Shown here: positions 1 to 64,000 of the stretch, piece by piece
Numbering within the stretch: the first letter of the stretch is position 1
Layout of the letters: each line of letters opens with the position of its first letter
Notes under the pieces: generated by a model
Told to the model about the DNA's origin: nothing
Databases searched by the model: none
What the model saw: the letters and a program-made list of their open reading frames with translations, nothing else
Program-made: the position numbers and the translations under genes
Source: Gammaproteobacteria bacterium
Lineage (GTDB): Bacteria > Pseudomonadota > Gammaproteobacteria > JAABTG01
NCBI GenBank assembly: GCA_034522055.1
Contig: JAXHLS010000002.1
Span: 3,553,549 to 3,617,548 of the forward strand
Length of the DNA stretch: 64,000 nucleotides
Direction of reading: 5' to 3'

Positions 1-395
1 GGCCCACCGGCGATGCGGTAGGTGATCGACGAACCCAGGAACTGTTCCATCGGACGGGATTCGAGCACGTCGCCAGCAAAGTAGCTGTTCTCCGCATCGC
101 GTTCCAACAAGCCTTGGCGCTCGAAGTAGCGGCCGATGCGCCGCGCCAGGGTCTGGGTAAGCCCGGCCAACTCGGTGCTGATCGGGGCCCTCACCCAGCG
201 GAAGCGCAGCGAGCCGTCGGGACGCTCGATGTACACGCCGGCATCGCCACCGAGCAGTTCCACCCGAACCGCATCACCTGGGTGGTGATCGGCGACTGGA
301 CGGAGATCGCCAGCGCGGTAGAGGCGCTGGAACTGGGCGAGGTACGGCGCATCGACGCCGAAGGAAACCCGGTGGTGCACTGACAGCTCCGCCGC
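1..395 (-). pseudogene. IS91-like transposase fragment (left edge)
   Basis: An open frame on the minus strand runs off the left edge with no convincing start. Its last part contains a stretch like the middle of IS91-type (Y2) transposases of the proteobacterial clade: GRYFERQGLLERDAENSY followed by LLGSSITYRIA-like residues (here FLGSSITYRIA). In that family this segment lies downstream of the catalytic region. The frame continues upstream without a start codon into sequence I do not recognise (FGVDAPYLAQFQRLY), so the fragment is probably truncated or fused at that end. The C-terminus lies outside the window. The family call rests on remembered motifs only. Confidence 0.5.
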
Positions 396-504
396 GCCAT
401 GGCGTGAGCCGGGTCCTGGAGGGCAGCCGCACCACCCTGGGCGTGGCCTTCCACGACGCACACTTAAAGTCTACAACGCACCGGCCGCTGGTGGGTCGGT
501 GGCA

Positions 505-1083
505 TCACGCGAAGCGCAGACTCACCCGCAGCTCCGGCGCGTTGTCGGACAGAACCAGTTCGGCGCCATGTGGCGCCGCAATGGCGCTCACCACACTCAG
601 GCCCAGGCCCCTGCCCGGGGTCGAGCGCGCGGCATCGAGTCGCTCGAACCGCTGCAGCACACGCTCCCGGTCAGCCTCCGCAATGCCCGGGCCGGTGTCG
701 GCGACGCTGACCACAAAGCCTGCCTCACATGAGGCCAGATCGACGCTCACGCGTCCCCCGGAGGGCGTGAACTTGATGGCATTCTCCAGCAGGTTGCGGA
801 GGGCCTGGGACAACAGACTGGATTTGCCCCGGGCGCGGATGCCCGGCTCCACCCTTCATCGAAACTGCAGCTCCCGCTCTTCCGCCGCCGCAGCGTACAG
901 CTCGGCAACGTTCTCGGTCAACCCCGACACGTCCACGCCTTCGAACGTGGCGCCGTGCACGCCCACCTCTGCCTCGGCGATGGACAACAGGTCGGTGAAC
1001 GTCGCCAGGATCTCATCGATGTCGACGATGGCCGATTCGATGTCCCGCGCCCGCTGTTCCGGCAGCTCGGCCCGCAGGGACGA
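505..1083 (-). pseudogene. Histidine kinase C-terminal fragment with an internal stop
   Basis: The 3' part encodes a HATPase_c domain. The N box (NLLENAIKF), G1 box (DTGPGI) and G2 box (GRGLGL) are all visible, which identifies the ATP-binding domain of a sensor histidine kinase. Reading upstream in the same frame gives a dimerisation-like helix (ARDIESAIVDIDEILATFTD) and then an in-frame TGA at about 858, so the gene is interrupted. The start is missing: the frame joins a FlhC-like fragment near 1083. The His box, transmembrane segments and any partner response regulator are absent. It is a remnant rather than a working sensor. Confidence 0.7.
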
Positions 1084-1495
1084 AGGCGACGTGGCAGATC
1101 TCGAGCAGATCCTCCTGAATAAGCTGCCGGTAGATCGCGTAGAGGTCGATCAGAATGCGGGCGGGCCGGTCGCTGGTTTCGCGCAGGTGCTTGTGAATAC
1201 GCCAGACGATGGCGGCGTGGAGCATGCGTCGCTCGCTTTTCGGAAACCAGGAGTCGGTGAACGGGAACTGCCCGGGCGGAGAGGGTCGATCGTAGATCTG
1301 CCGGTACAGTCGATTCGCGGTCTTCCTGTCCAGCTTCGTCAACTGACAGACCAATCCAGTCCGGACCCCCAATTCGATGAGGCGGGTCGCATCGAGGACC
1401 GCCACCGTCTTCTTCCAGGCCGGATCGGCGGCGAGTCGGGCGTTGATGAGCCGTTCCGGACCGTGGGCAACGATGGAATCCATTCCTGTGCCCAT
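1084..1495 (-). pseudogene. FlhC-like transcriptional activator, truncated
   Basis: From an ATG at 1495 (or 1483) the protein resembles the first half of FlhC-type activators: a helix-turn-helix-like segment (RLIELGVRTGLVCQLT) followed by PPGQFPFTDSWF, which matches the conserved P-x-G-x-x-P-F-x-x-x-W-F pattern of FlhC. The C-terminal zinc-binding half is missing because the frame runs into the histidine kinase remnant. It lies 32 bases downstream of a FlhD-like gene, the normal flhD-flhC order. Mobile elements of the SXT/IncC type carry FlhDC-like pairs that activate transfer genes, so this could be an island regulator instead of a flagellar one. That role is inference. Confidence 0.6.
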
Positions 1496-1527
1496 GATGG
1501 TCGCTGGCTGCCGGGAATGCGTATGGG

Positions 1528-1785
1528 CTAGTCGGCTGTGAGCAGGCCGGCGTGCTCGAGGACTGCTTGGAGTTCGTCGCCATCGCCGTCGGTCAACGCT
1601 GTAAGCAGTCGCTCCCACCACCAGTCGCCCAGCCTGGGGGACACCAGCGGTGGTTTGAACGCCGCGACGCGAGAAAGGCCAGCCGGTGTGACATCCGCGA
1701 GGCGCGCGGCGAGCTCTTCGGGGATACTCAGGAGCAAGGCACAGACGTGCAAGTCTTGCCGCGCCAGATCCCTCGCCTGGATCAA
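1528..1785 (-). CDS. FlhD-like regulator (85 aa)
   Basis: The protein is all helical and short. Residues 8-45 (ARQDLHVCALLLSIPEEL and following) align in spacing with FlhD, in which a long helix is followed by a 'GISEEMA..L..LT' segment and a hydrophobic stretch. The only available start in the open frame is a TTG at 1785; an in-frame stop lies about 65 bases further upstream, so the N-terminus may have been lost. It is immediately followed by a truncated FlhC-like gene. FlhD acts only in complex with FlhC, so with its partner broken it is probably non-functional unless another FlhC is encoded elsewhere. The family call is by motif and context. Confidence 0.5.
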   Translation of the reverse strand: MIQARDLARQDLHVCALLLSIPEELAARLADVTPAGLSRVAAFKPPLVSPRLGDWWWERLLTALTDGDGDELQAVLEHAGLLTAD

Positions 1786-2321
1786 ATACTCCTGGCCGCC
1801 GCCGGGTTCCGTCCAGCCTCGCTGCGTTTCGCTCGTCGTTCGTCAGTGCTTCGCTGTCTGGTAAGTGTTTCTGACACCCCGGTAACGCTGCAGCGTTGTC
1901 GGGCCGGACCTCGCTTCGCGAGGCGACGGTATGTGTCGCAGGGCACTAGTCCCACTTCAGTCTGGCCTGGTTTCAGGCCGCGCCGGGCGTTCCGGTGGGA
2001 ACGGCGGTCGGCGCTTGCTGGCTCCTGCGAGCCAGTGGGTTGCTTGTCGATTCACCTCCTTGAGGTTGTTGCACACGGGTTTGCCACTTTGCCGCAGTGG
2101 CCGCGGGTAAATCGGTTGCGTTGGGGTCATTCTGTGAACGCGTCATTCGCGCGTCACGCGGAAAATCGGCCGGCACGCCGCGCGGTTGTTGGGGTTGCCG
2201 CCCATGTCACTACCCCGCTTCGCTCGCTAGTGACATGCGCGGCTTCGTTCGTTTTCGGCGATCCGGCTCGGAGGTCGGCCAATTATTACACTGTAATAGT
2301 GCGACATCGCGTTCGCGACGA
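1786..2321. other. 536-bp gap without a recognisable gene; contains a 10-bp-stem hairpin
   Basis: No frame here looks like a conserved protein. The clearest structure is a perfect 10-bp inverted repeat, CATGTCACTA ... TAGTGACATG, at 2203-2237 with a 15-base loop. A small dyad TTACACTGTAA lies near 2287. There is no T-run after the hairpin, so it does not look like a simple intrinsic terminator. It could be an operator or origin-related structure for the adjacent replication-type module. Confidence 0.5.
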
Positions 2322-3005
2322 CTACGACAACGGCAACGTGACGCCTGCATATTGCAGGCTCATGTCGCCGGCTTGGCAGCGTACTGCCAGCGTCTTGAGG
2401 TAACCGAGTGGCGAGCGCTGGATCGCGCCGGCGACCAGCGCGCCAGCCCACTCGTCTATGACGAGCTGGGCGTCGGGACGGTCGAGGCTGGCGACGAGTC
2501 GCGTGGCTGGCGCGCGCATCTCGGCCGGTAGCCACTCCGGGAATTGCAGTTGGTGGGCTTCCCGTTTGGCGTCTGCCAGGGGGTAGGTGTCTGTCGGTCT
2601 TGTTGTAGTAGTGGTTCTTTTCTTTCCATCAGTCTTGGGTAATGCGCCCGCGCTCACCGGACGCGGTGCAGCCGGAACCGGCGTGTCCATATCCGGCAAA
2701 GCCGGATGCGGTATTTCGGAGACGATGTAGGTGCCGCCGCGCATGCGGCCCTGCGCGTCGCGATTGCGTTCGAAGGCCACGTAACCTGCTTCCCGCAGCT
2801 CACGCAGCAGCGCATAGATACCGTCCCGACCAAGATTGCCGCGCTTTTTGAGATCGTTGACTAATACCTTCCAGTCGTCCGGCCGCGACAGCAGGTAGGC
2901 GAGCAGGCCGCGTGCGGCCCAGGAGAGACGGGTGTCCTCCACCGCGGCCTGGTCGACGATGACGAAGCGATGGCGGCGCGCGGCGCGGCGGATGGTCTGG
3001 CCCAT
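2322..3005 (-). CDS. Helix-turn-helix (replication-protein-like) island protein
   Basis: The 227-residue protein starts at the ATG at 3005. Residues about 1-95 hold a winged-helix-like region typical of phage or island replication-type HTH proteins: FVIVDQAAVEDTRLSWAARG, then LLAYLLSRPDDW and GRDGIYALLRELREAGYV. A Pro/Thr-rich linker (TTTTTRPTDTYP) follows, and the C-terminal domain contains FPEWLPAEMRAPATRLV. Proteins of this build usually lie next to AlpA-type regulators in integrative elements, as here, and are thought to act in element replication or regulation. Its start overlaps the end of the upstream gene by about 145 bases, which is unusual and suggests that one of the two ends is mis-set. 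Exact function unknown. Confidence 0.65.
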   Translation of the reverse strand: MGQTIRRAARRHRFVIVDQAAVEDTRLSWAARGLLAYLLSRPDDWKVLVNDLKKRGNLGRDGIYALLRELREAGYVAFERNRDAQGRMRGGTYIVSEIPHPALPDMDTPVPAAPRPVSAGALPKTDGKKRTTTTTRPTDTYPLADAKREAHQLQFPEWLPAEMRAPATRLVASLDRPDAQLVIDEWAGALVAGAIQRSPLGYLKTLAVRCQAGDMSLQYAGVTLPLS

Positions 3006-3253
3006 GGGTCTTCGGCGCCGCTGATGATTAGCGCTACCTCGAGGGCTGGATAATAGACCCGCCGGCCGATCTTGCGGCCACAGGCCTTCAGTGCTCGGGT
3101 GCGCGCATTCCTTGGCGTGCACAGACTGCAGCGCAGCCCGCCGGCGCTACGGCCAAGGAGCTCGGCGAGCCGAGGCTGGGTGAGCAGCGGACCGTAGTGC
3201 TCTGCGAGCTGCGCCTCCAGTTTCTCGGCCGTGAAACTATCCTCATGGGGCAT
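2861..3253 (-). CDS. Small DNA-binding-like protein of integrative elements
   Basis: From the ATG at 3253 the first 85 residues form a coherent small protein. LLTQPRLAELLGRSAGGLR resembles a helix-turn-helix in which an element protein selects its binding site, followed by KIGRRVYYPALEVA, the beta-hairpin pattern seen in excisionase-like and AlpA-like winged helices. Beyond residue about 88 the composition becomes Ser/Arg/Pro-rich and overlaps the next gene, so the natural C-terminus may be near SGAEDPWA, with the rest produced by a lost stop or a frameshift. It sits between an AlpA-like gene and an HTH protein, a common arrangement in island control modules. Confidence 0.5.
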   Translation of the reverse strand: MPHEDSFTAEKLEAQLAEHYGPLLTQPRLAELLGRSAGGLRCSLCTPRNARTRALKACGRKIGRRVYYPALEVALIISGAEDPWARPSAAPRAAIASSSSTRPRWRTPVSPGPHAACSPTCCRGRTTGRY

Positions 3254-3508
3254 GGCCTTGGTTCTCCGTTGCAAACATCGGGAGAACTCAGACTGCCGCA
3301 CCAGGCCCACTCTAATGTGTCCGAAAGGAGGTTTCGCAAGGACGGCTTGTCATGTCATCGCGCCGAACAATTCTGGCTCTCTCTGGAACATGATATCGAT
3401 CCTGGGCCGCAAACCGCTGCTGGATAGACATGATCTGGACACGAGGCCTTTGCAACACTCTGAAAAGAAAAAAGTATCGAAAGCTCGACCCTCGGTACGA
3501 GTCCGCCC

Positions 3509-3685
3509 TCACAGTCCAATCAACGCGGCGATTGCGGCGTCCGCTTCGTCCTCAGGCGTGACGTTCTTCTTGCCGAGCTTCCTCGGCTTGGGCAGTTTGC
3601 CGTCTCGGCGCATGCGCCAGAGGGTCATGCTGGAGCATCCGCCGAGTTTCTCGCGTAGCTGTCGGTCGGTGAGTAGTCGGTGCAT
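3509..3685 (-). CDS. AlpA-like regulator (excisionase-type)
   Basis: The 58-residue protein starts at the ATG at 3685 with a GGGAGACACACC leader. It has the AlpA/MerR-like small winged-helix pattern: LLTDRQLREKLGGCSSMTLWRMRRDGKLPKP, in which a short helix-turn-helix is followed by the (F/L)PKP turn, and then a C-terminal helix (EDEADAAIAALIGL). In the family the final strand normally reads R-x-x-x-W-x-x-x-E-V/I; here it is degenerate (KKNVTPEDEAD). AlpA proteins act as regulators and excision factors for prophages and P4-like islands. This matches the integrase and tRNA-Thr attachment site at the far end of the island. Confidence 0.65.
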   Translation of the reverse strand: MHRLLTDRQLREKLGGCSSMTLWRMRRDGKLPKPRKLGKKNVTPEDEADAAIAALIGL

Positions 3686-3799
3686 GGTGTGTCTCCCGTC
3701 AGAACTTGATATGGACGGGTACAATGCTAAGTCTGCGGCCGCAGGGCGTCGGCAGAAAACCCCGTCAGCCGGGCGCGCGGTTTTCCGCAGGGCGAGTAA

Positions 3800-4045
3800 T
3801 CAGGCCGCCCGGCGAGCCCCGGCGACTTGCTTCAGCAGGTGACGGGCCCAACTGTAGATGGCTGTAAAAACCCGCGCATATCTGGCGAAGGATTGATTGC
3901 CAGGCCAACCAGTCGCTGAGCCGTCTGGCGGGCGGCCGCGAGCAACCGGTGACAGGAGTGCCGGAATCGGGTAGATGAAGAGGGGCCGTTGAGACAGGTG
4001 CGATACCGGGTCTAATTGACTTGGCGGTCGATCCCGGTATCGCAC
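3800..4045 (-). CDS. Possible small island ORF (81 aa)
   Basis: This short frame ends in SFARYARVFTAIYSWARHLLKQVAG, an amphipathic helix of a kind often found at the end of small uncharacterised ORFs in integrative elements. There is no clear ribosome-binding site. The 5' half (PPSQLDPVSHLSQRPLF) looks non-coding and overlaps a 14-bp inverted repeat at 3997-4046. It may be only the 3' part of a broken gene. Function unknown. Confidence 0.25.
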   Translation of the reverse strand: MRYRDRPPSQLDPVSHLSQRPLFIYPIPALLSPVARGRPPDGSATGWPGNQSFARYARVFTAIYSWARHLLKQVAGARRAA

Positions 4046-4046
4046 C
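3997..4046. repeat. Perfect 14-bp inverted repeat
   Basis: GGTGCGATACCGGG (3997-4010) and CCCGGTATCGCACC (4033-4046) are exact inverted copies separated by 22 bases. The dyad lies just outside the outermost recognisable IS21-like material and could be an element end, an operator or a strong hairpin. No T-run follows, so I do not call it a terminator. Confidence 0.6.
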
Positions 4047-4088
4047 CCGGGCCGTGCAGAGCACGTGCCCGCACACTATTTCTCGTTT

Positions 4089-5794
4089 GGGTGCAGATCT
4101 TATAGAACGAGTTGATCGGCCAATAGAAACAAGTAGTTGCATATTTCATGGAGAAAATACAGGGTGTAACCAACGGGGAGACAAGCAGTTTGAGGCCAAC
4201 TCCCCCCCCATTGGAGACACCCTGTGCAAAAAGCATATACGAAAGTCGAGCCGACCACATTCGATGAATTCACCGCAACGAGGGATCAGCTAGAGCGAGT
4301 GATCAGCCGTTTGCGGTCGCCTGAAGCGTCCAATCAGCGCCATGACGAACTGGAAAGCATGATCCACCAGGAAGGGCAGGAGCTGTGCCGGCTGCTGTAT
4401 CAGGCGGGGCTTGATGTGCGCTCGAATGAAGAGGTGAAGCGGGAAGCCGTGACGGGCCATGACAACGTCGTGCGCACCTATTACCGGGAAGGCTGCGAGC
4501 GCCAGATAGAGAGTATGTTTGGCGAAGTCATCTATCGCAGAAAGGGTTACAGCCACCCCCAGGGTAAGTGTCTTTTTCCGCTGGATGAAGCCCTCAATAT
4601 GCCGAAGAGGAAGTACACCTACGGTCTGAGGGCATGTATCAGTCTGGCCGTGTGTCAGAACGCATTCGATGCCTCGCTTGAAGGACTGTCCACTTTGATA
4701 GAGGGCAAGATACCGAAGCGCCAGGCACAAGAGCTGGTGTCGGAGGTGAGCACGGATTTCGAGGCATTCTACGCCCAGCGCGCCATCACGCCGGTACAGG
4801 TGCCGGGCACCGTGCTGGTGATGAGCCAGGATGGCAAGGGGATCGCGCTACGTCATGAGGATCTGCGCGAGGCCACACGCAAAGCGGCACAGCAGGAGCA
4901 CCATACGCTGTGTACGCGTCTGAGCACGGGGGAGAAACGCAACCGCAAGCGCATGGCGACGGTAGCCACGGTCTATGATGTGGCGCCCCACGTTCGCTCA
5001 GCGGTGGACGTGATAGGGAGACAGGGGGAGGACGGTAAGCCTTCACGCAAGGACGCGCCGAAGGCGCAGAACAAGCGAGTATGGGCCTCGATCGAAGCAG
5101 ACATGGAGCGGGTCACGGAGCAAATTGTGGAGGAATCCCTGCGCCGGGATCCGAAACGCGAGCGGCCTTGGGTGATGCTGGTTGACGGGCACAAGGACCA
5201 AATCAAGGTAATCAAGCGGGTGTTCAAGCGACACGCCATTAAGGTCCCGCTGATCCTGGACTTCATCCATGTCCTGGAATACCTGTGGCGCGCGACCTGG
5301 TGCTTCTTTGACAGCAAAGATAAGGAGCAGGCGCAGGCGGCCGAGCACTGGGTGTTGGAGAAGGCGCAAGCCATCCTTGAAGGACGTTCCGGCCCAGTGG
5401 CGGCCGGGATAAGGATCAAGGCCAAGCGCTGCGCGCTGTCAGCGAAGAAGCAAGAGGTCATCGCGACAGTGGCGAATTACTTGACCAACCATACTGCGAT
5501 GTTGCGTTACGACCAGTTCATGCAACAGGGTTACCCGATAGCAACCGGCGTGATCGAAGGCGCGTGCCGCCATCTGATTGCTGATCGGTTCGAAATAACG
5601 GGGGCGCGTTGGTCGCTAAAAACCGCGGAGGGCATCCTTCGGCTTCGTGCGATCCGCGCCAGTGGCGACTGGGATAGGTATCAGGCATTCCACAAGAAGC
5701 AGGAGTGGAAAAGAAACCACCTTCAGCGCTTCCACGGGCCGGAAACACAAGCCATGGTTTGGGCGGAATGAGTCGTTCTAAAAGAGCCGCACCC
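4089..5794 (+). mobile_element. ISKra4-family insertion sequence, intact
   Basis: The ends are imperfect inverted repeats of about 24 bp: left starts GGGTGCAGATCTTATAGAAC (4089) and right, read inward, GGGTGCGGCTCTTTTAGAAC (ending at 5794). The element is flanked by an exact 9-bp direct repeat, TTCTCGTTT, at 4080-4088 and 5795-5803, which is the target-site duplication. Removing the element and one repeat rejoins the 5' end of an IS21-like element. The intact gene, ends and duplication indicate a recent insertion. Confidence 0.92.
4224..5771 (+). CDS. ISKra4-family transposase
   Basis: This 515-residue protein is full length for the family. It shows the ISKra4 DDE-type signatures: MSQDGKGIA near residue 200, VMLVDGHKDQI near 320, LILDFIHVLEYLWRA near 345, and the C-terminal GYPIATGVIEGACRHL plus ITGARWSLKTAEGILRLRA (about 435-480). 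The N-terminal part is helical and probably binds the ends. The first frame codon (ATG at 4224) lies about 135 bases inside the left end. No frameshift or missing motif is visible, so the transposase is probably active. Confidence 0.9.
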   Translation: MQKAYTKVEPTTFDEFTATRDQLERVISRLRSPEASNQRHDELESMIHQEGQELCRLLYQAGLDVRSNEEVKREAVTGHDNVVRTYYREGCERQIESMFGEVIYRRKGYSHPQGKCLFPLDEALNMPKRKYTYGLRACISLAVCQNAFDASLEGLSTLIEGKIPKRQAQELVSEVSTDFEAFYAQRAITPVQVPGTVLVMSQDGKGIALRHEDLREATRKAAQQEHHTLCTRLSTGEKRNRKRMATVATVYDVAPHVRSAVDVIGRQGEDGKPSRKDAPKAQNKRVWASIEADMERVTEQIVEESLRRDPKRERPWVMLVDGHKDQIKVIKRVFKRHAIKVPLILDFIHVLEYLWRATWCFFDSKDKEQAQAAEHWVLEKAQAILEGRSGPVAAGIRIKAKRCALSAKKQEVIATVANYLTNHTAMLRYDQFMQQGYPIATGVIEGACRHLIADRFEITGARWSLKTAEGILRLRAIRASGDWDRYQAFHKKQEWKRNHLQRFHGPETQAMVWAE

Positions 5795-5841
5795 TTCTCG
5801 TTTTCCCCTGACAATCAAGTCCTCATCGGCCTGGATCGCCG

Positions 5842-6159
5842 ATGGAGAACTCTGCACGCCTGTACAACTGCGCCCGTTGTCATCGTCAGGTGATGATTTG
5901 CAGTGGCTGTGACCGCGGCAACATCTATTGCCCTGAAGGGTGTGCGCAGGCGGCACGAAGCGCGTCTCTGCGGGCCGCCGGCTGGCGCTACCAGCAGAGC
6001 CGCCAGGGCCGGCACAAGCATGCCGAGCGGCAACGCCGCTACCGGGCGAGAAGGCAGAAAGTGACGCATCAGGGTTCCCCGGCCCCGCCCCTCATGATCC
6101 ACTACCCCCCGTTCCGGCGAGGCCGGCTGGCCGCCGCGGTGCGGATGGCGCGCCGATGA
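5842..6159 (+). CDS. Small zinc-finger-like protein of an IS21-type element
   Basis: This 105-residue basic protein begins CARCHRQVMICSGCDRGNIYC with further cysteines (CPEGC), a treble-clef-like cysteine arrangement, followed by a very Arg/His-rich tail (RHKHAERQRRYRARRQK). Small proteins of this type precede istA in some IS21-family elements. It lies about 175 bases upstream of a truncated istA here. It probably binds nucleic acid, but its role in transposition is not known to me. The ISKra4 element has inserted about 40 bases upstream of its start. Confidence 0.6.
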   Translation: MENSARLYNCARCHRQVMICSGCDRGNIYCPEGCAQAARSASLRAAGWRYQQSRQGRHKHAERQRRYRARRQKVTHQGSPAPPLMIHYPPFRRGRLAAAVRMARR

Positions 6160-6333
6160 TGGCGCCCATTCGCTGCCACTTCTGCGGCCGTGAGTGCGGA
6201 CCTTTCCTGCGTACCGGCCCGCTTCATCGCGCCACCGCCGCTGCTGCGCTTGGAACAGTCACCCGACAGGGGCCACCAGGCGCCCGGGCTCAGCCCCCTT
6301 GAGCCGGCCGGCCACGAGATGAGGAGAAACGCA

Positions 6334-6716
6334 TTGGCCATCAGCAAAGAACAAGAGGCGCAGATCCTGCGCTATCACTACGTCGAGAAGTGGCGGGTGG
6401 GCACCATTGCCAGCCAGTTGGGCGTACACCACAACGTCGTCAATCGGGTGCTCTCCCAGGCCGGCATGCCGAAGGTCGAGCGGGCTGCGCAGCCGTCGAT
6501 GATCGATCCTTATCTGCCGTTCATCACCGACACCCTGGCCCAGTTCCCCACGCTCACCGCCAGCCGCCTCTACGGCATGGTGCGTGAACGGGGCTACCCC
6601 GGCGGCCCCGACCACTTCCGCCATCAGCTCGCCTGTTACCGGCCACGCCCCCGGCCCGAGGCCTTTCTGCGCCTGAAGACCCTGCCCGGCGACCAGGGAC
6701 AGATCGACTGGGGCCT
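6334..6716 (+). pseudogene. istA: istA, N-terminal part, cut by a RIT element
   Basis: Starting from a TTG at 6334 (GAGGAG about 7 bases upstream; an ATG at 6319 is the alternative), the frame encodes the N-terminal part of an IS21-family IstA transposase: [22 protein letters not shown], then the helix-turn-helix [18 protein letters not shown]. The catalytic domain begins with GDQGQIDWG (first Asp of DDE) and is then interrupted within the TGG GGC codons. At that point a palindromic RIT end starts (6710-6739). The rest of istA and all of istB are absent from the window, so material has been lost at this junction. Confidence 0.8.
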
Positions 6717-6767
6717 ATGCCGAGTTCGGCATAGGCCCCACTATGCCGAGTTTCAGACTATGCCGAG
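6710..6767. repeat. RIT-4 terminal structure: core, hairpin, inverted core, repeat
   Basis: Within istA, GGGGCC (6710-6715) is followed by the hairpin TATGCCGA-GT-TCGGCATA (6716-6733), then the inverted core GGCCCC (6734-6739), then two direct copies of ACTATGCCGAGTTT-like sequence (6740-6767). A further copy in opposite orientation, ACTCGGCATAG, lies at about 6832-6842 beside the gene end. This repeats the arrangement at the ends of RIT-1, RIT-2 and RIT-3 with a different sequence. Confidence 0.75.
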
Positions 6768-6854
6768 TTTTTCCTCTTGTCCCTCGTGGTGACCCTCAAC
6801 TTAAGGTCTCGGGTAAGCCATGCGAGTCGATAACTCGGCATAGTCGCTATTGCG

Positions 6855-7853
6855 TCAAAGCGCCTTGAGGAAGGCGACCAAGGCATCATCGGGTTTGTAG
6901 ATCCCGTGGGAGCCCTCGTGCGGTGTGGTCTTGGCAAGGACTCTTTCCTTCATCGCCAAGTCGGCCTCCAGATAAATGTGCGTGGTCTGCACCGACTCAT
7001 GGCCCAGCCACAGGGCGATCACAGTTGTGTCGACGCCCGCCTGCAACAATTCCATGGCGGCGGTATGTCGCAGAAGGTGTGGAGACACTCGTTTGCCACG
7101 AAGTGACGGACAGGTTTCACGGGCGGTTGCAACATGCTTGGCCAGCAGATACTGGAGTCCGTCGTTACTCAGGCGAGTACCGCGGCGGTTGGGAAAGAGG
7201 ATCCGCCCTTCGCCCACTGCCGGTTCTGCCAACCAGGCCTGGAGTACCGCCACCGTCTGACGGGCGAGTGGAACGGCGCGTTCCTTTCGGCCCTTGCCCA
7301 GCACATGCACATAGGCACCGCTGCCGAGATGGGTATCCTCGCGCGCCAGTGCGGTCAGTTCGGACAACCGCAACCCGGTTTGTACCGCCAGCAAGATCCA
7401 AGCGTGATCACGCCGGCCAGACCAAGTGGATGGGTCCGGGGCGGCGAGTAGAGCGTCGATTTCCGGCCGGGGCAGGTAATGGACCTGCTCGTGCGTACAG
7501 CGTTGGGCCGGAATCGCCAAGACCCGCTGGATCTGCTCGGCATGCTCCGGCAGTTCGAAGGCAGCGTAACCGAACAGAGAACGGATAGCTGTCAGGCGCA
7601 AATTGCGGGTGCGCGCCCCAATCCCACGCTGCGCCTGAAGATCGTCGAGAAAAATGCCAACAAGCGGCGCGTCGATCTCCTCCCAGGCCAGTTGGGACGG
7701 CTCTTTGCCAAGACGCGTCTTGGCGAACCGCAGCAGCAAGCGAAAGGTATCGCGGTAAGAGTGGATGGTGTGGGGACTGACTTGTCGTTGTTGCATCAGC
7801 CGCTGGGTGAAAAAGCGGGTCAACATGCTGGCGAAAGATGTTTGCGGCTTCAC
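6855..7853 (-). CDS. RIT-4 tyrosine recombinase, third gene
   Basis: This 332-residue site-specific recombinase has an N-terminal SAM-like core-binding domain (FTQRLMQQRQVSPHTIHSYR) and a C-terminal catalytic domain with Box I QTGLRLSELTAL (about 155-170), Box II HLLRHTAAMELL (about 255) and ALWLGHESVQTTHIYLEAD, which carries the nucleophilic Tyr near 290. I chose the GTG at 7853, which overlaps the stop of the second gene (GTGA), as in the sister elements and because it aligns with the start of RIT-1's third gene. All catalytic residues are present, but its element is disrupted by RIT-1 in the preceding gene. Confidence 0.85.
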   Translation of the reverse strand: MKPQTSFASMLTRFFTQRLMQQRQVSPHTIHSYRDTFRLLLRFAKTRLGKEPSQLAWEEIDAPLVGIFLDDLQAQRGIGARTRNLRLTAIRSLFGYAAFELPEHAEQIQRVLAIPAQRCTHEQVHYLPRPEIDALLAAPDPSTWSGRRDHAWILLAVQTGLRLSELTALAREDTHLGSGAYVHVLGKGRKERAVPLARQTVAVLQAWLAEPAVGEGRILFPNRRGTRLSNDGLQYLLAKHVATARETCPSLRGKRVSPHLLRHTAAMELLQAGVDTTVIALWLGHESVQTTHIYLEADLAMKERVLAKTTPHEGSHGIYKPDDALVAFLKAL

Positions 7854-8041
7854 GATACGTCCTCCCAGCGATTTTCCAGCCGGTCCTTGGCCGCCTCCAT
7901 TAGCTCGGGACAGGCCGACAGATACCAATAGGTATCCCGGACTTCGACATGACCAAGGAAGGCCGACAGTACGGGTAGCCGCCGCTCCACGTCTTGCTTT
8001 TCCCGATACCATCGCACCACCGTCGAGATGGCAAAATGATG
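7850..8041 (-). pseudogene. RIT-4 second recombinase, C-terminal part
   Basis: Reading leftward from the RIT-1 junction, the frame gives HHFAISTVVRWYREKQDVE, then LSAFLGHVEVRDTYWYLSAC and the stop at 7850. This is the end of a tyrosine recombinase, with the last catalytic His (GH) and the Tyr of DTYWYL. It matches in phase the N-terminal part at 11478-12236, which breaks after RIQDLRH. Rejoining the two across RIT-1 with a single copy of the 6-bp core restores DLRHHFA, the normal Box II motif. The gene is therefore inactivated by RIT-1. Confidence 0.85.
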
Positions 8042-8097
8042 ACGCTTATGCCGCGCGCGGCATAAGCGTCATCATGCCGACAACCGGATTATGCCGA
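8036..8097. repeat. RIT-1 left end: core, 28-bp palindrome, inverted core, terminal repeat
   Basis: ATGATG (8036-8041), palindrome with arms ACGCTTATGCCGCG / CGCGGCATAAGCGT (8042-8069), CATCAT (8070-8075), then the 22-bp terminal repeat (8076-8097). Together the first three parts make a 40-bp perfect palindrome. The terminal repeat also contains TTATGCCGA, a relative of the hairpin arm, which suggests a shared recombinase-binding word. A probable promoter for the trio lies between this end and the start at 8225. Confidence 0.88.
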
Positions 8098-8224
8098 GTG
8101 ATCGGCAATCCTTTGCTTTTTTCTCTCCTAGTTTTGCCTAGTTACGGCCATAGCACGGTTTTCAGACGCGGCATAATCCGGTCATCTCTCCGGACTGACA
8201 ATAGGGTCAGGAAGGAGAAGAGAC

Positions 8225-9469
8225 ATGCTCAAAGAGTTCTTAAAACAGGGCGATTTCCTCGAGCGCTTACACAGTAACCCGCTGCGGGAACACCTCGATT
8301 CGTTCTCGACCTCACTGGTCGAGGAAGCCTACGCTTCGTCGACAGTCCGATTGAAGCTTCTCTGGGTCGTCGAATTTGGTTGGTGGCTGCAAGAGGAGCA
8401 GCTCACAGCTGAGCAGCTCAGCGAGCACATTGTCGATCGGTTCCTGAAGGAGTTGCAGCGCCTGGGACAGCTGCAGCGAGGTCAAAGGCCGACCACCCTA
8501 AGGTTTGTTGCGTATCTGCAGAGTCAGGGGGTCATTCCGTTTCCTGAGCCGGTTTGTGACACCTCGCCGCTGGCCGAGCTCGAGCGCCGGTACGAGCGCT
8601 ATCTGCGAACCGAACGCGGCCTGACCACGGCGACGGTGTTGAACTACCGGCCCGCTGCCCATGGTTTTCTGGTCCATCATTTCGGCGACGGCCCCTTGCG
8701 TATCGAGGAGCTGACGGGATCGGACATCTCCACCTACGTCCTTACCCACGCTCGCTGCCAAGGCGCAAAAAGAGCGCAGCTTCTAGTCACGGCACTGCGC
8801 TCGTTCTTTCGATTCTTGTTGCGCGAGGCGAAGACCCAGATCGATCTGGCCGCTTGTGTGCCGGCCGTCGCGGATTGGCGCTTGTCGTCCGTTCCCAAAT
8901 TCCTGACCGCGGAGGAGATCCAACGCCTGTTGGATGGCTGCGATCGCACGACAGCGACAGGGAGACGCGACTATGCGGTCCTGGTCCTCCTCGCCCGCCT
9001 TGGACTACGTGCCGGCGAGGTCGTCGCCCTCGAAATCGATGACATCAATTGGCGAGCCGGCGAAGTGATGATTCGCGGGAAAGGCTTCGTGCATGAGCGC
9101 TTACCGTTGCTCACCGAACCGGGAGAGGCGATGGCTGCCTACTTGCGTCGGGATCGTCCCGAGACCCGCTCGCGCCGGGTCTTCGTTCGCATGAAGGCAC
9201 CCCATTCGGGCTTCGCCGGGCCATCAACCGTCTCGACCATTGTTCGGCGCGCTCTGGAACGCGCCAGTCTCCAACCGCCTGCCAAGGGCGCCCACCTACT
9301 CCGCCACACCCTGGCGACGGAGATGCTCCGAGGGGGTGCATCCATGAGCGAGATCGGCCAAGTGCTCCGACATCGCTCCCCGAACACCACGGAGATTTAC
9401 GCCAAAGTCGACCTCTCCGGTCTCCGCTCCCTTGCCCCACCGTGGCCGGACATAGGGGGTGGGCAATGA
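8225..9469 (+). CDS. RIT-1 tyrosine recombinase, first gene
   Basis: This 414-residue recombinase has an ATG at 8225 preceded by a strong GGAAGGAG site. An N-terminal domain of about 110 residues is followed by a SAM-like domain (LERRYERYLRTERGLTTATV), a short helical region and the catalytic domain: Box I RLGLRAGEVVALE (near 260), Box II HLLRHTLATEML (near 358), GQVLRHRSPNTTEIY with the Tyr near 391. The stop overlaps the next start as ATGA. In RIT elements the three recombinases are believed to act together. The division of labour between them is not known. Confidence 0.9.
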   Translation: MLKEFLKQGDFLERLHSNPLREHLDSFSTSLVEEAYASSTVRLKLLWVVEFGWWLQEEQLTAEQLSEHIVDRFLKELQRLGQLQRGQRPTTLRFVAYLQSQGVIPFPEPVCDTSPLAELERRYERYLRTERGLTTATVLNYRPAAHGFLVHHFGDGPLRIEELTGSDISTYVLTHARCQGAKRAQLLVTALRSFFRFLLREAKTQIDLAACVPAVADWRLSSVPKFLTAEEIQRLLDGCDRTTATGRRDYAVLVLLARLGLRAGEVVALEIDDINWRAGEVMIRGKGFVHERLPLLTEPGEAMAAYLRRDRPETRSRRVFVRMKAPHSGFAGPSTVSTIVRRALERASLQPPAKGAHLLRHTLATEMLRGGASMSEIGQVLRHRSPNTTEIYAKVDLSGLRSLAPPWPDIGGGQ

Positions 9470-10407
9470 ACCAGCTACGTGACGCTTTGGAGGAGTATCT
9501 TGCCGTGCGCCGGAGCCTGGGATTTGGCCTGCGGATACCGGCGAGCTTGCTACATAACTTTGTCTCCTTTCTGGAAGCCAACGAGGCGACCTATATTACC
9601 CGAGCGTTGGCGATTCGCTGGGCCGAACAACCCCGCGACGCGCAGCTAGCCACATGGGCGGGGCGCCTGGGAGTGGTGCGTCGCTTCGCCCGCTGGCGCA
9701 GCGTGACCGATCCGCGCACCGAGATCCCACCGGATGGCCTCTTGCCTTACCGCTACCACCGTAACCCTCCTTACATTTACACCGATGAGGAGATCGAGCG
9801 GCTCCTTGGCGCCGCCGCAGGGCTGCCTTCCGCCAATGGCCTGAAAGCCCGCAGCTACTTGACGCTGTTCGGCCTGCTTTCCGTCACGGGCATGCGCGTA
9901 AGCGAAGCACTCATGCTCGATCGTGTGGATGTCGATTTGGAGCAAGGAATCCTTACCATACGACGCACGAAGTTCGGCAAGTCACGGTTGGTGCCAGTCC
10001 ATCGCTCAACCCGCGATGCGCTGGAAAGCTACGACACGCAAAGAACGCGTGTGTTTCCCCGCCCGGAAACACCGGCATTCTTTCTCTCCGAGCGTGGTCG
10101 ACGCATCACGGAGTGGAGCGCGCGTTACACCTTCGCGAAACTCTCCCAACGGATCGGCCTGCGCGGCGCCGCGAAGGGTCACGGGCGCGGACCGCGGATT
10201 CATGACATGCGCCACCGATTTGCGGCCCGCACGTTACTGCAATGGTACCGCGCGGGGGTCGATGTCGAGCACGAGTTACCCAAGCTTGCCACCTATCTTG
10301 GCCACGTTCACGTGAATGAGACCTACTGGTATCTCGAGGCCGTCCCGGAACTCCTCCAGTTGGCCACCAAGCGCCTGATGGAGAAGGCCGAGGAGGTCCG
10401 CTCATGA
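9466..10407 (+). CDS. RIT-1 tyrosine recombinase, second gene
   Basis: This 313-residue recombinase starts at the ATG at 9466 inside ATGA, which overlaps the stop of the first gene; an upstream ATG in the same frame (9442) is less likely because the sister elements start at the overlap. Domains: N-terminal LRDALEEYLAVRRSLGFGLR, then the catalytic domain with SVTGMRVSEALML (Arg near 144), IHDMRHRFAARTLL (Box II near 247) and YLGHVHVNETYWYLEA with the Tyr near 287. This type contains the TKFGKSR(L/W)VP segment typical of the middle RIT protein. It ends ATGA-overlapped with the third gene. Confidence 0.9.
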   Translation: MNQLRDALEEYLAVRRSLGFGLRIPASLLHNFVSFLEANEATYITRALAIRWAEQPRDAQLATWAGRLGVVRRFARWRSVTDPRTEIPPDGLLPYRYHRNPPYIYTDEEIERLLGAAAGLPSANGLKARSYLTLFGLLSVTGMRVSEALMLDRVDVDLEQGILTIRRTKFGKSRLVPVHRSTRDALESYDTQRTRVFPRPETPAFFLSERGRRITEWSARYTFAKLSQRIGLRGAAKGHGRGPRIHDMRHRFAARTLLQWYRAGVDVEHELPKLATYLGHVHVNETYWYLEAVPELLQLATKRLMEKAEEVRS

Positions 10408-11399
10408 TCGCCAACAGCTTTCCCGCCATGCTTCAATCCTTTTTCACGGAGCGCCTATTTCGGCAACGCTGCGCCAGCGGACACACCATCGCTGGATACC
10501 GTGATGCCTTCCGTCTTCTTCTGCGTTACGCAGCAGAACGCCTCGGCACAGCGCCCTCGAAACTGCGGCTCGAGGATCTCGATGCGTCCTTCATCGGGCA
10601 GTTCCTCGATCATCTCGAACAGGAGCGGGGAAACAGCGCGCGCACCCGCAACGCCCGCCTGGCTGCAATCCATTCGTTCTTTCAATATGTCGCTTTGGAG
10701 GAGCCCGCCCATGCGCTGCTTTGCCAGCGCGTCCTGGCCATGCCGAACAAACGCCATGAGCGCCGGCTGATCGAGTTTCTCCACCGCGATGAGATCGATG
10801 CATTGATCGCCGCTCCAGACCCCTCCACGTGGATCGGCCGCCGGGATCGAACCTTCCTGACCGTGGCCGTTCAGACAGGACTGCGGGTTTCTGAACTGAT
10901 CGGACTTCGCTGTCAGGACGTCGTTCTGGAAACCGGGGCCCATGTGACATGCCTAGGAAAAGGCAGAAAACAACGCGCAACACCACTGAGTGAGGAAGTT
11001 GCGGCCATGTTGGGCAGTTGGCTGCAAGAGCGTAACGGCTTGCCTCAAGAGCCAGTCTTTCCCAGCAGCCGCGGCGGGCCACTCAGCCGGGATGCGATCG
11101 AACGCCTGGTCGCAAAACATGCCAAGATAGCCGAGCAAAGCTGTCCCTCCCTGCGCCGCAAAAAAGTGACCGCCCATGTCCTGAGGCACAGCGCCGCGAT
11201 GGACCTTTTGCAGCACGGTATCGATCGATCGGTGATTGCCCTCTGGCTGGGACATGAGTCCGTGGAAACGACACAGATGTATCTCCATGCAGACCTCCGC
11301 CTGAAGGAGCAGGCGCTGTCTCGCACCACGCCCCGAGGGATCGAACCGGCTCGCTACCGCCCCGACGACCAGCTGCTGGCATTCCTCGAGAGCCTGTGA
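10404..11399 (+). CDS. RIT-1 tyrosine recombinase, third gene
   Basis: This 331-residue recombinase starts in the ATGA overlap. The SAM-like domain (FTERLFRQRCASGHTIAGYR) is followed by the catalytic domain with QTGLRVSELIGL (Arg near 160), HVLRHSAAMDLL (Box II near 257) and ALWLGHESVETTQMYLHAD (Tyr near 292). The protein is close in sequence to the RIT-4 third protein and identical to RIT-2's. The stop at 11399 lies about 55 bases from the right terminal repeat, and between them is a GC-rich stretch without a further gene. Confidence 0.9.
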   Translation: MIANSFPAMLQSFFTERLFRQRCASGHTIAGYRDAFRLLLRYAAERLGTAPSKLRLEDLDASFIGQFLDHLEQERGNSARTRNARLAAIHSFFQYVALEEPAHALLCQRVLAMPNKRHERRLIEFLHRDEIDALIAAPDPSTWIGRRDRTFLTVAVQTGLRVSELIGLRCQDVVLETGAHVTCLGKGRKQRATPLSEEVAAMLGSWLQERNGLPQEPVFPSSRGGPLSRDAIERLVAKHAKIAEQSCPSLRRKKVTAHVLRHSAAMDLLQHGIDRSVIALWLGHESVETTQMYLHADLRLKEQALSRTTPRGIEPARYRPDDQLLAFLESL

Positions 11400-11455
11400 T
11401 TATGCCGACTCGAGGCACCGCCCGAGCGCCGCCAGCCGCTTTCCAGCAGCGCGAT

Positions 11456-11483
11456 TCGGCATAATCCGGTTGTCGGCATGATG
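11456..11483. repeat. RIT-1 right terminal repeat and core
   Basis: TCGGCATAATCCGGTTGTCG... (11456-11477) is the exact complement of 8076-8097 and is followed by the core ATGATG (11478-11483). This end has no hairpin, unlike the left end. Sequence beyond it, CCGCAGGTC, is the DLR codons of the RIT-4 second recombinase. Confidence 0.9.
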
Positions 11484-12236
11484 CCGCAGGTCCTGAATGC
11501 GCGGTGCCGGATGACCGCCGCGGGCGGTCCACTGGAGCCGTCGGCGCAGCTGGGCGAAGGCGTACTCGATATTTCGGGGCCGGGCTGGACGCCCGGCATC
11601 ACCGACGAAGAAGGCCTCGCTGGGGGCGGCTCGCGGGTCGCGGTCCCGGATCTGCGCATAGCGCCGCAGAACCCGGGTCGTGGTGGGATGCAGGGGTACC
11701 CAGCGGGACTTGCCGAACTTGGTGTGCCGGATCAGCAGCACCCCTTGCGCGAGATCCACATCCTCACGGGTGAGTCCTGTGGCCTCCGAGAGCCGCAGGC
11801 CGGTGGCGGCGATGAGCCCAAAGATTGCCCGGCAACACAGGGCCCGCAGGCTACCCGGAGGGTGCAACTTCTTGGTGGCATTGAGCAGCGCGCGGATCTC
11901 GCCCTCGGTGTAGATATGTGGCGTCAGGCGGCGGTGGCCGCGGCCGAGAAGCCGCCGTGGCGGCACCTGAGTGCCGGGCTCGAGATGCTGCCAGAAGCGC
12001 GCGAGCCCGCGCAGGACCTCGAGACGCCGGGGTGCGGTCAGGGGGCTTGGCCGGGGTGAGGCCGTGGCCCAGCGCACGGCGAGGTCCAGGGTCAACGGCC
12101 CCTGATGGCCGCACTGCTCGGCGAACTCGGCGAAGCGCAGCAGCTGCTGGCCTTCGATGCGGAGCGCGTAGCCCGCGTGGCGGCGCTCGGCCAGGTAGCG
12201 CTCCACTCTGGCCCGCATGGTGACGGGCGCGTTCAT
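11478..12236 (-). pseudogene. RIT-4 second recombinase, N-terminal part
   Basis: Starts at the ATG at 12236, overlapping the end of the upstream recombinase. It contains the N-terminal domain (RARVERYLAERRHAGYALR) and the first half of the catalytic domain: ATGLRLSEATGL with the first catalytic Arg, and TKFGKSRWVPLHP. It ends abruptly after RIQDLRH, where RIT-1 begins, and then reads a few codons of RIT-1. The second Arg, last His and Tyr are in the other piece at 7850-8041. The split is exactly in Box II. Confidence 0.88.
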
Positions 12237-13498
12237 GGCCGTCTCCCCGGCCAGGGCAGCGCCACCTTCTTCAACCCTTCGAGGTCGACTTTGGCGTAAA
12301 TCATGGTCGTGTCGAGGCTACGATGGCGCAGCAGATCGGCGATGGCCTTGAACGAGGCACCGCTCTGGACGAGCCGACAGGCGATGGTGTGGCGCAGCAC
12401 ATGGGGCCCGGGGAGTCGCGTGGCTAGTCCACATCGCCGGGCCGCGTTGCGGATCGCCCCCCGGATGGTGGTGGGCGTCACCGGTCTCTCGAGGGGTGGG
12501 CGATGGCGCAGGAACAGGTCGCGGCGTGGCGTCGCGCGACGCCCGGAACGCAGGTAGGCCACGATGGCTCGAGCGGTCGTCGGCGGCAATGGCAACACGT
12601 CGGTGCGTCTGCCCTTCGAGCGGATCCGGATCTGGCCCTGCTGCCAGTCTAGGTCGTCGAGCTGCAGCCGCCCGATCTCGGCAGTTCGCAGCCCGAGATC
12701 CACGTAGCAGCGGGCAATGGCATAGTCCCGGCGCCCGTTCGCGGTGCGGCGATCGAAGGCCCCGAGGAGCTGCTCCACCTCCTGCCGCGAGAGCCCCCGT
12801 GGCAGCTGGCTCAGCCGCCACTGCGCCACGTGGGGCACTGCGCCGGCGAGGGACGCAGTGTCCATACCCTGGACAGCCTTGAAGCGCAGGTAGCTCCGCA
12901 GCGCGATGCAGACCTGCTTGACCGAGGTGGGCTTCCAGCCCGCGGTGTGCTCCGTCACGAACCGCGCAATGTCGTCCGGGGCGAGCGTTGCCATCTGAAG
13001 GGCACCCTGGACGAAGTGCGCGAGGAGGAAGTGATAAACGTGCTTCAGCTGACCCTGGTATCGGGTCACCGCCTGCAGGCCTCGGACATCGGCGAGATAG
13101 GTGTCGAAGGCTTGGAGCTCAGCCTCGATCGCTGCGGGGATGGCCAGGGCGCTCTCGGCGCTCAGTCCTTCGGTCCGGAGCTGGGCGAGCAGCTGGACCA
13201 ATGCTGCGCGGACATCCGCTCTCGACCGAACGCAGCACGGCGCGCATCGGCATTGGGGCAGATGGTCGTCAACGAAGCGACGGACCAGCTCCTCGTCGAT
13301 CTCCCCGATGGCATTCAGTCGCGGTGCGGACCAATGGGCGAAATGGGCAACGGCCCGCAGATAGCGGTCGATAGTGCCTGGGGCGTAGCCGCGTGCCTCC
13401 AGCCAGGCCACGTAGGGCTCCGCATGAGAATCCAGAACCGTACCGGCGAACCACCCTCGGGTGGCGCGCGATAACCGAGATGAGAACGAGAGGGACAT
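12233..13498 (-). CDS. RIT-4 tyrosine recombinase, first gene
   Basis: This 421-residue recombinase starts at the ATG at 13498. It has a long N-terminal region including a Cys-rich stretch (CRCAPCCVRSRADVRAAL), which is common in first-position RIT proteins, then a SAM-like domain (FDTYLADVRGLQAVTRY), and the catalytic domain: DLGLRTAEIGRLQ (Box I), HVLRHTIACRLV (Box II) and DLLRHRSLDTTMIYAKVD (Tyr). The gene appears intact. The start is preceded by AGGAGTGCCGCC. Since the second gene of the trio is broken by RIT-1, the element is probably not mobile by itself. Confidence 0.85.
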   Translation of the reverse strand: MSLSFSSRLSRATRGWFAGTVLDSHAEPYVAWLEARGYAPGTIDRYLRAVAHFAHWSAPRLNAIGEIDEELVRRFVDDHLPQCRCAPCCVRSRADVRAALVQLLAQLRTEGLSAESALAIPAAIEAELQAFDTYLADVRGLQAVTRYQGQLKHVYHFLLAHFVQGALQMATLAPDDIARFVTEHTAGWKPTSVKQVCIALRSYLRFKAVQGMDTASLAGAVPHVAQWRLSQLPRGLSRQEVEQLLGAFDRRTANGRRDYAIARCYVDLGLRTAEIGRLQLDDLDWQQGQIRIRSKGRRTDVLPLPPTTARAIVAYLRSGRRATPRRDLFLRHRPPLERPVTPTTIRGAIRNAARRCGLATRLPGPHVLRHTIACRLVQSGASFKAIADLLRHRSLDTTMIYAKVDLEGLKKVALPWPGRRP

Positions 13499-13647
13499 GG
13501 CGGCACTCCTTCATGACGGATGAACCTCGAAGGAAAGCACCGCTGCTTATGCACGACAACTCAGCACCGAAGGAAGGTGACCGGTTAGTAAAATCAAGCC
13601 GTTAAGGTGGCAACGCGCGGCGAACCTTGCATAATCGAGAGGCTTAC
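13499..13647. other. Junction region between RIT-4 and IS66
   Basis: This stretch of about 150 bases upstream of the RIT-4 first gene holds no gene. At 13626-13652 the minus strand reads TTATGTAAGCCTCTCGATTA, which contains the GTAAGC start typical of IS66-family ends, directly abutting the cut-off IS66 tnpC (after FAVGR). The expected RIT-4 terminal repeat is not visible. The region may be a deletion joint between an element end and IS66. Confidence 0.4.
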
Positions 13648-14025
13648 ATAACGCCGGCCAACCGCAAACGGCCGGATGGCGTTTTCCGCCAGGGCATTGC
13701 TGATATGCAGCCGGCCATCGGCGCAGTAACCGACCAGCAGGTCCCACTGGTTGAGGGTGTACGCCATGGCCTTGGCCGTCAGGCTGTCTTTCGGCACGCG
13801 ACTGATGTTGGCCTTTAACCACGTCTCCAGATCATCGAGCACGGGCTGGCTGAGCTGTTGCCGTTGCGCGGTCCTCTGCTCTGGGGGCAGATCCTTGATA
13901 CGGACCTCGATACGATACAGCTTGCGGATCTTGCCAATGGCCACGTCCGCCTTGCTGACCTTGTCGCTTTTTCGGGTCGCCGGCGCAGCCTTGGCGGCTT
14001 CGACAAACTTTCGCCGCGCATGGTC
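13648..14025 (-). pseudogene. tnpC: IS66 tnpC, C-terminal part
   Basis: Reading leftward from the RIT-3 junction: DHARRKFVEAAKAAPATRK, then GKIRKLYRIE and HISNALAENAIRPFAVGR. These are the segments after the GCWDH motif of IS66 TnpC, including the catalytic Glu (AEN). After GR the sequence departs from the family (RYVSLSIMQGSP), so the last 50 or so residues are lost. The frame is continuous with the N-terminal part at 21035-22051 if RIT-3 and one ATGGTC are removed. Confidence 0.85.
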
Positions 14026-14083
14026 CTTATCTGGATCTCGAGATAAGGACCATTATCCCGCGTCCCGTTTTATCCGGAGTCAG
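14020..14083. repeat. RIT-3 left end: core, hairpin, inverted core, 30-bp terminal repeat
   Basis: ATGGTC (14020-14025), imperfect palindrome CTTATCTGGATCTCGAGATA... (14026-14047), GACCAT (14048-14053), then the terminal repeat (14054-14083). The outer arms, including the cores, form a 13-bp perfect stem with an 8-base loop. Same plan as RIT-1 and RIT-4 but unrelated sequence. Confidence 0.88.
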
Positions 14084-14234
14084 TGCTTGGCAGCCGTGGC
14101 GTGAAAGCGCGGCGGGAGGTTTTTGCTCCAGATAAAAAAGGTGCTGTGGAAAGCCCCAGCAGCTGCTCGCCGATGAATATCCGCTGCCGGGAGTGGTCAG
14201 AATAAGTGACGTTTGAAGGGACCTGCGTTGTGCG

Positions 14235-14855
14235 ATGCAATTACGATTCAAGACCACCCTCAGCAGTCGTGAATACGTCACGCATCAAGCATGGCGGGAT
14301 GCCGCTCTGGAACGCTGTCCGCTGCATCCAGATGGCGGGTGCTCCTTTGCCCGGCACGGCACCTATGGGCGCGTTGAACCGCCTGGCACCCGCATTCCTC
14401 GCTGGTATTGCCCCGAAGGTCACCGCACATTCAGTCTGCTGGCGGATTGCTTGGCCTCGCGGCTGCCCGGATCGGTCAGCGACCTGGAGCGGGTGGTCAT
14501 AGAAGTCGAGCAAGCCAGGAGCCTGGAAGCGGCTGCCGACAGCCTGCGCACAGACGACATCTCGCTCCCAGCGGCAATTCGCTGGACGCGGCGCCGCGTC
14601 CAGCGGGTACATACCGCGCTCCGGATCTTGTTCGATCTCATCCCGGAATGCCTCTGCGGTTGTCAGCCCACTGTCAGCGCGCTTCGACAGTGGCTCGGTG
14701 TGGAATGGGTCCTTCCCGAGGTGCGGGAAATAGCCGCTATGTACCTCGGCGTGCTGCCGTCTCCGGTTGGTTTTGCCTCTCCTCAGGCAAGCGCCAATCA
14801 CGGCGGACAAATCCAACACGATAAGGGGCCAGATCCGCCGCCCGGACTCCGTTAG
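14235..14855 (+). CDS. Cysteine-rich accessory protein of RIT-3
   Basis: This 206-residue protein lies between the RIT-3 left end and its first recombinase. The N-terminal half has a zinc-ribbon-like layout: CPLHPDGGCSFARHGTYGR, then WYCPEGHRTFSLLADCLA, in which CPxH...C and YCPEGH could bind Zn. It resembles short uncharacterised domains (DUF6431-like, from memory) often found beside transposases, followed by helical segments (RRRVQRVHTALRILF). The 3' end overlaps nothing and the next start is about 50 bases away. It may bind the element ends. RIT-1, RIT-2 and RIT-4 lack it. Confidence 0.6.
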   Translation: MQLRFKTTLSSREYVTHQAWRDAALERCPLHPDGGCSFARHGTYGRVEPPGTRIPRWYCPEGHRTFSLLADCLASRLPGSVSDLERVVIEVEQARSLEAAADSLRTDDISLPAAIRWTRRRVQRVHTALRILFDLIPECLCGCQPTVSALRQWLGVEWVLPEVREIAAMYLGVLPSPVGFASPQASANHGGQIQHDKGPDPPPGLR

Positions 14856-14903
14856 TTTTTCGATCATCGCGTCTGTTGACGCGTTGCGCGAGAAGCGGAT
14901 CAC

Positions 14904-15311
14904 ATGACCATTCCGACAAGCACCCAGCCGCGACGTACACAGGTGGTGCGGATCTGGCGGCAGAACCGCTGTCTGCGATCGAGCACGATCGGTGTGTATC
15001 TGCTTTGGGCGCAACGGTTCAGAGCCTACTGCCGCACACAGAAGCTCGTGGAGGTTTCGCAGCTCACCTTGGCTGGTGTCGACACCTTTGCGACCTGGTA
15101 TGCCAGCAAACGCGGGATCGATCGCCGCCTGGCCTTCGAGGGCGCACGCAGCGCCTTGCGGGCCTGGGCCCTCGCCTTGGAGGCAATGGACTGTCCGACC
15201 CCGCCATGGGAGCCCGCGCCGAAAACAGCATCACCGTTCTGCCCGTTGCTGGAGGAATTCGAGGAGCATCTCGCCCGGCATCGGGGAAATCCGCCGGCAA
15301 CACGAAAAAAG
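14904..15311 (+). pseudogene. RIT-3 first recombinase, N-terminal part
   Basis: From the ATG at 14904 the frame gives a SAM-like core-binding domain (VRIWRQNRCLRSSTIGVYLL, RAYCRTQKLVEVSQL) ending in RGNPPATRKK, where the ISL3-family IS begins at 15312. The 8-bp target duplication GAAAAAAG (15304-15311 and 18149-18156) brackets the IS. Removing the IS and one duplicate restores an uninterrupted frame of 406 codons with the part at 18149-18969. Confidence 0.88.
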
Positions 15312-15402
15312 GGCTCTTCAGGAAAATTTGTGGGTAAAAACGTAGATAACTAGCACTCCAGGGATGCAAATTTAGATTTTATTAGGGGAAGCGCATCCTG
15401 CT

Positions 15403-17049
15403 CCCTAACCCGGCATAGCCGGAACCAAAATATCTCGGATCGCCTATCCTTATCCACAGCACCATCCAGGACAAGAGGGACAGGCCATGAATCCGTTCGT
15501 TGAACGTCACCAGAACAAGATCGCCGGTGTGCTCTCCTGTTTTGACCGGGTTGTCATCACCGGAACCCTTCCTGATATCGGTTATGCCGGCGCTATGGCG
15601 AGCTACCTCAGTTACCATAAGATCCGACTGTTCGACTACCCCCGGTGGGCAGAACCCCTGCGCGATGAGTTGCGCCACCATGCCGAGCAACTCGCCATCG
15701 AGGCCGGCATTGAGATCGAGTTCATCCGGCGCCACAAGGCCTTTCGCAAAGAAGACCGTATCAAGGCCATCATTGCGGAACGCGGCGGTCATCCCGGGCT
15801 GGTCCACATCTTCTCCGCCATGGAATCCTGCACCGCTTATCGCCCCTGGCATGACAAGAACACAGGCCATACCCTGCTCAAACCCACGTCAGGGAAATGC
15901 CTGCATTACTACTTCTACTTCATCGATGAGGCCTTTGGACTCTGTTACGTGCGGGTGCCCACCTGGGCGCCGTTCCGCCTGCAAGTCTACTTCAACGGCC
16001 ATCACTGGCTGGCGCGCAGACTGGAAAAAGCCGGCATTCCCTTCGCGATGGCGGACAATGCCTTTCTGTCCATTGCCGATCCCGAGCAGGCTCAGACGCT
16101 TGCCGACCGGCTGGATGCCAAACAGCTTCACCGACGACTGAATCGATGGGCCAAACAGTTCTGCCCGGTAGCTCAGCGCTTTCGCTCCGGTTACCACTGG
16201 AGCTTGATGCAGGTGGAGTTCGCCACCGATGTCATCTTCCACCAGCAGGCCGAATTCCAGCCGCTCTACGAGTCCATCACCCGCACGGCGGTACAGGCCA
16301 TTAAAGCCGACAATGTGGCCACCTTCCTTGGCCGTAAACTCGCCAGCACCTATCAAGGGGAGGTCGGTAACGATTTCAGCACCCGTATCCAGGGTACACG
16401 CATCCGCCACCAGATGGGGCCGGCCAGCATCAAACTCTACGATAAAGCCGGCATCATGGCGCGTGTGGAATGCACCACCAACGATGCCTCATTCTTCAAA
16501 ATCCACCGCTGGGTGGAACAACGTGACGGCTGGCAACAGTGGAAACTGGCACCGCTACGCAAAAATATCTACAGCCTGCGCGATCTGCGCAAGCTGATGA
16601 ACGCCGCCAATGAGCGCTATCTCGCCTATATGGCGGCAATCGACAATCCTGACGCCGGACTCAAGGACATCGATAAAATGTCCAGCCCCGCCAGGGACCA
16701 GGGCCGTTCATTCCGTGGCTTCAATCTGTTCCAGAAAAAGGACTATCATCTCTTCCTCGCCATCGGGCGGGGCGAATGGTCAATCAGTGGCTTCCGTGCC
16801 GCCGATCTGCGGGCCTCTATGCCCGATCTATCACCCAGTCAATCATCCTATCTACTCAAACGGTTACGAACCCACGGACTGATCAAGAAAGTGGGACGTC
16901 GCTACAAGTATTACCTTACAAAGTTTGGGCGTCGCGTCCTGGCTGCATCACTCAAGATGCGTGAATATTGTGTTCTCCCTGCACTCTGTGCTGACAGGGC
17001 ATGAGAATTTCTTGGCATTCTTGTCCAAGATTTCAGTGGTAAGGTACTA
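15403..17049 (+). mobile_element. Unclassified 1647-bp mobile element, copy 1
   Basis: The sequence from CCCTAACCCGGCATAGCCGG (15403) to GTGGTAAGGTACTA (17049) recurs at 57432-59078, exactly as far as I can read, and the flanking sequences are unrelated, so the two copies define the ends to within a base or two. There are no terminal inverted repeats and no obvious target duplication. A short hairpin lies near each end: CCGGC-ATA-GCCGG at the left, TCTTGG-N9-CCAAGA at the right. Its only gene encodes a 505-residue protein. This copy lies in the leader of the ISL3 element. Confidence 0.85.
15487..17004 (+). CDS. Putative novel mobility protein with C-terminal winged helix (copy 1)
   Basis: The 505-residue protein starts at the ATG at 15487 behind GAGGGACAGGCC. 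I do not recognise a DDE, HUH, serine or tyrosine recombinase signature. Visible features: an N-terminal segment NPFVERHQNKIAGVLSCFDR, a histidine-rich central part (FNGHHWLARRLEKAG), a conserved-looking basic stretch GTRIRHQMGPASIKLYDKAG followed by MARVECTTND (residues about 300-340; the K-x-Y-D-K...R-x-E pattern is reminiscent of replication initiators), and a C-terminal MarR-like winged helix (LSPSQSSYLLKRLRTHGLI, then RRYKYYLTKFG). Because the whole unit has moved, this is the likely mobility protein. Its mechanism is unknown. Confidence 0.75.
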   Translation: MNPFVERHQNKIAGVLSCFDRVVITGTLPDIGYAGAMASYLSYHKIRLFDYPRWAEPLRDELRHHAEQLAIEAGIEIEFIRRHKAFRKEDRIKAIIAERGGHPGLVHIFSAMESCTAYRPWHDKNTGHTLLKPTSGKCLHYYFYFIDEAFGLCYVRVPTWAPFRLQVYFNGHHWLARRLEKAGIPFAMADNAFLSIADPEQAQTLADRLDAKQLHRRLNRWAKQFCPVAQRFRSGYHWSLMQVEFATDVIFHQQAEFQPLYESITRTAVQAIKADNVATFLGRKLASTYQGEVGNDFSTRIQGTRIRHQMGPASIKLYDKAGIMARVECTTNDASFFKIHRWVEQRDGWQQWKLAPLRKNIYSLRDLRKLMNAANERYLAYMAAIDNPDAGLKDIDKMSSPARDQGRSFRGFNLFQKKDYHLFLAIGRGEWSISGFRAADLRASMPDLSPSQSSYLLKRLRTHGLIKKVGRRYKYYLTKFGRRVLAASLKMREYCVLPALCADRA

Positions 17050-17102
17050 ACTCTGAGATGATGGAAGTACGACCAACCGTCAATCAGAAAAAAGGAGCGA
17101 GG

Positions 17103-18142
17103 ATGCAAGTCAAGACTATCCTTAATCGAGTCCAGAAATTCAAATATTTTGTGTACGGCGCCATCCGTTGGGTAGATGGCACGGAGGTGCCGACAATCGA
17201 GGCCGAACTCCACCCTCGCGGTAATGGGCGGCCGGAGTGCTCGAGGTGCGGCCGGCGCAGGCCGGGTTACGACACACTGCCGGTTCGAAGATTTGAGTTT
17301 ATTCCGGTGTGGGGTATTAAGGTGTTTTTTCTCTATGCGCCACGCCGCGTCGACTGTCCAAGCTGTGGCATCGTGGTGGAGCGGATGCCTTGGGCCGAAG
17401 GCAAACATCGCCTGACCGAGGCCTATGCCTGGTTTCTGGCGAGCTGGGCCAAACGCCTGAGCTGGAAGGAAGTCGCTGAAGCCTTTCGCACCAGTTGGGA
17501 CCATGTGTTCTGCTCGGTCGAGATGGCTGTCACCTGGGGCCGGGAACATAGAGACCTGTCGGGCATTAAAGCTATTGGTATCGATGAGATCCAATGGCAG
17601 AGGGGCCACAAGTACCTCACGCTGGTTTACCAGATCGACGTTGGCTGTAAACGGTTGCTGTGGATCGGCAAGAAACGGAAGGTCAAAACTTTGTTGGGAT
17701 TCTTCCGGTGGCTTGGCAAGGAACGAACCGCCGATTTGCGCTATATCTGCAGCGATATGTGGAAGCCCTACCTGAGGGTGATCGCCAAGAAGGCGGGAGG
17801 TGCACTCCACATCCTGGACCGGTTCCACATCTCTTCTGGTCGTATCAGTCGCCCTATTGGGCCGGTGAGTTCCTGGATAAGTGGTGTACGAAAACGATGC
17901 GTTCCAAGATTGAGCCGATGAAGAAGGTGGCCCGCATGCTGAGAAACCATCGGCCCCTGCTGCTGAACTGGTTCCGGGCAAAAAAGCAGTTTTCGAGCGG
18001 CATTGTCGAAGGTTTCAATAACAAAGCGAAACTGACCACCAGAAAAGCATATGGCTTCAGGACTTATCATGCGGCAGAAATCGCTTTATATCATGCGCTT
18101 GGAGCATTACCTGTCCCGGAAACCGCCCACGAATTTTTCTGA
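17103..18142 (+). pseudogene. ISL3-family transposase with internal deletion
   Basis: Starts at the ATG at 17103 with GGAGCGAGG upstream. The N-terminal zinc finger (CSRCGRRRPGY ... CPSCGIV), HTH and first part of the DDE domain (IGIDEIQW, YICSDMWKPYL) are present. After LHILDRFHI the frame breaks and the C-terminal part resumes in another frame with FWSYQSPYWAGEFLDKWC and GIVEGFNNKAKLTTRKAYG, containing the catalytic Glu. The roughly 100 residues normally between these parts are absent. So a deletion with frameshift has removed the middle of the catalytic domain, and the protein cannot be functional. Confidence 0.88.
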
Positions 18143-18148
18143 CGAGGC

Positions 18149-18969
18149 GAAAAAAGAAGCTGGCTCACATCACGGCCTTCCTCGCCTTCCTGCGCGGCCG
18201 GCAGAGCGACATCGCGGAATTGGCTCTTGCTGACATCGATGCATTCATCGTTTCATGCCGGGAGCATTATGCGCGCACCACCGTGGCGGACATGGCCTCC
18301 AGCGTGCGGAGTTTCCTGCGCTTTCTCCACACCATCGGCCGCCTGGCATCGGATCTGGCTCCCTCGGTAATGGCCCCCATCGTGCGCCGCGGTGAGCGGC
18401 CATTGCGGGCACTGCCGTGGGAGAAGGTACAGCGGATACTGGGCGCCATTGACCGCTCCACGGCCGCGGGGCGGCGCGATTATGCCTTGTTGCTGCTCAT
18501 GAGCGTCTATGGGCTGGGGGCCGGCGAGGTATTGGGCCTACGCCTGGAAGACATCGACTGGCGCGCCGACATTCTGCATGTCATCCGACCGAAGACCGGT
18601 GTGGCGGTGGAGCTGCCGCTGTTGCCGGCCGTGGCGCGGGTGCTGGTGGCCTACCTGCGCCACGGGCGCCCGCAACATGCGCACACGCGCCGCCTCTTCA
18701 TCAGCCTGCGGGCGCCCCATGGGCCGCTGGGCGCTTCCTCGGCCGTGCGGCACATCCTGCACAAACACGCCCAGACTGCTGGCGTCTCGGCCGTTTATCT
18801 CGGCAGCCATGTGCTGCGCCACACCCATGCCTGCCGGGAGCTCGAGCAGGGGGTGCCGCCCAAGGTGATCGGCGACATCCTTGGCCACCGCCGTCCGGAA
18901 TCGACCTCGGCGTACCTGCGCGTTGCCACTGAGCGTTTACGCGAAGTGGCCCTGGCGCTGCCGACATGA
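18149..18969 (+). pseudogene. RIT-3 first recombinase, C-terminal part
   Basis: Continues from the ISL3 target duplication: KKLAHITAFLAFLRGRQSDI, then the catalytic domain with MSVYGLGAGEVLGLR (Box I; the usual Arg in GLRxxE is replaced by Gly-Ala here, an odd feature), HVLRHTHACREL (Box II), DILGHRRPESTSAYLRV (Tyr). A GTG or ATG inside could not give a complete recombinase because the core-binding domain is upstream of the IS. The stop overlaps the next start (ATGA). The missing Box I Arg suggests this partner may be catalytically weak even when intact. Confidence 0.8.
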
Positions 18970-19928
18970 CCCGGGTCATGCAAGCGCAGCTGGCCCAGGA
19001 CATCGTCCAGTTCCTGGCATTCAAGCGCGCCCTCGGTTATCCCTATCGGCGCGGCGAAGCCATGCTGCGGAATTTCCAACGCTTCGCGCAAGCGCAGGCC
19101 GGCGCAGACGCGAAGATAGAGCTGGAGGCCATGATCGGCGGCTGGCTCTCGCGTATCGGCGGGCGCAAGCCCGTGACTGTCACTCTGGAGTTGGGGGTGA
19201 TCCGACAGCTTTGTCTGTATCGGCGCCGGTCCGATCCCCAAGGCTTCGTGCCCGGTCGCGAATGGGCACCGCAATCCACCGAGGCGCACTTCCTGCCCTA
19301 TGTCTTCTCCCATGCGGAGGTCCGGGCACTCGTCGACGCTGCAGGCAGGCATCGTCACCGCAATCTCACCCCCGGGACGCTGCGCACCTTGCTCCTGATC
19401 CTGTACTGTACCGGACTGCGGCTTGGCGAGGCCGTGCGCCTCATGCTGCAGGATGCGGACCTGGAGCGGGACCTGTTCATCGTGCGCGAGAGCAAGGGCA
19501 AGACCCGGCTCGTCCCATTCCACGGCGATCTTGCTCAGGTCCTTGACGAGTACTTGTCCGAGCGGGCGGCGATCGTGCCCAACGGCGATGAGGGACCGCT
19601 GCTGGTGCGCAACAGCGGTGATGGCCTGCCCGTCGGTGTTGCCTCCGAGGCCATCCGCCAACTCCTGCGCAAACTGGGGCTGAAACCGCCGCGCGGTCGC
19701 ATCGGTCCCCGTCCGTATGACTTGAGGCATGCCTTCGCCGTCCATCGCCTGACCGATTGGTACCACCAGGGTGTGGACATTCACGCGCGCCTGCCTTGGC
19801 TCTCGGCCTACATGGGTCATGATAATGTCCTCGGCACCGAGGCCTACCTCACCGCCACGGCGGAGCTGATGGACTTGGCCAGTGAGCGCTTCGCCGCGCG
19901 CTTCCGGGACGCTGCTCGCCGAACATGA
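18966..19928 (+). CDS. RIT-3 tyrosine recombinase, second gene
   Basis: This 320-residue recombinase starts in the ATGA overlap. Domains: N-terminal QLAQDIVQFLAFKRALGYPY; catalytic domain with YCTGLRLGEAVRLM (Box I Arg near 154), YDLRHAFAVHRLT (Box II near 252), SAYMGHDNVLGTEAYLTAT with the Tyr near 296. It includes the KGKTRLVPFHGDL segment equivalent to TKFGKSR in the sister proteins. No damage is visible. The stop overlaps the third gene's start. Confidence 0.88.
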   Translation: MTRVMQAQLAQDIVQFLAFKRALGYPYRRGEAMLRNFQRFAQAQAGADAKIELEAMIGGWLSRIGGRKPVTVTLELGVIRQLCLYRRRSDPQGFVPGREWAPQSTEAHFLPYVFSHAEVRALVDAAGRHRHRNLTPGTLRTLLLILYCTGLRLGEAVRLMLQDADLERDLFIVRESKGKTRLVPFHGDLAQVLDEYLSERAAIVPNGDEGPLLVRNSGDGLPVGVASEAIRQLLRKLGLKPPRGRIGPRPYDLRHAFAVHRLTDWYHQGVDIHARLPWLSAYMGHDNVLGTEAYLTATAELMDLASERFAARFRDAARRT

Positions 19929-20941
19929 CACGGCCTGCGAACAATCCGCTCCCGCACCTGGTTGAGCTGTTCTTCCGTGACCATCTACAACGTGCCCAGG
20001 GTGCCAGCCCCCACACGGTGCGCGCCTACCGCGACACGTTACGTCTGCTCCTCCTCCACCTGGCCGATACCAAGCACTGCGCGGTGGCCGATCTGCAACT
20101 GGATGATCTGCAGGTTGAGGCAATTGCCGATTTCCTCGCCCATCTGGAGTCGGCGCGGGGAAACAAGGCGGTGACGCGTAATTGCCGCTTTGCCGCCATC
20201 CGCAGCTTTTTCCGACACCTGCTCCGCCAGGACGTGGCCAACGCAGAGCAATACCAGCGTGTCTTGTCGTTGCCGACCAAGAAGGCCAGGGTGCCGCTCG
20301 CCACTTACCTGGAGCCGGAGGACGTGCATGTCATCCTGGAAAAGCCGGATCGCAGAACGGCCTTCGGGCTTCGTGACCATGCCCTCTTGCTGTTTCTCTA
20401 CAATACCGGCGCGCGAGTCAGCGAGGCGCTTGCCGTGCAGGGCCGGGATCTCGACCTGACCAAGCCTTTCCAAGTACGCCTCCATGGCAAGGGGGGAAGA
20501 GATCGGATCTGTCCGCTCTGGGCGGAAACCGCCACCGCTCTGCAGCATCTGCCAACCGTGCGACAAGGCGGGCCAGGTGACACGATTTTCCTCAGCAGCC
20601 GCAAGAAACCGCTCTCGCGCGATGGTGTGGCCTACATCCTGGGCAAGTACGTGGCGTTGGCGGCGAACGATGTCCCGAGCCTCCGCCGGCGGCGCATCAC
20701 CCCCCATGCCCTTCGCCATAGTTGCGCCGTCGCCTTGCTGCAGGCCGGCAACGACATCACCGTCATCCGCGATTACCTGGGGCACGCGAGCATTACCACC
20801 ACCAGTCGCTACGTCACGACAAACCTCAAGATGAAACGCGAAGCACTCGAGGCGTTCTGGAAGCGTGCCGGCATCGCTCCGGCACGGGTCACGCCGTGGC
20901 AACCGAAACCGGACCTGCTCGCTTTCCTGGACTCCCTGTGA
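19925..20941 (+). CDS. RIT-3 tyrosine recombinase, third gene
   Basis: This 338-residue recombinase starts in the ATGA overlap. The SAM-like domain (FFRDHLQRAQGASPHTVRAYR) precedes a catalytic domain with YNTGARVSEALAV (Box I Arg near 164), HALRHSCAVALLQ (Box II near 262) and RDYLGHASITTTSRYVTTN with the Tyr near 296. It ends QPKPDLLAFLDSL, like the third proteins of RIT-1 (DDQLLAFLESL) and RIT-4 (DDALVAFLKAL), which supports a common element family. The stop is about 60 bases from the right terminal repeat. Confidence 0.88.
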   Translation: MTRPANNPLPHLVELFFRDHLQRAQGASPHTVRAYRDTLRLLLLHLADTKHCAVADLQLDDLQVEAIADFLAHLESARGNKAVTRNCRFAAIRSFFRHLLRQDVANAEQYQRVLSLPTKKARVPLATYLEPEDVHVILEKPDRRTAFGLRDHALLLFLYNTGARVSEALAVQGRDLDLTKPFQVRLHGKGGRDRICPLWAETATALQHLPTVRQGGPGDTIFLSSRKKPLSRDGVAYILGKYVALAANDVPSLRRRRITPHALRHSCAVALLQAGNDITVIRDYLGHASITTTSRYVTTNLKMKREALEAFWKRAGIAPARVTPWQPKPDLLAFLDSL

Positions 20942-21004
20942 TGCCTTCGTTTTATCTGGAGGGAAATGTCCCGCCCCGCCTTGTCATGCCACAGCAGCCA
21001 GTAC

Positions 21005-21040
21005 CTGACTCCGGATAAAACGGGACGCGGGATAATGGTC
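21005..21040. repeat. RIT-3 right terminal repeat and core
   Basis: CTGACTCCGGATAAAACGGG... (21005-21034) is the exact complement of 14054-14083, followed by the core ATGGTC (21035-21040). No hairpin is present at this end. The next bases, CCAGCAGCC, are the GCW codons of IS66 tnpC on the opposite strand. Confidence 0.9.
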
Positions 21041-22051
21041 CCAGCAGCCGATGCGGGTGATCGGGTTGTCACGACAGACCTGGTTGTAACCGGCATAGCC
21101 GTCGGTCTGCAGCACGCCTTCGAAGCCGTCGAGCAGGCGCAAGGGGACCTCCTCGCCGCGCGAGGTGTCGTAGTGAAACAGCACCACCGGTCGCTCGGGT
21201 GGTCCTCCGCGGACCAGCCACATCCATTTATCCGATGTGGCGACCTTGCCATCTTCCTTGAGGACTTGGATGCGGGTCTCGTCGGCCTGCAGGTAATCAC
21301 CGGACAACTGCTGTTCGCGTAGCAGGTTGATCAGGGGTTTGAAGACATCATCCAGGCGGATGATCCAATTCGCCATCGCCGTGCGGCTGATGGGGCCACC
21401 ATAGCGCTGCAGGATCTTCTCAAGGCGATACAGCGGCAGGGCATCGGCATACTTGGCCACCAGGATGTAGGCCAGCAGCGAGACGCTGGCGAGGCACTTG
21501 CCGAGCGGGTGGACGGGACGGGTCGCCGCCTTGACGAGCGATTTGCCCTCATCGTCGTGGTCATCGAACACGGCCTTCTCCTGCCAGTACTCGATGACCC
21601 GCGCCTGCGCCGGCACGATGTCCAGTTCTTCCTTAACCTTGGTGAAGAAGGTCTTGCTGGCCCCAACCTTCTCCTCATCGCGCAGCGCCAGCTCGACCCG
21701 CACGCGCGGCAGCCTGTCGGAGAACCCTTCGGCTTTCTTGCGTGGCGGCCGCGGCACCGGCGCGTCGGCCTTTTCCAACTCGGCCTCGACCTCGCCGAGG
21801 GCGACTTCCAATTCGGCCTCGTCAAAGAAGTCACCCTGGAAGGCGAGCTTCTCGCTGCTGGCACCGAAGCGTTTTTGCTTGGCCAGGCGCAGTTGCTCCT
21901 CCAGCAGCCTGAGCAGCTTCTGCTGCTCGGCAATGAGCCGCTCGTGCTTGGCGATCAGGTGGTCTTTCTGCTCAATGACGTCGAGCAGAGCCGGTATCGA
22001 TACGGGCGTATCGGGAGCGGGTTTCAGCTGCGTTTTCTGCGCGTCCAACAT
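21035..22051 (-). pseudogene. tnpC: IS66 tnpC, N-terminal part
   Basis: Starts at the ATG at 22051. A coiled-coil leader (LIAKHERLIAEQQKLLRLLE) with the LRLAKQKRFGASSEK motif of IS66 TnpC, a basic middle region, and the first part of the DDE domain: GDYLQADETRIQV (first Asp) and GVLQTDGYAGYN (second Asp), then GCWDH, where RIT-3 begins. The remaining part with the Glu is at 13648-14025. The gene is split by about 7 kb and inactive. Confidence 0.9.
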
Positions 22052-22085
22052 GCGCGAAAGTATAACAGAAACAGCGGCCTATGGG

Positions 22086-22451
22086 TCAGAAAAGTGACTC
22101 GTAATGCAGCTTTTTATGCCCTTTCATCAGCCCGAGATCGTAGCCGTCGAGGAGCCAGTTGATCTGCTGTCCAGTCAATGGCAGCACCGCCTCCTCGGGG
22201 CGTGGCCAGCGGAAGCGCTCTTCGGCCAGTCGCTTGTAATAGAGCACGAAACCGTTGTCTTCCCAGTACAGGCACTTGATCGCATTGCGCCGCCGGTTGG
22301 TGAAGGCATACAGGCCGCCATCGAAGGGATTGTGCTCGAGTTCCTGCTCGACGATGGCGGCCAGCCCGCGGGGGCCTTTGCGGAAATCCACCGGATCCCG
22401 GTAAAGATAGATGGCCGGCATGTCGTAGGCTGGGCGCAGATAGCGGTTCAT
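22086..22451 (-). CDS. tnpB: IS66 TnpB
   Basis: The 121-residue protein has the IS66 Orf2 signatures: IYLYRDPVDFRKGPRGLAA near the start, NPFDGGLYAFTNRRRNAIKC in the middle and LYWEDNGFVLYYKRLAEERF, then the C-terminal QINWLLDGYDL. TnpB is required for IS66 transposition together with TnpA and TnpC but has no known catalytic site. It overlaps tnpA by four bases. It appears intact although tnpC is not. Confidence 0.93.
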   Translation of the reverse strand: MNRYLRPAYDMPAIYLYRDPVDFRKGPRGLAAIVEQELEHNPFDGGLYAFTNRRRNAIKCLYWEDNGFVLYYKRLAEERFRWPRPEEAVLPLTGQQINWLLDGYDLGLMKGHKKLHYESLF

Positions 22452-22768
22452 GACAGGCGCGCCAGCAGTTGCCCGACCAGCGCCAGGTTGTCAGCGTCTA
22501 TCCCCTGCAGCTCGGCGCCATTGGGCAGCACCACCCTCAGACCAGCAGTCCCACCCGTGCCACCCAAGGCCACGGGCACGAAGCGCGACGCCGCACCGGC
22601 CCCACCCTGTCCCGGCTCACCCTCGAGCTTGCGCCGCCAGTAGCAGAACCGCGAGTACTTCAGCCCCGCACTTTCGCAGTACGCGCGCTGCGACTGCCCC
22701 GAGCTGCGCCAGGCTTCGAAGTGCTGCCGCCAATCCTCCTGCCTCAAAGATGTCTGCTGGTCCAACAT
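22448..22768 (-). CDS. tnpA: IS66 TnpA (helix-turn-helix)
   Basis: From the ATG at 22768 (AGGAGGCACAC upstream) the 106-residue protein carries the IS66 Orf1 pattern: WRQHFEAWRSSGQSQRAYCE, then KYSRFCYWRRKL, a HTH that probably binds the element ends, and the C-terminal VVLPNGAELQGID segment. In-frame codons upstream lack a ribosome site. It overlaps tnpB and lies about 80 bases from the right end of the element. Confidence 0.9.
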   Translation of the reverse strand: MLDQQTSLRQEDWRQHFEAWRSSGQSQRAYCESAGLKYSRFCYWRRKLEGEPGQGGAGAASRFVPVALGGTGGTAGLRVVLPNGAELQGIDADNLALVGQLLARLS

Positions 22769-22975
22769 GTGTGCCTCCTGTGCGTGATGACTTCGCACAG
22801 TGTTGGCCAGCGTGGCTCGGGAAAATAGGTGCCGGTTTGAGGGCGCTTACGATGTACTCACCCCCATGCCGGGTGGTGTGGTAGGTATTGGCCAAGTGAT
22901 CTGGCCGCCCCTATCCCGATTCGCTGCTTCCTATATTCTTGCCGCCAGCGCGGCAGATCGGAGCCGGGGTACTGG

Positions 22976-24256
22976 CTAGGGTCGGTCGAGTCGGGGATGG
23001 AGAGCGGTTCGACCATGGCGAAGCTCCACAACCTCGGCCGGCTCAGCCGCGCCGGTGATGCGCTCCAGTTGCGCGTTCCACTGGCGCAGGGCCTCGGCGA
23101 TCTCCTTCACATAGCGGTAACGGTTGTAGACGCGGGCGACGCCAGACACCTGGCCGCTACGGTGGTTCAACAGGGCCTCGATGATGTGGGGTGGGGTGCC
23201 CATCTCGGCCAAGCGGCTTGCAACCGTGCGGCGCAAGTCATGGAAGCGCCACGGCGCTACCTCGGGCCACCTGGCGGCATCGCTCTGGTGCATCTCCTTC
23301 AGGCGCTCGTCCAGGACACGCTTCGCCCTGCTGAACCCGCTAACCGGCGTCTTGCCGGCGCGCCCGCTGAATACAAACGGTCCCTTGAAGCGGGGGAGGG
23401 CATCCAGTTCCGCGCGGGCCATGGCCGGCAGCGTCACCATGTGGGGGGTGCTGTTCTTCGGGTCCGGGATACTCCACAGGGCGCCGTCCAGGTCCTCGTG
23501 GCGCATGTGCGCGGTCTCATTCTCCCGCTGCCCTGTGGCGGCCAGCAGGCGCACGAACGGGCCGAAGGGATAGCCCAGTTCTCCGGCAGCCTCCCAGACG
23601 GCGGCCAGCTCGCCGTCTGTCAGTACCCGGTCTCGGGAAGGGATCTTGGCCGGCAGCTTGAGCCCCGCAATAGGAGAGGCGGGCAGGATGCCGCGCTGAA
23701 CCGTCCAGTTAAAGAACGCGGCCAGGATGCGGTGAGTCAATACGGCCTGCGCGGGGTGCCCGCTCCTTAGGTGGTCCTCGGTGATATCCAACACGTGGCG
23801 CCGAGTCAGTTTTGTAATCGGCTTGCTGCCCAGCTTCGCCTTGATGCGATTCAACTCGCGCTCGTAGCTGGCGGCAGTGCGGGGCTTCAACTTCACTTTG
23901 CAGTGGTAGGTCACATAGTCGGCCACCACGTCATCGAAGCTCTCCCGCGCGCCGTCGGGGATGGTCTCCGAAGGGCTCTGCCGCGGATCGTCGCCCTCGG
24001 CAACCTTGGTCATGGCCGCGCGGGCCGCCGCGCGCGCCTCGGCAAGCTTCACGCCCCGGCCTTCCGTCTCGGAATAATCCCCCAGGAGGAGCCGGGACTG
24101 TCTGCCGTTCACCCGGTAGAACACGAAGAAGGTCTTTCGCCCCTTGGTATTCACCCGCACGCCGAACCCTGGAAGCAGAGTGTCGAACACGTCAACGCGC
24201 CCTGCGGAGGGCGGCGCCAAGTGGGTAACAGTCTTGTCGGTGAGCCGTTTTTTCAT
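22976..24256 (-). CDS. int: Island integrase (tyrosine recombinase with N-terminal arm domain)
   Basis: This 426-residue integrase of the P4/DUF4102-type starts at the ATG at 24256. The N-terminal arm-binding domain reads TDKTVTHLAPPSAGRVDVFD ... LPGFGVRVNTKGRKTFFVFYR. The core-binding domain and the catalytic domain follow: AATGQRENETAHMR (Box I Arg), WRFHDLRRTVASRL (Box II) and ALLNHRSGQVSGVARVYNRY with the Tyr near the end. It lies just inside a 45-bp copy of the tRNA-Thr 3' end, so it is almost certainly the integrase that placed the island. It appears intact. Confidence 0.9.
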   Translation of the reverse strand: MKKRLTDKTVTHLAPPSAGRVDVFDTLLPGFGVRVNTKGRKTFFVFYRVNGRQSRLLLGDYSETEGRGVKLAEARAAARAAMTKVAEGDDPRQSPSETIPDGARESFDDVVADYVTYHCKVKLKPRTAASYERELNRIKAKLGSKPITKLTRRHVLDITEDHLRSGHPAQAVLTHRILAAFFNWTVQRGILPASPIAGLKLPAKIPSRDRVLTDGELAAVWEAAGELGYPFGPFVRLLAATGQRENETAHMRHEDLDGALWSIPDPKNSTPHMVTLPAMARAELDALPRFKGPFVFSGRAGKTPVSGFSRAKRVLDERLKEMHQSDAARWPEVAPWRFHDLRRTVASRLAEMGTPPHIIEALLNHRSGQVSGVARVYNRYRYVKEIAEALRQWNAQLERITGAAEPAEVVELRHGRTALHPRLDRP

Positions 24257-24292
24257 AATCAGTCGCCCCAAGTGGGTAACAAGTGGGTAACA
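24219..24292 (+). repeat. Probable integrase arm-type sites (AAGTGGGTAAC repeats)
   Basis: AAGTGGGTAAC occurs at 24219-24229, 24270-24280 and 24281-24291, the last two in direct tandem. An inverted GTTACCC lies at 24397-24403. All are between the integrase N-terminus and the tRNA-derived attachment core, the position expected of integrase arm-binding sites. One copy lies within the first codons of the integrase and two directly upstream of its start, so integrase binding may also repress its own gene. Confidence 0.6.
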
Positions 24293-24425
24293 AAACGGGC
24301 TGTTTTTTGTTGTTATACGCCGATGTAGTTAGTTAGGCAAAAATGGCGTAACAGGTTGAGAAATAAAGGCGTACTTCTGGAATCGTGTTAGGGGGTGTTA
24401 CCCAAAGAAAGGCCTCGGCTAATTA

Positions 24426-24470
24426 TTTGTAATCAGTAGGTCGGGCGTTCGATTCGTCTCACCGGCACCA
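24426..24470 (+). other. Island attachment site: 3' half of tRNA-Thr
   Basis: TTTGTAATCAG followed by GTCGGGCGTTCGATTC and ending CACCGGCACCA reproduces a tRNA-Thr(TGT) from the anticodon loop to the CCA end. The 5' half is absent, so this is a displaced 3' fragment, not a gene. Because the fragment points right, the intact tRNA and the other island end should lie to the left, outside the window. Confidence 0.82.
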
Positions 24471-24566
24471 TTATTTTCAATAAGTTACGAGTCTTATTCC
24501 CGGCTCCTTCGCAGAATTTGTGGGTGTAGAAAGGAGAATATCCTCTCGCTAAGACCAAGGTCGGGC

Positions 24567-24710
24567 TGTCGGGCTTCAGCCCGACACCAAACGCTGGCGG
24601 ATGGTACCGACCCGTCGCGAGGTACGCGCGGCGGGTTTGAATGTCGGGATGAATCCCGACCTACATCCGTGCCAAAGAAAGGGCGGTGGGGGTGATGTGT
24701 AGGTCGGGCT
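24567..24710. repeat. REP-like palindromes left of IS110
   Basis: TGTCGGGC-TTCA-GCCCGACA (24567-24586) and GTCGGGAT-GA-ATCCCGAC followed by CTAC (24643-24664) are two short palindromes separated by about 55 bases, and a half copy GTAGGTCGGGCT lies at 24699-24710. The GTAG/CTAC next to a GC-rich hairpin is typical of bacterial REP sequences. A comparable pair lies at 25978-26060, to the right of the IS110 element. Confidence 0.7.
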
Positions 24711-24729
24711 GTAGATACTCCGTTTCCTG

Positions 24730-25725
24730 TCAAGCGGTTTGGAGATGCTGATCGCTAAACAGCTTGGAGGAGTCGAAAGGCTGATCATGCTGCATGCAGG
24801 CCCAGATTCCGGTGAGGTACTTGCGCATGACGGCGCACAAGGCTTGGATCCGCTTTTTGCCCCGGGCCACCAGAGCGTTATAGAACGCCTTGGCATACGG
24901 GTCATGCACGATCGCCACCATCGCTGGCATGTACAGGGCGCTACGCAGGTAGGCATTGCCGGTCTTGGCTAGGCGCCCGGGTCGATGGACGCTAGAGCCC
25001 GACTCATGCAGGCGCACGTCCAGCCCAGCATGACGAGCGACTTGTTTGGCCTTCAGGTCCCTGGGCAGTGTGGATAGCTCGGCCAGCAGAGCCAGGCTGC
25101 TGGCTGCCGCGAGGCCGGTGGCGGCACAGAGATGGGCCTGATGTTGCGCCAGCTCGGGGGTCTGCTGGATCAAGTCCTGGGCCGCTTGTTGCACCCGTTC
25201 GATGCGTTGGTCCAGTTGAGCGATGCTTTCCTCGGCATCCTCGATCAGCAGGGCTGGCGTGCCCCGTTGCGCCTTCAGGGCGTGCAGGTGGTTCTTGGCC
25301 TGGGTCCGCGCGTCCATTAGGCGGTTGAGATGCCGGCCGAAGTCGCGTAGGGCCCGATAGGTCGATGGCGGCGGGGTCCAGCGCCTAGGCGTCATGCGTT
25401 CGGCGTATTCGGCCAACAGGGCGGTGTCGAGCGGGTCGGTCTTACTGCCGCGCAGCGTAATTTCGGCGAAATGCCGGAAGCTGCGCGGGTTGATCACGGA
25501 CACCGGCAGCCCGGCCTCGTGCAGGGCCAGCGCGAGGTCCAGGTAGTAGATGCCAGTGGCCTCCAGCACGATGCCCGCCGGTTGCAGCGCCTGCAGCTTG
25601 CGGATCGCCTGGGCGTGACCTTGGGCAGTCTGTGGGAAGGTGTAGACCTTACTGTTCTTGCCGTCACGACGGCAGAGCAAGTCGAAGGAGCGTGCGGCGA
25701 CATCAATGCCGATATAAACGCTCAT
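24730..25725 (-). CDS. IS110-family transposase
   Basis: The 331-residue DEDD-type recombinase starts at the ATG at 25725, preceded by a strong AAAGGAGGAAC site. The N-terminal RuvC-like domain contains VYIGIDVAARSFDLL (first Asp), IVLEATGIYY (Glu) and GSKTDPLDTALLAEYA (the DxxD pair). The C-terminal Tnp_20 domain contains ALLAELSTLPRDLKAKQVAR and SGSSVHRPGRLAKTGNAYL with the catalytic Ser region. The length and motifs are complete. This type cuts using an RNA guide in the best-studied members. I have not shown this for the present element. Confidence 0.92.
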   Translation of the reverse strand: MSVYIGIDVAARSFDLLCRRDGKNSKVYTFPQTAQGHAQAIRKLQALQPAGIVLEATGIYYLDLALALHEAGLPVSVINPRSFRHFAEITLRGSKTDPLDTALLAEYAERMTPRRWTPPPSTYRALRDFGRHLNRLMDARTQAKNHLHALKAQRGTPALLIEDAEESIAQLDQRIERVQQAAQDLIQQTPELAQHQAHLCAATGLAAASSLALLAELSTLPRDLKAKQVARHAGLDVRLHESGSSVHRPGRLAKTGNAYLRSALYMPAMVAIVHDPYAKAFYNALVARGKKRIQALCAVMRKYLTGIWACMQHDQPFDSSKLFSDQHLQTA

Positions 25726-25977
25726 CGTTGTTCCTCCTTTCCCTTCTGGGGTCGGTTGCGTCACACTGATCACCGGTTCCCCGACCTCGCATTTCTTGCC
25801 GGTTCGACCTTGTGATACGAAGTCCAGCCAGGCTGGCTTCCCGATACTCCTCGAAATCGGCAATGAGGCGGGGAGCCCATCTACGCGCGAGGTCAGAAAC
25901 TTCCTGCCTCCAGGTCGGGACGGCTTCCCCGGTGTCTGGCAAAAAACCTAACATGCCAGATAACTCCAACATACAAG
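25726..25977 (-). ncRNA. Candidate IS110 bridge-RNA region
   Basis: The 250-bp non-coding stretch upstream of the IS110 gene is where the bridge RNA of IS621-type elements is encoded. I did not derive a convincing secondary structure with target and donor loops by eye, so this is a location inference only. The relevant test is whether loop sequences match the REP target on both sides. Confidence 0.3.
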
Positions 25978-25982
25978 GTCGG

Positions 25983-26459
25983 GCTTCAGCCCGACAGCCT
26001 GCGGATGATTTCGGCCCGGCCTGTGGTATCCGTGCGGGCTTTAAATGTCAGGATGAATCCCGCCCAGTCGCCCTTGTCCGCTGCGTCTGCGGCGGCGAAG
26101 GGTGTCATCGGGTTACGGTGCCCGCGACGCGTCGCAATTCCCTCCAGAGGCCTACAGGCGGCCTACCGTACTGCTGGAACTGGCGGATACGCCAGATCGT
26201 AGTTCAGGCCCTCACGGGGCTTGGCTGCGGTGGCCGCGGTCACTCCGGTGTCCCTCCGTAACAGGGAAGCAGCCCAGAGGCTGTATGACGAAAGGCTCGC
26301 TGAATATCTCGGGCGGCGATTGATCCCGACACTGTAGAGGTGCTGGCTGACTATGACAGCGGCGACATCATGGAGCGGTAAGATTGGGACGTTTTTCTGG
26401 CCGAGCGCTGCGGCTATAGCGTTTCGGCGCGCGCCTCGCGGTCGTAGGCCTGCCGCGGG
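25983..26459. other. Gap without a recognisable gene; REP-like remnants
   Basis: The first 80 bases hold REP-like sequence (GTCGGGC-TTCA-GCCCGAC... at 25978-25996 and a decayed ATGTCAGGATGAATCC at 26045). The rest shows no conserved frame. It appears to be decayed intergenic DNA between the IS110 insertion and mtfA. Confidence 0.5.
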
Positions 26460-27260
26460 TCAGGGAGCGGGCTGGCCGGTCGGGTAAGGGGCGCGCAGCC
26501 GGCGCACCGGGTCCTGGCGGTAGAAGGCGGCGAGCTGGCTGTAGACTTCGGGATAGGCATCCAGCAGGTCATGGGGCGTCTCGAAGAAGGCCTCGGTCGC
26601 CACCGCGAAGAACTCCTCCGGGGCCTGGGCGGCATAGGGGTCGATGGCCGTCGGCCGATCCGCTTCGACGTCGTCGAGCAGTAGCTCATAGGCCGCGAGG
26701 AAGGCCTCGCTCCAGGCCCGTACTCCCATGTCGCGGTGCAGCGGCGGCTTGCCGTTGATGTCGCCGTCGGCGCCGTCGAGCTTGTGGGCCACCTCGTGGA
26801 GCACGACATTGAAGCCGTCGAGTTCACGGCTCGCCTGCACGTCGGCCCACGACAGGACCAGCGGGCCCCGGTGCCAGGACTCGCCGCTACGGGCCTCGCG
26901 GATGCGGTGGACGACGCCGGTCGCCTCGTCGTGGTCGTCGAATTCGGCGATGAAGCTGTCCGGGTAGACGATGATGGTCGCGAAGTCGTCCAGCCATTCC
27001 ACCCCCAACTCGAGCACCGGTAGCGCGGCGAGCAGGGCGATGGTCCGGGCGGCGCCCGGGGGCATCGCGGATCCCGCGGCAGGGGACCAGGTCTTCTCGT
27101 CGAGCAGCAGGGCCGCGATGCGGCGCAGCCTGGCGCCGGCGTCCTCATCGAGGCCCTCGAGCACCGGCAGGTCCGACCAGGCCTCGGCCCAGGCCAGTGG
27201 AGAGGTGTCGAGTCGCTCCAGGCGCCGTTGCCGGCGCCGGCGGCGCCACCAAGTCAACAT
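26460..27260 (-). CDS. mtfA: Zinc-dependent peptidase MtfA family
   Basis: This 266-residue protein is typical in length for MtfA (M90 family). The metal site is NVVLHEVAHKLDGADGD near residue 150, an HExxH with the downstream acidic residues of the family, and AWSEAFLAAYELL and EEFFAVATEAFFE contain the third ligand region. The N-terminus is very Arg-rich (WWRRRRRQRRLERL) without a signal sequence, so the protein is cytosolic. In E. coli MtfA binds the glucose repressor Mlc; here the physiological partner is unknown. Stand-alone gene. Confidence 0.9.
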   Translation of the reverse strand: MLTWWRRRRRQRRLERLDTSPLAWAEAWSDLPVLEGLDEDAGARLRRIAALLLDEKTWSPAAGSAMPPGAARTIALLAALPVLELGVEWLDDFATIIVYPDSFIAEFDDHDEATGVVHRIREARSGESWHRGPLVLSWADVQASRELDGFNVVLHEVAHKLDGADGDINGKPPLHRDMGVRAWSEAFLAAYELLLDDVEADRPTAIDPYAAQAPEEFFAVATEAFFETPHDLLDAYPEVYSQLAAFYRQDPVRRLRAPYPTGQPAP

Positions 27261-27535
27261 GGCCCAACGGCCCAGGGGCCGGCGCTTTGCATCGCCCTGA
27301 ACGAGGGGCTACAAAACGCGAAGCGCCACTCGGCCGGCTTCAAGTTTTCGAGGTTTGGATCTTCAGTCATAGGTGTTCGCAATGACGTAGGGTGGGTCAA
27401 GCGTAGCGGACCCACCGGTCAGGAGGGGGGCAATGACCCGGCGCCCAATGGTGGAATCGCTGCGCTTGTTCCACCCTACAATTGATTCACCATTCACCAT
27501 TCACCATTCACCATTCACCATTCACCATTCCCCAT
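27261..27535. repeat. Gap with a CCATTCA heptamer array
   Basis: The 3' flank of the next gene contains about eight tandem copies of CCATTCA between 27486 and 27540, one altered to CCCCATTCA. The array runs into the stop codon of the RibD-like gene. The rest of the gap shows nothing. A related word (GGTGAATaGTGAAT on the plus strand) lies before soeB at 38608-38634. Confidence 0.6.
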
Positions 27536-28381
27536 TCACCAATCGTTCCGGGCATTGGTCTCGAAGGCGGCGAACCACTGGCCGGTGGCCTGGGGTGGGC
27601 CGGGGTCGTAGTGGAGGGAGCGCATGCGGAGGCGGCCGGTGTCGCCGAGTTCGGGGCCGAAGGCGGGGGTGTGGAAGGCCTCGCCGCCGAGGATGCGGTG
27701 GTTGAGGGTGAGGTAGAGGCGGGCCAGCACGCCGTCGGCCAGGGTGGAGGCCAGCATGCGGGGGCCGGTGAGGAGGTAGAGGCGGCGATAGCCCATTTCT
27801 CCCAGGGTGCGGGCCATGAAGGCGCCGTCCACCAGGGCCCCCGGGGCGCTGGCGATGACGGGGTAGCCCTGCCCGCGCCAGTAGTCCACCCGCCGGGGCG
27901 GGGCGTCGCCACCGGTGATGATGATTACGGCCTGGCCGTGGTGGGCCAGGGACGGCGGCAGGGGAAAGTCGAGGCTGCGGCTGACGATGGCCACGGCGGG
28001 CTGGTGGGTGAGGCCGCGGGCCTGGCGCCATTCGCCGATGTCCCGGGCCCGGGAGGAGATCCCCACCTGGAGGATGTCCCCCAGCCTGCCCTCGGCCAGG
28101 GCCCGCAGGTAGCCGCTGTGGGTCACGAGGCAGTCGGCGTGGGCCTGGAGTTCCTGGAACAGGCGAAAGTCGCGGGCGCTGGTGAGATACTTGGGCACGT
28201 GGGATCTGTCCCCGGGCTCATCCGCCAGGGCGATGCGCCCGTCCAGGCTGGTGACGAAGTTGGCGTAGACGAAGGGGCGCTCCGGGGAGCCCAGGGTGTG
28301 GATGTCCTCCGCCAGGTAGGTACCCTCGAGGCGGCGCCGGGCGCCTGGCTCCGGGTAGAGCTCCATGAGCTCGTCTACCAT
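27536..28381 (-). CDS. RibD C-terminal-type reductase
   Basis: This 281-residue protein starts at the ATG at 28381 and belongs to the RibD_C/dihydrofolate reductase-like fold. Visible motifs are RPFVYANFVTSLDGRIALAD at the N-terminus, the substrate/NADPH-binding segment conserved in pyrimidine reductases, DCLVTHSGYLRA, and near the C-terminus RLYLLTGPRMLASTLADGVL, equivalent to the 'EGG..L......L.DE' region. The deaminase domain of RibD is absent, so it is either a stand-alone 5-amino-6-ribosylaminouracil reductase or, more often for such genes, a related oxidoreductase of unknown substrate. There are no riboflavin genes nearby. Confidence 0.75.
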   Translation of the reverse strand: MVDELMELYPEPGARRRLEGTYLAEDIHTLGSPERPFVYANFVTSLDGRIALADEPGDRSHVPKYLTSARDFRLFQELQAHADCLVTHSGYLRALAEGRLGDILQVGISSRARDIGEWRQARGLTHQPAVAIVSRSLDFPLPPSLAHHGQAVIIITGGDAPPRRVDYWRGQGYPVIASAPGALVDGAFMARTLGEMGYRRLYLLTGPRMLASTLADGVLARLYLTLNHRILGGEAFHTPAFGPELGDTGRLRMRSLHYDPGPPQATGQWFAAFETNARNDW

Positions 28382-28476
28382 GGCTCCCCCTGCCACGTCC
28401 CTGCCCATCTATGGGCAGAATTGATGCCCCTTGTTTCGGCTTCCTCCGTACGCACCCAGCGGTCCCCGGCCATGGC

Positions 28477-29541
28477 TCAGCGCTGCAGGAACAGGGTCTG
28501 GGTGGGATAGGCGAACTCGATGCTTTCGGCCTCGAAGGCCTCGTGGATCTCCAGGTTGATGGCCTGCTGGATGTCCATGTACTGGTTGTAGTCCGCGGAG
28601 AGGACGTAGTAGACCGTCTCGAAGGTCAGGGCATAGTCGCCGTAGGCCTGGAAGTGGGAGCGGTCGAAGCGCACCTTGTCCTGGCGTTCGATAGCCTCGC
28701 GGATCATGGCGGGGATGCGCTTCAGCTTGTCGCGGGGGGTCTGGTAGGTGACGCCTATCTTGAACACCACGCGGCGCTCGAACATGCGCCCGAAGTTGCG
28801 GATACGGCTTTTCAGCAGGTCGGCATTGGAGAACACCAGTTGTTCGCCGGACAGGCTGCGCACCCGGGTGGTCTTGAGGCCGACGTTCTCCACCGCGCCC
28901 ATGTGCTCGTCGATGATGAGGAAGTCCCCCACCGCGAAGGGCTTGTCGAGGACGATGGACAGGGAGGCGAAGAGGTCGCCGAGGATGTTCTGCATCGCCA
29001 GGGCCACGGCGATGCCGCCCACGCCGAGGCCGGCCACCAGGGCCGTCACGTCCAGCCCCAGATTGTCGAGCAGCAGGATCACCACCAGGGACCACAGCAC
29101 CAGGCGGCCCACGAAGGCCACCGCGCTCACGGTGGTCACCGTGGCCGGATCGCTGCGGCGGCGGCGCTGGCCTTCGTGTTCGAGCCAGTGGAGCACTACC
29201 GAGTTCAGCCACAGGCCGCTCTGGATGATGAGGGCGATGGAGGCGGCGCTGTACATGATATGGCGCACGCGGTCCGGCAGCACCAGCACCAGGGAACCCG
29301 CGAACAGGGCAATGATGATGAGAAACAGACCGCGGGTGCGAGACAGGGCCTCGGTGGCGGCGTTGTCCCACTGGGTGGTGGTGTCACGGGCGAGGAGAGC
29401 GAGGCGCGCCATGCCGACGCGGATGAAGATCCGCATGAGCAGATACACCAAGATTGCCACAGCCACGGCACTCAGCCATTCCCGCAGGGTGTTGCCGGCG
29501 AGGGGATAGGAGAGGAGGCTGAGCCAGCGGTCGTCCATCAT
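28477..29541 (-). CDS. MscS-family mechanosensitive ion channel
   Basis: The 354-residue membrane protein has four or five N-terminal transmembrane helices (AVAVAILVYLLMRIFI, FLIIIALFAGSLVLVL, LVLWSLVVILLLDNL), then the MscS pore helix TALVAGLGVGGIAVALAMQN, rich in Gly/Ala as expected, and the beta domain FAVGDFLIIDEHMGAVENVG. The C-terminal alpha/beta cage reads GVTYQTPRDKLKRIPAMI. It is longer than MscS (286) and shorter than the large paralogues. It releases solutes on hypo-osmotic shock. Its start is about 150 bases from the divergently oriented GlcG-like gene. Confidence 0.92.
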   Translation of the reverse strand: MMDDRWLSLLSYPLAGNTLREWLSAVAVAILVYLLMRIFIRVGMARLALLARDTTTQWDNAATEALSRTRGLFLIIIALFAGSLVLVLPDRVRHIMYSAASIALIIQSGLWLNSVVLHWLEHEGQRRRRSDPATVTTVSAVAFVGRLVLWSLVVILLLDNLGLDVTALVAGLGVGGIAVALAMQNILGDLFASLSIVLDKPFAVGDFLIIDEHMGAVENVGLKTTRVRSLSGEQLVFSNADLLKSRIRNFGRMFERRVVFKIGVTYQTPRDKLKRIPAMIREAIERQDKVRFDRSHFQAYGDYALTFETVYYVLSADYNQYMDIQQAINLEIHEAFEAESIEFAYPTQTLFLQR

Positions 29542-29694
29542 AGGGTGTCGTCCTCGTCAGTTTCTGCGGGTGGGGCGGGGGTTGGCGCCGATGGCTACCA
29601 TGGCCCTTGCGTGACCGCCTATTATAGGTTTGGCCAGCTCCCTTGCCCACGCGACAGGAGGTGGACCATCACCAACCACATGCAGAGGATACCC

Positions 29695-30192
29695 ATGCAC
29701 ATATTGAAAAGAGTGTTCATTCCTGCCGTCATGGCGGCAACGGTGTCGCCTACGGCCCTGGCGGCGGATCCCATGACCATCGCCCAGTCCCGCATCTCCA
29801 TGGACGTGGCCAGCACCATCGCCACGGCGGCGGTGTCCGCGTGCCGCGACAAGGGGATCCCCATCGGGGTTTCGGTGGTGGATCGCAACGGCATCATCCA
29901 GGTCCAGATGCGGGATACCACCGCGCCCCCTATCACCCTGAATATCAGCCGCAAGAAGGCCTACACCGCCATCATGTTCAACGCCAAGGGCTCGGATCTG
30001 GAAAGCCGGGCCGGCAGTCAGCTCACCAACCTGGGTGAAGGCCTGGCCTTCATGGCGGGATCCGTGACCATCGCGGCGGGTGGCAAGATCTACGGTGCCG
30101 TGGGGGTGAGCGGTGCGCCGGACGGCATGGTGGACGAAGAGTGTGCCCAGGCGGGGCTGGACGCCGTGATCATGGACCTCGAGATGCTTTAA
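29695..30192 (+). CDS. GlcG/HbpS-family protein, secreted
   Basis: The 165-residue protein starts at the ATG at 29695 (AGAGGA 5 bases upstream); an in-frame ATG at 29680 is an alternative. A signal peptide (KRVFIPAVMAATVSPTALA) is followed by the HbpS/GlcG domain: MDVASTIATAAVSACRDKG, VSVVDRNGIIQVQMRDTTAP and a C-terminal GAVGVSGAPDGMVDEECAQA. Family members bind haem or have unknown roles in glycolate operons. The mature protein is exported to the periplasm. It stands alone here with its own upstream region. Confidence 0.85.
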   Translation: MHILKRVFIPAVMAATVSPTALAADPMTIAQSRISMDVASTIATAAVSACRDKGIPIGVSVVDRNGIIQVQMRDTTAPPITLNISRKKAYTAIMFNAKGSDLESRAGSQLTNLGEGLAFMAGSVTIAAGGKIYGAVGVSGAPDGMVDEECAQAGLDAVIMDLEML

Positions 30193-30382
30193 GATTTTGC
30201 TTTGAGGGATGGTCAGGGGGGATACCCTGTCAATTGGTATGTGAATATTCCACGTATCGTTTCGTGGCTCCATTTTCGTTCACAACGTTTCGTTAAGGTC
30301 CACCCTCGCGCCTCGTCGTCCCCGGTCGGCGGGGCGATCTCAACTTAATGGTTTAAAAGGGAAAAAGTTTTTTCGAGCAGGT

Positions 30383-30398
30383 TGGCACGCGTCTTGAT
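30383..30398 (+). promoter_or_regulatory. Sigma-54-like promoter for the small repeat protein
   Basis: TGGCACGCGTCTTGAT has the -24 (TGGCACG) and -12 (TTGAT; consensus TTGCW) spacing of sigma-54 promoters, with only the GC of the -12 element changed to GA. It lies 70 bases upstream of the start at 30469. A stem AAGGGCG-N7-CGCCCTT (30410-30430) follows in the leader and might affect stability or translation. No other convincing promoter is visible. Confidence 0.55.
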
Positions 30399-30468
30399 AC
30401 AACTTGGGCAAGGGCGGTAAAGACGCCCTTTACATCGACCCAAACACAGAGACGTAAGGAGTTATGCC

Positions 30469-30798
30469 ATGAAAAAACTCACCACCCTGTTGCTCGCCGC
30501 TGCCTTCTCCACACCCGCCTTCGCCGGCGATGTCGTCGACTTCGGCATCGGTATCGATGAGGGGTATAAGGGCGGCGACAGTAGCTTCGCCACGACCTCG
30601 ACTGTGCTCCGGTCCAGCGGGCCCGATGTCAGGGACGGCCATGTACTGGACTTCGGTCTCGGCATCGATGAGGGCTATGCCAGCCAGCGGGACTATCCGG
30701 CTGAGGAGGTACTGGTCACCGATGAGCGGGATTCCGGTGGCAACCGGCTCGACTTCGGCCTCGGTATCGATTCGGGCTACGAGGACTGCGTGTGCTGA
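30469..30798 (+). CDS. Small secreted protein with three DFGxGIDxGY repeats
   Basis: The 109-residue protein starts at ATG 30469 with AAGGAGTT upstream. A signal peptide (KKLTTLLLAAAFSTPAFA) precedes three copies of one motif: VVDFGIGIDEGYKGG near residue 22, VLDFGLGIDEGYASQ near 58 and RLDFGLGIDSGYEDC near 92. The spacers are of 20-25 residues, and the protein ends in CVC. I know no family with this pattern. The acidic, Gly-rich repeats suggest a metal-binding or surface-assembly role, but this is a guess. A sigma-54-like promoter precedes it. Confidence 0.75.
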   Translation: MKKLTTLLLAAAFSTPAFAGDVVDFGIGIDEGYKGGDSSFATTSTVLRSSGPDVRDGHVLDFGLGIDEGYASQRDYPAEEVLVTDERDSGGNRLDFGLGIDSGYEDCVC

Positions 30799-30936
30799 GG
30801 GCCTGGGTTCCCGGCCACGCGGCAGGTAGTCGAACTATAATCTGAGTCGCTCGATGCTCTCAGGAAAGCCCATGGGCCGCCACCGGAACCGCAATGATGC
30901 GGTCGCCGGGGCGGCCTTTCTGCGTCCAGGGGCTTA

Positions 30937-31326
30937 CTACACCGTTCCCCGTTCTCTTCTCGCGGCGGCGACCCGCCGCCCCAGCAGCACCCCATAGATG
31001 ACCAGGTTCACCGCCAATACCCCGCCCCCCAGCAACCACTGCATGGAGGGCGTGAGGCCCGGGGGATAGAGCAGGGGCATGAGATAGTGCTCCACGAAGT
31101 CACCCTCGTAGCCGGCCTGACCGGCCATCCCCCGCAGCCATTGCTCCAGGGGCGTAAGGGGGCAGGGCCAGCCGCGAAACTCCAGCAGCACCACCCACAC
31201 TACCGCCGGCAGATGGACCAGGGCGATCCAGCTCCGATACGCCACCAGCAGGCCTCCCAGCACCACGAAGGCCACGAAGACGAGGTGAAGGACCAGGACG
31301 CCGTCCGCGGCCAGCCGCGCCAGCAT
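30937..31326 (-). CDS. DUF2784-type small membrane protein
   Basis: The 129-residue protein starts at the ATG at 31326, overlapping the stop of the upstream gene by one base (TGATG). It has three to four transmembrane helices and the DUF2784 signature: ADGVLVLHLVFVAFVVLGGL, then FRGWPCPLTPLEQWLRG and YEGDFVEHYLMPLLYPPGL. Function of the family is unknown. It is the last gene of a tight minus-strand operon with a DUF6064-like protein, an aldo/keto reductase and TspO. Confidence 0.85.
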   Translation of the reverse strand: MLARLAADGVLVLHLVFVAFVVLGGLLVAYRSWIALVHLPAVVWVVLLEFRGWPCPLTPLEQWLRGMAGQAGYEGDFVEHYLMPLLYPPGLTPSMQWLLGGGVLAVNLVIYGVLLGRRVAAARRERGTV

Positions 31327-31985
31327 CAGCGCCGCCCCGCGGGGAACGCTATGCGGCGGTTGTGCCACGGTGCGGCCACCACCGTCGCCAGAGCTGCGGG
31401 TAGCAATAACACGTCTGCGGGGATCCCCAGCGGGAGGCCGCTCGCGCCCGCCACCACGCACCAGGCCACGGGCACTAGCAGCAGGTGCAGGGGGATGCGC
31501 CCGGTGGCCTGGAGCAGCAGGCCGAGGGTGAAGGCGGTGGTGGGGCCCGGCGCCAGGCCCACCAGCCGCAGGCCTTCGGCTGCGGCCAGGTAGTCCACCA
31601 GGGGGTAGCCCACCACGCCGTAAATCAGCAGAGCCACGCCGGTCCAGCCGGCGCCGTCGCCCCGGAAGGCCATGGTCGGGCGTCTGCGCGCCACGCCCTG
31701 CCACAGCAGCAAGGCAGCCTGCAGCACGAACAGCCCGGCATAGGCGGGGGCGGCGAAGTTGATGGTGGCGAAGTAGTGGAAATGGAACACCATCCCCGTC
31801 CACAACCAGCCGGCGGCCAGAACGACGGCCACGACGGTGGCCACCGGGCGACCATACCGGGTGGCGCCGCGCATGACCGGCACGAGGACCGCCAGGGTCA
31901 GCAGAAACAGGGGCACCGCCAGGGGCCACAGCTCGCGCAGGTGGCGGGCATGGAGGGCGTATAGCACCTCGGCGGTGTAGGGCAC
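31326..31985 (-). CDS. DUF6064-like integral membrane protein
   Basis: The 219-residue protein has about six transmembrane helices and conserved-looking aromatic motifs (WTGMVFHFHYFATINFAAPA, WPLAVPLFLLTLAVLVP). A GTG start at 31985 overlaps the stop of the aldo/keto reductase gene (TAGTG). The family (DUF6064, from memory) is of unknown function. The overlap with both neighbours indicates translational coupling in a four-gene operon. An interaction with TspO or the reductase is possible but not shown. Confidence 0.75.
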   Translation of the reverse strand: MPYTAEVLYALHARHLRELWPLAVPLFLLTLAVLVPVMRGATRYGRPVATVVAVVLAAGWLWTGMVFHFHYFATINFAAPAYAGLFVLQAALLLWQGVARRRPTMAFRGDGAGWTGVALLIYGVVGYPLVDYLAAAEGLRLVGLAPGPTTAFTLGLLLQATGRIPLHLLLVPVAWCVVAGASGLPLGIPADVLLLPAALATVVAAPWHNRRIAFPAGRR

Positions 31986-32926
31986 TACAGGCCCGCCACG
32001 TAGTCCACCATGCGCCGCCGCTGGGCGGCGTCGGGCAGGGGGCCCGTGACCACCGCCATGTTCTCCTTCATGTGGTCCACCCTGGAGGTGGCGGGGATGG
32101 CGCAGGTGATGGCGGGGTGGGAGACGATGAACTTCAGCAGGAACTGGGCCCAGCTGCGGGCCTCCAGATCGGCGGCGAATCCGGGCAGGGGATGGGGTTC
32201 GAAGCGATGGATGAGGGCCTTGCGCCGGAAGGGCCGATTGGCGATGACGGCGATCCCCCGTTCCGCCGCCAGGGGCAGCAGCCGCTCCTCCGCCTCGCGG
32301 TCGAGGATGTTGTAGGTGAGCTGAACAAAGTCCAGCGGCTCGTTTCTCATCACCGTCTCCAGTTCCCGGTGGCGGCTGCCGTGGGAGGTGGTGACGCCCA
32401 CGTAGCGCACCCGGCCGGCCTCGCGCTCCCGGCGGATGGTCTCGAGGTGGTCCTCCCGGTTCAGGAGATTATGCACCTGCATGAGATCGAATCGCGGCAC
32501 CCCCCACAGTTCGCGGGACTCGGCCATCTGCCCGTCCGCCGCGCTGGCCAGCCAGGTCCATACCTTGGTGGCCGAGAACAGGCTCCCGGGGTGGCCCAGT
32601 CGCTCCAGGCAGTGGCCGATGGCGGCTTCCGAGGAGCCGTACATGGGGGATGAATCGATCATGCCCCCACCCGCCGCGAAGAAGGCCCTCAGCACCTCCA
32701 CCCGGTCGGCCAGCAATCCGGCATCGCCGCCCACGTTGAAGGTGACGTAGCTGCCCATGCCGATGACCGGGATCTTCTCTCCGGTGCGCGGAATGGGGCG
32801 CATATGGCGGGGCTTTCCGGCGGCCGCCGGGGCCATGCCGAAGGCGCCGGCGGCCCCCAGGGCCGCCAGTCCGCCCAGGAAGCGCCGGCGGCCCGGTGTG
32901 AAGGGCGCAATGGTTCGGTGGTTCAT
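31985..32926 (-). CDS. Tat-exported aldo/keto reductase
   Basis: The 313-residue protein begins with a twin-arginine signal (GRRRFLGGLAALGAAGAF) and is followed by an aldo/keto reductase barrel: IPVIGMGSYVTFNVGG, a DSSPMYGSSE segment with the catalytic Tyr and Asp, SATKVW with the Lys, and DLMQVHNLL with the His. The NADPH-binding end reads ITCAIPATSRVDHMKENM. Export of this family is unusual but seen in other proteobacterial genes. The substrate is unknown. Operon with tspO upstream and two membrane-protein genes downstream. Confidence 0.88.
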   Translation of the reverse strand: MNHRTIAPFTPGRRRFLGGLAALGAAGAFGMAPAAAGKPRHMRPIPRTGEKIPVIGMGSYVTFNVGGDAGLLADRVEVLRAFFAAGGGMIDSSPMYGSSEAAIGHCLERLGHPGSLFSATKVWTWLASAADGQMAESRELWGVPRFDLMQVHNLLNREDHLETIRREREAGRVRYVGVTTSHGSRHRELETVMRNEPLDFVQLTYNILDREAEERLLPLAAERGIAVIANRPFRRKALIHRFEPHPLPGFAADLEARSWAQFLLKFIVSHPAITCAIPATSRVDHMKENMAVVTGPLPDAAQRRRMVDYVAGL

Positions 32927-32938
32927 GGTCGGCTCCCG

Positions 32939-33421
32939 TCAGTTCAAGGTGTAGAGCGCGGCGTTCAGCACCGTGGCGAATCCCACCCACGCGATGTAGG
33001 GCAGGAACAGCAGACCCGCCACCCTGTCATGACGCCATAACAGCCCCATGGTGGTGATGATGGCCACGAGGAGGATGATGATCTCCACCAGCGCCGCAGC
33101 GATTGCCTGGAGGCCGAAGAACAGGCAGGACCAGGTGAAGTTGAGGCCGAGTTGCAGGGCCCAGGCCACCAGGGCCGGGCGGGTCGTCGGCCACGGAGCG
33201 CTACGCCAGACCCGCCACCCGGCCACTGCCATGAAAACAAACAACAGGGTCCATATCGGGCCGAAAAGCCAGTCCGGTGGATTGAAGGGGGGCTTCTCCA
33301 GGGCCTGATACCAGCCGCCCACGCTGGCGGCGGTAACCAGGCCGTTGGCGGCGTAGACGACAAGACAGATGCCCAGGAAGACGGCCAGGGCCTTGAGGTC
33401 ACGATGACGGGTGGGTTCCAT
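32939..33421 (-). CDS. tspO: TspO/MBR-family protein
   Basis: The 160-residue protein has five transmembrane helices and the family signatures: WYQALEKPPFNPPDWLFGPIW (the W-Y-x-x-L-x-K-P-x-x-x-P-P motif), then QLGLNFTWSCLFFGLQ, with the WSxxFF pattern, and FLPYIAWVGFATVLNAALY. TspO binds tetrapyrroles and regulates pigment synthesis or stress in several proteobacteria. It starts at ATG 33421 and is the first gene of the minus-strand operon. Intergenic space to the divergent HDOD gene is about 250 bases. Confidence 0.93.
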   Translation of the reverse strand: MEPTRHRDLKALAVFLGICLVVYAANGLVTAASVGGWYQALEKPPFNPPDWLFGPIWTLLFVFMAVAGWRVWRSAPWPTTRPALVAWALQLGLNFTWSCLFFGLQAIAAALVEIIILLVAIITTMGLLWRHDRVAGLLFLPYIAWVGFATVLNAALYTLN

Positions 33422-33673
33422 GGTGGTGATCCTTTTATCCAGGTCTTATGAGACGTTTCGATGCGCGTCGAGTTTCCACGGCGGCGGCACGAGCGGGCCT
33501 GATGTGGTCAACAGGCTGGATAGTGCGATAGAGAGGCCTGTATTCGAGGTCGCCCTGGCGACGTCCGCTGCGGTCGCACCCGGTCATTGCGGAAGCGTCC
33601 GCGTTCGGGGCCTCAACCCGGTCCCGGGGCGGCCGCTATCTATGTTCCAGCATGGACATGTTTCGCCCGACCA

Positions 33674-34522
33674 GTGGATAAGCTCAATACTCAGATCCTG
33701 CGTATCGTCCGTCACGAGTTGGCGACGGGGGAGTTGCGTTTGCCCTCCCTGCCCGACGTGGTGATGGACGTGTGGGAGCTGTTGCGTAATCCCAAGACTA
33801 GCGGTGACGAGCTGGCGCGGGCCATGCGGCGGGACCCGGTGATGAGCGCCCGCCTCATAGCCATCGCCAACAGCGCCTTCTACCGCCGTGCCCGGGCGGT
33901 GACGGACGTTCATCAGGCGGTGGTGGTGCTGGGCGACACCATCGTCAGGCACACGGTGGCGATGCTCGGCGTGGCCCGCCTCTACCAGGTGGGGACGAGT
34001 CCTGCGGTCAAGCCGTTGCTTCATCACGAGTGGATGCACGGCACCCTGGTGGCCAGCATCAGTGAGCTGCTGGCACGGGAGTGGGGACATCTCACGGTGG
34101 ATGGGGCCATGCTGGCGGGGCTGATCCACCGCATCGGCGTGCTGCCGCTGCTCACCCTGGCGGAGCGCCAGCCCCGCATGGTGGCGGACGCGGCGATCCG
34201 CGAGCACATCATCGGCGGGCTCCATGTCCAGGTGGGAGTGGAATTGCTGAAGGGCTGGGATTTCCCCGAGGAGATGATCACCGTGGTGCGCGAGCACGAG
34301 GACCTGGCGCGGGTAAACCACGGCATGGTGGATTACGTCGATATCGTCCAGGCCGCCATCCTGGTGAGCTATCAGGGCACGGCACATCCATGGGCCCAGA
34401 TGGACTGGGGCGCCGTGGGGGCGGTGTCGGCCCTCGGCATCAGCACCGCGGACGTGGACGATCTGCTGGAGTATTGTGGTCCCCATGTGGGTGAACTGCG
34501 TAGCCTGTTGACGAAGCCATGA
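33674..34522 (+). CDS. HDOD-domain signalling protein
   Basis: The 282-residue protein starts best at the GTG at 33674 (VDKLNTQILRIV); the open frame extends upstream without similarity. The HDOD domain begins near residue 15: LRLPSLPDVVMDVWELLRNP, then IANSAFYRRARAVTDVHQAV, TLVASISELLAREWGH, and AMLAGLIHRIGVLPLL, with GWDFPEEMITVVREHED later. HDOD proteins act in cyclic-di-GMP and stress-linked regulation, generally without HD hydrolase activity. It overlaps the following PilZ gene by four bases (ATGA), so they are probably partners. Confidence 0.85.
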   Translation: MDKLNTQILRIVRHELATGELRLPSLPDVVMDVWELLRNPKTSGDELARAMRRDPVMSARLIAIANSAFYRRARAVTDVHQAVVVLGDTIVRHTVAMLGVARLYQVGTSPAVKPLLHHEWMHGTLVASISELLAREWGHLTVDGAMLAGLIHRIGVLPLLTLAERQPRMVADAAIREHIIGGLHVQVGVELLKGWDFPEEMITVVREHEDLARVNHGMVDYVDIVQAAILVSYQGTAHPWAQMDWGAVGAVSALGISTADVDDLLEYCGPHVGELRSLLTKP

Positions 34523-35181
34523 GTGACAAGAGCACGAAAAACGCGGGTCTCAACCTGCCCCAGGTGGGGGATACCATCTCCCTCGGCATCGAAGGCGCCG
34601 AGCACCGCTACGAGGTGACGTGGCTGGGGTTCCTGTTCGAGCACAGCGTCATGGTCACCGCGCCACGGGCCGCCGGCACCCTGGTGCCGGTATACGTCAA
34701 CGACCCCATCGCCATTCGCTATATCCGCGACAACCACATCCACGGTTTCAAGAGCCAGGTGCTGGTGTACAGCCGCAATCCCTATCCCCACATACACCTG
34801 GAGTATCCCAAGGCCATCGCCGACCACCGGGTGCGCGCGGCCCAGCGGGTGGTTACGGAGCTGGAGGGGAGCCTGGTGGTGGACGGCCAGGACGAGGCCG
34901 TGACCATCCTCGACCTCAGCGACAGTGGTGCGCGCGTCCAGAGCACCCGGGACGATCTGGCGGTGGATGCCGAAGTGGAGTTGCACCTGGCGGTGGAGTT
35001 TGCGGGTACCCGCGAGGACATCAGGCTCGATTGCGTGGTGAGGAACACCAACCTGCACGAGGAGGGCAACCAATTGCTGATGCACTATGGCCTCGCCTTC
35101 AAGGACATGGAACGCATGGAGCGCATGATGCTGAGCGGTTTCATCTACGAGCAACTGAGCCGGCAGCGGGCCAACCTCTAA
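34519..35181 (+). CDS. PilZ-domain c-di-GMP receptor
   Basis: The 220-residue protein has a YcgR-like N-terminal domain (PQVGDTISLGIEGAEHRYEV) followed by a C-terminal PilZ domain from about residue 95: DHRVRAAQRVV supplies the Arg motif and TILDLSDSGARV the D-x-S-x-x-G motif that together bind c-di-GMP. The layout resembles flagellar brake proteins. It overlaps the HDOD gene (ATGA). Its stop is directly followed by a GGACACCCAC array that fills the gap to soeA. Confidence 0.85.
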   Translation: MSDKSTKNAGLNLPQVGDTISLGIEGAEHRYEVTWLGFLFEHSVMVTAPRAAGTLVPVYVNDPIAIRYIRDNHIHGFKSQVLVYSRNPYPHIHLEYPKAIADHRVRAAQRVVTELEGSLVVDGQDEAVTILDLSDSGARVQSTRDDLAVDAEVELHLAVEFAGTREDIRLDCVVRNTNLHEEGNQLLMHYGLAFKDMERMERMMLSGFIYEQLSRQRANL

Positions 35182-35184
35182 CCC

Positions 35185-35532
35185 GGACACCCATCCCTGC
35201 GTAGGCCGGACACCCACTCCAAGAGTGCGAGAGCGTAGGCCGGACACCCACTCCAAGAGTGCGAGAGCGTAGGCCGGAGCGTAGGCCGGACACCCACTCC
35301 AAGTGCGTAGGCTGGACCGGAGCGTAGGCCGTACGTAGGCTGGACACCCACCCCAAGGTGAGGTGCGTAGGCCGGACACCCCAAGCGTAGGCCGGACACC
35401 CACCCCAAGGCACATGGGAGCGTACGTAGGCTGGACACCCACCCCAAGGTGAGGTGCGTAGGCCGGACACCCCAAGCGTAGGCCGGACACCCACCCCAAG
35501 GCACATGGGAGAGTGCGCAGGCCGGACACCCA
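35185..35532 (+). repeat. GGACACCCAC array A (11 units)
   Basis: Units begin at 35185, 35208, 35242, 35288, 35342, 35374, 35394, 35433, 35464, 35484 and 35524. Most are preceded by GTAGGCCG or GTAGGCTG and followed by TCCAAG or CCCAAGG. The part 35342-35420 is repeated at 35433-35510, giving a tandem of about 90 bases. Units read in the same direction as the upstream PilZ gene. Flanked on the right by the soeA leader. Nothing in this gap codes for protein. Confidence 0.88.
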
Positions 35533-35544
35533 ACCCACGGCCCT

Positions 35545-35675
35545 GTATATTGGTTCAATAGAATTTTCTAATATACGGAGCAGTAATCTTCGTTGGCGCG
35601 ACACGCGGTGAACCCCCACACTGTGGGGCCAACACCGGGGACGGCTATCGGCCCCATACAGCGGAGAGAGACCCC
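35545..35675 (+). promoter_or_regulatory. soeA leader with two dyads
   Basis: GTATATT ... AATATAC (35545-35551 / 35570-35576) is a 7-bp inverted repeat spaced by 18 bases in an AT-rich patch, suited to an operator or a promoter. CCCCACA-C-TGTGGGG lies at about 35608-35622, an almost spacer-free palindrome close to the start. GCGGAGAGAG precedes the GTG start. I cannot assign a regulator. Confidence 0.45.
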
Positions 35676-38567
35676 GTGGACTACACGGCCAAGCAAACGC
35701 CCGCCCATCGGGAGGAGGTCAAGAACACCACCTGCTACATGTGTGCCTGCCGTTGCGGCATCCGGGTGACCCTGCGGGACGGGCAGATACGCTACATCGA
35801 GGGCAATCCCGACCATCCCCTGAACCAGGGGGTGATCTGTGCCAAGGGGGCCTCGGGGATCATGAAGCAGGAGTCCCCGGCCCGCCTCACCCGGCCGCTC
35901 CTGCGCAAGCGCGGGGCGGAGCGCGGGGAGAGCAATTTCGAGGCCATCTCCTGGGACCGTGCCTTCGAGATCCTGGAACGGCGCCTCGCCGGCATCCGCG
36001 GGGACGATCCGAAGAAATTCGCCATTTTCACCGGCCGCGACCAGATGCAGGCCCTGACGGGCATGTTCGCCAAGCAGTTCGGCACGCCAAACTATGCGGC
36101 CCACGGTGGCTTCTGTTCGGTGAACATGGCCGCCGGCATGATCTACACCATCGGCGGTTCCTTCTGGGAGTTCGGCGGCCCCGATCTGGAACGGGCCAAG
36201 CTGTTCGTGATGATGGGTACCGCCGAGGACCATCACTCCAACCCCCTCAAGATGGCCATCTCGAAGTTCAAGCGCGACGGCGGGCGCTTCATCACCATCA
36301 ACCCGGTGCGCACGGGCTATTCCGCCATCGCCGATGAATGGATGCCCATCCGTCCCGGCACCGACGGTGCCCTGCTGTTGGCCCTGGTGCACGAGATCAT
36401 TCGTCTGGGGCTCTACGATCGGGATTTCCTCATCGATTACACCAACGCGCCGGAGCTGGTGAATCTGGACCAGGCCTCCACCGAGCACGGCATGTTCCTA
36501 CGCACCGAGGTGCCGGAGGAGGAGGGCTGCTTCGACCCCCAGAACAAGCTGTGGTGGGACCGCCATACCAACCGTCCGGTGCTGAACCGGGCCGAGGGCG
36601 CCGATCCCTTCCTCCTGGGAAGCTTCCAGCTGGACGATGGCACGCCCGTGAAGCCCGCTTTCCAGCTGCTCAAGGAACGGGTGGCCAAGTACACTCCGGA
36701 ATGGGCCGCCGGCATCACCGGGATCAAAGCCGGCGACATCCACCGTCTGGCCCACGAGATGGGCGTCACCGCCCGCGACCAGCAGATCGAGCTGCCCATC
36801 CAGTGGACCGACGTGTGGGGGCGCGAGCACGAGTCCGTCACCGGCCGTCCCGTGGCCTTCCACGCCATGCGCGGCCTGGCGGCCCATTCCAACGGCTTTC
36901 ATACCATTCGTGCCCTGTCCATCCTCATGACCCTGCTGGGTACCATCGACCGTCCCGGCGGCTTTCGCCACAAGGCCCCCTTCCCGCGCCCCATCCCGCC
37001 CTGCGCCAAGCCCCCGAAGGGGCCGCAGGACGTGCGTCCCGGCGAGATCCTGAACGGCATGCCCCTGGGCTGGCCGGCCGATCCGGACGACCTGTTCGTG
37101 GACGACGACGGCAGGCCGGTGCGCATCGACAAGGGCTTCTCCTGGGAGTACCCCCTGTCGGTGCACGGCCTCATGCACAATGTCATCACCAACGCCTGGC
37201 GGGGCGACCCCTATTCCCTGGACACCCTGTTGCTGTTCATGTCCAACATGGCCTGGAATTCCACCATGAATACCATGGAGGTCCAGGACATGCTGCGGGA
37301 CAAGGACGAGAACGGCGAGTACCGCATCCCCTTCCTGGTGGTGAGCGACGCCTTCCAGTCGGAGACCGTGGCCTTCGCCGATCTGGTGCTGCCGGACACC
37401 ACCTATCTTGAACGCCACGACGTCATGTCCATGCTGGACCGGCCTATCTCCGAGTTCGACGGCCCGGTGGACTCCGTGCGCATTCCGGTAAAGGAGCCCA
37501 AGGGGGAGTGCAAGCCCTTCCAGGAGGTGCTCATCGAGCTGGGATCGCGCCTCGGCCTGCCGGCCTTCGTGGACGCCGAGGGCAAGCGCAAGTACCGGGA
37601 CTACCCGGATTTCATCACCCGCTACGAGACCGAACCGGGTTCCGGTATCGGTTTCCTCGCCGGCTGGCGGGGCACGGGCGGCGAGAAGTTCATGAAGGGC
37701 GAGCCGAATCCGCGCCAGTGGGAGATGTACGCCAACAACAACTGCTTCTTCCACTACGGGATGCCCAAGTCCTTCCAGTACATGCGCAACTGGAACGCCG
37801 GTTACCTCAACTGGGCCAAGCACCACGGTCTCACTCGTTACGCCGAGCCCATCAACCTGCACATCTACTCAGAGGTGCTGCAGAGTTTTCGGCTGGCGGC
37901 CCAGGGTAAATGGGACGGCAAGCAACCCCCGGACCACCTGCGCCAGCGCGTCGAGACCTACTTCGACCCGCTGCCCTTCTACCACGAGCCCCTGGAGACC
38001 CAGCGCATCGACACCCAGGAGTTTCCGCTGAACGCCGTGACCCAGCGCCCCATGGCCATGTATCACTCGTGGGACTCCCAGAACGCGTGGCTGCGCCAGA
38101 TCCACGCCCACAATTATCTGATGGTGAATCCCCGGGTGGCCCGAGAGAAGGGCATCGCCGACGGCGACTGGCTGTGGGTCGAATCGGCCCACGGCAAGGT
38201 GAAATGCATGGCCCGCTACAGCGAGGCGGTGGAGCCGGGCACGGTGTGGACCTGGAATGCCATCGGCAAGTCGCCCGGGGCATGGGGTCTGCACCCCAAG
38301 GCCAACGAGGCCCGGCAGGGTTTTCTGCTCAATCATCTGATCAGTGAAGAGCTGCCTGCCGCCCAGTTGGATGAGCACCTGTCCAACTCCGATCCCGTCA
38401 CCGGCCAGGCCGCCTGGTACGACCTGCGGGTACGCATCAGGAAGGCCGAGGCCGGCGAGGACAAGGCCACCTGGCCTGGCTTCAAGGCCGTCAAGCCGGT
38501 GCCGGGCCAGACCCACCGGCGGCCACGATGGCAGGCCTATGTGGCGGGGTTGTTCGGCAGGCGCTGA
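35676..38567 (+). CDS. soeA: Sulfite dehydrogenase SoeA, molybdopterin subunit
   Basis: This 963-residue molybdopterin oxidoreductase starts at a GTG (35676) behind GGAGAGAG. The N-terminal [4Fe-4S] motif is CYMCACRCG with the fourth Cys in VICAKG (about residues 20-56). HGGFCSVNMAAG near 145 holds the likely Mo-ligating Cys. A C-terminal molydopterin-dinucleotide domain starts near 790. There is no Tat signal, so the enzyme is cytoplasmic, as described for SoeABC, which oxidises sulfite to sulfate. It is followed by genes for an iron-sulfur subunit and a membrane anchor. The closest alternatives are polysulfide or thiosulfate reductases, which are generally exported. Confidence 0.85.
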   Translation: MDYTAKQTPAHREEVKNTTCYMCACRCGIRVTLRDGQIRYIEGNPDHPLNQGVICAKGASGIMKQESPARLTRPLLRKRGAERGESNFEAISWDRAFEILERRLAGIRGDDPKKFAIFTGRDQMQALTGMFAKQFGTPNYAAHGGFCSVNMAAGMIYTIGGSFWEFGGPDLERAKLFVMMGTAEDHHSNPLKMAISKFKRDGGRFITINPVRTGYSAIADEWMPIRPGTDGALLLALVHEIIRLGLYDRDFLIDYTNAPELVNLDQASTEHGMFLRTEVPEEEGCFDPQNKLWWDRHTNRPVLNRAEGADPFLLGSFQLDDGTPVKPAFQLLKERVAKYTPEWAAGITGIKAGDIHRLAHEMGVTARDQQIELPIQWTDVWGREHESVTGRPVAFHAMRGLAAHSNGFHTIRALSILMTLLGTIDRPGGFRHKAPFPRPIPPCAKPPKGPQDVRPGEILNGMPLGWPADPDDLFVDDDGRPVRIDKGFSWEYPLSVHGLMHNVITNAWRGDPYSLDTLLLFMSNMAWNSTMNTMEVQDMLRDKDENGEYRIPFLVVSDAFQSETVAFADLVLPDTTYLERHDVMSMLDRPISEFDGPVDSVRIPVKEPKGECKPFQEVLIELGSRLGLPAFVDAEGKRKYRDYPDFITRYETEPGSGIGFLAGWRGTGGEKFMKGEPNPRQWEMYANNNCFFHYGMPKSFQYMRNWNAGYLNWAKHHGLTRYAEPINLHIYSEVLQSFRLAAQGKWDGKQPPDHLRQRVETYFDPLPFYHEPLETQRIDTQEFPLNAVTQRPMAMYHSWDSQNAWLRQIHAHNYLMVNPRVAREKGIADGDWLWVESAHGKVKCMARYSEAVEPGTVWTWNAIGKSPGAWGLHPKANEARQGFLLNHLISEELPAAQLDEHLSNSDPVTGQAAWYDLRVRIRKAEAGEDKATWPGFKAVKPVPGQTHRRPRWQAYVAGLFGRR

Positions 38568-38637
38568 GGATGGCGGGAAGGTGATCGGGCCTGGCTGATG
38601 GCGGTTTTGGTGAATAGTGAATCGGGTTGGTGAATAG

Positions 38638-39369
38638 ATGACTCAGTTGGCGTTAATTATCGATCTCAACGTGTGCGTGGGCTGCCATGCCTGCGTCACC
38701 AGCTGCAAGTCCTGGAATACCTCCGGGGTGGCGGGGCCCATGGTGGACCATGATCCCTATGGCAAGGACCCCACCGGCACCTTCTTCAACCGCGTCCAGA
38801 CCTTCGAGGTGGGGGAATTTCCCAACACCGAGACGATCCACTTTCCCAAGAGCTGCCTCCATTGCGAGGATCCGCCCTGCGTACCCGTGTGCCCCACCGG
38901 CGCCAGTTACAAGCGTGCCGAGGATGGTATCGTGCTGGTGGATTACGACAAGTGCATCGGCTGCAAGTATTGTTCCTGGGCCTGCCCCTATGGCGTGCGG
39001 GAGGTGGACGAGCAGCAGAAGGTGATGAAAAAATGCACCCTGTGCATCGATCGCATCTACGACGAGAACCTGCCGCAGGCCGAACGCAAGCCCGCTTGTG
39101 TGCTCGCCTGTCCCACCAGCGCGCGCCTGTTCGGCGATGTCCATGACCCCGACTCTGCGGTGTCCGTGGCCATTCGCGAGGAGGGTGGCTACGCCCTCAT
39201 GCCCGAGTGGGGCACGCGGCCGGCCAACCACTACCTGCCGCGGCGTAAGACCCGCATCAAGCTCCACGAGGACGAACTGGCGCGGGCCGACAACCCCCTG
39301 CGCAAGGAGGGCCCGCTGCCCGAGCCCGAGCCCGGCGCCCAGAGCCTCGACGACGTCATGAGTTGGTGA
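38638..39369 (+). CDS. soeB: Sulfite dehydrogenase SoeB, iron-sulfur subunit
   Basis: The 243-residue ferredoxin-type protein carries four [4Fe-4S] Cys clusters: CVGCHACVTSC near the N-terminus, CLHCEDPPCVPVCP, CIGCKYCSWACPYG, and CTLC with a later CVLACP. This is the electron-transfer subunit of the DmsB/PsrB type. No signal peptide, consistent with a cytoplasmic SoeA. The gap after soeA is about 70 bases and contains GGTGAAT repeats with no obvious ribosome site, so translation may be coupled. The C-terminus ends two bases before the soeC start. Confidence 0.88.
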   Translation: MTQLALIIDLNVCVGCHACVTSCKSWNTSGVAGPMVDHDPYGKDPTGTFFNRVQTFEVGEFPNTETIHFPKSCLHCEDPPCVPVCPTGASYKRAEDGIVLVDYDKCIGCKYCSWACPYGVREVDEQQKVMKKCTLCIDRIYDENLPQAERKPACVLACPTSARLFGDVHDPDSAVSVAIREEGGYALMPEWGTRPANHYLPRRKTRIKLHEDELARADNPLRKEGPLPEPEPGAQSLDDVMSW

Positions 39370-39370
39370 C

Positions 39371-40351
39371 ATGCATCCAGCCTTTTCAGTCATTTTCCTC
39401 ACTACCCTCATTGGCGTCGGCCAGGGCCTGTTCCTGGCCCTCTACACCGGCCAGCTTTACACTCTGGCCAACCTGCTGCCACCGCAGCATGACCCCCGGT
39501 TCTACGCCGTGGGCAGCCTCATCGCCCTGGTGTTCCTGGCGGCCGGGCTGGTGGCCTCCATCTTCCACCTGGGGCGGCCGGAACGGGGCTGGCGCGCCGC
39601 CAGCCAGTGGCGCACCTCGTGGTTGTCCCGGGAGATCATCGTGTTGCCCCTGTTCGTGGTCCTGGTGGCCGCCTACGGTGCCGTGCACTACCTGGGCTGG
39701 ACCCAGCCCTTGTTCGTGGTGTCGGACACCCTTCCGGTGGATGCCAGCCTCATCATCGGCGCCGTGGGCACCCTGACGGCGTTCCTGCTGTTCGTAACCA
39801 CCGCCATGATCTACGCCTGCCTGAAGTTCCTGCAGGAGTGGCACAGCCCCCTCACCGTGTTCAATTTCATCCTGCTGGGCGGCGCCTCGGGCTTCACCCT
39901 GGCCGCAGCCTTCTCGGCCTACACGGGCGGTGGCCTGCTGGGCTTTTACGGCACCTGGGCGGTGATCCTCACCCTCGCCGGCTTCATCACCCGGGGCTGG
40001 TCGCTGCGGCGCAACCGGCGGTTGCGCCATAAGTCATCGCTGCAGACGGCCATCGGCGTGCGCCACAGCCATATCGAGCAGAAGGCTCAGGGGGCCATGG
40101 GGGGTTCCTTCAATACCCGTGAGTTCTTCCATGGCCGCAGCCCGGCGGCGCTAAGGACCATCCGCCAGTTCTTTCTGCTCATGGTATTCCCCCTGCCGGT
40201 GCTGCTGCTGGGCGTGGCCTACCAGATACAATCCGGGACCCTGCCCATGGTCGCCTTCGCCCTGCAGTACGCAGGCCTTGTCGCCGAACGCTGGTACTTC
40301 TTCGCCGAGGCCAGGCATCCCCAGAACCTCTACTACCAGCACATCTCCTGA
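39371..40351 (+). CDS. soeC: Sulfite dehydrogenase SoeC, membrane anchor
   Basis: This 326-residue DmsC/NrfD-like integral membrane protein has eight or so transmembrane helices (FLTTLIGVGQGLFLALYTGQ, LIALVFLAAGLVASIFHLGRP, LLGGASGFTLAAAFSAYTGG). The FHLGRPERGWRA loop resembles the DmsC region near the quinone site. It hands electrons from SoeAB to the quinone pool. It follows soeB after one base. Its stop is directly followed by repeat array B, and no terminator is visible, so any 3' end probably lies within the array. Confidence 0.88.
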   Translation: MHPAFSVIFLTTLIGVGQGLFLALYTGQLYTLANLLPPQHDPRFYAVGSLIALVFLAAGLVASIFHLGRPERGWRAASQWRTSWLSREIIVLPLFVVLVAAYGAVHYLGWTQPLFVVSDTLPVDASLIIGAVGTLTAFLLFVTTAMIYACLKFLQEWHSPLTVFNFILLGGASGFTLAAAFSAYTGGGLLGFYGTWAVILTLAGFITRGWSLRRNRRLRHKSSLQTAIGVRHSHIEQKAQGAMGGSFNTREFFHGRSPAALRTIRQFFLLMVFPLPVLLLGVAYQIQSGTLPMVAFALQYAGLVAERWYFFAEARHPQNLYYQHIS

Positions 40352-40362
40352 GACTCACTACG

Positions 40363-40511
40363 GAGACGCCCACTCGAGCGGACCCACTACAGAGACACCC
40401 ACTCGAGGGGATCCACTACGGAGACACCCACTACAGGATCCACTACGGAGACACCCACTACAGAGACACCCACAGGATCCGACATCTCAAGACGTTACCG
40501 AGACACCCACC
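40363..40511 (+). repeat. GGACACCCAC-related array B (6 units, GAGACACCCAC variant)
   Basis: GAGACACCCAC (first unit GAGACGCCCAC) begins at 40363, 40392, 40421, 40448, 40463 and 40500, with variable linkers including CTACGGA, CTACAGGATC and CTCGAG. The array starts 12 bases after the soeC stop and reads in the same direction as soeABC. The remaining sequence to 40687 shows nothing recognisable. Confidence 0.85.
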
Positions 40512-40687
40512 GAATCCATCATCCCTGCCGAATTCGGGAAGCGGCACGGTAAGAGGTCCCCGCGTGGCCCATCGCGGGGTTCGCTCCGACACTTGAAATA
40601 CATTCAATCGAGCCCAGCCTCCATGCTGGCCGAACGAAGGCTCGCCCAAGTACTCTGATCCTCGTGGATGATCTCTGGAGGCCCATC

Positions 40688-41575
40688 GTGTTGCGATTGT
40701 CTTGCATCCTGTTGCTTGCGCTGGCTCTGGCCGGTTGCAGCGCCACGCGGCTCGCCTACAACAACGTCGACTGGTTGATCGATCGGCGGGTGAAGGAATA
40801 TATCGATTTTGCGCCCCGCCAGCGCGAAGAGTGGGAGAAAGACCTGGAGCGGGTTCACGCCCTCCACCGGCGTATCGAGCTGCCCCACGTGGTGGGCTTG
40901 CTGACGGCCATTGAGGCCGCCGTACGCGACGGTCTCGATGAGGCAACGCTGCAATGTCTCGTAGACGAGGGTCATGCGCTGGCGCGGCGTCATGGTCGCA
41001 TAGCCGTGGAACTGGGCGCGCCGTTGCTTGCCGGGCTGGATCCGGCCCAGGTGAACCATCTGGAGGCCGCCATGGCCGCTCGCAATGAGGACTACCGCGA
41101 CAAGTATCTGGCCGCGGACCCGCAACAACGCCGGGATGCCCGTGTGGAACGTATTCTGGAACGCATCACTCGGTGGACTGGCCGGCTGACCAACGAGCAG
41201 CGGGCGATGGTGGAGGCCGAGGTCGTCGCCATGCCGGATCTCGCGCAGCCCTGGTTCGATTATCGCAAGGAGCGCCAGGAGCGACTGCTCGAGTTGCTGC
41301 GCGCAGGTGCCGATGCCGTCGAGGTGGCGGAATTCCTCTCAGGTTGGTGGGTGGAGGGCGCAGCCCGGCCGCGGCCCCTGATACGGGCGACCGATGACAC
41401 CCGGAGCTCCTTCCTGGCCATGCTGGTTCGCCTTTACGACGCCATGGAGCCGGCACAGCATCGCCGCACTGCGGCGCGTATCGCGGAACTGCGTGCCGAC
41501 CTGGCAGGCCTCACGACGGGCCCCGAGTCCCTGCTGGCCGGGTCTTGCCGAGGGACGCCCACGGTGGTGCGTTGA
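40688..41575 (+). CDS. DUF6279-like lipoprotein
   Basis: The 295-residue protein is a lipoprotein: a GTG start at 40688 with GGAGG seven bases upstream, then LRLSCILLLALALAGC with the lipobox Cys near residue 17. The body is helical and rich in Arg and Glu: RLAYNNVDWLIDRRVKEYID and RQREEWEKDLERVHALHRRI, followed by repeated ERxxxRxxxL patterns. It resembles the DUF6279 family (function unknown) seen in many gammaproteobacteria. A longer GTG start at 40664 is possible. Stand-alone; its 3' flank holds array C. Confidence 0.75.
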   Translation: MLRLSCILLLALALAGCSATRLAYNNVDWLIDRRVKEYIDFAPRQREEWEKDLERVHALHRRIELPHVVGLLTAIEAAVRDGLDEATLQCLVDEGHALARRHGRIAVELGAPLLAGLDPAQVNHLEAAMAARNEDYRDKYLAADPQQRRDARVERILERITRWTGRLTNEQRAMVEAEVVAMPDLAQPWFDYRKERQERLLELLRAGADAVEVAEFLSGWWVEGAARPRPLIRATDDTRSSFLAMLVRLYDAMEPAQHRRTAARIAELRADLAGLTTGPESLLAGSCRGTPTVVR

Positions 41576-41606
41576 AGGGCCGCTCAGGAAAGGACCGCGA
41601 GATTAG

Positions 41607-41663
41607 AGGACACAAAAGTGGGTGTCCTGATAGCACTCTCTGATAGCGCTAAAGTGGGTGTCC
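41607..41663. repeat. GGACACCCAC family, array C (two units, inverted, with a dyad)
   Basis: GTGGGTGTCC occurs at 41618-41627 and 41654-41663, each preceded by AAA, and AGGACAC at 41607-41613 pairs with GTGTCCT at 41622-41628 to form a 7-bp stem. The orientation is opposite to arrays A, B and D on the plus strand. It lies between the lipoprotein gene and uup. Confidence 0.75.
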
Positions 41664-41816
41664 TTACAAAGAAAGGGGCATGCCTGTGGTAAATATCGAT
41701 ACCCCATGTCCTCTCGATTCCCCTGCCAATGGCCTTGGTGCACCGAGGGGCCATGCCGTTATACTCGGCACTGCGGTGCACACCGTACCGTGCCTTCTAC
41801 TCGAGTAACCTCTGCC

Positions 41817-43724
<1,908 letters not shown>

Positions 43725-44162
43725 TACCTGACCTGACCCGCACTTTACCCCTTTCCCCGGCTTTACCCGCGCCTTTTCCGCGCCTTTACCCGGAGGGGCT
43801 TTACCCGGACACCTGGGCTTTACCCGGACACCCACGTTACTCCCGGGCTTTACTCGAGGGCTTTACCCGGACACCCACGTTACTCCCGGGCTTTACTCGA
43901 GGGCTTTACCCGGACACCCACCTACTCCCAGCTTGGAAGAGGCTTTACCTGGACACCCACACTACTCCCAGCTTGGAAGGGCAGCAGGAAGTCGTACTCA
44001 ACTCATTTAAGCGAGGGAGAACGCTTCCTCGTGGTTTCGGGTGGACAGGAGTAATCCCGGTGGCCAGCCCGGACGTGCGTCTACGGACATGGGCAGCAGA
44101 TCATGCTGCCGGGGTTCTTGGTATGTTCAGGAGCCCGGCGCGATACGGCTTTGGTGTGCGGC
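43725..44162 (+). repeat. GGACACCCAC array D (5 units) and the flank of the Y1 transposase gene
   Basis: GGACACC units begin at 43807, 43826, 43869, 43912 and 43951 with a 43-base tandem period for the middle units (GGACACCCACGTTACTCCCG, then GGGCTTTACTCGAGGGCTTTACCC split by the linker). The stretch before it is a pyrimidine-rich run of CTTTACCC words. The array follows uup in the same direction and ends about 200 bases before the 3' end of the Y1 transposase gene. Nothing else is visible here. Confidence 0.85.
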
Positions 44163-45158
44163 CTAGGTTAGCAGGGTAGTGCAGGCACGGAGGGAAGGTG
44201 TTCGGTGATAGCCGAGTCTTTTGCAGACGGCTTTCAGGGTGTGGGCAGCACCCACGAGGCCCTTGAAGCGGCTTTCGAAGTATTGAGCCATGTAAAGCCA
44301 GTGTTCGGGCTCAATATGGAGACGTTTGAGGGTGGGAGGCACTTCGTCCGGATATGCCCCGTCACGGGCCTGGATGATGGCGCGACCGGTCCAGTTCACC
44401 AGGTCCAGGTAGTCATTGAGAGGCATGGGGAGACCCTTGGTGGCGTAAGTGTGAGAATTGTCGACGAAGGGCATCAATTCCCGGGGCTGGTTGTGGGGGT
44501 CGTTGGGATCATCGGAGGTGTGCGCTTTGACTATCCGTGCTTGCACCGAGGTGAAATCGGCGGATTCGGCGCGCGTGGTCATGCCGGCGCGCAATGGGTT
44601 CAGGTCCACATAACTCATGCAGGCGATGAGGGCCTTTTCATCCAGCAAGGCCTGGCTCTTGAATCTTCCTTCCCAGAACCGTCCGGTGCAATCGTCTTCC
44701 TGGTTGGCCCGCCGGGCGATGGGTTCGTTCAGGCAACGCATGAACCAACTGATATCGGTCAAGCGATAACGCCAATCGCGGGCGCAATGCTCCAATATCT
44801 CATGTTCGGACTTCGACAGTACCTCGCCGGCCAGGAAGCGTTGGGCCAGGGAGTTGCCCGGGAACAATCCACTCCAGCGTCTGGTGACTTCGTGTACCGT
44901 CCAGCCCGCCGCCATTTCCCGGTCGACGTGCAGCACCACGTGGACGTGATTGGACATCACGGCGTAGGCACACACGTCGACGGCAAAGATGTCGGCGAGC
45001 CTGATGATGCGATTTTGGATCCAGAGGCGGCGGTGCTCAAAGGATTGGCCTGTATGCGGGTCCATGCCGCACAGGAATGCCCGGCGGACACAGCGTGAGA
45101 CACAGTGGTAATATGGGGTGGCATCGAGGCTCACCAGGGTTTTCCGTGGTTTGGGCAT
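44163..45158 (-). CDS. REP-associated Y1-type (HUH) transposase
   Basis: The 331-residue protein starts at ATG 45158. It has the features of the TnpA_REP/Y1 proteins of the IS200 superfamily: the HUH motif YAVMSNHVHVVLHVD near residue 68, and the conserved CMSYVDLNPLRAGM near 190, with the likely catalytic Tyr. The N-terminus (VSLDATPYYHCVSRCVRRAFL) is also typical. Such proteins process hairpins with a GTAG or similar tetranucleotide and are thought to spread REP sequences. The GGACACCCAC arrays nearby, several units of which start with GTAGGCCG, are possible substrates. No flanking repeats define the gene as an IS. Confidence 0.85.
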   Translation of the reverse strand: MPKPRKTLVSLDATPYYHCVSRCVRRAFLCGMDPHTGQSFEHRRLWIQNRIIRLADIFAVDVCAYAVMSNHVHVVLHVDREMAAGWTVHEVTRRWSGLFPGNSLAQRFLAGEVLSKSEHEILEHCARDWRYRLTDISWFMRCLNEPIARRANQEDDCTGRFWEGRFKSQALLDEKALIACMSYVDLNPLRAGMTTRAESADFTSVQARIVKAHTSDDPNDPHNQPRELMPFVDNSHTYATKGLPMPLNDYLDLVNWTGRAIIQARDGAYPDEVPPTLKRLHIEPEHWLYMAQYFESRFKGLVGAAHTLKAVCKRLGYHRTPSLRACTTLLT

Positions 45159-45331
45159 GATATCGGCTCCTTTTTTCGATACGGCTGAATTCGAATTTCA
45201 AATCAACTTGACTGAGTTCCAAGTTTGGGGCCGTCGAGTTGAAACCCCGAGAATGCATCCGGGGCACGGCGGCAATCGAGTGGGTCGGGTGATTTTGTGC
45301 CAGGGATAGGGACTCATCGACGGGCGGCCGC

Positions 45332-45787
45332 TCAGTGCTGTGTGGCAGTCACACGCGGCGTTTGAGGCGTATGCATGCTGCATCGTGTGCTGGTCTTTTC
45401 GCCGCCCGGCCTCCAGTAGTTATGGTCAATCGCGTTTTGGAATCTTCCCGATGCAGGTTTCCATTCTGCCCAACCCGCCCAGTCGAACCCTGAAGCCCAT
45501 TCGGACTTCACCAGCAGGCAGTAGAGCAAACGCAGAGCATCGACTCGCTGGCGATGCTTCCAGCCCGTCAAGCGCGGCTCGCGGCTCGTATGGGCAAACC
45601 ACTGCTCAAGGGTTTCCGGCCGCCGGTTCACCAGCCGTATATCAGGCGCGAAATCGATGAAGGCCTGCACATGCTTTCGGTACCAAGGTACCGCGTTTTC
45701 AGGTACTTGGCGTAGCCGAAGTGCCCCTACGTAGCGTTTCCAGAAACGTGCGATCCGTTCTTCCTGTAATTGGTCTCTCGACTCCAT
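45332..45787 (-). pseudogene. Integron-type tyrosine recombinase, N-terminal fragment
   Basis: From the ATG at 45787 the frame encodes a SAM-like core-binding domain: ERIARFWKRYVGALRLRQVP, then AVPWYRKHVQAFIDFAPDIR and LTGWKHRQRVDALRLLYCLL. This pattern is seen at the N-terminus of integron/phage-type integrases. The catalytic domain (Box I, Box II, Tyr) is missing: after WAEWKPASGRFQ the frame becomes Thr/Arg-rich and stops. Its promoter region, a short run of A/T before 45800, remains. A broken integrase gene. Confidence 0.6.
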
Positions 45788-46490
45788 GAGAAATCTCCTC
45801 GCTAGCAACAGTCCTGATAGAGAACAAATATAGAACAATGGCCATTTGGTTTCAAATATCGCTCTTCAGGGTGCGAGTCCTTTGTTCCGTGAAATGGTCG
45901 TGAAGCCCTCCACCTGCCGATTTCTGTTAGCTCGTGCAGTGCCGCGCGAGTCGGTAACGGGGGCCCTGCCGCGCGGGTGTATAAGTCGCTGAGATGCGAG
46001 TTGAAGAGGCGTTCAGAGCAAGGACTCCGGAGTGACGACCCATGGCGTCGATAGTCGCGATGGATGTCCAGCGAGCGAGCAGCCGATGGCTGTCCAACGA
46101 GCGAGCAGACGTACGGTGGGTGTCCAGAGTTTCGCGGTGGGGAGTTTCGATGGGTGTCCAGCAGACGTAAGCGAGCAGACGTACGGTGGGTGTCCAGCGA
46201 GAGAGACGATGGGTGTCCGGCGAGAGGAGGTTCTGCCGGGGCCTCGGCACCCGAGGTGCTGGTGCAGGAGGTGCTGGACCGCCTGCGCGGATTGGGGGCC
46301 ACCGTCACCCTGGATGACAGCGCCAACCGCGAGGATAGGGCGTTCTCGCTCCCCGGGAACTGGCTGCCGGCCGCCCTTGATGGCGCTCCATGCCATCTCT
46401 GGCGGCGATATCTTCAGGGGGTGGTTGCCGGTTTGTGTTCCCTAATTTCCACTCACATTGGCAGGCGCGCCCGCGTGCGAGGGAGGCATC
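45788..46490. repeat. Gap with GGACACCCAC-family array E and a possible gene remnant
   Basis: On the minus strand GGACACCCAC-like words recur. On the plus strand they read GTGGGTGTCC at 46116-46125 and 46186-46195, TGGGTGTCC at 46151-46159 and 46210-46218, and looser GATGTCC and CTGTCC words at 46063 and 46090, with linkers such as CAGCGAGCGAGCAG. The direction matches the downstream-most minus gene, prsT, which precedes it. The part 46236-46490 contains the frame EVLDRLRGLGATVTLDDSAN, which looks like a fragment of a coding sequence but is not identified. Confidence 0.7.
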
Positions 46491-49268
46491 TCAACGCAGC
46501 CATAACATCATCTCTTCAGCCTTCTTGCGGCTTTCGAAGTCCTCATGGTCCTTCAACACCCGTTCGAGGATGTCGCGGGCCCGCCCATGATCGCCGCCTT
46601 TGGCCAGGGCTACCGCGTAGTGGTAATGGATCTCAGCATTGTCGGGGGCCTTGGCCGCGGCCTGTTCCAAGAGGGTCAAGGCCTGCTCAGTCTGGCCGGC
46701 GGATAGGCGCAGCCACCCCAGGGTGTCCATGATGGCGGCATTGCCGGGTGCGGCAGCATCGGCGCGCACGGCGAGTTCCAGTGCCTCTTCGGTACGCCCC
46801 GCCTCATGGTGGATCCAGGCCAGGTTGTTGAGGGCGACCGGGTTTTCGGGATTCTGCTCCAGCAATTTCATGTATCCCTTGGTTGCCTCTTCATCGGCAC
46901 CGGTGGTCTGTTGGCGGCCAGCGAGGGCCAGTCCCACCACTTGATCTTCCGGGTGCTCCGCGATCCAATCTCGCATCAGGCGGTTAGCGGTGGCCGCGTC
47001 GCCGTTCAGTTCCACCGCCCGGGCAAGGCGGAGCAGCGTTGTGCCCGCCGGCGCGCGTTCAAGGGCCGTGCGATAGGCGTTCACTGCTTCGTCGTAGCGT
47101 TGGGCGTTGACCATGATGTCGCCCCGCAAGCGTGAGACCTCGGCGGCGTCCGGATAAGCCTTCTCGAGGCGACGAACGTACTCCAGGGCTTGGTCGGTCC
47201 GGCCCTGGACCATGCCGATGCGGGCCAGTTGCATGAGGGGGGTGCCGGGATCGTCATCGGCGTCCTCGAGCAGTGATTCATAAATGCCCCGGGCCTCATC
47301 AAGCTTGTTCATTCCCAGCTTGGCCTGGGCCAAGTGGGTGCGCAGGGCAGGGTTGCCGGGATTGCCATCCAGCAGTCCCTGTAGAGTGGCCTCGGCGGCA
47401 CCGAATTCTCTCCGTGCGAGTTGGATGCGGGACTGCTCCAGGAGCCAGGCGTGATGCTGGTGATGTTTTTCGGGCACGGATTCCAACAGTGCTGCCGCGT
47501 CGTCCACCCTGCCTTGGGCAAGGCGCAGGCGGGTCAGGTACAGGGTTACTTGAGGATCTTCCGGTGTATTGGCGTGAGCCTGCTGCAGGTAGGCCTCGCC
47601 TTGGGTAGCGTCGCCCGCCGCAAAGGTCAGCTCCGAAAGCCTCAGCAGTAGACGCGGATGACCCGGCTGGTGTTCCAGTGCCGCCTCGAGACGTTGGCGG
47701 GCGACGTCGGGCTTCTGTTGCCGGAGGTCCATGCGTGCCAGGTTGAGGACTGCGGGAACGAAACCCGGTGTAACCTTTGTCGCGGACTCGAAAGCGGAAC
47801 GCGCCTCGTTATTTTCGCCCCGTACCAGATATACCGCACCGAGCATGTTTTGAGCGATGGGGCTGTCGCCATGCTGTTCCACCAAGCCTTTGGCCGCGGT
47901 GAGGGCGGCATCCAGTTGGCGTGCCTGCAGGTGAGAAACGACCAGCAGAAGTCCAGGCTGAATGCCGGCCTCATCGGCGGTTGCCATATTCTCGAAGTGG
48001 GCTATCGCCTTTTCGGCCGCCCCCGTGGCCAACTGACTTACGGCCAGTTGAGTCTTGATACGGGTATTGTCTGGTGACAGGCGCGCAGCTTTCTCAAAGT
48101 ACTCCGTAGCCTGCTCGGTGTTTCCCAACCGAATGTGCGCGGTTCCCAGCAGAGAGTTGTATTGGGGATCCTCTTGGCCGAGTGCTTCCTTATCGACGAG
48201 GACTGCGAGGGCTTGGGTCACCTGATCTCGCGAAAGGAGTACGCCGGCCAGGAGTTTACGCGCCGGGAGGTTATTGGGCACCTTGTCCACATAGATCTGG
48301 AGGTGTTCTTGGGCCTGTTCGAGCTGACCCAGGGCGAACTTGGTGCTGCCGAGCAGCAGCAGCGTAGGCGCATGGTTCGGATCCACCTGAAGGACCCTCA
48401 GCAAGCTTTTCTCCGCCGCCGCGTAGTCATTACGAGCATAGGCGAGGGCCCCGGACAGGTAATGGGTCTGAGGGTTATCGGGCGCTATGTCCTTAAGAGC
48501 AGCCACATGGGATTCGGCCTTATCCGGTGCATTGAGGGCCAGATAGCTACGGGCCAGTCCGATATGAGGGGCGACCTTATCGTTGCCTTTCGAGTTTTTC
48601 AGTGCCCGCTCCAGGACCCCCACCGCCTCATCAAGTTGCCGAGACGCGACCAGCAGTTCGCCCTTGAGCAAGAGTGCCTGCCGATGGGATGGCTCCAACT
48701 CGAGGGCGCGGTCCAGGTGAAGGTGGGTTTGGTCCATACGCTGGCGTTCCATGGCAAGGATGGCCAACCCCACTGACGCCCGAGCAGGCGCCACGTTGGC
48801 CTCCAATCCGCGTTCAAATGCCTGTTGTGCGGCATCGGGACGGTCAAGGCCGAGGAACGCGAAGCCTTCGTCGGTGGTTGCCTCGATGCGCCGCTCCGCC
48901 GGTAGCAGTTCGATGGCTTCCAGGGCCTCGTCGAAGCGGCCGAGGCGTACCGACACCTCGATGAGATTGAGCACCATGGCGGGTGCCCGCTCGCCGAGTT
49001 CTACCGCCCGGCTCAGTTCCTTGCGGGCCCCGGCCAGATCGCCGGCCTCGTAATAGGCCTTGCCCAGCAGGCGCCGGGTGGCTACGGCGTCAGGGGCCTC
49101 CTGGAGGGCGTTCTTCAGCTCGATGATGGCGGCATTGACCTCGCCCTGGTCCAGGTGGGCCTGGGCCTTGGCCCGCGCCTCCTCTGGGCTCAGGCCGCCA
49201 CCGCAGGCGGCGATGATCAGCGCCGTCAGGCCGGCCGCCGGGAGGCGGAGGATCGTGAGGGATTTCAT
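46491..49268 (-). CDS. prsT: PrsT-type TPR lipoprotein (PEP-CTERM/exopolysaccharide system)
   Basis: The 925-residue lipoprotein starts at ATG 49268 with GGAAGG upstream, followed by a lipobox (LTALIIAAC). Nearly the whole protein is tandem TPR repeats: AKAQAHLDQGEVNAAIIELK at the N-terminus and NLAWIHHEAGRTEEALELA near the C-terminus. This size, lipobox and repeat architecture match the PrsT family that accompanies EpsH/exosortase polysaccharide export. It is encoded 22 bases downstream of galE and is probably co-transcribed with it. No exosortase gene is in the window, so the exact function is inferred. Confidence 0.85.
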   Translation of the reverse strand: MKSLTILRLPAAGLTALIIAACGGGLSPEEARAKAQAHLDQGEVNAAIIELKNALQEAPDAVATRRLLGKAYYEAGDLAGARKELSRAVELGERAPAMVLNLIEVSVRLGRFDEALEAIELLPAERRIEATTDEGFAFLGLDRPDAAQQAFERGLEANVAPARASVGLAILAMERQRMDQTHLHLDRALELEPSHRQALLLKGELLVASRQLDEAVGVLERALKNSKGNDKVAPHIGLARSYLALNAPDKAESHVAALKDIAPDNPQTHYLSGALAYARNDYAAAEKSLLRVLQVDPNHAPTLLLLGSTKFALGQLEQAQEHLQIYVDKVPNNLPARKLLAGVLLSRDQVTQALAVLVDKEALGQEDPQYNSLLGTAHIRLGNTEQATEYFEKAARLSPDNTRIKTQLAVSQLATGAAEKAIAHFENMATADEAGIQPGLLLVVSHLQARQLDAALTAAKGLVEQHGDSPIAQNMLGAVYLVRGENNEARSAFESATKVTPGFVPAVLNLARMDLRQQKPDVARQRLEAALEHQPGHPRLLLRLSELTFAAGDATQGEAYLQQAHANTPEDPQVTLYLTRLRLAQGRVDDAAALLESVPEKHHQHHAWLLEQSRIQLARREFGAAEATLQGLLDGNPGNPALRTHLAQAKLGMNKLDEARGIYESLLEDADDDPGTPLMQLARIGMVQGRTDQALEYVRRLEKAYPDAAEVSRLRGDIMVNAQRYDEAVNAYRTALERAPAGTTLLRLARAVELNGDAATANRLMRDWIAEHPEDQVVGLALAGRQQTTGADEEATKGYMKLLEQNPENPVALNNLAWIHHEAGRTEEALELAVRADAAAPGNAAIMDTLGWLRLSAGQTEQALTLLEQAAAKAPDNAEIHYHYAVALAKGGDHGRARDILERVLKDHEDFESRKKAEEMMLWLR

Positions 49269-49290
49269 AGGGGTCATCCTTCCGTAGCGT

Positions 49291-50283
49291 TCAGTTGGGT
49301 TCCAGGGTGGCCGCGGCCAGCTTGCGCTCCCAGGCCAGTGAGGTGCGGACGATGGTATCGAGATCATCGAAGCGGGGCGTCCAGCCCAGGCGCTCCCTGA
49401 TCCGTGAGGCGTCGGCTACCAGGGCCGGGGGGTCGCCGGCGCGGCGCGGTTCTTCGCGCACATCGATGGGGGCGCCGTTGGCACGGGCCACGGCGTCGAG
49501 CACCTCGCGCACCGAGAAGCCGTGGCCGTAGCCGCAGTTCAGGGTAACCGACTCGCCGCCATCGTGCAGATAGTCGAGGGCCTTCAGGTGGGCGTCGGCG
49601 AGGTCCTCCACGTGGATGTAGTCACGGATACCGGTGCCATCCGGGGTGGGATAGTCGGTGCCGAACACCGATACGCCGGCCCGCTTGCCCACGGCGGCCT
49701 CGCATGCCACCTTGATGAGCAGGGTGGCCTCGGGGGTGGACTGGCCGATGCGGCCCTCCGGATCCGAGCCCGCCACGTTGAAATAGCGCAGGGCCACGTG
49801 GGTCATGTCGCCGGCGGCGCACAGGTCCCGCAGCATGGCCTCGCTCATGAGCTTGGAGGCCCCATAGGGATTGATGGGCGCGAGGGGAGCATCCTCGGTG
49901 ACGGGGACGGTCTCGGGGATGCCGTAGACCGCGGCGGTGGAGGAAAAGATGAAATACCTGACGCCGTGGCGCTGGCAGCACTCCAGCAGGTTGCGGGTGT
50001 TGCAGGTGTTATTGCCGTAGTACTTCAGGGGGTCGCTCACGGATTCCGGCACGATGGTGAACGCGGCGAAATGCATCACGGCCTCGATGTCGTGGTCCGC
50101 CAGCACCCTTGAGACCAGGGTGGCATCGCCGGTGTCACCCTCCACCAGTTCGCCGTATAGCACGGCCTGGCGGAAGCCCTTGCTCAGGTTGTCCAGCACC
50201 ACCACCCGGTGGCCGGCCTCTCCGAGTTGACGTACCACATGGCTGCCGATGTAGCCGGCGCCGCCCGTGACGAGGATATTCAT
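49291..50283 (-). CDS. galE: UDP-glucose 4-epimerase
   Basis: The 330-residue short-chain dehydrogenase starts at ATG 50283. It has the GalE signatures: nucleotide-binding VTGGAGYIGSHVVRQL, the active-site SSTAAVYG and YGASKLMSE (Ser and Tyr-x-x-x-Lys), ALRYFNVAGSDPEGRIG and, in the C-terminal half, RDYIHVEDLADAHLKAL. It interconverts UDP-glucose and UDP-galactose for polysaccharide synthesis. It lies upstream of prsT and downstream of a TPR/SPOR-like gene on the same strand, consistent with an exopolysaccharide operon. Confidence 0.93.
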   Translation of the reverse strand: MNILVTGGAGYIGSHVVRQLGEAGHRVVVLDNLSKGFRQAVLYGELVEGDTGDATLVSRVLADHDIEAVMHFAAFTIVPESVSDPLKYYGNNTCNTRNLLECCQRHGVRYFIFSSTAAVYGIPETVPVTEDAPLAPINPYGASKLMSEAMLRDLCAAGDMTHVALRYFNVAGSDPEGRIGQSTPEATLLIKVACEAAVGKRAGVSVFGTDYPTPDGTGIRDYIHVEDLADAHLKALDYLHDGGESVTLNCGYGHGFSVREVLDAVARANGAPIDVREEPRRAGDPPALVADASRIRERLGWTPRFDDLDTIVRTSLAWERKLAAATLEPN

Positions 50284-50394
50284 TGATTGGGGTTCCCCCG
50301 GTCTGTTTCTGTAAAGGTGCGGTTGACCTGACTGGTTTTCGGAATATAGGTGCCCAACTTGAATGATGAGCGGGGGAGCGCCAGGCAAGGACGC

Positions 50395-51543
50395 CTACGA
50401 ACGCTCCCGGGGCTGCCAGTCGCATGCGACCGGCTGGGGTGTCTGGTGGCCGAAGATGCGCTTGAAGGCGGGGGCGTCGAAGGCCTGCTGGGTGATCACC
50501 AGCCAGTGTTCGACCGTCTCATCGTAGAGGGTCAGCACCCGGGCGTCGTAACCGAGATCCGCGAAGCGCTCGAGCCGGCGTTCGACGGAGTCGGCCTGGC
50601 GGTATACCCCCAGGGACAACTGCCCCGCCAGTTCGCCGCTGGTCACCAGGGCGATGTCCTTGACCCCCTGGCCGCTAAGCCTGTCGCGCAGGGCCCGCGG
50701 GTTCGCGCCGCCCTCCAGGTAGACCTGGTAGGCGCGGGGCCGGCGCGACTCCCTGGAGTGGGTCTGATGAGCGATGTCCTGTTCCTCGAGCCAGACGGCG
50801 ATGTTCCCCCGGGTGTTGGCGTCCATGGGCCCGAGGGCGAGGCAGGGTGTACCGCCGCCCGCCGCGGCTGCTGGTGCCTGGGGGGCCGCCTGGGGGGGGG
50901 CGGCCTCGACATCGCCGGCCACGGGTACCGGCGCCAGGCTGTCCGCCGGGCCCTCGGTGCCCGCTTCGGGACGGGCGAGCAACCCGCTCACCACGTCGTA
51001 CTTGTCGCGAGCGCGCTGGTTCTTCCCCGGCAGGCGATAGGCTCGCTGGTAGGCCTGGGCGGCGAGTTTGGTATACACGTCGCCCAGGTTCTCGAAGGCG
51101 GTGTGATAGTCCGGCTGGAGTTCCGTGGCCCGCAGCAGGGCCTCCCGCGCCTTCTCCAGAGACCCCTTGGCGGCGTAGAGCACGGCCAGGTTGTTGTGGG
51201 GCTCGGAGAGATCGGGATAGTTCTCGGTGAGGTTGCTGAAGATGGCGATGGCGCGGTCGGTGTCACCCATCTGGGCATACACCACGCCGCGCAGGAAGCG
51301 GGCCTCGGAATTGTCTGGCTGTTGCCGTATCAGGGGCTCGAGGATGTCGATGGCGGTCTGGAAGCGGCCCCCGGCGATGGCCTCCTGGGCGGCATCCAGC
51401 TCGCCACTGGCGGCCCGCACATGGGCAGGGACGGCGCCGAGCACGCCGATGCCCAGCAACAGGACGAGGCGCAGCAATGGGGCCCGGAGCTGCCCGGTGA
51501 GCCGCTGCCGGCGCGAAGACAAAGCGAAGATCCCAAGCGTCAT
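50395..51543 (-). CDS. TPR protein with SPOR-like C-terminus
   Basis: The 382-residue protein starts at ATG 51543. An N-terminal signal or membrane segment (LLRLVLLLGIGVLGAVPAH) precedes three to four TPR repeats (EARFLRGVVYAQMGDTDRAI, NNLAVLYAAKGSLEKAREAL), a Pro/Ala-rich linker (APQAPAAAAGGG), and a C-terminal domain of about 130 residues with the pattern of SPOR domains: VYLEGGANPRALRDRL, then GELAGQLSLGVYRQADSVER. SPOR domains bind denuded peptidoglycan at the septum. Its neighbours are galE and prsT. The start overlaps nothing. Function within the operon is not known. Confidence 0.75.
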   Translation of the reverse strand: MTLGIFALSSRRQRLTGQLRAPLLRLVLLLGIGVLGAVPAHVRAASGELDAAQEAIAGGRFQTAIDILEPLIRQQPDNSEARFLRGVVYAQMGDTDRAIAIFSNLTENYPDLSEPHNNLAVLYAAKGSLEKAREALLRATELQPDYHTAFENLGDVYTKLAAQAYQRAYRLPGKNQRARDKYDVVSGLLARPEAGTEGPADSLAPVPVAGDVEAAPPQAAPQAPAAAAGGGTPCLALGPMDANTRGNIAVWLEEQDIAHQTHSRESRRPRAYQVYLEGGANPRALRDRLSGQGVKDIALVTSGELAGQLSLGVYRQADSVERRLERFADLGYDARVLTLYDETVEHWLVITQQAFDAPAFKRIFGHQTPQPVACDWQPRERS

Positions 51544-51670
51544 GAATGCCCGAAACGGTGGTCTATGGCACGAACGACGGAGTGTAACCCACCACCGGCA
51601 CCGCTGTCCGGTGGCGCCGCGCCGGCCGCGGCCCTAAGATTGCGGCTTTCCACTGTGGCCCCTGACGCGG

Positions 51671-52279
51671 ATGATACTCCTGACCGTGGGCAAGGTGGCG
51701 CTGGTGACTGCCATTGCCATCCCCATCCTCTACCTGCTCCATAGCCGCCTAGCCGGGCGCTGGCTGGCCATCGAGGCCTACCCCCTGCTGCTCTACATGA
51801 GTGGGGCCTTCCTGGTGATGGCCATCATGGAGGCATCCCTCGGCTACATGCACACCGAGGCCCTGGGCTGGCGCCTGTGGGAGTACCGCATCCTGCCCAA
51901 TCATCACGGCTACGGCACCGACCTCGGTCCCATCACCTGGCCGTGGTACGGCTTTCACCTCTATCTGCTGGATCAGGTCCTCAGCGCCCGGCGCCTGCAC
52001 GCCCAGGGGCCGGTGGTGCGTGGTGGCATGACCGGGGTGGACGGGCCGCTGCTGGAGATCTTGGGCAACGGCCTGTTCCTGCTCATCTTCGGCCAGTATG
52101 TCTTTTACTATTTCCCCGGGGACCTGGGGCATCTCACCTCCCTGCTGGTGATCCCCCATTACGCCCTGGCGGGCATGGTGCTGTATTTCATCATCCACGC
52201 GCTCAGGGACGCGCCCCGCAGCTGGTCGCTGCCGCCAGCGCTTTACTTCACGGGGGTGTGCTTCGTCGTGGTGGGGTAG
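51671..52279 (+). CDS. Uncharacterised six-helix membrane protein
   Basis: The 202-residue protein starts at ATG 51671. It has about five or six transmembrane helices (VALVTAIAIPILYLLHS, AFLVMAIMEASLGYMH, LFLLIFGQYVFYYFP, YALAGMVLYFIIHAL). Conserved-looking polar spots are ILPNHHGYGTDLGPITWPWYG in a loop and GNGLF. I do not recognise a family. It is divergent from the TPR/SPOR gene and has no partner gene downstream. It may be an ordinary orphan or part of the envelope function of its neighbours. Confidence 0.7.
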   Translation: MILLTVGKVALVTAIAIPILYLLHSRLAGRWLAIEAYPLLLYMSGAFLVMAIMEASLGYMHTEALGWRLWEYRILPNHHGYGTDLGPITWPWYGFHLYLLDQVLSARRLHAQGPVVRGGMTGVDGPLLEILGNGLFLLIFGQYVFYYFPGDLGHLTSLLVIPHYALAGMVLYFIIHALRDAPRSWSLPPALYFTGVCFVVVG

Positions 52280-52283
52280 GGGC

Positions 52284-52400
52284 GCGCGCCAATTTTGAAT
52301 TATGAATTTTTAATTTTGAATTAACGAGCCGGCGCTGCTGTGCGCCGATTTTTTTAATTAATCGCGAGCGCAGCGAGCACCGCAATTCAAAATTGCTTTT
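52284..52400. terminator. AT-rich inverted repeats between convergent genes
   Basis: Between the plus-strand membrane gene and the minus-strand aminotransferase the DNA has AATTTTGAATTATG and, inverted, CAATTCAAAATTG, with a GC-rich hairpin in the middle (CGGCGC-TGCTGT-GCGCCG followed by a T-run). This could act as a bidirectional terminator. The outer AATTTTGAATT words also look like a small dispersed repeat. Confidence 0.55.
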
Positions 52401-53582
52401 TTAGGCTTCGAGGGCTGCTTCGGTGGCCGCCAGGGCCTCCCCGCGCCGGATGTCGGCACCCATGCTGCCGAGCACGGATTCCAAAGCGCTGGTGCACAGC
52501 AGCACGTTGGCGGGGCGGGCGCTGTGGCCCATGAGGCCGATGCGCCAGACCTTGCCGGCGAGGCTGCCGAGGCCGGCGCCGATCTCGAGGCCGAAGCGCT
52601 CCAGGAGCTGTTTGCGTACGGCGGCCTCGTCCACGCCGGCGGGCACCTTGACGGCGTTGAGCTGGGGCAGGCGGGCTGCCTCCGGCACCACGAACTCCAG
52701 GCCCATGGCCTCCAGGCCCGCCCGCAGGGCGAGGTGCATCCGGCGATGCCGGGCCCAGGCATTCTCCAGGCCTTCCTCCTGGACCATTACGAGGGCCTCG
52801 TGGAGGGCGTAGATGGCGTTCACCGGTGCCGTGTGATGGTAGGCGCGCTTGGCGCCGCTGCCCCAGTAGGCGGTGACCAGGTTGAGGTCCAGGAACCAGC
52901 TCTGCACCTTGGTCTTGCGGCTGGTGGCCTTTTCCATGGCGGCCGGGCTGAAGGTGACGGGTGAGATGCCGGGTACGCAGGACAGGCACTTCTGGGTGCC
53001 CGAGTAGACGGCGTCTAGTTCCCATTCCGCCACCTTGAGAGGGGTGCCGGTGAGGGAGGTCACGGTGTCCACGATGGTCAGGCAGCCGTGCTCCCGAGCG
53101 ATGGCCGCCAGGGTCTCGGCGTCGGACTGGGCGCCGGTGGAGGTCTCGGCGTGGACGAAGGCCACTATCCTGGCATCGGGGTTGGCCCGCAGGGTGTCCC
53201 GTAGCTTGTCGGGGGTCACCGGCTGGCCCCAGTCGTCCTCCACCATCACCGCCTCGCCGCCGCAGCGCTCCACGTTTTCCAGCATGCGGCCACCGAACAC
53301 GCCGTTGCGGCACACGATGACCTTGTCACCGGGTTCCACCAGGTTGACGAAGCAGGTCTCCATGCCGGCGGAGCCCGGTGCGGAGACGGGCATGGTGAGT
53401 TCGTACTGGGTCTGGAAGGCGTACTGCAGCAGGGCCTTGGTCTCGTCCATCATGGCCACGAAGGCCGGATCCAGATGGCCGATGGTGGGCCGTGACAGGG
53501 CCTCCAGGATACGTGGATGGACGTCCGAGGGGCCGGGGCCCATGAGGGTACGAATGGGGGGATTGAACGATGTGATAGCCAT
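52401..53582 (-). CDS. Serine/alanine-glyoxylate aminotransferase
   Basis: The 393-residue class V aminotransferase starts at ATG 53582. The PLP Lys is in AVYSGTQKCLSCVPGISPVTF (near residue 195). Family features include PGPSDVHPRILEALSRPTIGHL at the N-terminus, GSAGMETCFVN near 70, and FVHAETSTGAQSD with VDTVTSLTGTPL. It uses serine or alanine to aminate glyoxylate to glycine. It is encoded beside a glcE gene of the same orientation, which together point to glycolate salvage in a carbon-fixing organism. The exact amino donor is not shown. Confidence 0.88.
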   Translation of the reverse strand: MAITSFNPPIRTLMGPGPSDVHPRILEALSRPTIGHLDPAFVAMMDETKALLQYAFQTQYELTMPVSAPGSAGMETCFVNLVEPGDKVIVCRNGVFGGRMLENVERCGGEAVMVEDDWGQPVTPDKLRDTLRANPDARIVAFVHAETSTGAQSDAETLAAIAREHGCLTIVDTVTSLTGTPLKVAEWELDAVYSGTQKCLSCVPGISPVTFSPAAMEKATSRKTKVQSWFLDLNLVTAYWGSGAKRAYHHTAPVNAIYALHEALVMVQEEGLENAWARHRRMHLALRAGLEAMGLEFVVPEAARLPQLNAVKVPAGVDEAAVRKQLLERFGLEIGAGLGSLAGKVWRIGLMGHSARPANVLLCTSALESVLGSMGADIRRGEALAATEAALEA

Positions 53583-53668
53583 TGTTGAGTCTTTCTCTCA
53601 GGTATTAATTCCGTGCCAAGTATAGGGTCAGGCGGGATCCGGGGACAACCCGCCGTCTGTCAGAGCGC

Positions 53669-54733
53669 TCACCACGCCTCGTACATCCGCCCGGGGTTGA
53701 GGATCCCCGCCGGGTCGAAGGCGCGCTTGAGCCCCTCGTGGAGGCGGGCCACGCCCGGCTCCAGGGGATGAAAGACCTCGTCCCGGCTGCCCCGGGTACG
53801 CAGCAGGTGGGCGAAGCCGCCCGTTTCCGCCAGGCGCCGGCGGAGTTCGGCGCCGGGTAGTTCGGTGCGCAGCCAGCGCTGGCCGCCGCCCCAGTCCACC
53901 AGGGTCTGTCCGGGCAGCTCCAGAGGCGGGGTGGCGGGGCTCAAGGTGATGCGCCACAGGGGCGGCTCCGGGGCCTGGAAGAAGGACAGCTCGTGGTGGC
54001 GCAGCTGCTCCCAGAAGCCGTCTTCGTCCTCGTCTCCGCCGAGGCGCCGCCGCGCATCCGCCACGCCCCTCGTGGTGCCCGACAGGCGCACGCGCAACAG
54101 GCCTTCGTGGTGGGCCGCCGCCGACAGGGGCAGGGGCTGGCCGGCCCAGCGGTTCATGGTGTCGATGGCCTGATCCTCGGTCAACTCGAAGCCCAGGGTC
54201 TGCTCCGCCTCGGGTTTGGGCAGCACCTTGAAGGAGACGTCCAGCAGCAGGCCCAGGGTGCCCCAGGCCCCGGCCTGGAGCCGGAAGGCGTCGTAGCCCG
54301 CCACGTTCTTCATCACCTGGCCGCCGAAGTTCAGCACCTTGCCGGCACCATTGATCATGCGCACCCCCAGCAGAAAATCCCGCACCGCGCCGGCGTAGGG
54401 CCGCCGCGGTCCGGCGAGGCCGCAGGCCACCGCGCCCCCCACGGTGCCGCCGGCATTGAAGCGGGGCGGCTCACAGGGCAGAAACTGACCGGCGGCCTCC
54501 AGGGTCTCCTCCAGTTCGGCCAGGGGGGTGCCGCTGCGCGCTCTGACCACCAGTTCCGTAGGATCGTAGCTGATGATGCCCCGGTGGCCGGCGGTGATCA
54601 GGACTTCCCCCGCGGCCTCCCGACCCATGAAGGCCTTGCTGCCCGTGCCCCGGATCTCCACCGGGCTCGCGGTATGGAAGCGGCTTTCGATGGCCTCCTG
54701 GAGGATGGTGGTGAGGTCTTCGTCGGGGCTCAT
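53669..54733 (-). CDS. glcE: Glycolate oxidase FAD-binding subunit GlcE
   Basis: The 354-residue protein starts at ATG 54733. It contains the FAD_binding_4 domain: VEIRGTGSKAFMGR, the PPRFNAGGTVGGAVACGLAGPR motif with the flavin-contact residues, VRMINGAGKVLNFGGQVMKNVAGYD, and GTLGLLLDVSFKVLP. The length matches GlcE (about 350). The partner subunits GlcD and GlcF are not in the window, and this gene lies directly upstream of the glyoxylate aminotransferase. If the others are absent from the genome, it would be an unusual single-subunit FAD enzyme. Confidence 0.9.
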   Translation of the reverse strand: MSPDEDLTTILQEAIESRFHTASPVEIRGTGSKAFMGREAAGEVLITAGHRGIISYDPTELVVRARSGTPLAELEETLEAAGQFLPCEPPRFNAGGTVGGAVACGLAGPRRPYAGAVRDFLLGVRMINGAGKVLNFGGQVMKNVAGYDAFRLQAGAWGTLGLLLDVSFKVLPKPEAEQTLGFELTEDQAIDTMNRWAGQPLPLSAAAHHEGLLRVRLSGTTRGVADARRRLGGDEDEDGFWEQLRHHELSFFQAPEPPLWRITLSPATPPLELPGQTLVDWGGGQRWLRTELPGAELRRRLAETGGFAHLLRTRGSRDEVFHPLEPGVARLHEGLKRAFDPAGILNPGRMYEAW

Positions 54734-54817
54734 GGGTGCTGCGCGGGCGGGTTCATGGACGGGGGTAGTGTGGGCGATCCATGCCGTGAAGGACACCCGG
54801 TGGGGCAGTGCCGGGCG

Positions 54818-55195
54818 TCAGACGTAGAGATCGATGGCGGTGGACTGCCGCAGTTCCTGGACGTAGCCGGCCCGTTTTTGCACCTCGTAAGTCTGCACCG
54901 CCCGCTGGCCATCCACTTCGCCACCGTTGGCGAAGGCGCTCCGCAAAAGGGGGCTGCCGGCCAGCACACTGTCGCGGTCGGCATCGGCGCCATTCCGGTC
55001 CGCGCGTCCCGCCGACAACAGCTCACCGACCAGTATCGTGTCATCGACAGTCTGTCCGGTGGGACGGAGCGTGGTGCGGGCCGCGTCTTCGGCCCGGGCC
55101 GTCGTGCCACGGCGGCGCGTCTCGGCGGCGGCGCCGAGGACATCGGCCGAGGGAAAGAGGCCCAGGGACGAGACCAGTGTGGCGGCAGCTTCCAA
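54818..55195 (-). CDS. Small hypothetical protein (125 aa)
   Basis: The frame ends in RAVQTYEVQKRAGYVQELRQ followed by STAIDLYV, a helical tail with a terminal D-x-Y-V seen in several small uncharacterised proteobacterial proteins. A TTG at 55195 is the only start in the open frame and there is no ribosome site before it, so the true start may be different. The central part is polar (TILVGELLSAGRADRNGADA). No family assigned. It may be co-directional with glcE. Confidence 0.4.
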   Translation of the reverse strand: MEAAATLVSSLGLFPSADVLGAAAETRRRGTTARAEDAARTTLRPTGQTVDDTILVGELLSAGRADRNGADADRDSVLAGSPLLRSAFANGGEVDGQRAVQTYEVQKRAGYVQELRQSTAIDLYV

Positions 55196-55371
55196 ACCTT
55201 GGGTTCCCCCCGGGCGCTTGAACGGTTATTGAACCATGGGTACCCACGTCATTCCAGCCACTCATCATGGCAGGCCCCGCCGGCGCCCGGTCTCCGGCGA
55301 CGGGGGGCTGGCGTGGGATGGTATATTGGCGGTCTACCAGGCGTTTCAGGACCTTTCCCCCACCGCGCCCC

Positions 55372-56904
55372 ATGGCTTGTCGTCCGCGAGTTTTTTTCTC
55401 CCCATCCCGATCCCCGGGGATCCCCGCCCGGCCGTGGCGACGACTGCTCCTCGTCCTGGCTTTCGGCCTGCTGGGGGCCTGTGGTACCCAGGAGGATCCG
55501 GCCCTGCGCTTCGGCCTCGCCGCCGCCCCCGTGACCCTGGATCCGCGCTTCGCCACCGATGCCGTGTCCACCCGCCTCACCCGCCTGCTCTACCAGTCCC
55601 TGGTGGACTTCGATGCCAACCTCAGGCCGGTGGCGGGCCTGGCCGGCTGGGAGCGGCTTGGGCCCCTGCATTACCGCTTCACCCTGGTGCCCGGCGACCA
55701 CCGTTTCCATGACGGCACTCCCCTCACGGCGCGGGATGTGAAGGCGACCTACGACAGCATCCTCGACCCTGCGTCCGCGTCGCCCCACCGCGGCGGCCTC
55801 GACATGATCGAGGCCATTACCCGGGTGGATGACCGGACCGTGGATTTTCATCTCAGCCGCCCCGATGCCCTGTTTCCCGGGCGCCTGGTGGTGGGCATCG
55901 TGCCCGCGGCGGCCATCGCCGCCGGGCGCTCGCTGCAGCGCGAGCCCCTGGGCAGCGGGCCCTTCGTGTTCGGGGCCTGGCCGGCGGAGGGGGACCTCCG
56001 GCTGCTGCGGCGGCGGGATGGTGCCGAGGTGCGCTTCCTCAAGCTGGCGGATCCCACGGTGCGGGTGCTCAAGCTTCTGCGGGGGGAACTCGACGTGCTC
56101 CAGAGCGACCTCCCCCCCGAGTTGGTGGCGTGGCTCTCCGCCCGGGATGAGCTTCAGGTGAGCCACGAGAAGGGCACCAATTTCAGCTATCTCGGGTTCA
56201 ATATGGAGGATCCCCTCACGGGCCAGCGGGAGCTGCGGCGCGCCGTGGCCCACGGCGTGGACCGGCAGGCCATCATCAGCCACGTGATGGGTGGCGCGGC
56301 GCGGCCCGCCGGAGCGCTGCTACCGCCGGATCACTGGGCGGGTCGCGCCGATCTCAAGGGATACGACCATGATCCAGAGGCGGCCCGAAGGCTGATTGAA
56401 AGGGTGGCCGCCAGGGTCGGGAGCACCCCGCGCATCACCTACAAGACCTCCAGCAGCCCCTTTCGCGTGCGCCTGGCCACCGTCATCCAGCACCAGTTGA
56501 AGGCGGTGGGCCTCGACGTGGACGTGAACAGCTACGATTGGGGCACCTTCTACGGCGACGTCAAGGCGGGCCGCTTTCAGATGTACAGCCTGGCCTGGGT
56601 AGGCATCAAGATGCCGGACATCTTCCGTTACGTGTTCCACAGCGACTCGGTGCCGCCGCACGGAGCTAACCGCGGCCGTTACAGCAGTCCACGCGCCGAT
56701 GCCCTAATGGAGGCCGCCGAGCAGGCGGCCACCCAGGCCGAGCAGGCGCGCCTGTATCGCGAACTCCAGCACCTGCTTTACGTGGAATTGCCCTACGTGC
56801 CCCTGTGGTACGAGGACCATGTGGTGGTGGCATCGAAACGCCTGTGGGGCTACCACGTGCCGCCGGACGGCAATTACGACAGCCTGGTGGAGGCCACGTG
56901 GTGA
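55372..56904 (+). CDS. Peptide-type ABC transporter solute-binding lipoprotein
   Basis: The 510-residue protein starts at ATG 55372; the frame is open further upstream without similarity. A lipobox (FGLLGAC, Cys near 37) is followed by the SBP_bac_5 domain: ALRFGLAAAPVTLDPRFATD, HDGTPLTARDVKATYDSILD, ALREL-type segments (TGQRELRRAVAHGVDRQAII), and the C-terminal YRELQHLLYVELPYVPLWYE. The protein family binds peptides, nickel or opines. No permease or ATPase gene adjoins, so it is an orphan receptor. It overlaps the L,D-transpeptidase gene by four bases, suggesting cell-wall muropeptide binding (inference). Confidence 0.88.
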   Translation: MACRPRVFFSPSRSPGIPARPWRRLLLVLAFGLLGACGTQEDPALRFGLAAAPVTLDPRFATDAVSTRLTRLLYQSLVDFDANLRPVAGLAGWERLGPLHYRFTLVPGDHRFHDGTPLTARDVKATYDSILDPASASPHRGGLDMIEAITRVDDRTVDFHLSRPDALFPGRLVVGIVPAAAIAAGRSLQREPLGSGPFVFGAWPAEGDLRLLRRRDGAEVRFLKLADPTVRVLKLLRGELDVLQSDLPPELVAWLSARDELQVSHEKGTNFSYLGFNMEDPLTGQRELRRAVAHGVDRQAIISHVMGGAARPAGALLPPDHWAGRADLKGYDHDPEAARRLIERVAARVGSTPRITYKTSSSPFRVRLATVIQHQLKAVGLDVDVNSYDWGTFYGDVKAGRFQMYSLAWVGIKMPDIFRYVFHSDSVPPHGANRGRYSSPRADALMEAAEQAATQAEQARLYRELQHLLYVELPYVPLWYEDHVVVASKRLWGYHVPPDGNYDSLVEATW

Positions 56905-57377
56905 GCCTGCGGGTGCACCTGCCGGAGCAATGGCTGGAACTCGTCCACGCCGATGGCCAGGTGACCCGTTACCCCGTCTCCACCGCCGCCAATGGCCCCG
57001 GCGAGGAGGACGGCAGCGGCTGCACCCCGCGGGGCCGGCACTACGTGCGGGCCAAAGTGGGGGCAGGGCAGCCTCTCGGCGCCGTATTCGTGGGCCGCCG
57101 CCCCACCGGCGAGATCTACACTCCCGAGCTGGCCCGCGCCCACCCGGCGCGGGACTGGATCCTGACCCGCATCCTGTGGCTGCGCGGCCGCGAGCCCGGC
57201 CGCAACCGTCTGGGTACCGTGGATAGCTTTCGGCGCTACATCTACATCCACGGCACCCCCGACAGCGAGCCCATGGGCGAGCCCCGTTCCCACGGCTGCA
57301 TCCGCATGCGCAACGCCGACGTGCTGGAACTCTTCGACCAGGTCCCCGTGGGTACCGAGGTGGAGATCATCGACTAG
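56901..57377 (+). CDS. L,D-transpeptidase (YkuD family)
   Basis: The 158-residue protein starts at a GTG (56901) overlapping the stop of the binding-protein gene (GTGA). The YkuD catalytic motif is IYIHGTPDSEPMGEPRSHGCIRMRN: His near 116, then S-H-G-C-I-R-M with the nucleophilic Cys near 131. The N-terminal part (SLRVHLPEQWLELVHADGQV) is the usual beta-strand start. No signal peptide is visible, although substrates are periplasmic, so the protein may be exported by other means or act on cytosolic anhydropeptides. It is 55 bases upstream of the 1647-bp element. Confidence 0.88.
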   Translation: MSLRVHLPEQWLELVHADGQVTRYPVSTAANGPGEEDGSGCTPRGRHYVRAKVGAGQPLGAVFVGRRPTGEIYTPELARAHPARDWILTRILWLRGREPGRNRLGTVDSFRRYIYIHGTPDSEPMGEPRSHGCIRMRNADVLELFDQVPVGTEVEIID

Positions 57378-57431
57378 GCCCACCGGCCAGGCCCAGCGGT
57401 TGGGCGGCGCTTCGCAACTTGCCTCCACAAG

Positions 57432-59078
57432 CCCTAACCCGGCATAGCCGGAACCAAAATATCTCGGATCGCCTATCCTTATCCACAGCACCATCCAGGA
57501 CAAGAGGGACAGGCCATGAATCCGTTCGTTGAACGTCACCAGAACAAGATCGCCGGTGTGCTCTCCTGTTTTGACCGGGTTGTCATCACCGGAACCCTTC
57601 CTGATATCGGTTATGCCGGCGCTATGGCGAGCTACCTCAGTTACCATAAGATCCGACTGTTCGACTACCCCCGGTGGGCAGAACCCCTGCGCGATGAGTT
57701 GCGCCACCATGCCGAGCAACTCGCCATCGAGGCCGGCATTGAGATCGAGTTCATCCGGCGCCACAAGGCCTTTCGCAAAGAAGACCGTATCAAGGCCATC
57801 ATTGCGGAACGCGGCGGTCATCCCGGGCTGGTCCACATCTTCTCCGCCATGGAATCCTGCACCGCTTATCGCCCCTGGCATGACAAGAACACAGGCCATA
57901 CCCTGCTCAAACCCACGTCAGGGAAATGCCTGCATTACTACTTCTACTTCATCGATGAGGCCTTTGGACTCTGTTACGTGCGGGTGCCCACCTGGGCGCC
58001 GTTCCGCCTGCAAGTCTACTTCAACGGCCATCACTGGCTGGCGCGCAGACTGGAAAAAGCCGGCATTCCCTTCGCGATGGCGGACAATGCCTTTCTGTCC
58101 ATTGCCGATCCCGAGCAGGCTCAGACGCTTGCCGACCGGCTGGATGCCAAACAGCTTCACCGACGACTGAATCGATGGGCCAAACAGTTCTGCCCGGTAG
58201 CTCAGCGCTTTCGCTCCGGTTACCACTGGAGCTTGATGCAGGTGGAGTTCGCCACCGATGTCATCTTCCACCAGCAGGCCGAATTCCAGCCGCTCTACGA
58301 GTCCATCACCCGCACGGCGGTACAGGCCATTAAAGCCGACAATGTGGCCACCTTCCTTGGCCGTAAACTCGCCAGCACCTATCAAGGGGAGGTCGGTAAC
58401 GATTTCAGCACCCGTATCCAGGGTACACGCATCCGCCACCAGATGGGGCCGGCCAGCATCAAACTCTACGATAAAGCCGGCATCATGGCGCGTGTGGAAT
58501 GCACCACCAACGATGCCTCATTCTTCAAAATCCACCGCTGGGTGGAACAACGTGACGGCTGGCAACAGTGGAAACTGGCACCGCTACGCAAAAATATCTA
58601 CAGCCTGCGCGATCTGCGCAAGCTGATGAACGCCGCCAATGAGCGCTATCTCGCCTATATGGCGGCAATCGACAATCCTGACGCCGGACTCAAGGACATC
58701 GATAAAATGTCCAGCCCCGCCAGGGACCAGGGCCGTTCATTCCGTGGCTTCAATCTGTTCCAGAAAAAGGACTATCATCTCTTCCTCGCCATCGGGCGGG
58801 GCGAATGGTCAATCAGTGGCTTCCGTGCCGCCGATCTGCGGGCCTCTATGCCCGATCTATCACCCAGTCAATCATCCTATCTACTCAAACGGTTACGAAC
58901 CCACGGACTGATCAAGAAAGTGGGACGTCGCTACAAGTATTACCTTACAAAGTTTGGGCGTCGCGTCCTGGCTGCATCACTCAAGATGCGTGAATATTGT
59001 GTTCTCCCTGCACTCTGTGCTGACAGGGCATGAGAATTTCTTGGCATTCTTGTCCAAGATTTCAGTGGTAAGGTACTA
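57432..59078 (+). mobile_element. Unclassified 1647-bp mobile element, copy 2
   Basis: Identical by eye to 15403-17049 over its entire length, including non-coding ends. Left flank GCCTCCACAAG and right flank TAATGCGCGCC do not match those of copy 1 and show no direct repeat of each other. It lies between the L,D-transpeptidase gene and tRNA-Ser, so the final TA of the element joins TAAT to create or preserve a TATAAT hexamer. Perfect identity between copies suggests recent activity. Confidence 0.85.
57516..59033 (+). CDS. Putative novel mobility protein with C-terminal winged helix (copy 2)
   Basis: Residue-for-residue identical to the protein at 15487-17004. This copy lies in chromosomal DNA, not inside an IS, so its presence cannot be explained by carriage of the ISL3. 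The unchanged reading frame in both copies implies that the protein is maintained or recently spread. The C-terminal winged helix (YLLKRLRTHGLIKKVGRR) may recognise element ends or repress the gene. No known recombinase signature was found by eye. Confidence 0.75.
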   Translation: MNPFVERHQNKIAGVLSCFDRVVITGTLPDIGYAGAMASYLSYHKIRLFDYPRWAEPLRDELRHHAEQLAIEAGIEIEFIRRHKAFRKEDRIKAIIAERGGHPGLVHIFSAMESCTAYRPWHDKNTGHTLLKPTSGKCLHYYFYFIDEAFGLCYVRVPTWAPFRLQVYFNGHHWLARRLEKAGIPFAMADNAFLSIADPEQAQTLADRLDAKQLHRRLNRWAKQFCPVAQRFRSGYHWSLMQVEFATDVIFHQQAEFQPLYESITRTAVQAIKADNVATFLGRKLASTYQGEVGNDFSTRIQGTRIRHQMGPASIKLYDKAGIMARVECTTNDASFFKIHRWVEQRDGWQQWKLAPLRKNIYSLRDLRKLMNAANERYLAYMAAIDNPDAGLKDIDKMSSPARDQGRSFRGFNLFQKKDYHLFLAIGRGEWSISGFRAADLRASMPDLSPSQSSYLLKRLRTHGLIKKVGRRYKYYLTKFGRRVLAASLKMREYCVLPALCADRA

Positions 59079-59082
59079 TAAT
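59077..59082 (+). promoter_or_regulatory. -10 hexamer of tRNA-Ser at the element junction
   Basis: TATAAT at 59077-59082 is followed by GCGCGCC, the GC-rich discriminator usual for stable-RNA promoters. Its first two bases belong to the 1647-bp element. A good -35 is not found 17 bases upstream in the element; TTGTCC at 59051-59056 gives a 20-base spacer. Confidence 0.45.
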
Positions 59083-59163
59083 GCGCGCCCCGCGCCTCCA
59101 ACCGCCGGGTCACGATCCACGACGACCCGCAGTCCACAGTCGCGGGTTGTACCAATCACCACC

Positions 59164-59253
59164 GGAGAGGTGCCGGAGCTGGCCGAACGGGCTTGACTCG
59201 AAATCAAGTGAACCCCATGGGTTCCGAGGGTTCGAATCCCTCCCTCTCCGCCA
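59164..59253 (+). tRNA. tRNA-Ser(CGA)
   Basis: A 90-base class II tRNA including CCA. Acceptor stem GGAGAGG / CCTCTCC, D arm, anticodon stem CTTGA / TCAAG around CTCGAAA (anticodon CGA at 59199-59201, reading UCG), a long variable arm (AACCCCATGGGTT), T loop GGTTCGAATCC, and an encoded CCA. The gene is complete. Its 3' end is a likely attachment site for the accessory region to the right. Confidence 0.95.
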
Positions 59254-59612
59254 ATAAATCAATAGGTTAGGTGTCAACCGTGTCTAATTTTAGGGGTGTT
59301 TTGGGGTAGTTTGGGCTCGAGTTAGACACGATTTCAGACACGATTTTGCGCCATACCGGCCATCCCCAGGTTCGGACGACCAGCGGGGCTTCCAACACGA
59401 GGAGCATGAGCTAAGTGGCGTCGAAGAACGGTCGTTGTCTCTTCCGCTCGAACGCATACGTTCTTGTAGAAGGGATCCCGCGCCGCGTACCCCGTTGTCG
59501 ACTAGCACATCGTGAGAGCGGTCACCCGATTTGATGGACTGATTTTCACGATTGGTGATGGTTCCATCGACAGCGGTGACAGTGGCGTTGCCACCGCGGT
59601 CACGCGCACAGA
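59254..59612. other. Presumed att-region downstream of tRNA-Ser, no gene
   Basis: CGTGTCTAA (59279-59287) and TTAGACACG (59322-59330) form an inverted pair, and AGACACGATTT is repeated directly at 59324-59334 and 59336-59346. Such spaced repeats next to a tRNA 3' end resemble integrase arm sites. The remainder to 59612 shows no convincing gene. The integrase at the right edge of the window (63713 onward) could be the one that used this site, but its repeats cannot be compared here. Confidence 0.45.
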
Positions 59613-59768
59613 TCAGGACGAGGGGTCGAGGGGCAAGGTCAGTTGGTTATCGTGGGGGCGCTGTTCGTCGAGCACGGTGATGTCGCGCTGCGCGGCGGCC
59701 ATGAGCAGTTCGGCGGCCATACCGATGAAGATGCGGTAGTTGCCTGCGGCGTGATCGGCGAGCGTGTG
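59613..59768 (-). pseudogene. AAA ATPase of transposition type, C-terminal part
   Basis: Read leftward from the RIT-2 junction: TLADHAAGNYRIFIGMAAEL followed by LMAAAQRDITVLDE and a stop at 59613. This is the end of the ExeA/TniB-like ATPases that accompany some DDE transposases. The piece continues the sequence interrupted at 63211 (ATREELLACLEHLLAAAGN, then TQELRH). Joined, they read ELRHTLADHAAGN, with the spacing normal for the family. Confidence 0.75.
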
Positions 59769-59951
59769 ACGCTTATGCCGCGCGCGGCATAAGCGTCATC
59801 ATGCCGACAACCGGATTATGCCGAGTGATCGGCAATCCTTTGCTTTTTTCTCTCCTAGTTTTGCCTAGTTACGGCCATAGCACGGTTTTCAGACGCGGCA
59901 TAATCCGGTCATCTCTCCGGACTGACAATAGGGTCAGGAAGGAGAAGAGAC

Positions 59952-61197
59952 ATGCTCAAAGAGTTCTTAAAACAGGGCGATTTCCTCGAGCGCTTACACA
60001 GTAACCCGCTGCGGGAACACCTTCGATTCGTTCTCGACCTCACTGGTCGAGGAAGCCTACGCTTCGTCGACAGTCCGATTGAAGCTTCTCTGGGTCGTCG
60101 AATTTGGTTGGTGGCTGCAAGAGGAGCAGCTCACAGCTGAGCAGCTCAGCGAGCACATTGTCGATCGGTTCCTGAAGGAGTTGCAGCGCCTGGGACAGCT
60201 GCAGCGAGGTCAAAGGCCGACCACCCTAAGGTTTGTTGCGTATCTGCAGAGTCAGGGGGTCATTCCGTTTCCTGAGCCGGTTTGTGACACCTCGCCGCTG
60301 GCCGAGCTCGAGCGCCGGTACGAGCGCTATCTGCGAACCGAACGCGGCCTGACCACGGCGACGGTGTTGAACTACCGGCCCGCTGCCCATGGTTTTCTGG
60401 TCCATCATTTCGGCGACGGCCCCTTGCGTATCGAGGAGCTGACGGGATCGGACATCTCCACCTACGTCCTTACCCACGCTCGCTGCCAAGGCGCAAAAAG
60501 AGCGCAGCTTCTAGTCACGGCACTGCGCTCGTTCTTTCGATTCTTGTTGCGCGAGGCGAAGACCCAGATCGATCTGGCCGCTTGTGTGCCGGCCGTCGCG
60601 GATTGGCGCTTGTCGTCCGTTCCCAAATTCCTGACCGCGGAGGAGATCCAACGCCTGTTGGATGGCTGCGATCGCACGACAGCGACAGGGAGACGCGACT
60701 ATGCGGTCCTGGTCCTCCTCGCCCGCCTTGGACTACGTGCCGGCGAGGTCGTCGCCCTCGAAATCGATGACATCAATTGGCGAGCCGGCGAAGTGATGAT
60801 TCGCGGGAAAGGCTTCGTGCATGAGCGCTTACCGTTGCTCACCGAACCGGGAGAGGCGATGGCTGCCTACTTGCGTCGGGATCGTCCCGAGACCCGCTCG
60901 CGCCGGGTCTTCGTTCGCATGAAGGCACCCCATTCGGGCTTCGCCGGGCCATCAACCGTCTCGACCATTGTTCGGCGCGCTCTGGAACGCGCCAGTCTCC
61001 AACCGCCTGCCAAGGGCGCCCACCTACTCCGCCACACCCTGGCGACGGAGATGCTCCGAGGGGGTGCATCCATGAGCGAGATCGGCCAAGTGCTCCGACA
61101 TCGCTCCCCGAACACCACGGAGATTTACGCCAAAGTCGACCTCTCCGGTCTCCGCTCCCTTGCCCCACCGTGGCCGGACATAGGGGGTGGGCAATGA
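59952..61197 (+). pseudogene. RIT-2 first recombinase, frameshifted
   Basis: Identical to the RIT-1 first gene apart from one extra T at about 60021, which shifts the frame after residue 23 and leads to an early stop. Everything from residue about 38 of RIT-1's protein onward is still encoded in the other frame, including Box I, Box II and the Tyr. Reinitiation at an internal codon (60079) would give a protein missing part of its N-terminal domain. The stop overlaps the second gene (ATGA) as before. Confidence 0.9.
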
Positions 61198-62134
61198 ACC
61201 AGCTACGTGACGCTTTGGAGGAGTATCTTGCCGTGCGCCGGAGCCTGGGATTTGGCCTGCGGATACCGGCGAGCTTGCTACATAACTTTGTCTCCTTTCT
61301 GGAAGCCAACGAGGCGACCTATATTACCCGAGCGTTGGCGATTCGCTGGGCCGAACAACCCCGCGACGCGCAGCTAGCCACATGGGCGGGGCGCCTGGGA
61401 GTGGTGCGTCGCTTCGCCCGCTGGCGCAGCGTGACCGATCCGCGCACCGAGATCCCACCGGATGGCCTCTTGCCTTACCGCTACCACCGTAACCCTCCTT
61501 ACATTTACACCGATGAGGAGATCGAGCGGCTCCTTGGCGCCGCCGCAGGGCTGCCTTCCGCCAATGGCCTGAAAGCCCGCAGCTACTTGACGCTGTTCGG
61601 CCTGCTTTCCGTCACGGGCATGCGCGTAAGCGAAGCACTCATGCTCGATCGTGTGGATGTCGATTTGGAGCAAGGAATCCTTACCATACGACGCACGAAG
61701 TTCGGCAAGTCACGGTTGGTGCCAGTCCATCGCTCAACCCGCGATGCGCTGGAAAGCTACGACACGCAAAGAACGCGTGTGTTTCCCGCCCGGAAACACC
61801 GGCATTCTTTCTCTCCGAGCGTGGTCGACGCATCACGGAGTGGAGCGCGCGTTACACCTTCGCGAAACTCTCCCAACGGATCGGCCTGCGCGGCGCCGCG
61901 AAGGGTCACGGGCGCGGACCGCGGATTCATGACATGCGCCACCGATTTGCGGCCCGCACGTTACTGCAATGGTACCGCGCGGGGGTCGATGTCGAGCACG
62001 AGTTACCCAAGCTTGCCACCTATCTTGGCCACGTTCACGTGAATGAGACCTACTGGTATCTCGAGGCCGTCCCGGAACTCCTCCAGTTGGCCACCAAGCG
62101 CCTGATGGAGAAGGCCGAGGAGGTCCGCTCATGA
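61194..62134 (+). pseudogene. RIT-2 second recombinase, frameshifted
   Basis: Matches the RIT-1 second gene from the ATGA overlap at 61194 up to about 61787, where one C of a CCCC run is missing (TTTCCCGCCC instead of TTTCCCCGCCC). The frame is shifted after about 195 residues, so Box II and the Tyr (ending at 62134 in the original frame) are separated from Box I. The length change in a homopolymer is a common slippage error or could be a sequencing error. Read support would settle this. Confidence 0.9.
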
Positions 62135-63126
62135 TCGCCAACAGCTTTCCCGCCATGCTTCAATCCTTTTTCACGGAGCGCCTATTTCGGCAACGCTGCG
62201 CCAGCGGACACACCATCGCTGGATACCGTGATGCCTTCCGTCTTCTTCTGCGTTACGCAGCAGAACGCCTCGGCACAGCGCCCTCGAAACTGCGGCTCGA
62301 GGATCTCGATGCGTCCTTCATCGGGCAGTTCCTCGATCATCTCGAACAGGAGCGGGGAAACAGCGCGCGCACCCGCAACGCCCGCCTGGCTGCAATCCAT
62401 TCGTTCTTTCAATATGTCGCTTTGGAGGAGCCCGCCCATGCGCTGCTTTGCCAGCGCGTCCTGGCCATGCCGAACAAACGCCATGAGCGCCGGCTGATCG
62501 AGTTTCTCCACCGCGATGAGATCGATGCATTGATCGCCGCTCCAGACCCCTCCACGTGGATCGGCCGCCGGGATCGAACCTTCCTGACCGTGGCCGTTCA
62601 GACAGGACTGCGGGTTTCTGAACTGATCGGACTTCGCTGTCAGGACGTCGTTCTGGAAACCGGGGCCCATGTGACATGCCTAGGAAAAGGCAGAAAACAA
62701 CGCGCAACACCACTGAGTGAGGAAGTTGCGGCCATGTTGGGCAGTTGGCTGCAAGAGCGTAACGGCTTGCCTCAAGAGCCAGTCTTTCCCAGCAGCCGCG
62801 GCGGGCCACTCAGCCGGGATGCGATCGAACGCCTGGTCGCAAAACATGCCAAGATAGCCGAGCAAAGCTGTCCCTCCCTGCGCCGCAAAAAAGTGACCGC
62901 CCATGTCCTGAGGCACAGCGCCGCGATGGACCTTTTGCAGCACGGTATCGATCGATCGGTGATTGCCCTCTGGCTGGGACATGAGTCCGTGGAAACGACA
63001 CAGATGTATCTCCATGCAGACCTCCGCCTGAAGGAGCAGGCGCTGTCTCGCACCACGCCCCGAGGGATCGAACCGGCTCGCTACCGCCCCGACGACCAGC
63101 TGCTGGCATTCCTCGAGAGCCTGTGA
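62131..63126 (+). CDS. RIT-2 tyrosine recombinase, third gene
   Basis: 331 residues, identical to RIT-1's third protein. Catalytic motifs QTGLRVSELIGL, HVLRHSAAMDLL and GHESVETTQMYLHAD are complete. Because the first two genes of this copy are frameshifted, this protein alone could be produced if translation starts independently at 62131 without coupling to the preceding gene. It may act with proteins from RIT-1. Confidence 0.9.
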   Translation: MIANSFPAMLQSFFTERLFRQRCASGHTIAGYRDAFRLLLRYAAERLGTAPSKLRLEDLDASFIGQFLDHLEQERGNSARTRNARLAAIHSFFQYVALEEPAHALLCQRVLAMPNKRHERRLIEFLHRDEIDALIAAPDPSTWIGRRDRTFLTVAVQTGLRVSELIGLRCQDVVLETGAHVTCLGKGRKQRATPLSEEVAAMLGSWLQERNGLPQEPVFPSSRGGPLSRDAIERLVAKHAKIAEQSCPSLRRKKVTAHVLRHSAAMDLLQHGIDRSVIALWLGHESVETTQMYLHADLRLKEQALSRTTPRGIEPARYRPDDQLLAFLESL

Positions 63127-63210
63127 TTATGCCGACTCGAGGCACCGCCCGAGCGCCGCCAGCCGCTTTCCAGCAGCGCGATTCGGCATAATCCGGTTGT
63201 CGGCATGATG

Positions 63211-63316
63211 GCGCAGTTCCTGGGTCATGAGGCCGGTGTTGCCGGCGGCGGCGAGTAGGTGTTCTAGGCAGGCGAGGAGCTCTTCACGGGTTGCGACGCC
63301 GGTCGCGAGGCGTGTG
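63211..63316 (-). pseudogene. AAA ATPase of transposition type, central part
   Basis: Read leftward from about 63316: RLATGVATREELLACLEHLL followed by AAAGNTGLMTQELRH, where RIT-2 begins. It continues in phase at 59768-59613. Upstream of 63316 the sequence changes to the N-terminal part of a different gene in another frame, so the Walker motifs of this ATPase are lost. A decayed IS remnant. Confidence 0.7.
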
Positions 63317-63674
63317 CTGCACTGTAGGTGTTGATCGCGACGCCCAAGCGGTCAATATCGGCATCAAAGGTGCCTTCGTATGTGTCCCATGCTTGGTGGA
63401 GGACGGCGACCCAGTCCGCATCGTTTGGGGTGAAACTGAGGTCGCTCTTAATTTGGAGATGTAGCTTGCCGCGTTTGCCGTTCTCGAGAAGTCCAGTGAC
63501 GATAATGTCGTCAAGAGGGTCATCGAACGCAGCACGTGGGGTAAGCGCCTGGACTGCATACTGGCCGGGAACTCCTCGCGCCGGTGATTCACCGAGTATG
63601 GCTGCCAAGTAATAGGCAACGACGCGCGCTTCAAAGTGCGTGCCGCCGCCACCTGTGGAATAGGGGCTTGCCAT
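63312..63674 (-). pseudogene. N-terminal fragment of a putative defence NTPase/nuclease
   Basis: From the ATG at 63674: SPYSTGGGGTHFEARVVAYY, then DPLDDIIVTGLLENGK and KLHLQIKSDLSFTPND, then DWVAVLHQAWDTYEG. The D-D-I ... L-Q-I-K pattern is the PD-(D/E)xK-like nuclease domain found at the N-terminus of large STAND/NACHT-type ATPases that are suspected antiphage proteins. The frame leaves this similarity near AINTYSA and enters the ATPase remnant, so more than 1000 residues of the normal protein are missing. Confidence 0.6.
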
Positions 63675-63712
63675 CTAGGGAGCGAGCCCTCGATCGTACG
63701 TGGACTCCTTCT

Positions 63713-64000
63713 TCAGTCGCTGGCCCATTTTCTTACAACCCTGTTGCCAGCGTCACCAGCGTCCTTCGGGATCCACCGATAGTAGACTCGCGCCGTGAAC
63801 GTCCAATCCGTATGACCCATTTGCGCGGCAACCCACTGCGGCGACTCGCCCGCCATCAACGACATCGAGGCAAACGTGTGACGCATCTGGCCGGGAGGCC
63901 GGTAACGGACGCCAGCCCGCCGGCAAAGCGTATTCCATTGCCGAGTGCGAAGCGCCTGGTCGCCTGTCCACCGTTCTCGCGTATGAGGATTCTGGAAAAC
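63713..64000 (-). CDS. Phage-type integrase, C-terminal part (runs off the window)
   Basis: The 95 residues present are the C-terminal catalytic part of a tyrosine recombinase: RRAGVRYRPPGQMRHTFASM with the Box II H-x-x-R-like QMRHTFAS, then AAQMGHTDWTFTARVYYRWI with the catalytic His and the Tyr, ending VVRKWASD. The stop is at 63713-63715. The start lies to the right of the window. Its position beside an accessory region that follows tRNA-Ser suggests an island or prophage integrase. I cannot tell whether the N-terminus is intact. Confidence 0.8.
   Translation of the reverse strand, partial: VFQNPHTRERWTGDQALRTRQWNTLCRRAGVRYRPPGQMRHTFASMSLMAGESPQWVAAQMGHTDWTFTARVYYRWIPKDAGDAGNRVVRKWASD

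Follow-up and report, generated by a model that had tools for sequence, protein, structure and literature searches.

The window is the whole stretch of 64,000 nucleotides of gammaproteobacterial DNA that was analysed, and it contains RIT-1 together with RIT-2, RIT-3 and RIT-4. RITs were named in 2009-2010 and are spread over many phyla, and to our knowledge their three recombinases, their palindrome and their movement have hitherto been without explanation. They have been described as three overlapping tyrosine-recombinase genes in about 3.5 kb, bounded by 28-29-bp inverted repeats with an "overlapping palindromic sequence" (PMC3414803). Van Houdt et al. recorded the inverted repeat and the palindrome without explaining them, and mobility was undemonstrated (PMC3414803). 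Two core-binding domains are present in RitA, and RitC has an additional helix (PMC8138268); the earlier literature offers no convincing recombinase sites (PMC3414803, PMC2864759).

RIT-1 has the make-up of such an element: three adjacent, overlapping tyrosine-recombinase genes in the order A-B-C, a terminal inverted repeat of about 28 bp with an adjoining palindrome, a length of about 3.5 kb (3436 bp from palindrome to distal repeat), and several near-identical copies. There are five of these in the 5.1-Mb host genome, three of them identical. We write o for the outer core, P for the palindrome, i for the inner core and r for the distal core, so that an integrated RIT reads, in order, left target, o (6 bp), P (20 bp), i (6 bp), a terminal repeat of about 26 bp, ritABC, the other terminal repeat, r (6 bp) and right target. 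The parts of RIT-1 and its flanks are as follows.

6855-8012, minus strand: ritC of RIT-4; the left side of RIT-1 sits in RIT-4 ritB (HDLRH codons)
8040-8045, plus strand: outer core o, TGACGC, element-borne, at the palindrome-side junction; also in RIT-2 and L003
8046-8065, plus strand: palindrome P, TTATGCCGCGCGCGGCATAA, read as two inverted half-sites
8066-8071, plus strand: inner core i, GCGTCA
8072-8097, plus strand: terminal repeat at the ritA end, TCATGCCGACAACCGGATTATGCCGA, with outer and inner ATGCCG repeats
8225-9469, plus strand: ritA, tyrosine recombinase, 414 aa (Pfam PF00589)
9442-10407, plus strand: ritB, tyrosine recombinase, 321 aa, overlapping ritA (Pfam PF00589)
10404-11399, plus strand: ritC, tyrosine recombinase, 331 aa, ATGA overlap with ritB (Pfam PF00589)
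11456-11481, plus strand: terminal repeat at the ritC end, inverted
11482-11487, plus strand: distal core r, TGCCGC, the same 6 bp as in the L031 empty site
11488-12236, minus strand: truncated ritB of RIT-X (intact in L031), QDLRH codons split at r

The inner core, the P arm and the terminal repeat beside it are predicted to form an intact, unused attachment site within the element. The locus as a whole (6709-13500) is chimeric, with RIT-4 on its left flank and RIT-X, uninterrupted in L031, on its right, which looks like the outcome of recombination between two RIT-1 copies lodged in separate RITs. RIT-4 with RIT-1 is found in both orientations in L028 and L029.

A perfect 40-bp palindrome at 8036-8075 (ATGATGACGCTTATGCCGCG / CGCGGCATAAGCGTCATCAT) abuts the RIT-1 terminal repeat on its outer side, and the earlier note had taken its extremities, ATGATG and CATCAT, for 6-bp cores. 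We dropped this register because an alignment of the five copies, together with empty sites, places the core 4 bp further in. The left flank of RIT-2 reads ...GAGCGTG/TGACGC..., sharing the palindrome solely from TGACGC inward, and a third copy of RIT-1 type (L003) has GAAGGTA in place of the outer ATGATG (...GGTA/TGACGC). TGACGC and all sequence inward of it are constant among the five copies compared, and o is TGACGC in RIT-1, RIT-2 and L003 despite their unlike outer flanks; by this comparison the ATGATG outside RIT-1 is target sequence and not part of the element. The same register, 4 bp inward, also fits about 60 other RITs when copies, empty sites and other RITs are aligned.

The corresponding parts of the other elements in the window are these.

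59767-59772, plus strand: RIT-2 outer core o, TGACGC (outer flank ...GAGCGTG)
59773-59798, plus strand: RIT-2 palindrome (59773-59792) and inner core (59793-59798)
59799-59824, plus strand: RIT-2 terminal repeat, ritA end
63183-63208, plus strand: RIT-2 terminal repeat, ritC end
63209-63214, plus strand: RIT-2 distal core r, TGGCGC; target codons QELRHT
14021-14078, plus strand: RIT-3 palindrome end, with o TGGTCC (14021-14026), P (14027-14046), i GGACCA (14047-14052) and terminal repeat (14053-14078)
21010-21041, plus strand: RIT-3 distal terminal repeat and r TGGTCC; target, HARRK motif of an IS66 transposase (GCWDHARRKF)
6709-6768, plus strand: RIT-4 palindrome end, here at the ritC end, with o TGGGGC (6709-6714), P (6715-6734, loop GT), i GCCCCA (6735-6740) and terminal repeat (6741-6768); target, IS21 istA, DWG/HFG

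The common end plan proposed earlier, in which core, hairpin, inverted core and terminal repeat follow one another at one end, is seen in RIT-1, RIT-3 and RIT-4, but not as drawn in RIT-2, which is missing the outer ATGATG. The 6-bp slots said to flank the elements do exist, but the cores in them are of TGACGC type, lie 4 bp from where they had been placed and are not necessarily identical. RIT-2 (59767-63214, L004) is 99.88% identical to RIT-1. Compared with the three identical copies it has two single-base indels, which disrupt ritA and ritB, and the L005 copy has one single-base indel; these could be decay or long-read errors. Two identical copies of a 1647-bp insertion element lie at 15403-17049 and 57432-59078, one of them within RIT-3, and RIT-3 in L031 is free of it.

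RITs were gathered by RitB profiles from GTDB species contigs and from whole-genome surveys, which gave 139 distinct places in many phyla. A strict detector called for a palindrome of 20 bp in which no more than 1 of 9 pairs was broken, set exactly 6 bp away on the outer side of a terminal repeat whose 25 bp matched the other end with at most 5 mismatches; 58 of the 139 places matched, against 0 of 139 with shuffled ends, a control that covers chance alone, the detector having been designed on the pattern it counted. Automatic detections judged false were removed (L033, L039, L053, L066, L072, L074, L098, L100, L207, L220, L243). Among 65 complete RITs, those with both repeats and flanks (no pair of terminal repeats could be detected at 54 of 138 places, and contig ends truncated a further 19), P stood at one end in 55, at both ends in five and at neither in five; 48 of the one-end cases were found automatically and seven by hand from alignments (L056, L069, L071, L084, L215, L225, L241). 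Most intact RITs thus have the hairpin (60/65 complete elements), as the earlier note had supposed, and they mostly have it at one end only, but which end varies: P was at the ritA end in half of the curated set of 66 elements (33) and at the ritC end in the other half (33). P was perfect (9/9 pairs) in 49 of the 66. An inverted core on both sides of the hairpin was found exactly in only 31 of 62 elements, o and i differing in the others, and o equalled r in 35 of 62.

Some ends have features of their own. In L037, L054, L055, L099 and L104 the core-palindrome-core unit is present as a direct repeat at both RIT ends, possibly left by a tandem insertion or by an element that entered next to the scar of an earlier palindrome. 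L088, L207 and L218 have a common sequence, cacctcccactaccgcgtcagcggtttagtaca, in place of the palindrome, probably one end of a different insertion sequence with RIT ends as its target. L241 has a second perfect palindrome (CCTCGATAATGCAAAGCTTTGCATTATCGAGG) a few bases beyond the RIT end, to the right of the distal repeat.

Empty sites bear on the origin of the cores. L031 has the gene occupied by RIT-1 without the element, with TGCCGC, equal to r, at the corresponding position. For L201 the empty site is in R. rhizogenes pRi1724 (AGTGCC, equal to r), and for L108 in two Burkholderia plasmids (ACGGCG, equal to r), while for L109 the nearest empty site has TGCGTG against an r of TGCGTA and an o of TGGGTC. 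The outer core differs by 3 bp from the empty site in L201 and L108. P is absent from all of these empty sites, which rules it out as a part of the target. Since the empty sites equal r (three exactly, one closely), the distal junction is seen to retain the target's own 6 bp while the 6 bp of the element are placed at the palindrome junction, as judged from these comparisons. In all four elements for which there is an empty site, the element core is on the palindrome side. L097 may depart from this, as its LRH codons are restored by the o core and not by r.

The distal core varies with the target among the RIT-1 copies (TGCCGC, TGACGC, TGCCGG, TGGCGC), and o and i share a base pattern with r (TGNCGN), which suggests that the circle at times takes up r; the next circle probably does so. 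As o and i look like target codons, the three slots may record the present and past targets of each copy. In L002 and L005, where RIT-1 lies inside RIT-4, r is TGACGC, and the remaining copies have TGACGC as o, as expected if they descend from a RIT-4 insertion.

The core counts might also be read in a simpler way, with RITs as ordinary inverted-repeat transposons, the hairpin being merely a terminator or cruciform and the 6-mers coming from target-site duplication. A strong hairpin does stand beside genes, and the equality of o and r in 35 of 62 elements resembles a 6-bp duplication. There is no duplication, however, in the empty sites where o differs from r; P changes gene end between identical copies (see below); and the exact 6-20-6 spacing across phyla, along with the likeness between P and the terminal repeats, is unexpected for a terminator. 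We consider this explanation the least credible of those weighed here, with hardly any probability left to it.

In Tn916/CTn elements, variable 6-bp junction segments travel with the element and the coupling sequence is possible at either flank, and Tn916 has one integrase and one site. The RIT cores behave like coupling sequences of the Tn916 type, as had been proposed for this locus, or of the type known from strand-biased circularizing integrative elements (SEs): in the empty-site comparisons one junction has the 6 bp of the target and the other has 6 bp borne by the element. RITs seem to differ from Tn916 in that the element's 6 bp is on the palindrome side wherever an empty site is available. 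The SE elements SE-6283 and SE-6945 likewise have a 6-bp coupling, in which motif C gets the 6 bp of the target and C' those of the circle (PMC10214605, PMC9345347), and they resemble RITs in having tyrosine recombinases, inverted terminal motifs and one-sided 6-bp coupling (PMC10214605, PMC9345347). The RIT distal end behaves as C and the palindrome end as C', and if SE motif C does correspond to the distal RIT end, the RIT exchange follows the SE rule (PMC10214605); the SE trait of target 6 bp at one end and circle 6 bp at the other is found here in three exact and one near empty site. SEs differ in their core genes (intA, tfp, intB, srap), in having only one joint site (attS) and in carrying cargo, with no two-site palindrome described, whereas RIT-1 has three genes only, all with a Phage_integrase catalytic domain.

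What P itself may be is suggested by its arms. They differ from the terminal-repeat motifs of their own element by 1.34 mismatches of 9, against 2.62 with elements permuted and 4.60 for random sequence, and because of this resemblance we take P to be a pair of recombinase half-sites, not an unrelated hairpin. A P arm, a 6-bp core and the outer repeat (e.g. GGCATAG-6-CTATGCC) have the geometry seen in dif, where two inverted arms surround a 6-bp centre (...GGCATAA-6 bp-TTATGCC...), and RitA, RitB and RitC are closest to XerC/XerD models. The likeness to dif and XerCD is limited in that the two RIT sites would share a central palindrome and integrate into protein-coding motifs, while dif serves chromosome dimer resolution. 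The earlier idea that the hairpin end consists of inverted half-sites thus stands as far as half-sites near 6-bp cores are concerned, but not as one site around one core: the hairpin looks instead like a half-site pair shared between two cores, and we infer that joined ends hold two complete head-to-head sites. When RitA, RitB and RitC distances were correlated with those of P arms, outer repeats and inner repeats in 58 elements, RitB predicted all classes best and no class was specific, so that the comparison matched no recombinase to a half-site class.

The position and direction of P in copies of the same element carry most of the argument. Identical copies (100% identity) within one genome bear P at opposite ends; in G377, for example, P is at the ritC end in L183, L184 and L187 and at the ritA end in L186 and L188. 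Where P is asymmetric its direction can be followed, and in all four informative cases (RIT-4 L028/L029, L189/L190, L191/L192 and L202/L203) it is constant in the frame of the element and reversed relative to the target. In RIT-4, L029 against L028, the element and the P loop (GT/AC) are both reversed in the same IS21 motif, and in G377 the asymmetric P of L191/L192 and of L189/L190 keeps the element frame and is turned relative to the target. The clearest pair is L202/L203 in G432, two identical 3504-bp copies that fit one joint with X TTTCGT, P TTATAGAAGGGCTTCTATAA and Y CCGCCG: o and i exchange exactly, the outer core of one being the inner core of the other. On this evidence X of the joint was the entry site for one copy and Y of the same joint for the other, and P can stand at either end of the element, beside ritA or ritC according to the site used. 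The idea that P is made anew at each insertion was ruled out, its sequence and central dinucleotide being constant in the element frame.

Both orientations could also arise if RITs entered in one orientation only and the segment between the inner core with its repeat and the distal repeat with its core were flipped later, by the element's recombinases or by homologous recombination, with P staying put. Inverted 28-bp repeats with matching cores do bound the gene block, and the RIT-1 copies L002 and L005, which share a target and have P on the same side with the gene block reversed, are what a flip would give. Yet P turned with the gene block in four of four asymmetric cases, o and i changed places in L202/L203, and a single inversion yields neither result; moreover, copies in opposite orientation sit at different places. 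With these four asymmetric palindromes, inversion alone is ruled out as the source of both orientations, and we regard this account as quite improbable.

Because P flips between copies and o and i swap in L202/L203, we prefer to read the palindrome end as the integrated form of a two-way attachment site, a reading to which we give a probability of roughly 80%. It starts from features that can be read off the aligned copies, namely the anatomy, the two orientations, the element-frame direction of P, the core swap, the identity of r with the target and the target motifs, while the circle, the order of strand exchange and the pairing of recombinases with half-sites are proposals. The circle joint would run from the ritC-side repeat through core X, the 20-bp P and core Y to the ritA-side repeat. 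A 6-bp core would lie between each P arm and the terminal repeat next to it, as the centre lies between the two arms of a dif-like tyrosine-recombinase site, and as this arrangement holds on both sides, the joint would have two complete head-to-head sites sharing P, either of them usable. Insertion through X would leave P at the ritA end; insertion through Y would leave it at the ritC end, with the element turned round. P would occupy one and the same side of the target whichever core was used, and the site left over, intact within the element, would be what the earlier note called the inverted core. The exchange would be one-sided, with the target's 6 bp (r) at the distal junction and the circle's 6 bp (o) at the palindrome junction, and the target would usually be a catalytic-motif codon triplet of a recombinase, a transposase or another mobile-element enzyme. 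The five elements with P at both ends and the five without P do not fit a simple two-site model. No double joint of the circle type was found in viral contigs or fetched loci, a result that does not show such joints to be absent.

A variant in which the joint is used as a folded single strand is more difficult to set aside. As in CTXphi attP or integron attC, a P hairpin on one strand of the circle would give a one-sided duplex, and the products would be identical to those of the two-site duplex. The joint as we reconstruct it comes close to a perfect inverted repeat (in order, repeat, core, P, core and repeat), and the palindromy of P (49/66 perfect) is kept more strictly than its likeness to the terminal repeats (1.34 mismatches of 9). 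The need for pairing, on the other hand, agrees poorly with X and Y, which are non-complementary in half of the elements (31/62), and in L202/L203 the core bases are mostly unpaired, yet the joint was used both ways. The arms of P are like the terminal repeats of their own element (1.34 against 2.62 permuted), as duplex half-sites would be, and the circles of SEs, the closest studied case, are double-stranded (PMC10214605). We consider the folded strand unlikely, though a stronger contender than later inversion.

Targets were read by rebuilding the uninterrupted reading frames, which left about 12 insertions without assignment. Most assignable targets are codons of conserved catalytic motifs. 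About 19 separate insertions are in the tyrosine-recombinase xRH box, with ritB and ritC of other RITs among the genes hit, and about 15 are in IS66 transposase motifs (ER, GRK, HARRK, TAK). Others are in the HExxH motif of ArdC-type zincins (four), HNHPSGD of RadC (one), PVDFRKG of IS66 TnpB (two), QRCWFHK of IS256 (two) and DWGHFG of IS21, the target of RIT-4. Pfam confirmed 16 of the 20 target pieces tested; of the four without a match, two are RitB-like by eye and the others are L040 and the RIT-2 target. Viral contigs gave five further RITs at one WQxHSxRG motif; these (L251, L252, L253, L256, L257) all lie at a W-x-x-H-(S/T)-(V/I)-R-G motif in one small protein family. Insertions in radC, IS66 tnpA and a Tn6049-type transposase gene were reported earlier (PMC2864759, PMC3414803), those in IS66 tnpA and radC singly (PMC2864759).

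On the coding strand a core of the TGNCGN class reads N-CGN-CA, so that its two variable positions are the wobble positions of Leu and Arg codons. We lean, with less assurance than for the two-way site, towards RITs being active-site-homing elements, with a bidirectional double attachment site and cores captured from earlier targets, that insert at invariant catalytic-motif codons (xRH, including that of other RITs, HExxH of ArdC-type zincins, RadC, IS66, IS256 and IS21). The core would tolerate wobble changes, the conservation of the protein would guarantee targets in any host, and each insertion would disable a rival mobile element or an anti-defence enzyme. Homing endonucleases and group I introns also occupy conserved active-site codons and tolerate synonymous variation. 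RITs differ from these in that they do not splice out, so that the target gene is destroyed, and in that their targets are mostly enzymes of other mobile elements.

Judged on the open literature, the joint with two cores, the use of either site, the one-sided 6-bp exchange and the targeting of catalytic codons are new for RITs. A two-site joint would explain why the palindrome is beside ritA in some copies and beside ritC in others, and as the joint sequence can be predicted for each copy, it offers a cheap and concrete test by PCR. The three 6-bp slots would give a record of provenance for each copy, RITs would, under the target rule, be natural and wobble-tolerant inactivators of transposons and integrases, and they are a possible source of bidirectional integration tools.

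Elsewhere in the window, intergenic tandem arrays at 35199-35541, 40352-40480 and 43815-43982 have a common core like GGACACCCAC with differing spacers, and a minisatellite of ATTCACC units lies at 27485-27540.

Follow-up and report, generated by a model that had tools for sequence, protein, structure and literature searches.

The question raised by this locus is whether an open reading frame encoding 109 residues, with three copies of a ten-residue motif and a sigma-54-like sequence in front of it, is a real gene, and if so what its product might do. The frame lies in a stretch of 64,000 nucleotides (hereafter the window) of a Gammaproteobacteria bacterium contig, and the coordinates of its features are collected in Table 1. 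The first-pass annotation had described a small exported protein that consists of three copies of one motif and ends in CVC. Its export signal was found by eye, the predicted signal peptide comprising residues 1–19, and the C-terminal CVC was confirmed. The part of the description that did not stand is the composition: three motif copies are present, but they occupy only 30 of the 109 residues, so the protein contains the motifs rather than being made of them.

Table 1. Features of the repeat protein locus (window coordinates).
Feature	Position	Strand	Basis
HbpS-like (haem-degrading-type) neighbour	29692-30192	+	PF03928, E 1.4e-26; neighbour in the congeneric genome 84% identical
Upstream block CCACGTATCGTTTCGT, candidate enhancer-binding-protein site	30250-30265	+	16-nt run identical in ortholog leader
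Upstream block TTTCGTTCACAACGTTTCGTT, CGTT-N3-AACG-N3-CGTT symmetry, candidate enhancer-binding-protein site	30274-30294	+	identical in ortholog leader
Sigma-54-type -24/-12 promoter TTGGCACG-CGTC-TTGAT	30382-30398	+	sequence; core recurs before relatives
Hairpin at predicted transcript 5' end	30410-30430	+	z -2.34; 1 of 200 shuffles as good
Ribosome-binding site AAGGAG	30456-30461	+	read from sequence, 7 nt before ATG; ortholog has one too
Repeat protein gene, 109 aa	30469-30798	+	ORF, ATG start
Sec-type signal peptide MKKLTTLLLAAAFSTPAFA (predicted)	30469-30525	+	by eye: basic start, hydrophobic core, AFA cut site
Motif copy 1, DFGIGIDEGY	30538-30567	+	DNA repeat and motif search
Motif copy 2, DFGLGIDEGY	30649-30678	+	DNA repeat and motif search
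Motif copy 3, DFGLGIDSGY	30751-30780	+	DNA repeat and motif search
C-terminal Cys-Val-Cys	30787-30795	+	kept in ortholog, missing in paralog

A homolog search covered 95 relatives, with E 0.1 or better counted as a match. Three of them matched: the genome of the window itself (G000), a genome of the same genus (G001, E 4.8e-32), and a third (G014, E 0.085) whose match was treated as chance. G001, the one other genome of the genus compared, holds a syntenic ortholog that is 56% identical and is placed between an HbpS-like gene and genes for a DUF6064 protein and an aldo/keto reductase. The same genome has a paralog, found through protein similarity, with five motifs and no cysteine; it measures 197 residues from the first ATG and 193 from the second, which was used here. 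When the paralog served as the query (E 0.01, 56 genomes), matches were found only in G001, where they comprised the paralog itself and the ortholog, and for this reason the genome of the window seems to be without the long form. On the G001 contig 51, a gene for a YgaP-like transmembrane protein (PF11127; L064 598-807) lies divergently upstream of the paralog.

Wider searches gave a similar distribution. A profile of the 11 repeat units detected members in G000 and G001 among 369 genomes of the class, plus one single-motif match elsewhere; among 398 genomes of the phylum, a sample that overlaps the former, it detected the own genome only. The single-motif match (G013, E 2.7e-4 in the class search) was rejected: it lies on the strand opposite to a longer ORF of 245 residues, by eye a PepSY-type membrane protein. 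Scanning of the GTDB r220 contigs with patterns from the two orthologs returned one locus, the G001 contig, from the metagenome-assembled genome Thiotrichales bacterium S21.Bin127. Its sister bin S21.Bin061 is listed as coming from lacustrine sediment in Tibet (PMC9032823), and this is likely the origin of S21.Bin127 too, since the two are sister bins. A DNA pattern of the motif matched nine sites in 12 genomes, seven of them in repeat-family genes and two elsewhere (reversed control, two). No member was found in the plasmids, phages, and viral contigs searched. In G002, a genome of the same taxonomic family that is 85% complete and fragmented, no repeat gene stands beside the two HbpS-like loci within the flanks viewed. 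The strings DFGLGID, YERGIDRGY, GIDEGY, and GIDRGY were absent from the open-licence literature searched. By these similarity searches, the repeat family is confined to one genus within the sampled genomes, and relatives do exist, in the form of the ortholog and the paralog.

The ortholog and the paralog also keep the motifs. In the window gene, three 43-nt DNA repeat copies are found at 30525, 30636, and 30738, copies 2 and 3 sharing 81% and 72% identity with copy 1. The skeleton [DN][FY]xxxI[DE]xG[YW] occurs three times in the window protein; among 200,000 shuffles of the mature chain, one copy appeared in 14 and two copies in none. Because the shuffled chains never gave two copies, we regard the three repeats as real. 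The motif D-F-x-x-G-I-D-x-G-Y is short and amphipathic, its F, I, and Y following one another at four-residue intervals, and in a comparison of 11 units the isoleucine is present in all and the second-last glycine in 10. The copies start 37 and 34 residues apart in the window protein, 34 and 34 in the ortholog, and 34, 34, 34, and 33 in the paralog; the spacing is thus 33–34 residues in all three proteins apart from a single gap of 37 residues in the window gene. The linkers are mostly unlike across the three proteins. Between the orthologs, 19 of 30 motif positions and 24 of 57 places in the remaining mature chain are identical, and the first 20 residues are 80% identical.

Comparison of the two orthologs gave a dN/dS (NG86) of 0.34 over the full gene and 0.27 over its mature part, and the one gap between them comprises three whole codons. 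The corresponding values of the neighbours are 0.24 (HbpS-like) and 0.60 (DUF6064). The ratio of the repeat gene is soft and rough, since its dS (0.92) exceeds those of the two neighbours (0.38 and 0.37). As judged from these substitutions, the repeat gene is under purifying selection. The possibility that the frame is a chance ORF and no real gene agrees with the lack of any match in the family libraries searched, but it is contradicted by the syntenic ortholog, the dN/dS of 0.34, the common promoter core, and the ribosome-binding site, and we find it scarcely credible.

No known domain had been recognized in the protein at first sight, and the library searches likewise returned no relative. 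Pfam gave no match for the window protein or the ortholog and one below the cut-off for the paralog (best E 0.001); NCBIfam, searched with the window protein only, gave no family match (best E 0.063, residues 1–29); PHROGs gave a best E of 0.072 for the window protein and 0.0027 for the paralog, without a passing stretch; and the PDB searches yielded nothing better than E 0.47. AlphaFold predicted no fold for the window protein (mean pLDDT 33.6, below 50 throughout), with helices of very low confidence only at motifs 1 and 2. The low pLDDT is weak evidence of disorder because the alignment is shallow, consisting of two sequences. The mature window protein is acidic and hydrophilic (pI 4.05, GRAVY -0.38), and a charge-hydropathy plot placed the window protein and the paralog, but not the ortholog, on the disordered side. 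On this body of sequence evidence, we conclude that the gene encodes a genuine, lineage-restricted small protein with predicted Sec export, belonging to a new two-member family.

The common promoter core is the strongest point of the case. The GG at -24 inside TGGCACG (30383-30389) is present and is kept in the ortholog and the paralog; the GC at -12 inside TTGCW is absent, all three genes having TTGAT, with A in place of the C. Five genomes of the host family, searched for exact copies of TGGCACGNNNNTTGAT, contained three sites, which lie before the window gene, the ortholog, and the paralog, and this search was independent of the protein-similarity search that found the paralog. Base composition alone would give 0.41 and 0.31 core sites in the two genomes that carry these genes, and 6e-6 for every 150 nt. 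The distance from TGGCACG to the ATG is 86 nt in the window, 83 nt in the ortholog, and 89 nt in the paralog (measured to its second ATG; the first lies at 77 nt). RpoN is encoded in all five host-family genomes (PF04552, E 1.0e-68 in G000), and no sigma-70-like site was seen on the strand of the gene within 30190-31000. When up to one mismatch was allowed, 16 sites in G000 and 14 in G001 were obtained, including those of the repeat family; the control gave 7 and 6 matches, and about half of the one-mismatch sites may therefore be chance. One near match in G000, TTGGCACGGTAGTTGAC, was rejected as lying inside a coding region. The assignment of TGGCACG-N4-TTGAT to sigma-54 in the first-pass annotation thus agrees with a sigma-54-type core that recurs, as read from the sequences, before every family member found in genomes encoding RpoN.

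The variant -12 element has counterparts in Escherichia coli. In ChIP-seq data, an identical core, TTGGCACGGCAATTGAT, was bound by E. coli sigma-54 (PMC4591121), and we therefore regard TTGAT as a sigma-54 variant, an imperfect match. According to the same source, the pspA and pspG promoters also lack the usual -12 C: they have a likewise similar core (TTGGCACG / TTGGCATG) with TTGTA, whereas the window has TTGAT, and the genes controlled are unrelated. The common core offers a route to the controlling activator, whose signal would show when the protein is needed.

The leaders of the window gene and the ortholog are 71% identical overall. The block at 30250-30265 lies about 145–160 nt before the predicted transcription start, and that at 30274-30294, 21 nt in length, is the longest stretch of full identity (shuffle P 0.047). 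The sequence CGTTNNNAACGNNNCGTT has one further copy in G000 and occurs nowhere else in G001. From their position, the two upstream blocks could bind an enhancer-binding protein; we offer this as a suggestion only, because by eye no such blocks were seen before the paralog. The stable leader hairpin reported earlier holds for the window (Table 1), and the leaders of the ortholog and the paralog show no folding advantage over shuffled sequences (z -0.53 and -0.31). The synteny of the HbpS-like gene is kept in G001. A gene for a PilZ/YcgR-type protein, 3.7 kb from the window gene, is the sole nearby hint of nitrogen, motility, or biofilm control.

Several models of function fit these data about equally well. 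The one that we tentatively prefer, at somewhat less than an even chance, is a sigma-54-switched, exported, mostly unfolded protein with several docking motifs. The gene, its conservation, the register of its motifs, and the common promoter core are shown by the analysis; the export and disorder of the protein, the use of the promoter by sigma-54, multivalent docking, and cross-linking are inferred. In this model, sigma-54 RNA polymerase together with an enhancer-binding protein would act at the TTGGCACG-N4-TTGAT promoter to activate the gene. Its product, once mature, would be a mostly unfolded acidic chain with one short amphipathic motif per about 34 residues. Every motif would act as a docking hook, which would let a single chain bind several molecules of its partner, either in the periplasm or at the cell surface, and the protein would serve as a scaffold or coat. 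Chains of the short form could be cross-linked through their CVC ends; this would not be a general function, since the paralog is without CVC. A more far-reaching and rather doubtful proposal is that the family represents a new class, exported multivalent scaffolds under a sigma-54 switch, built of a 34-residue hook unit with a mostly free linker, in which the copy number (three or five) would set the number of partners. If the scaffold reading is true, the cell would build an extracytoplasmic body or coat when one is required. A gene family that is restricted to one genus and appears to be under selection and wired to a tightly controlled promoter type makes a clean, testable case.

A rival reading is an envelope (coat) protein of periplasmic sulfur globules, working like SgpA-D of Allochromatium. 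Among the five host-family genomes, dsrA scores above the curated cut-off in G000, G001, and G002, and members of the repeat family are found only in dsrA-bearing genomes (G000 and G001); G002, however, carries dsrA and the repeat protein was not found there. The Sgp proteins of Allochromatium vinosum are described as small and Sec-exported, as predicted here, and SgpD is repetitive and nearly limited to one family, but SgpA-C are extremely hydrophobic (PMC10386293). The window protein, compared with them by description, is lineage-restricted and has a Sec-type signal peptide by eye; it lacks this extreme hydrophobicity, its mature chain being acidic and hydrophilic, and its repeat is another one. 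We give the globule coat an outside chance, and it is worth testing because the host genus has dsrA. The CVC and the acidic motifs lead to a different idea, a periplasmic protein that binds metal or carries sulfur. Both orthologs carry the CVC at their extreme C-terminus. E. coli zraP encodes a periplasmic zinc-binding protein. The gene is listed with a sigma-54 site (PMC4591121). Against this, the paralog has the same promoter core and no cysteine, the conserved residues of the motif include just one or two acids and neither histidine nor cysteine, and no known metal-binding family was matched (Pfam, NCBIfam). As the two orthologs have CVC and the paralog does not, it cannot carry the common function of the family. 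A metal- or thiol-handling role seems quite improbable.

The surface could also be served by a regulator rather than a scaffold, and sigma-54 often serves surface functions. Bd0108 of Bdellovibrio bacteriovorus, which tunes pilus formation, is a small, intrinsically disordered protein (PMC4267844), and the window protein is likewise small, with predicted disorder. It might be a small, disordered protein that regulates a surface machine, or a secreted signal. No such role in pilus regulation is indicated, however: no pilus, flagellar-structure, or secretion gene adjoins the window gene, and a T2SSE-type ATPase gene that G001 carries at a distance of about 6 kb from the paralog is weak as a hint of a surface machine. 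We know of no repeat of the D-F-x-x-G-I-D-x-G-Y kind in Bd0108, and the regular 34-residue repeats would be left unexplained, which makes this reading unlikely. A multicopy precursor, from which the repeated peptide would be cut into several 10-mers, accords with similar motifs at regular spacing in a protein with predicted export. It appears very improbable, since by eye no common cleavage context flanks the 11 motif copies and the remaining mature chain is itself kept in part (see above). Resemblance to RTX repeats, whose consensus is GGxGxDxUx, is limited to the G-x-G-x-D that the window motif copies also hold. The RTX period is 9, as opposed to about 34 here (spacings of 33–37), head-to-tail nonapeptides are absent, and the first G of the RTX core is missing in ortholog copies 1 and 2 and in four of the five paralog copies.

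Other features of the window were noted in passing. Two sets of three consecutive overlapping tyrosine-recombinase-like ORFs lie at 8225-11399 and 18220-20941, which we take to be RIT-like elements; four of the six ORFs were searched, and all four match XerC/XerD-type models, below the cut-off. ORFs that resemble a tyrosine integrase (22976-24271) and a transposase, IS110-like by eye (24730-25863), are found 5–7 kb upstream of the repeat gene. The region at 35676-40351 contains genes for a molybdopterin oxidoreductase and an Fe-S subunit as well as a third ORF, which matched nothing. The oxidoreductase and subunit genes hit many families, none above its NCBIfam cut-off, and the region possibly encodes a sulfur-cycle enzyme. 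Between the PilZ gene and the oxidoreductase gene, an imperfect tandem repeat array with periods of 12–91 nt and the core CGTAGGCCGGACACCC occupies 35199-35537, and the 7-mer ATTCACC is repeated eight times at 27485-27541.
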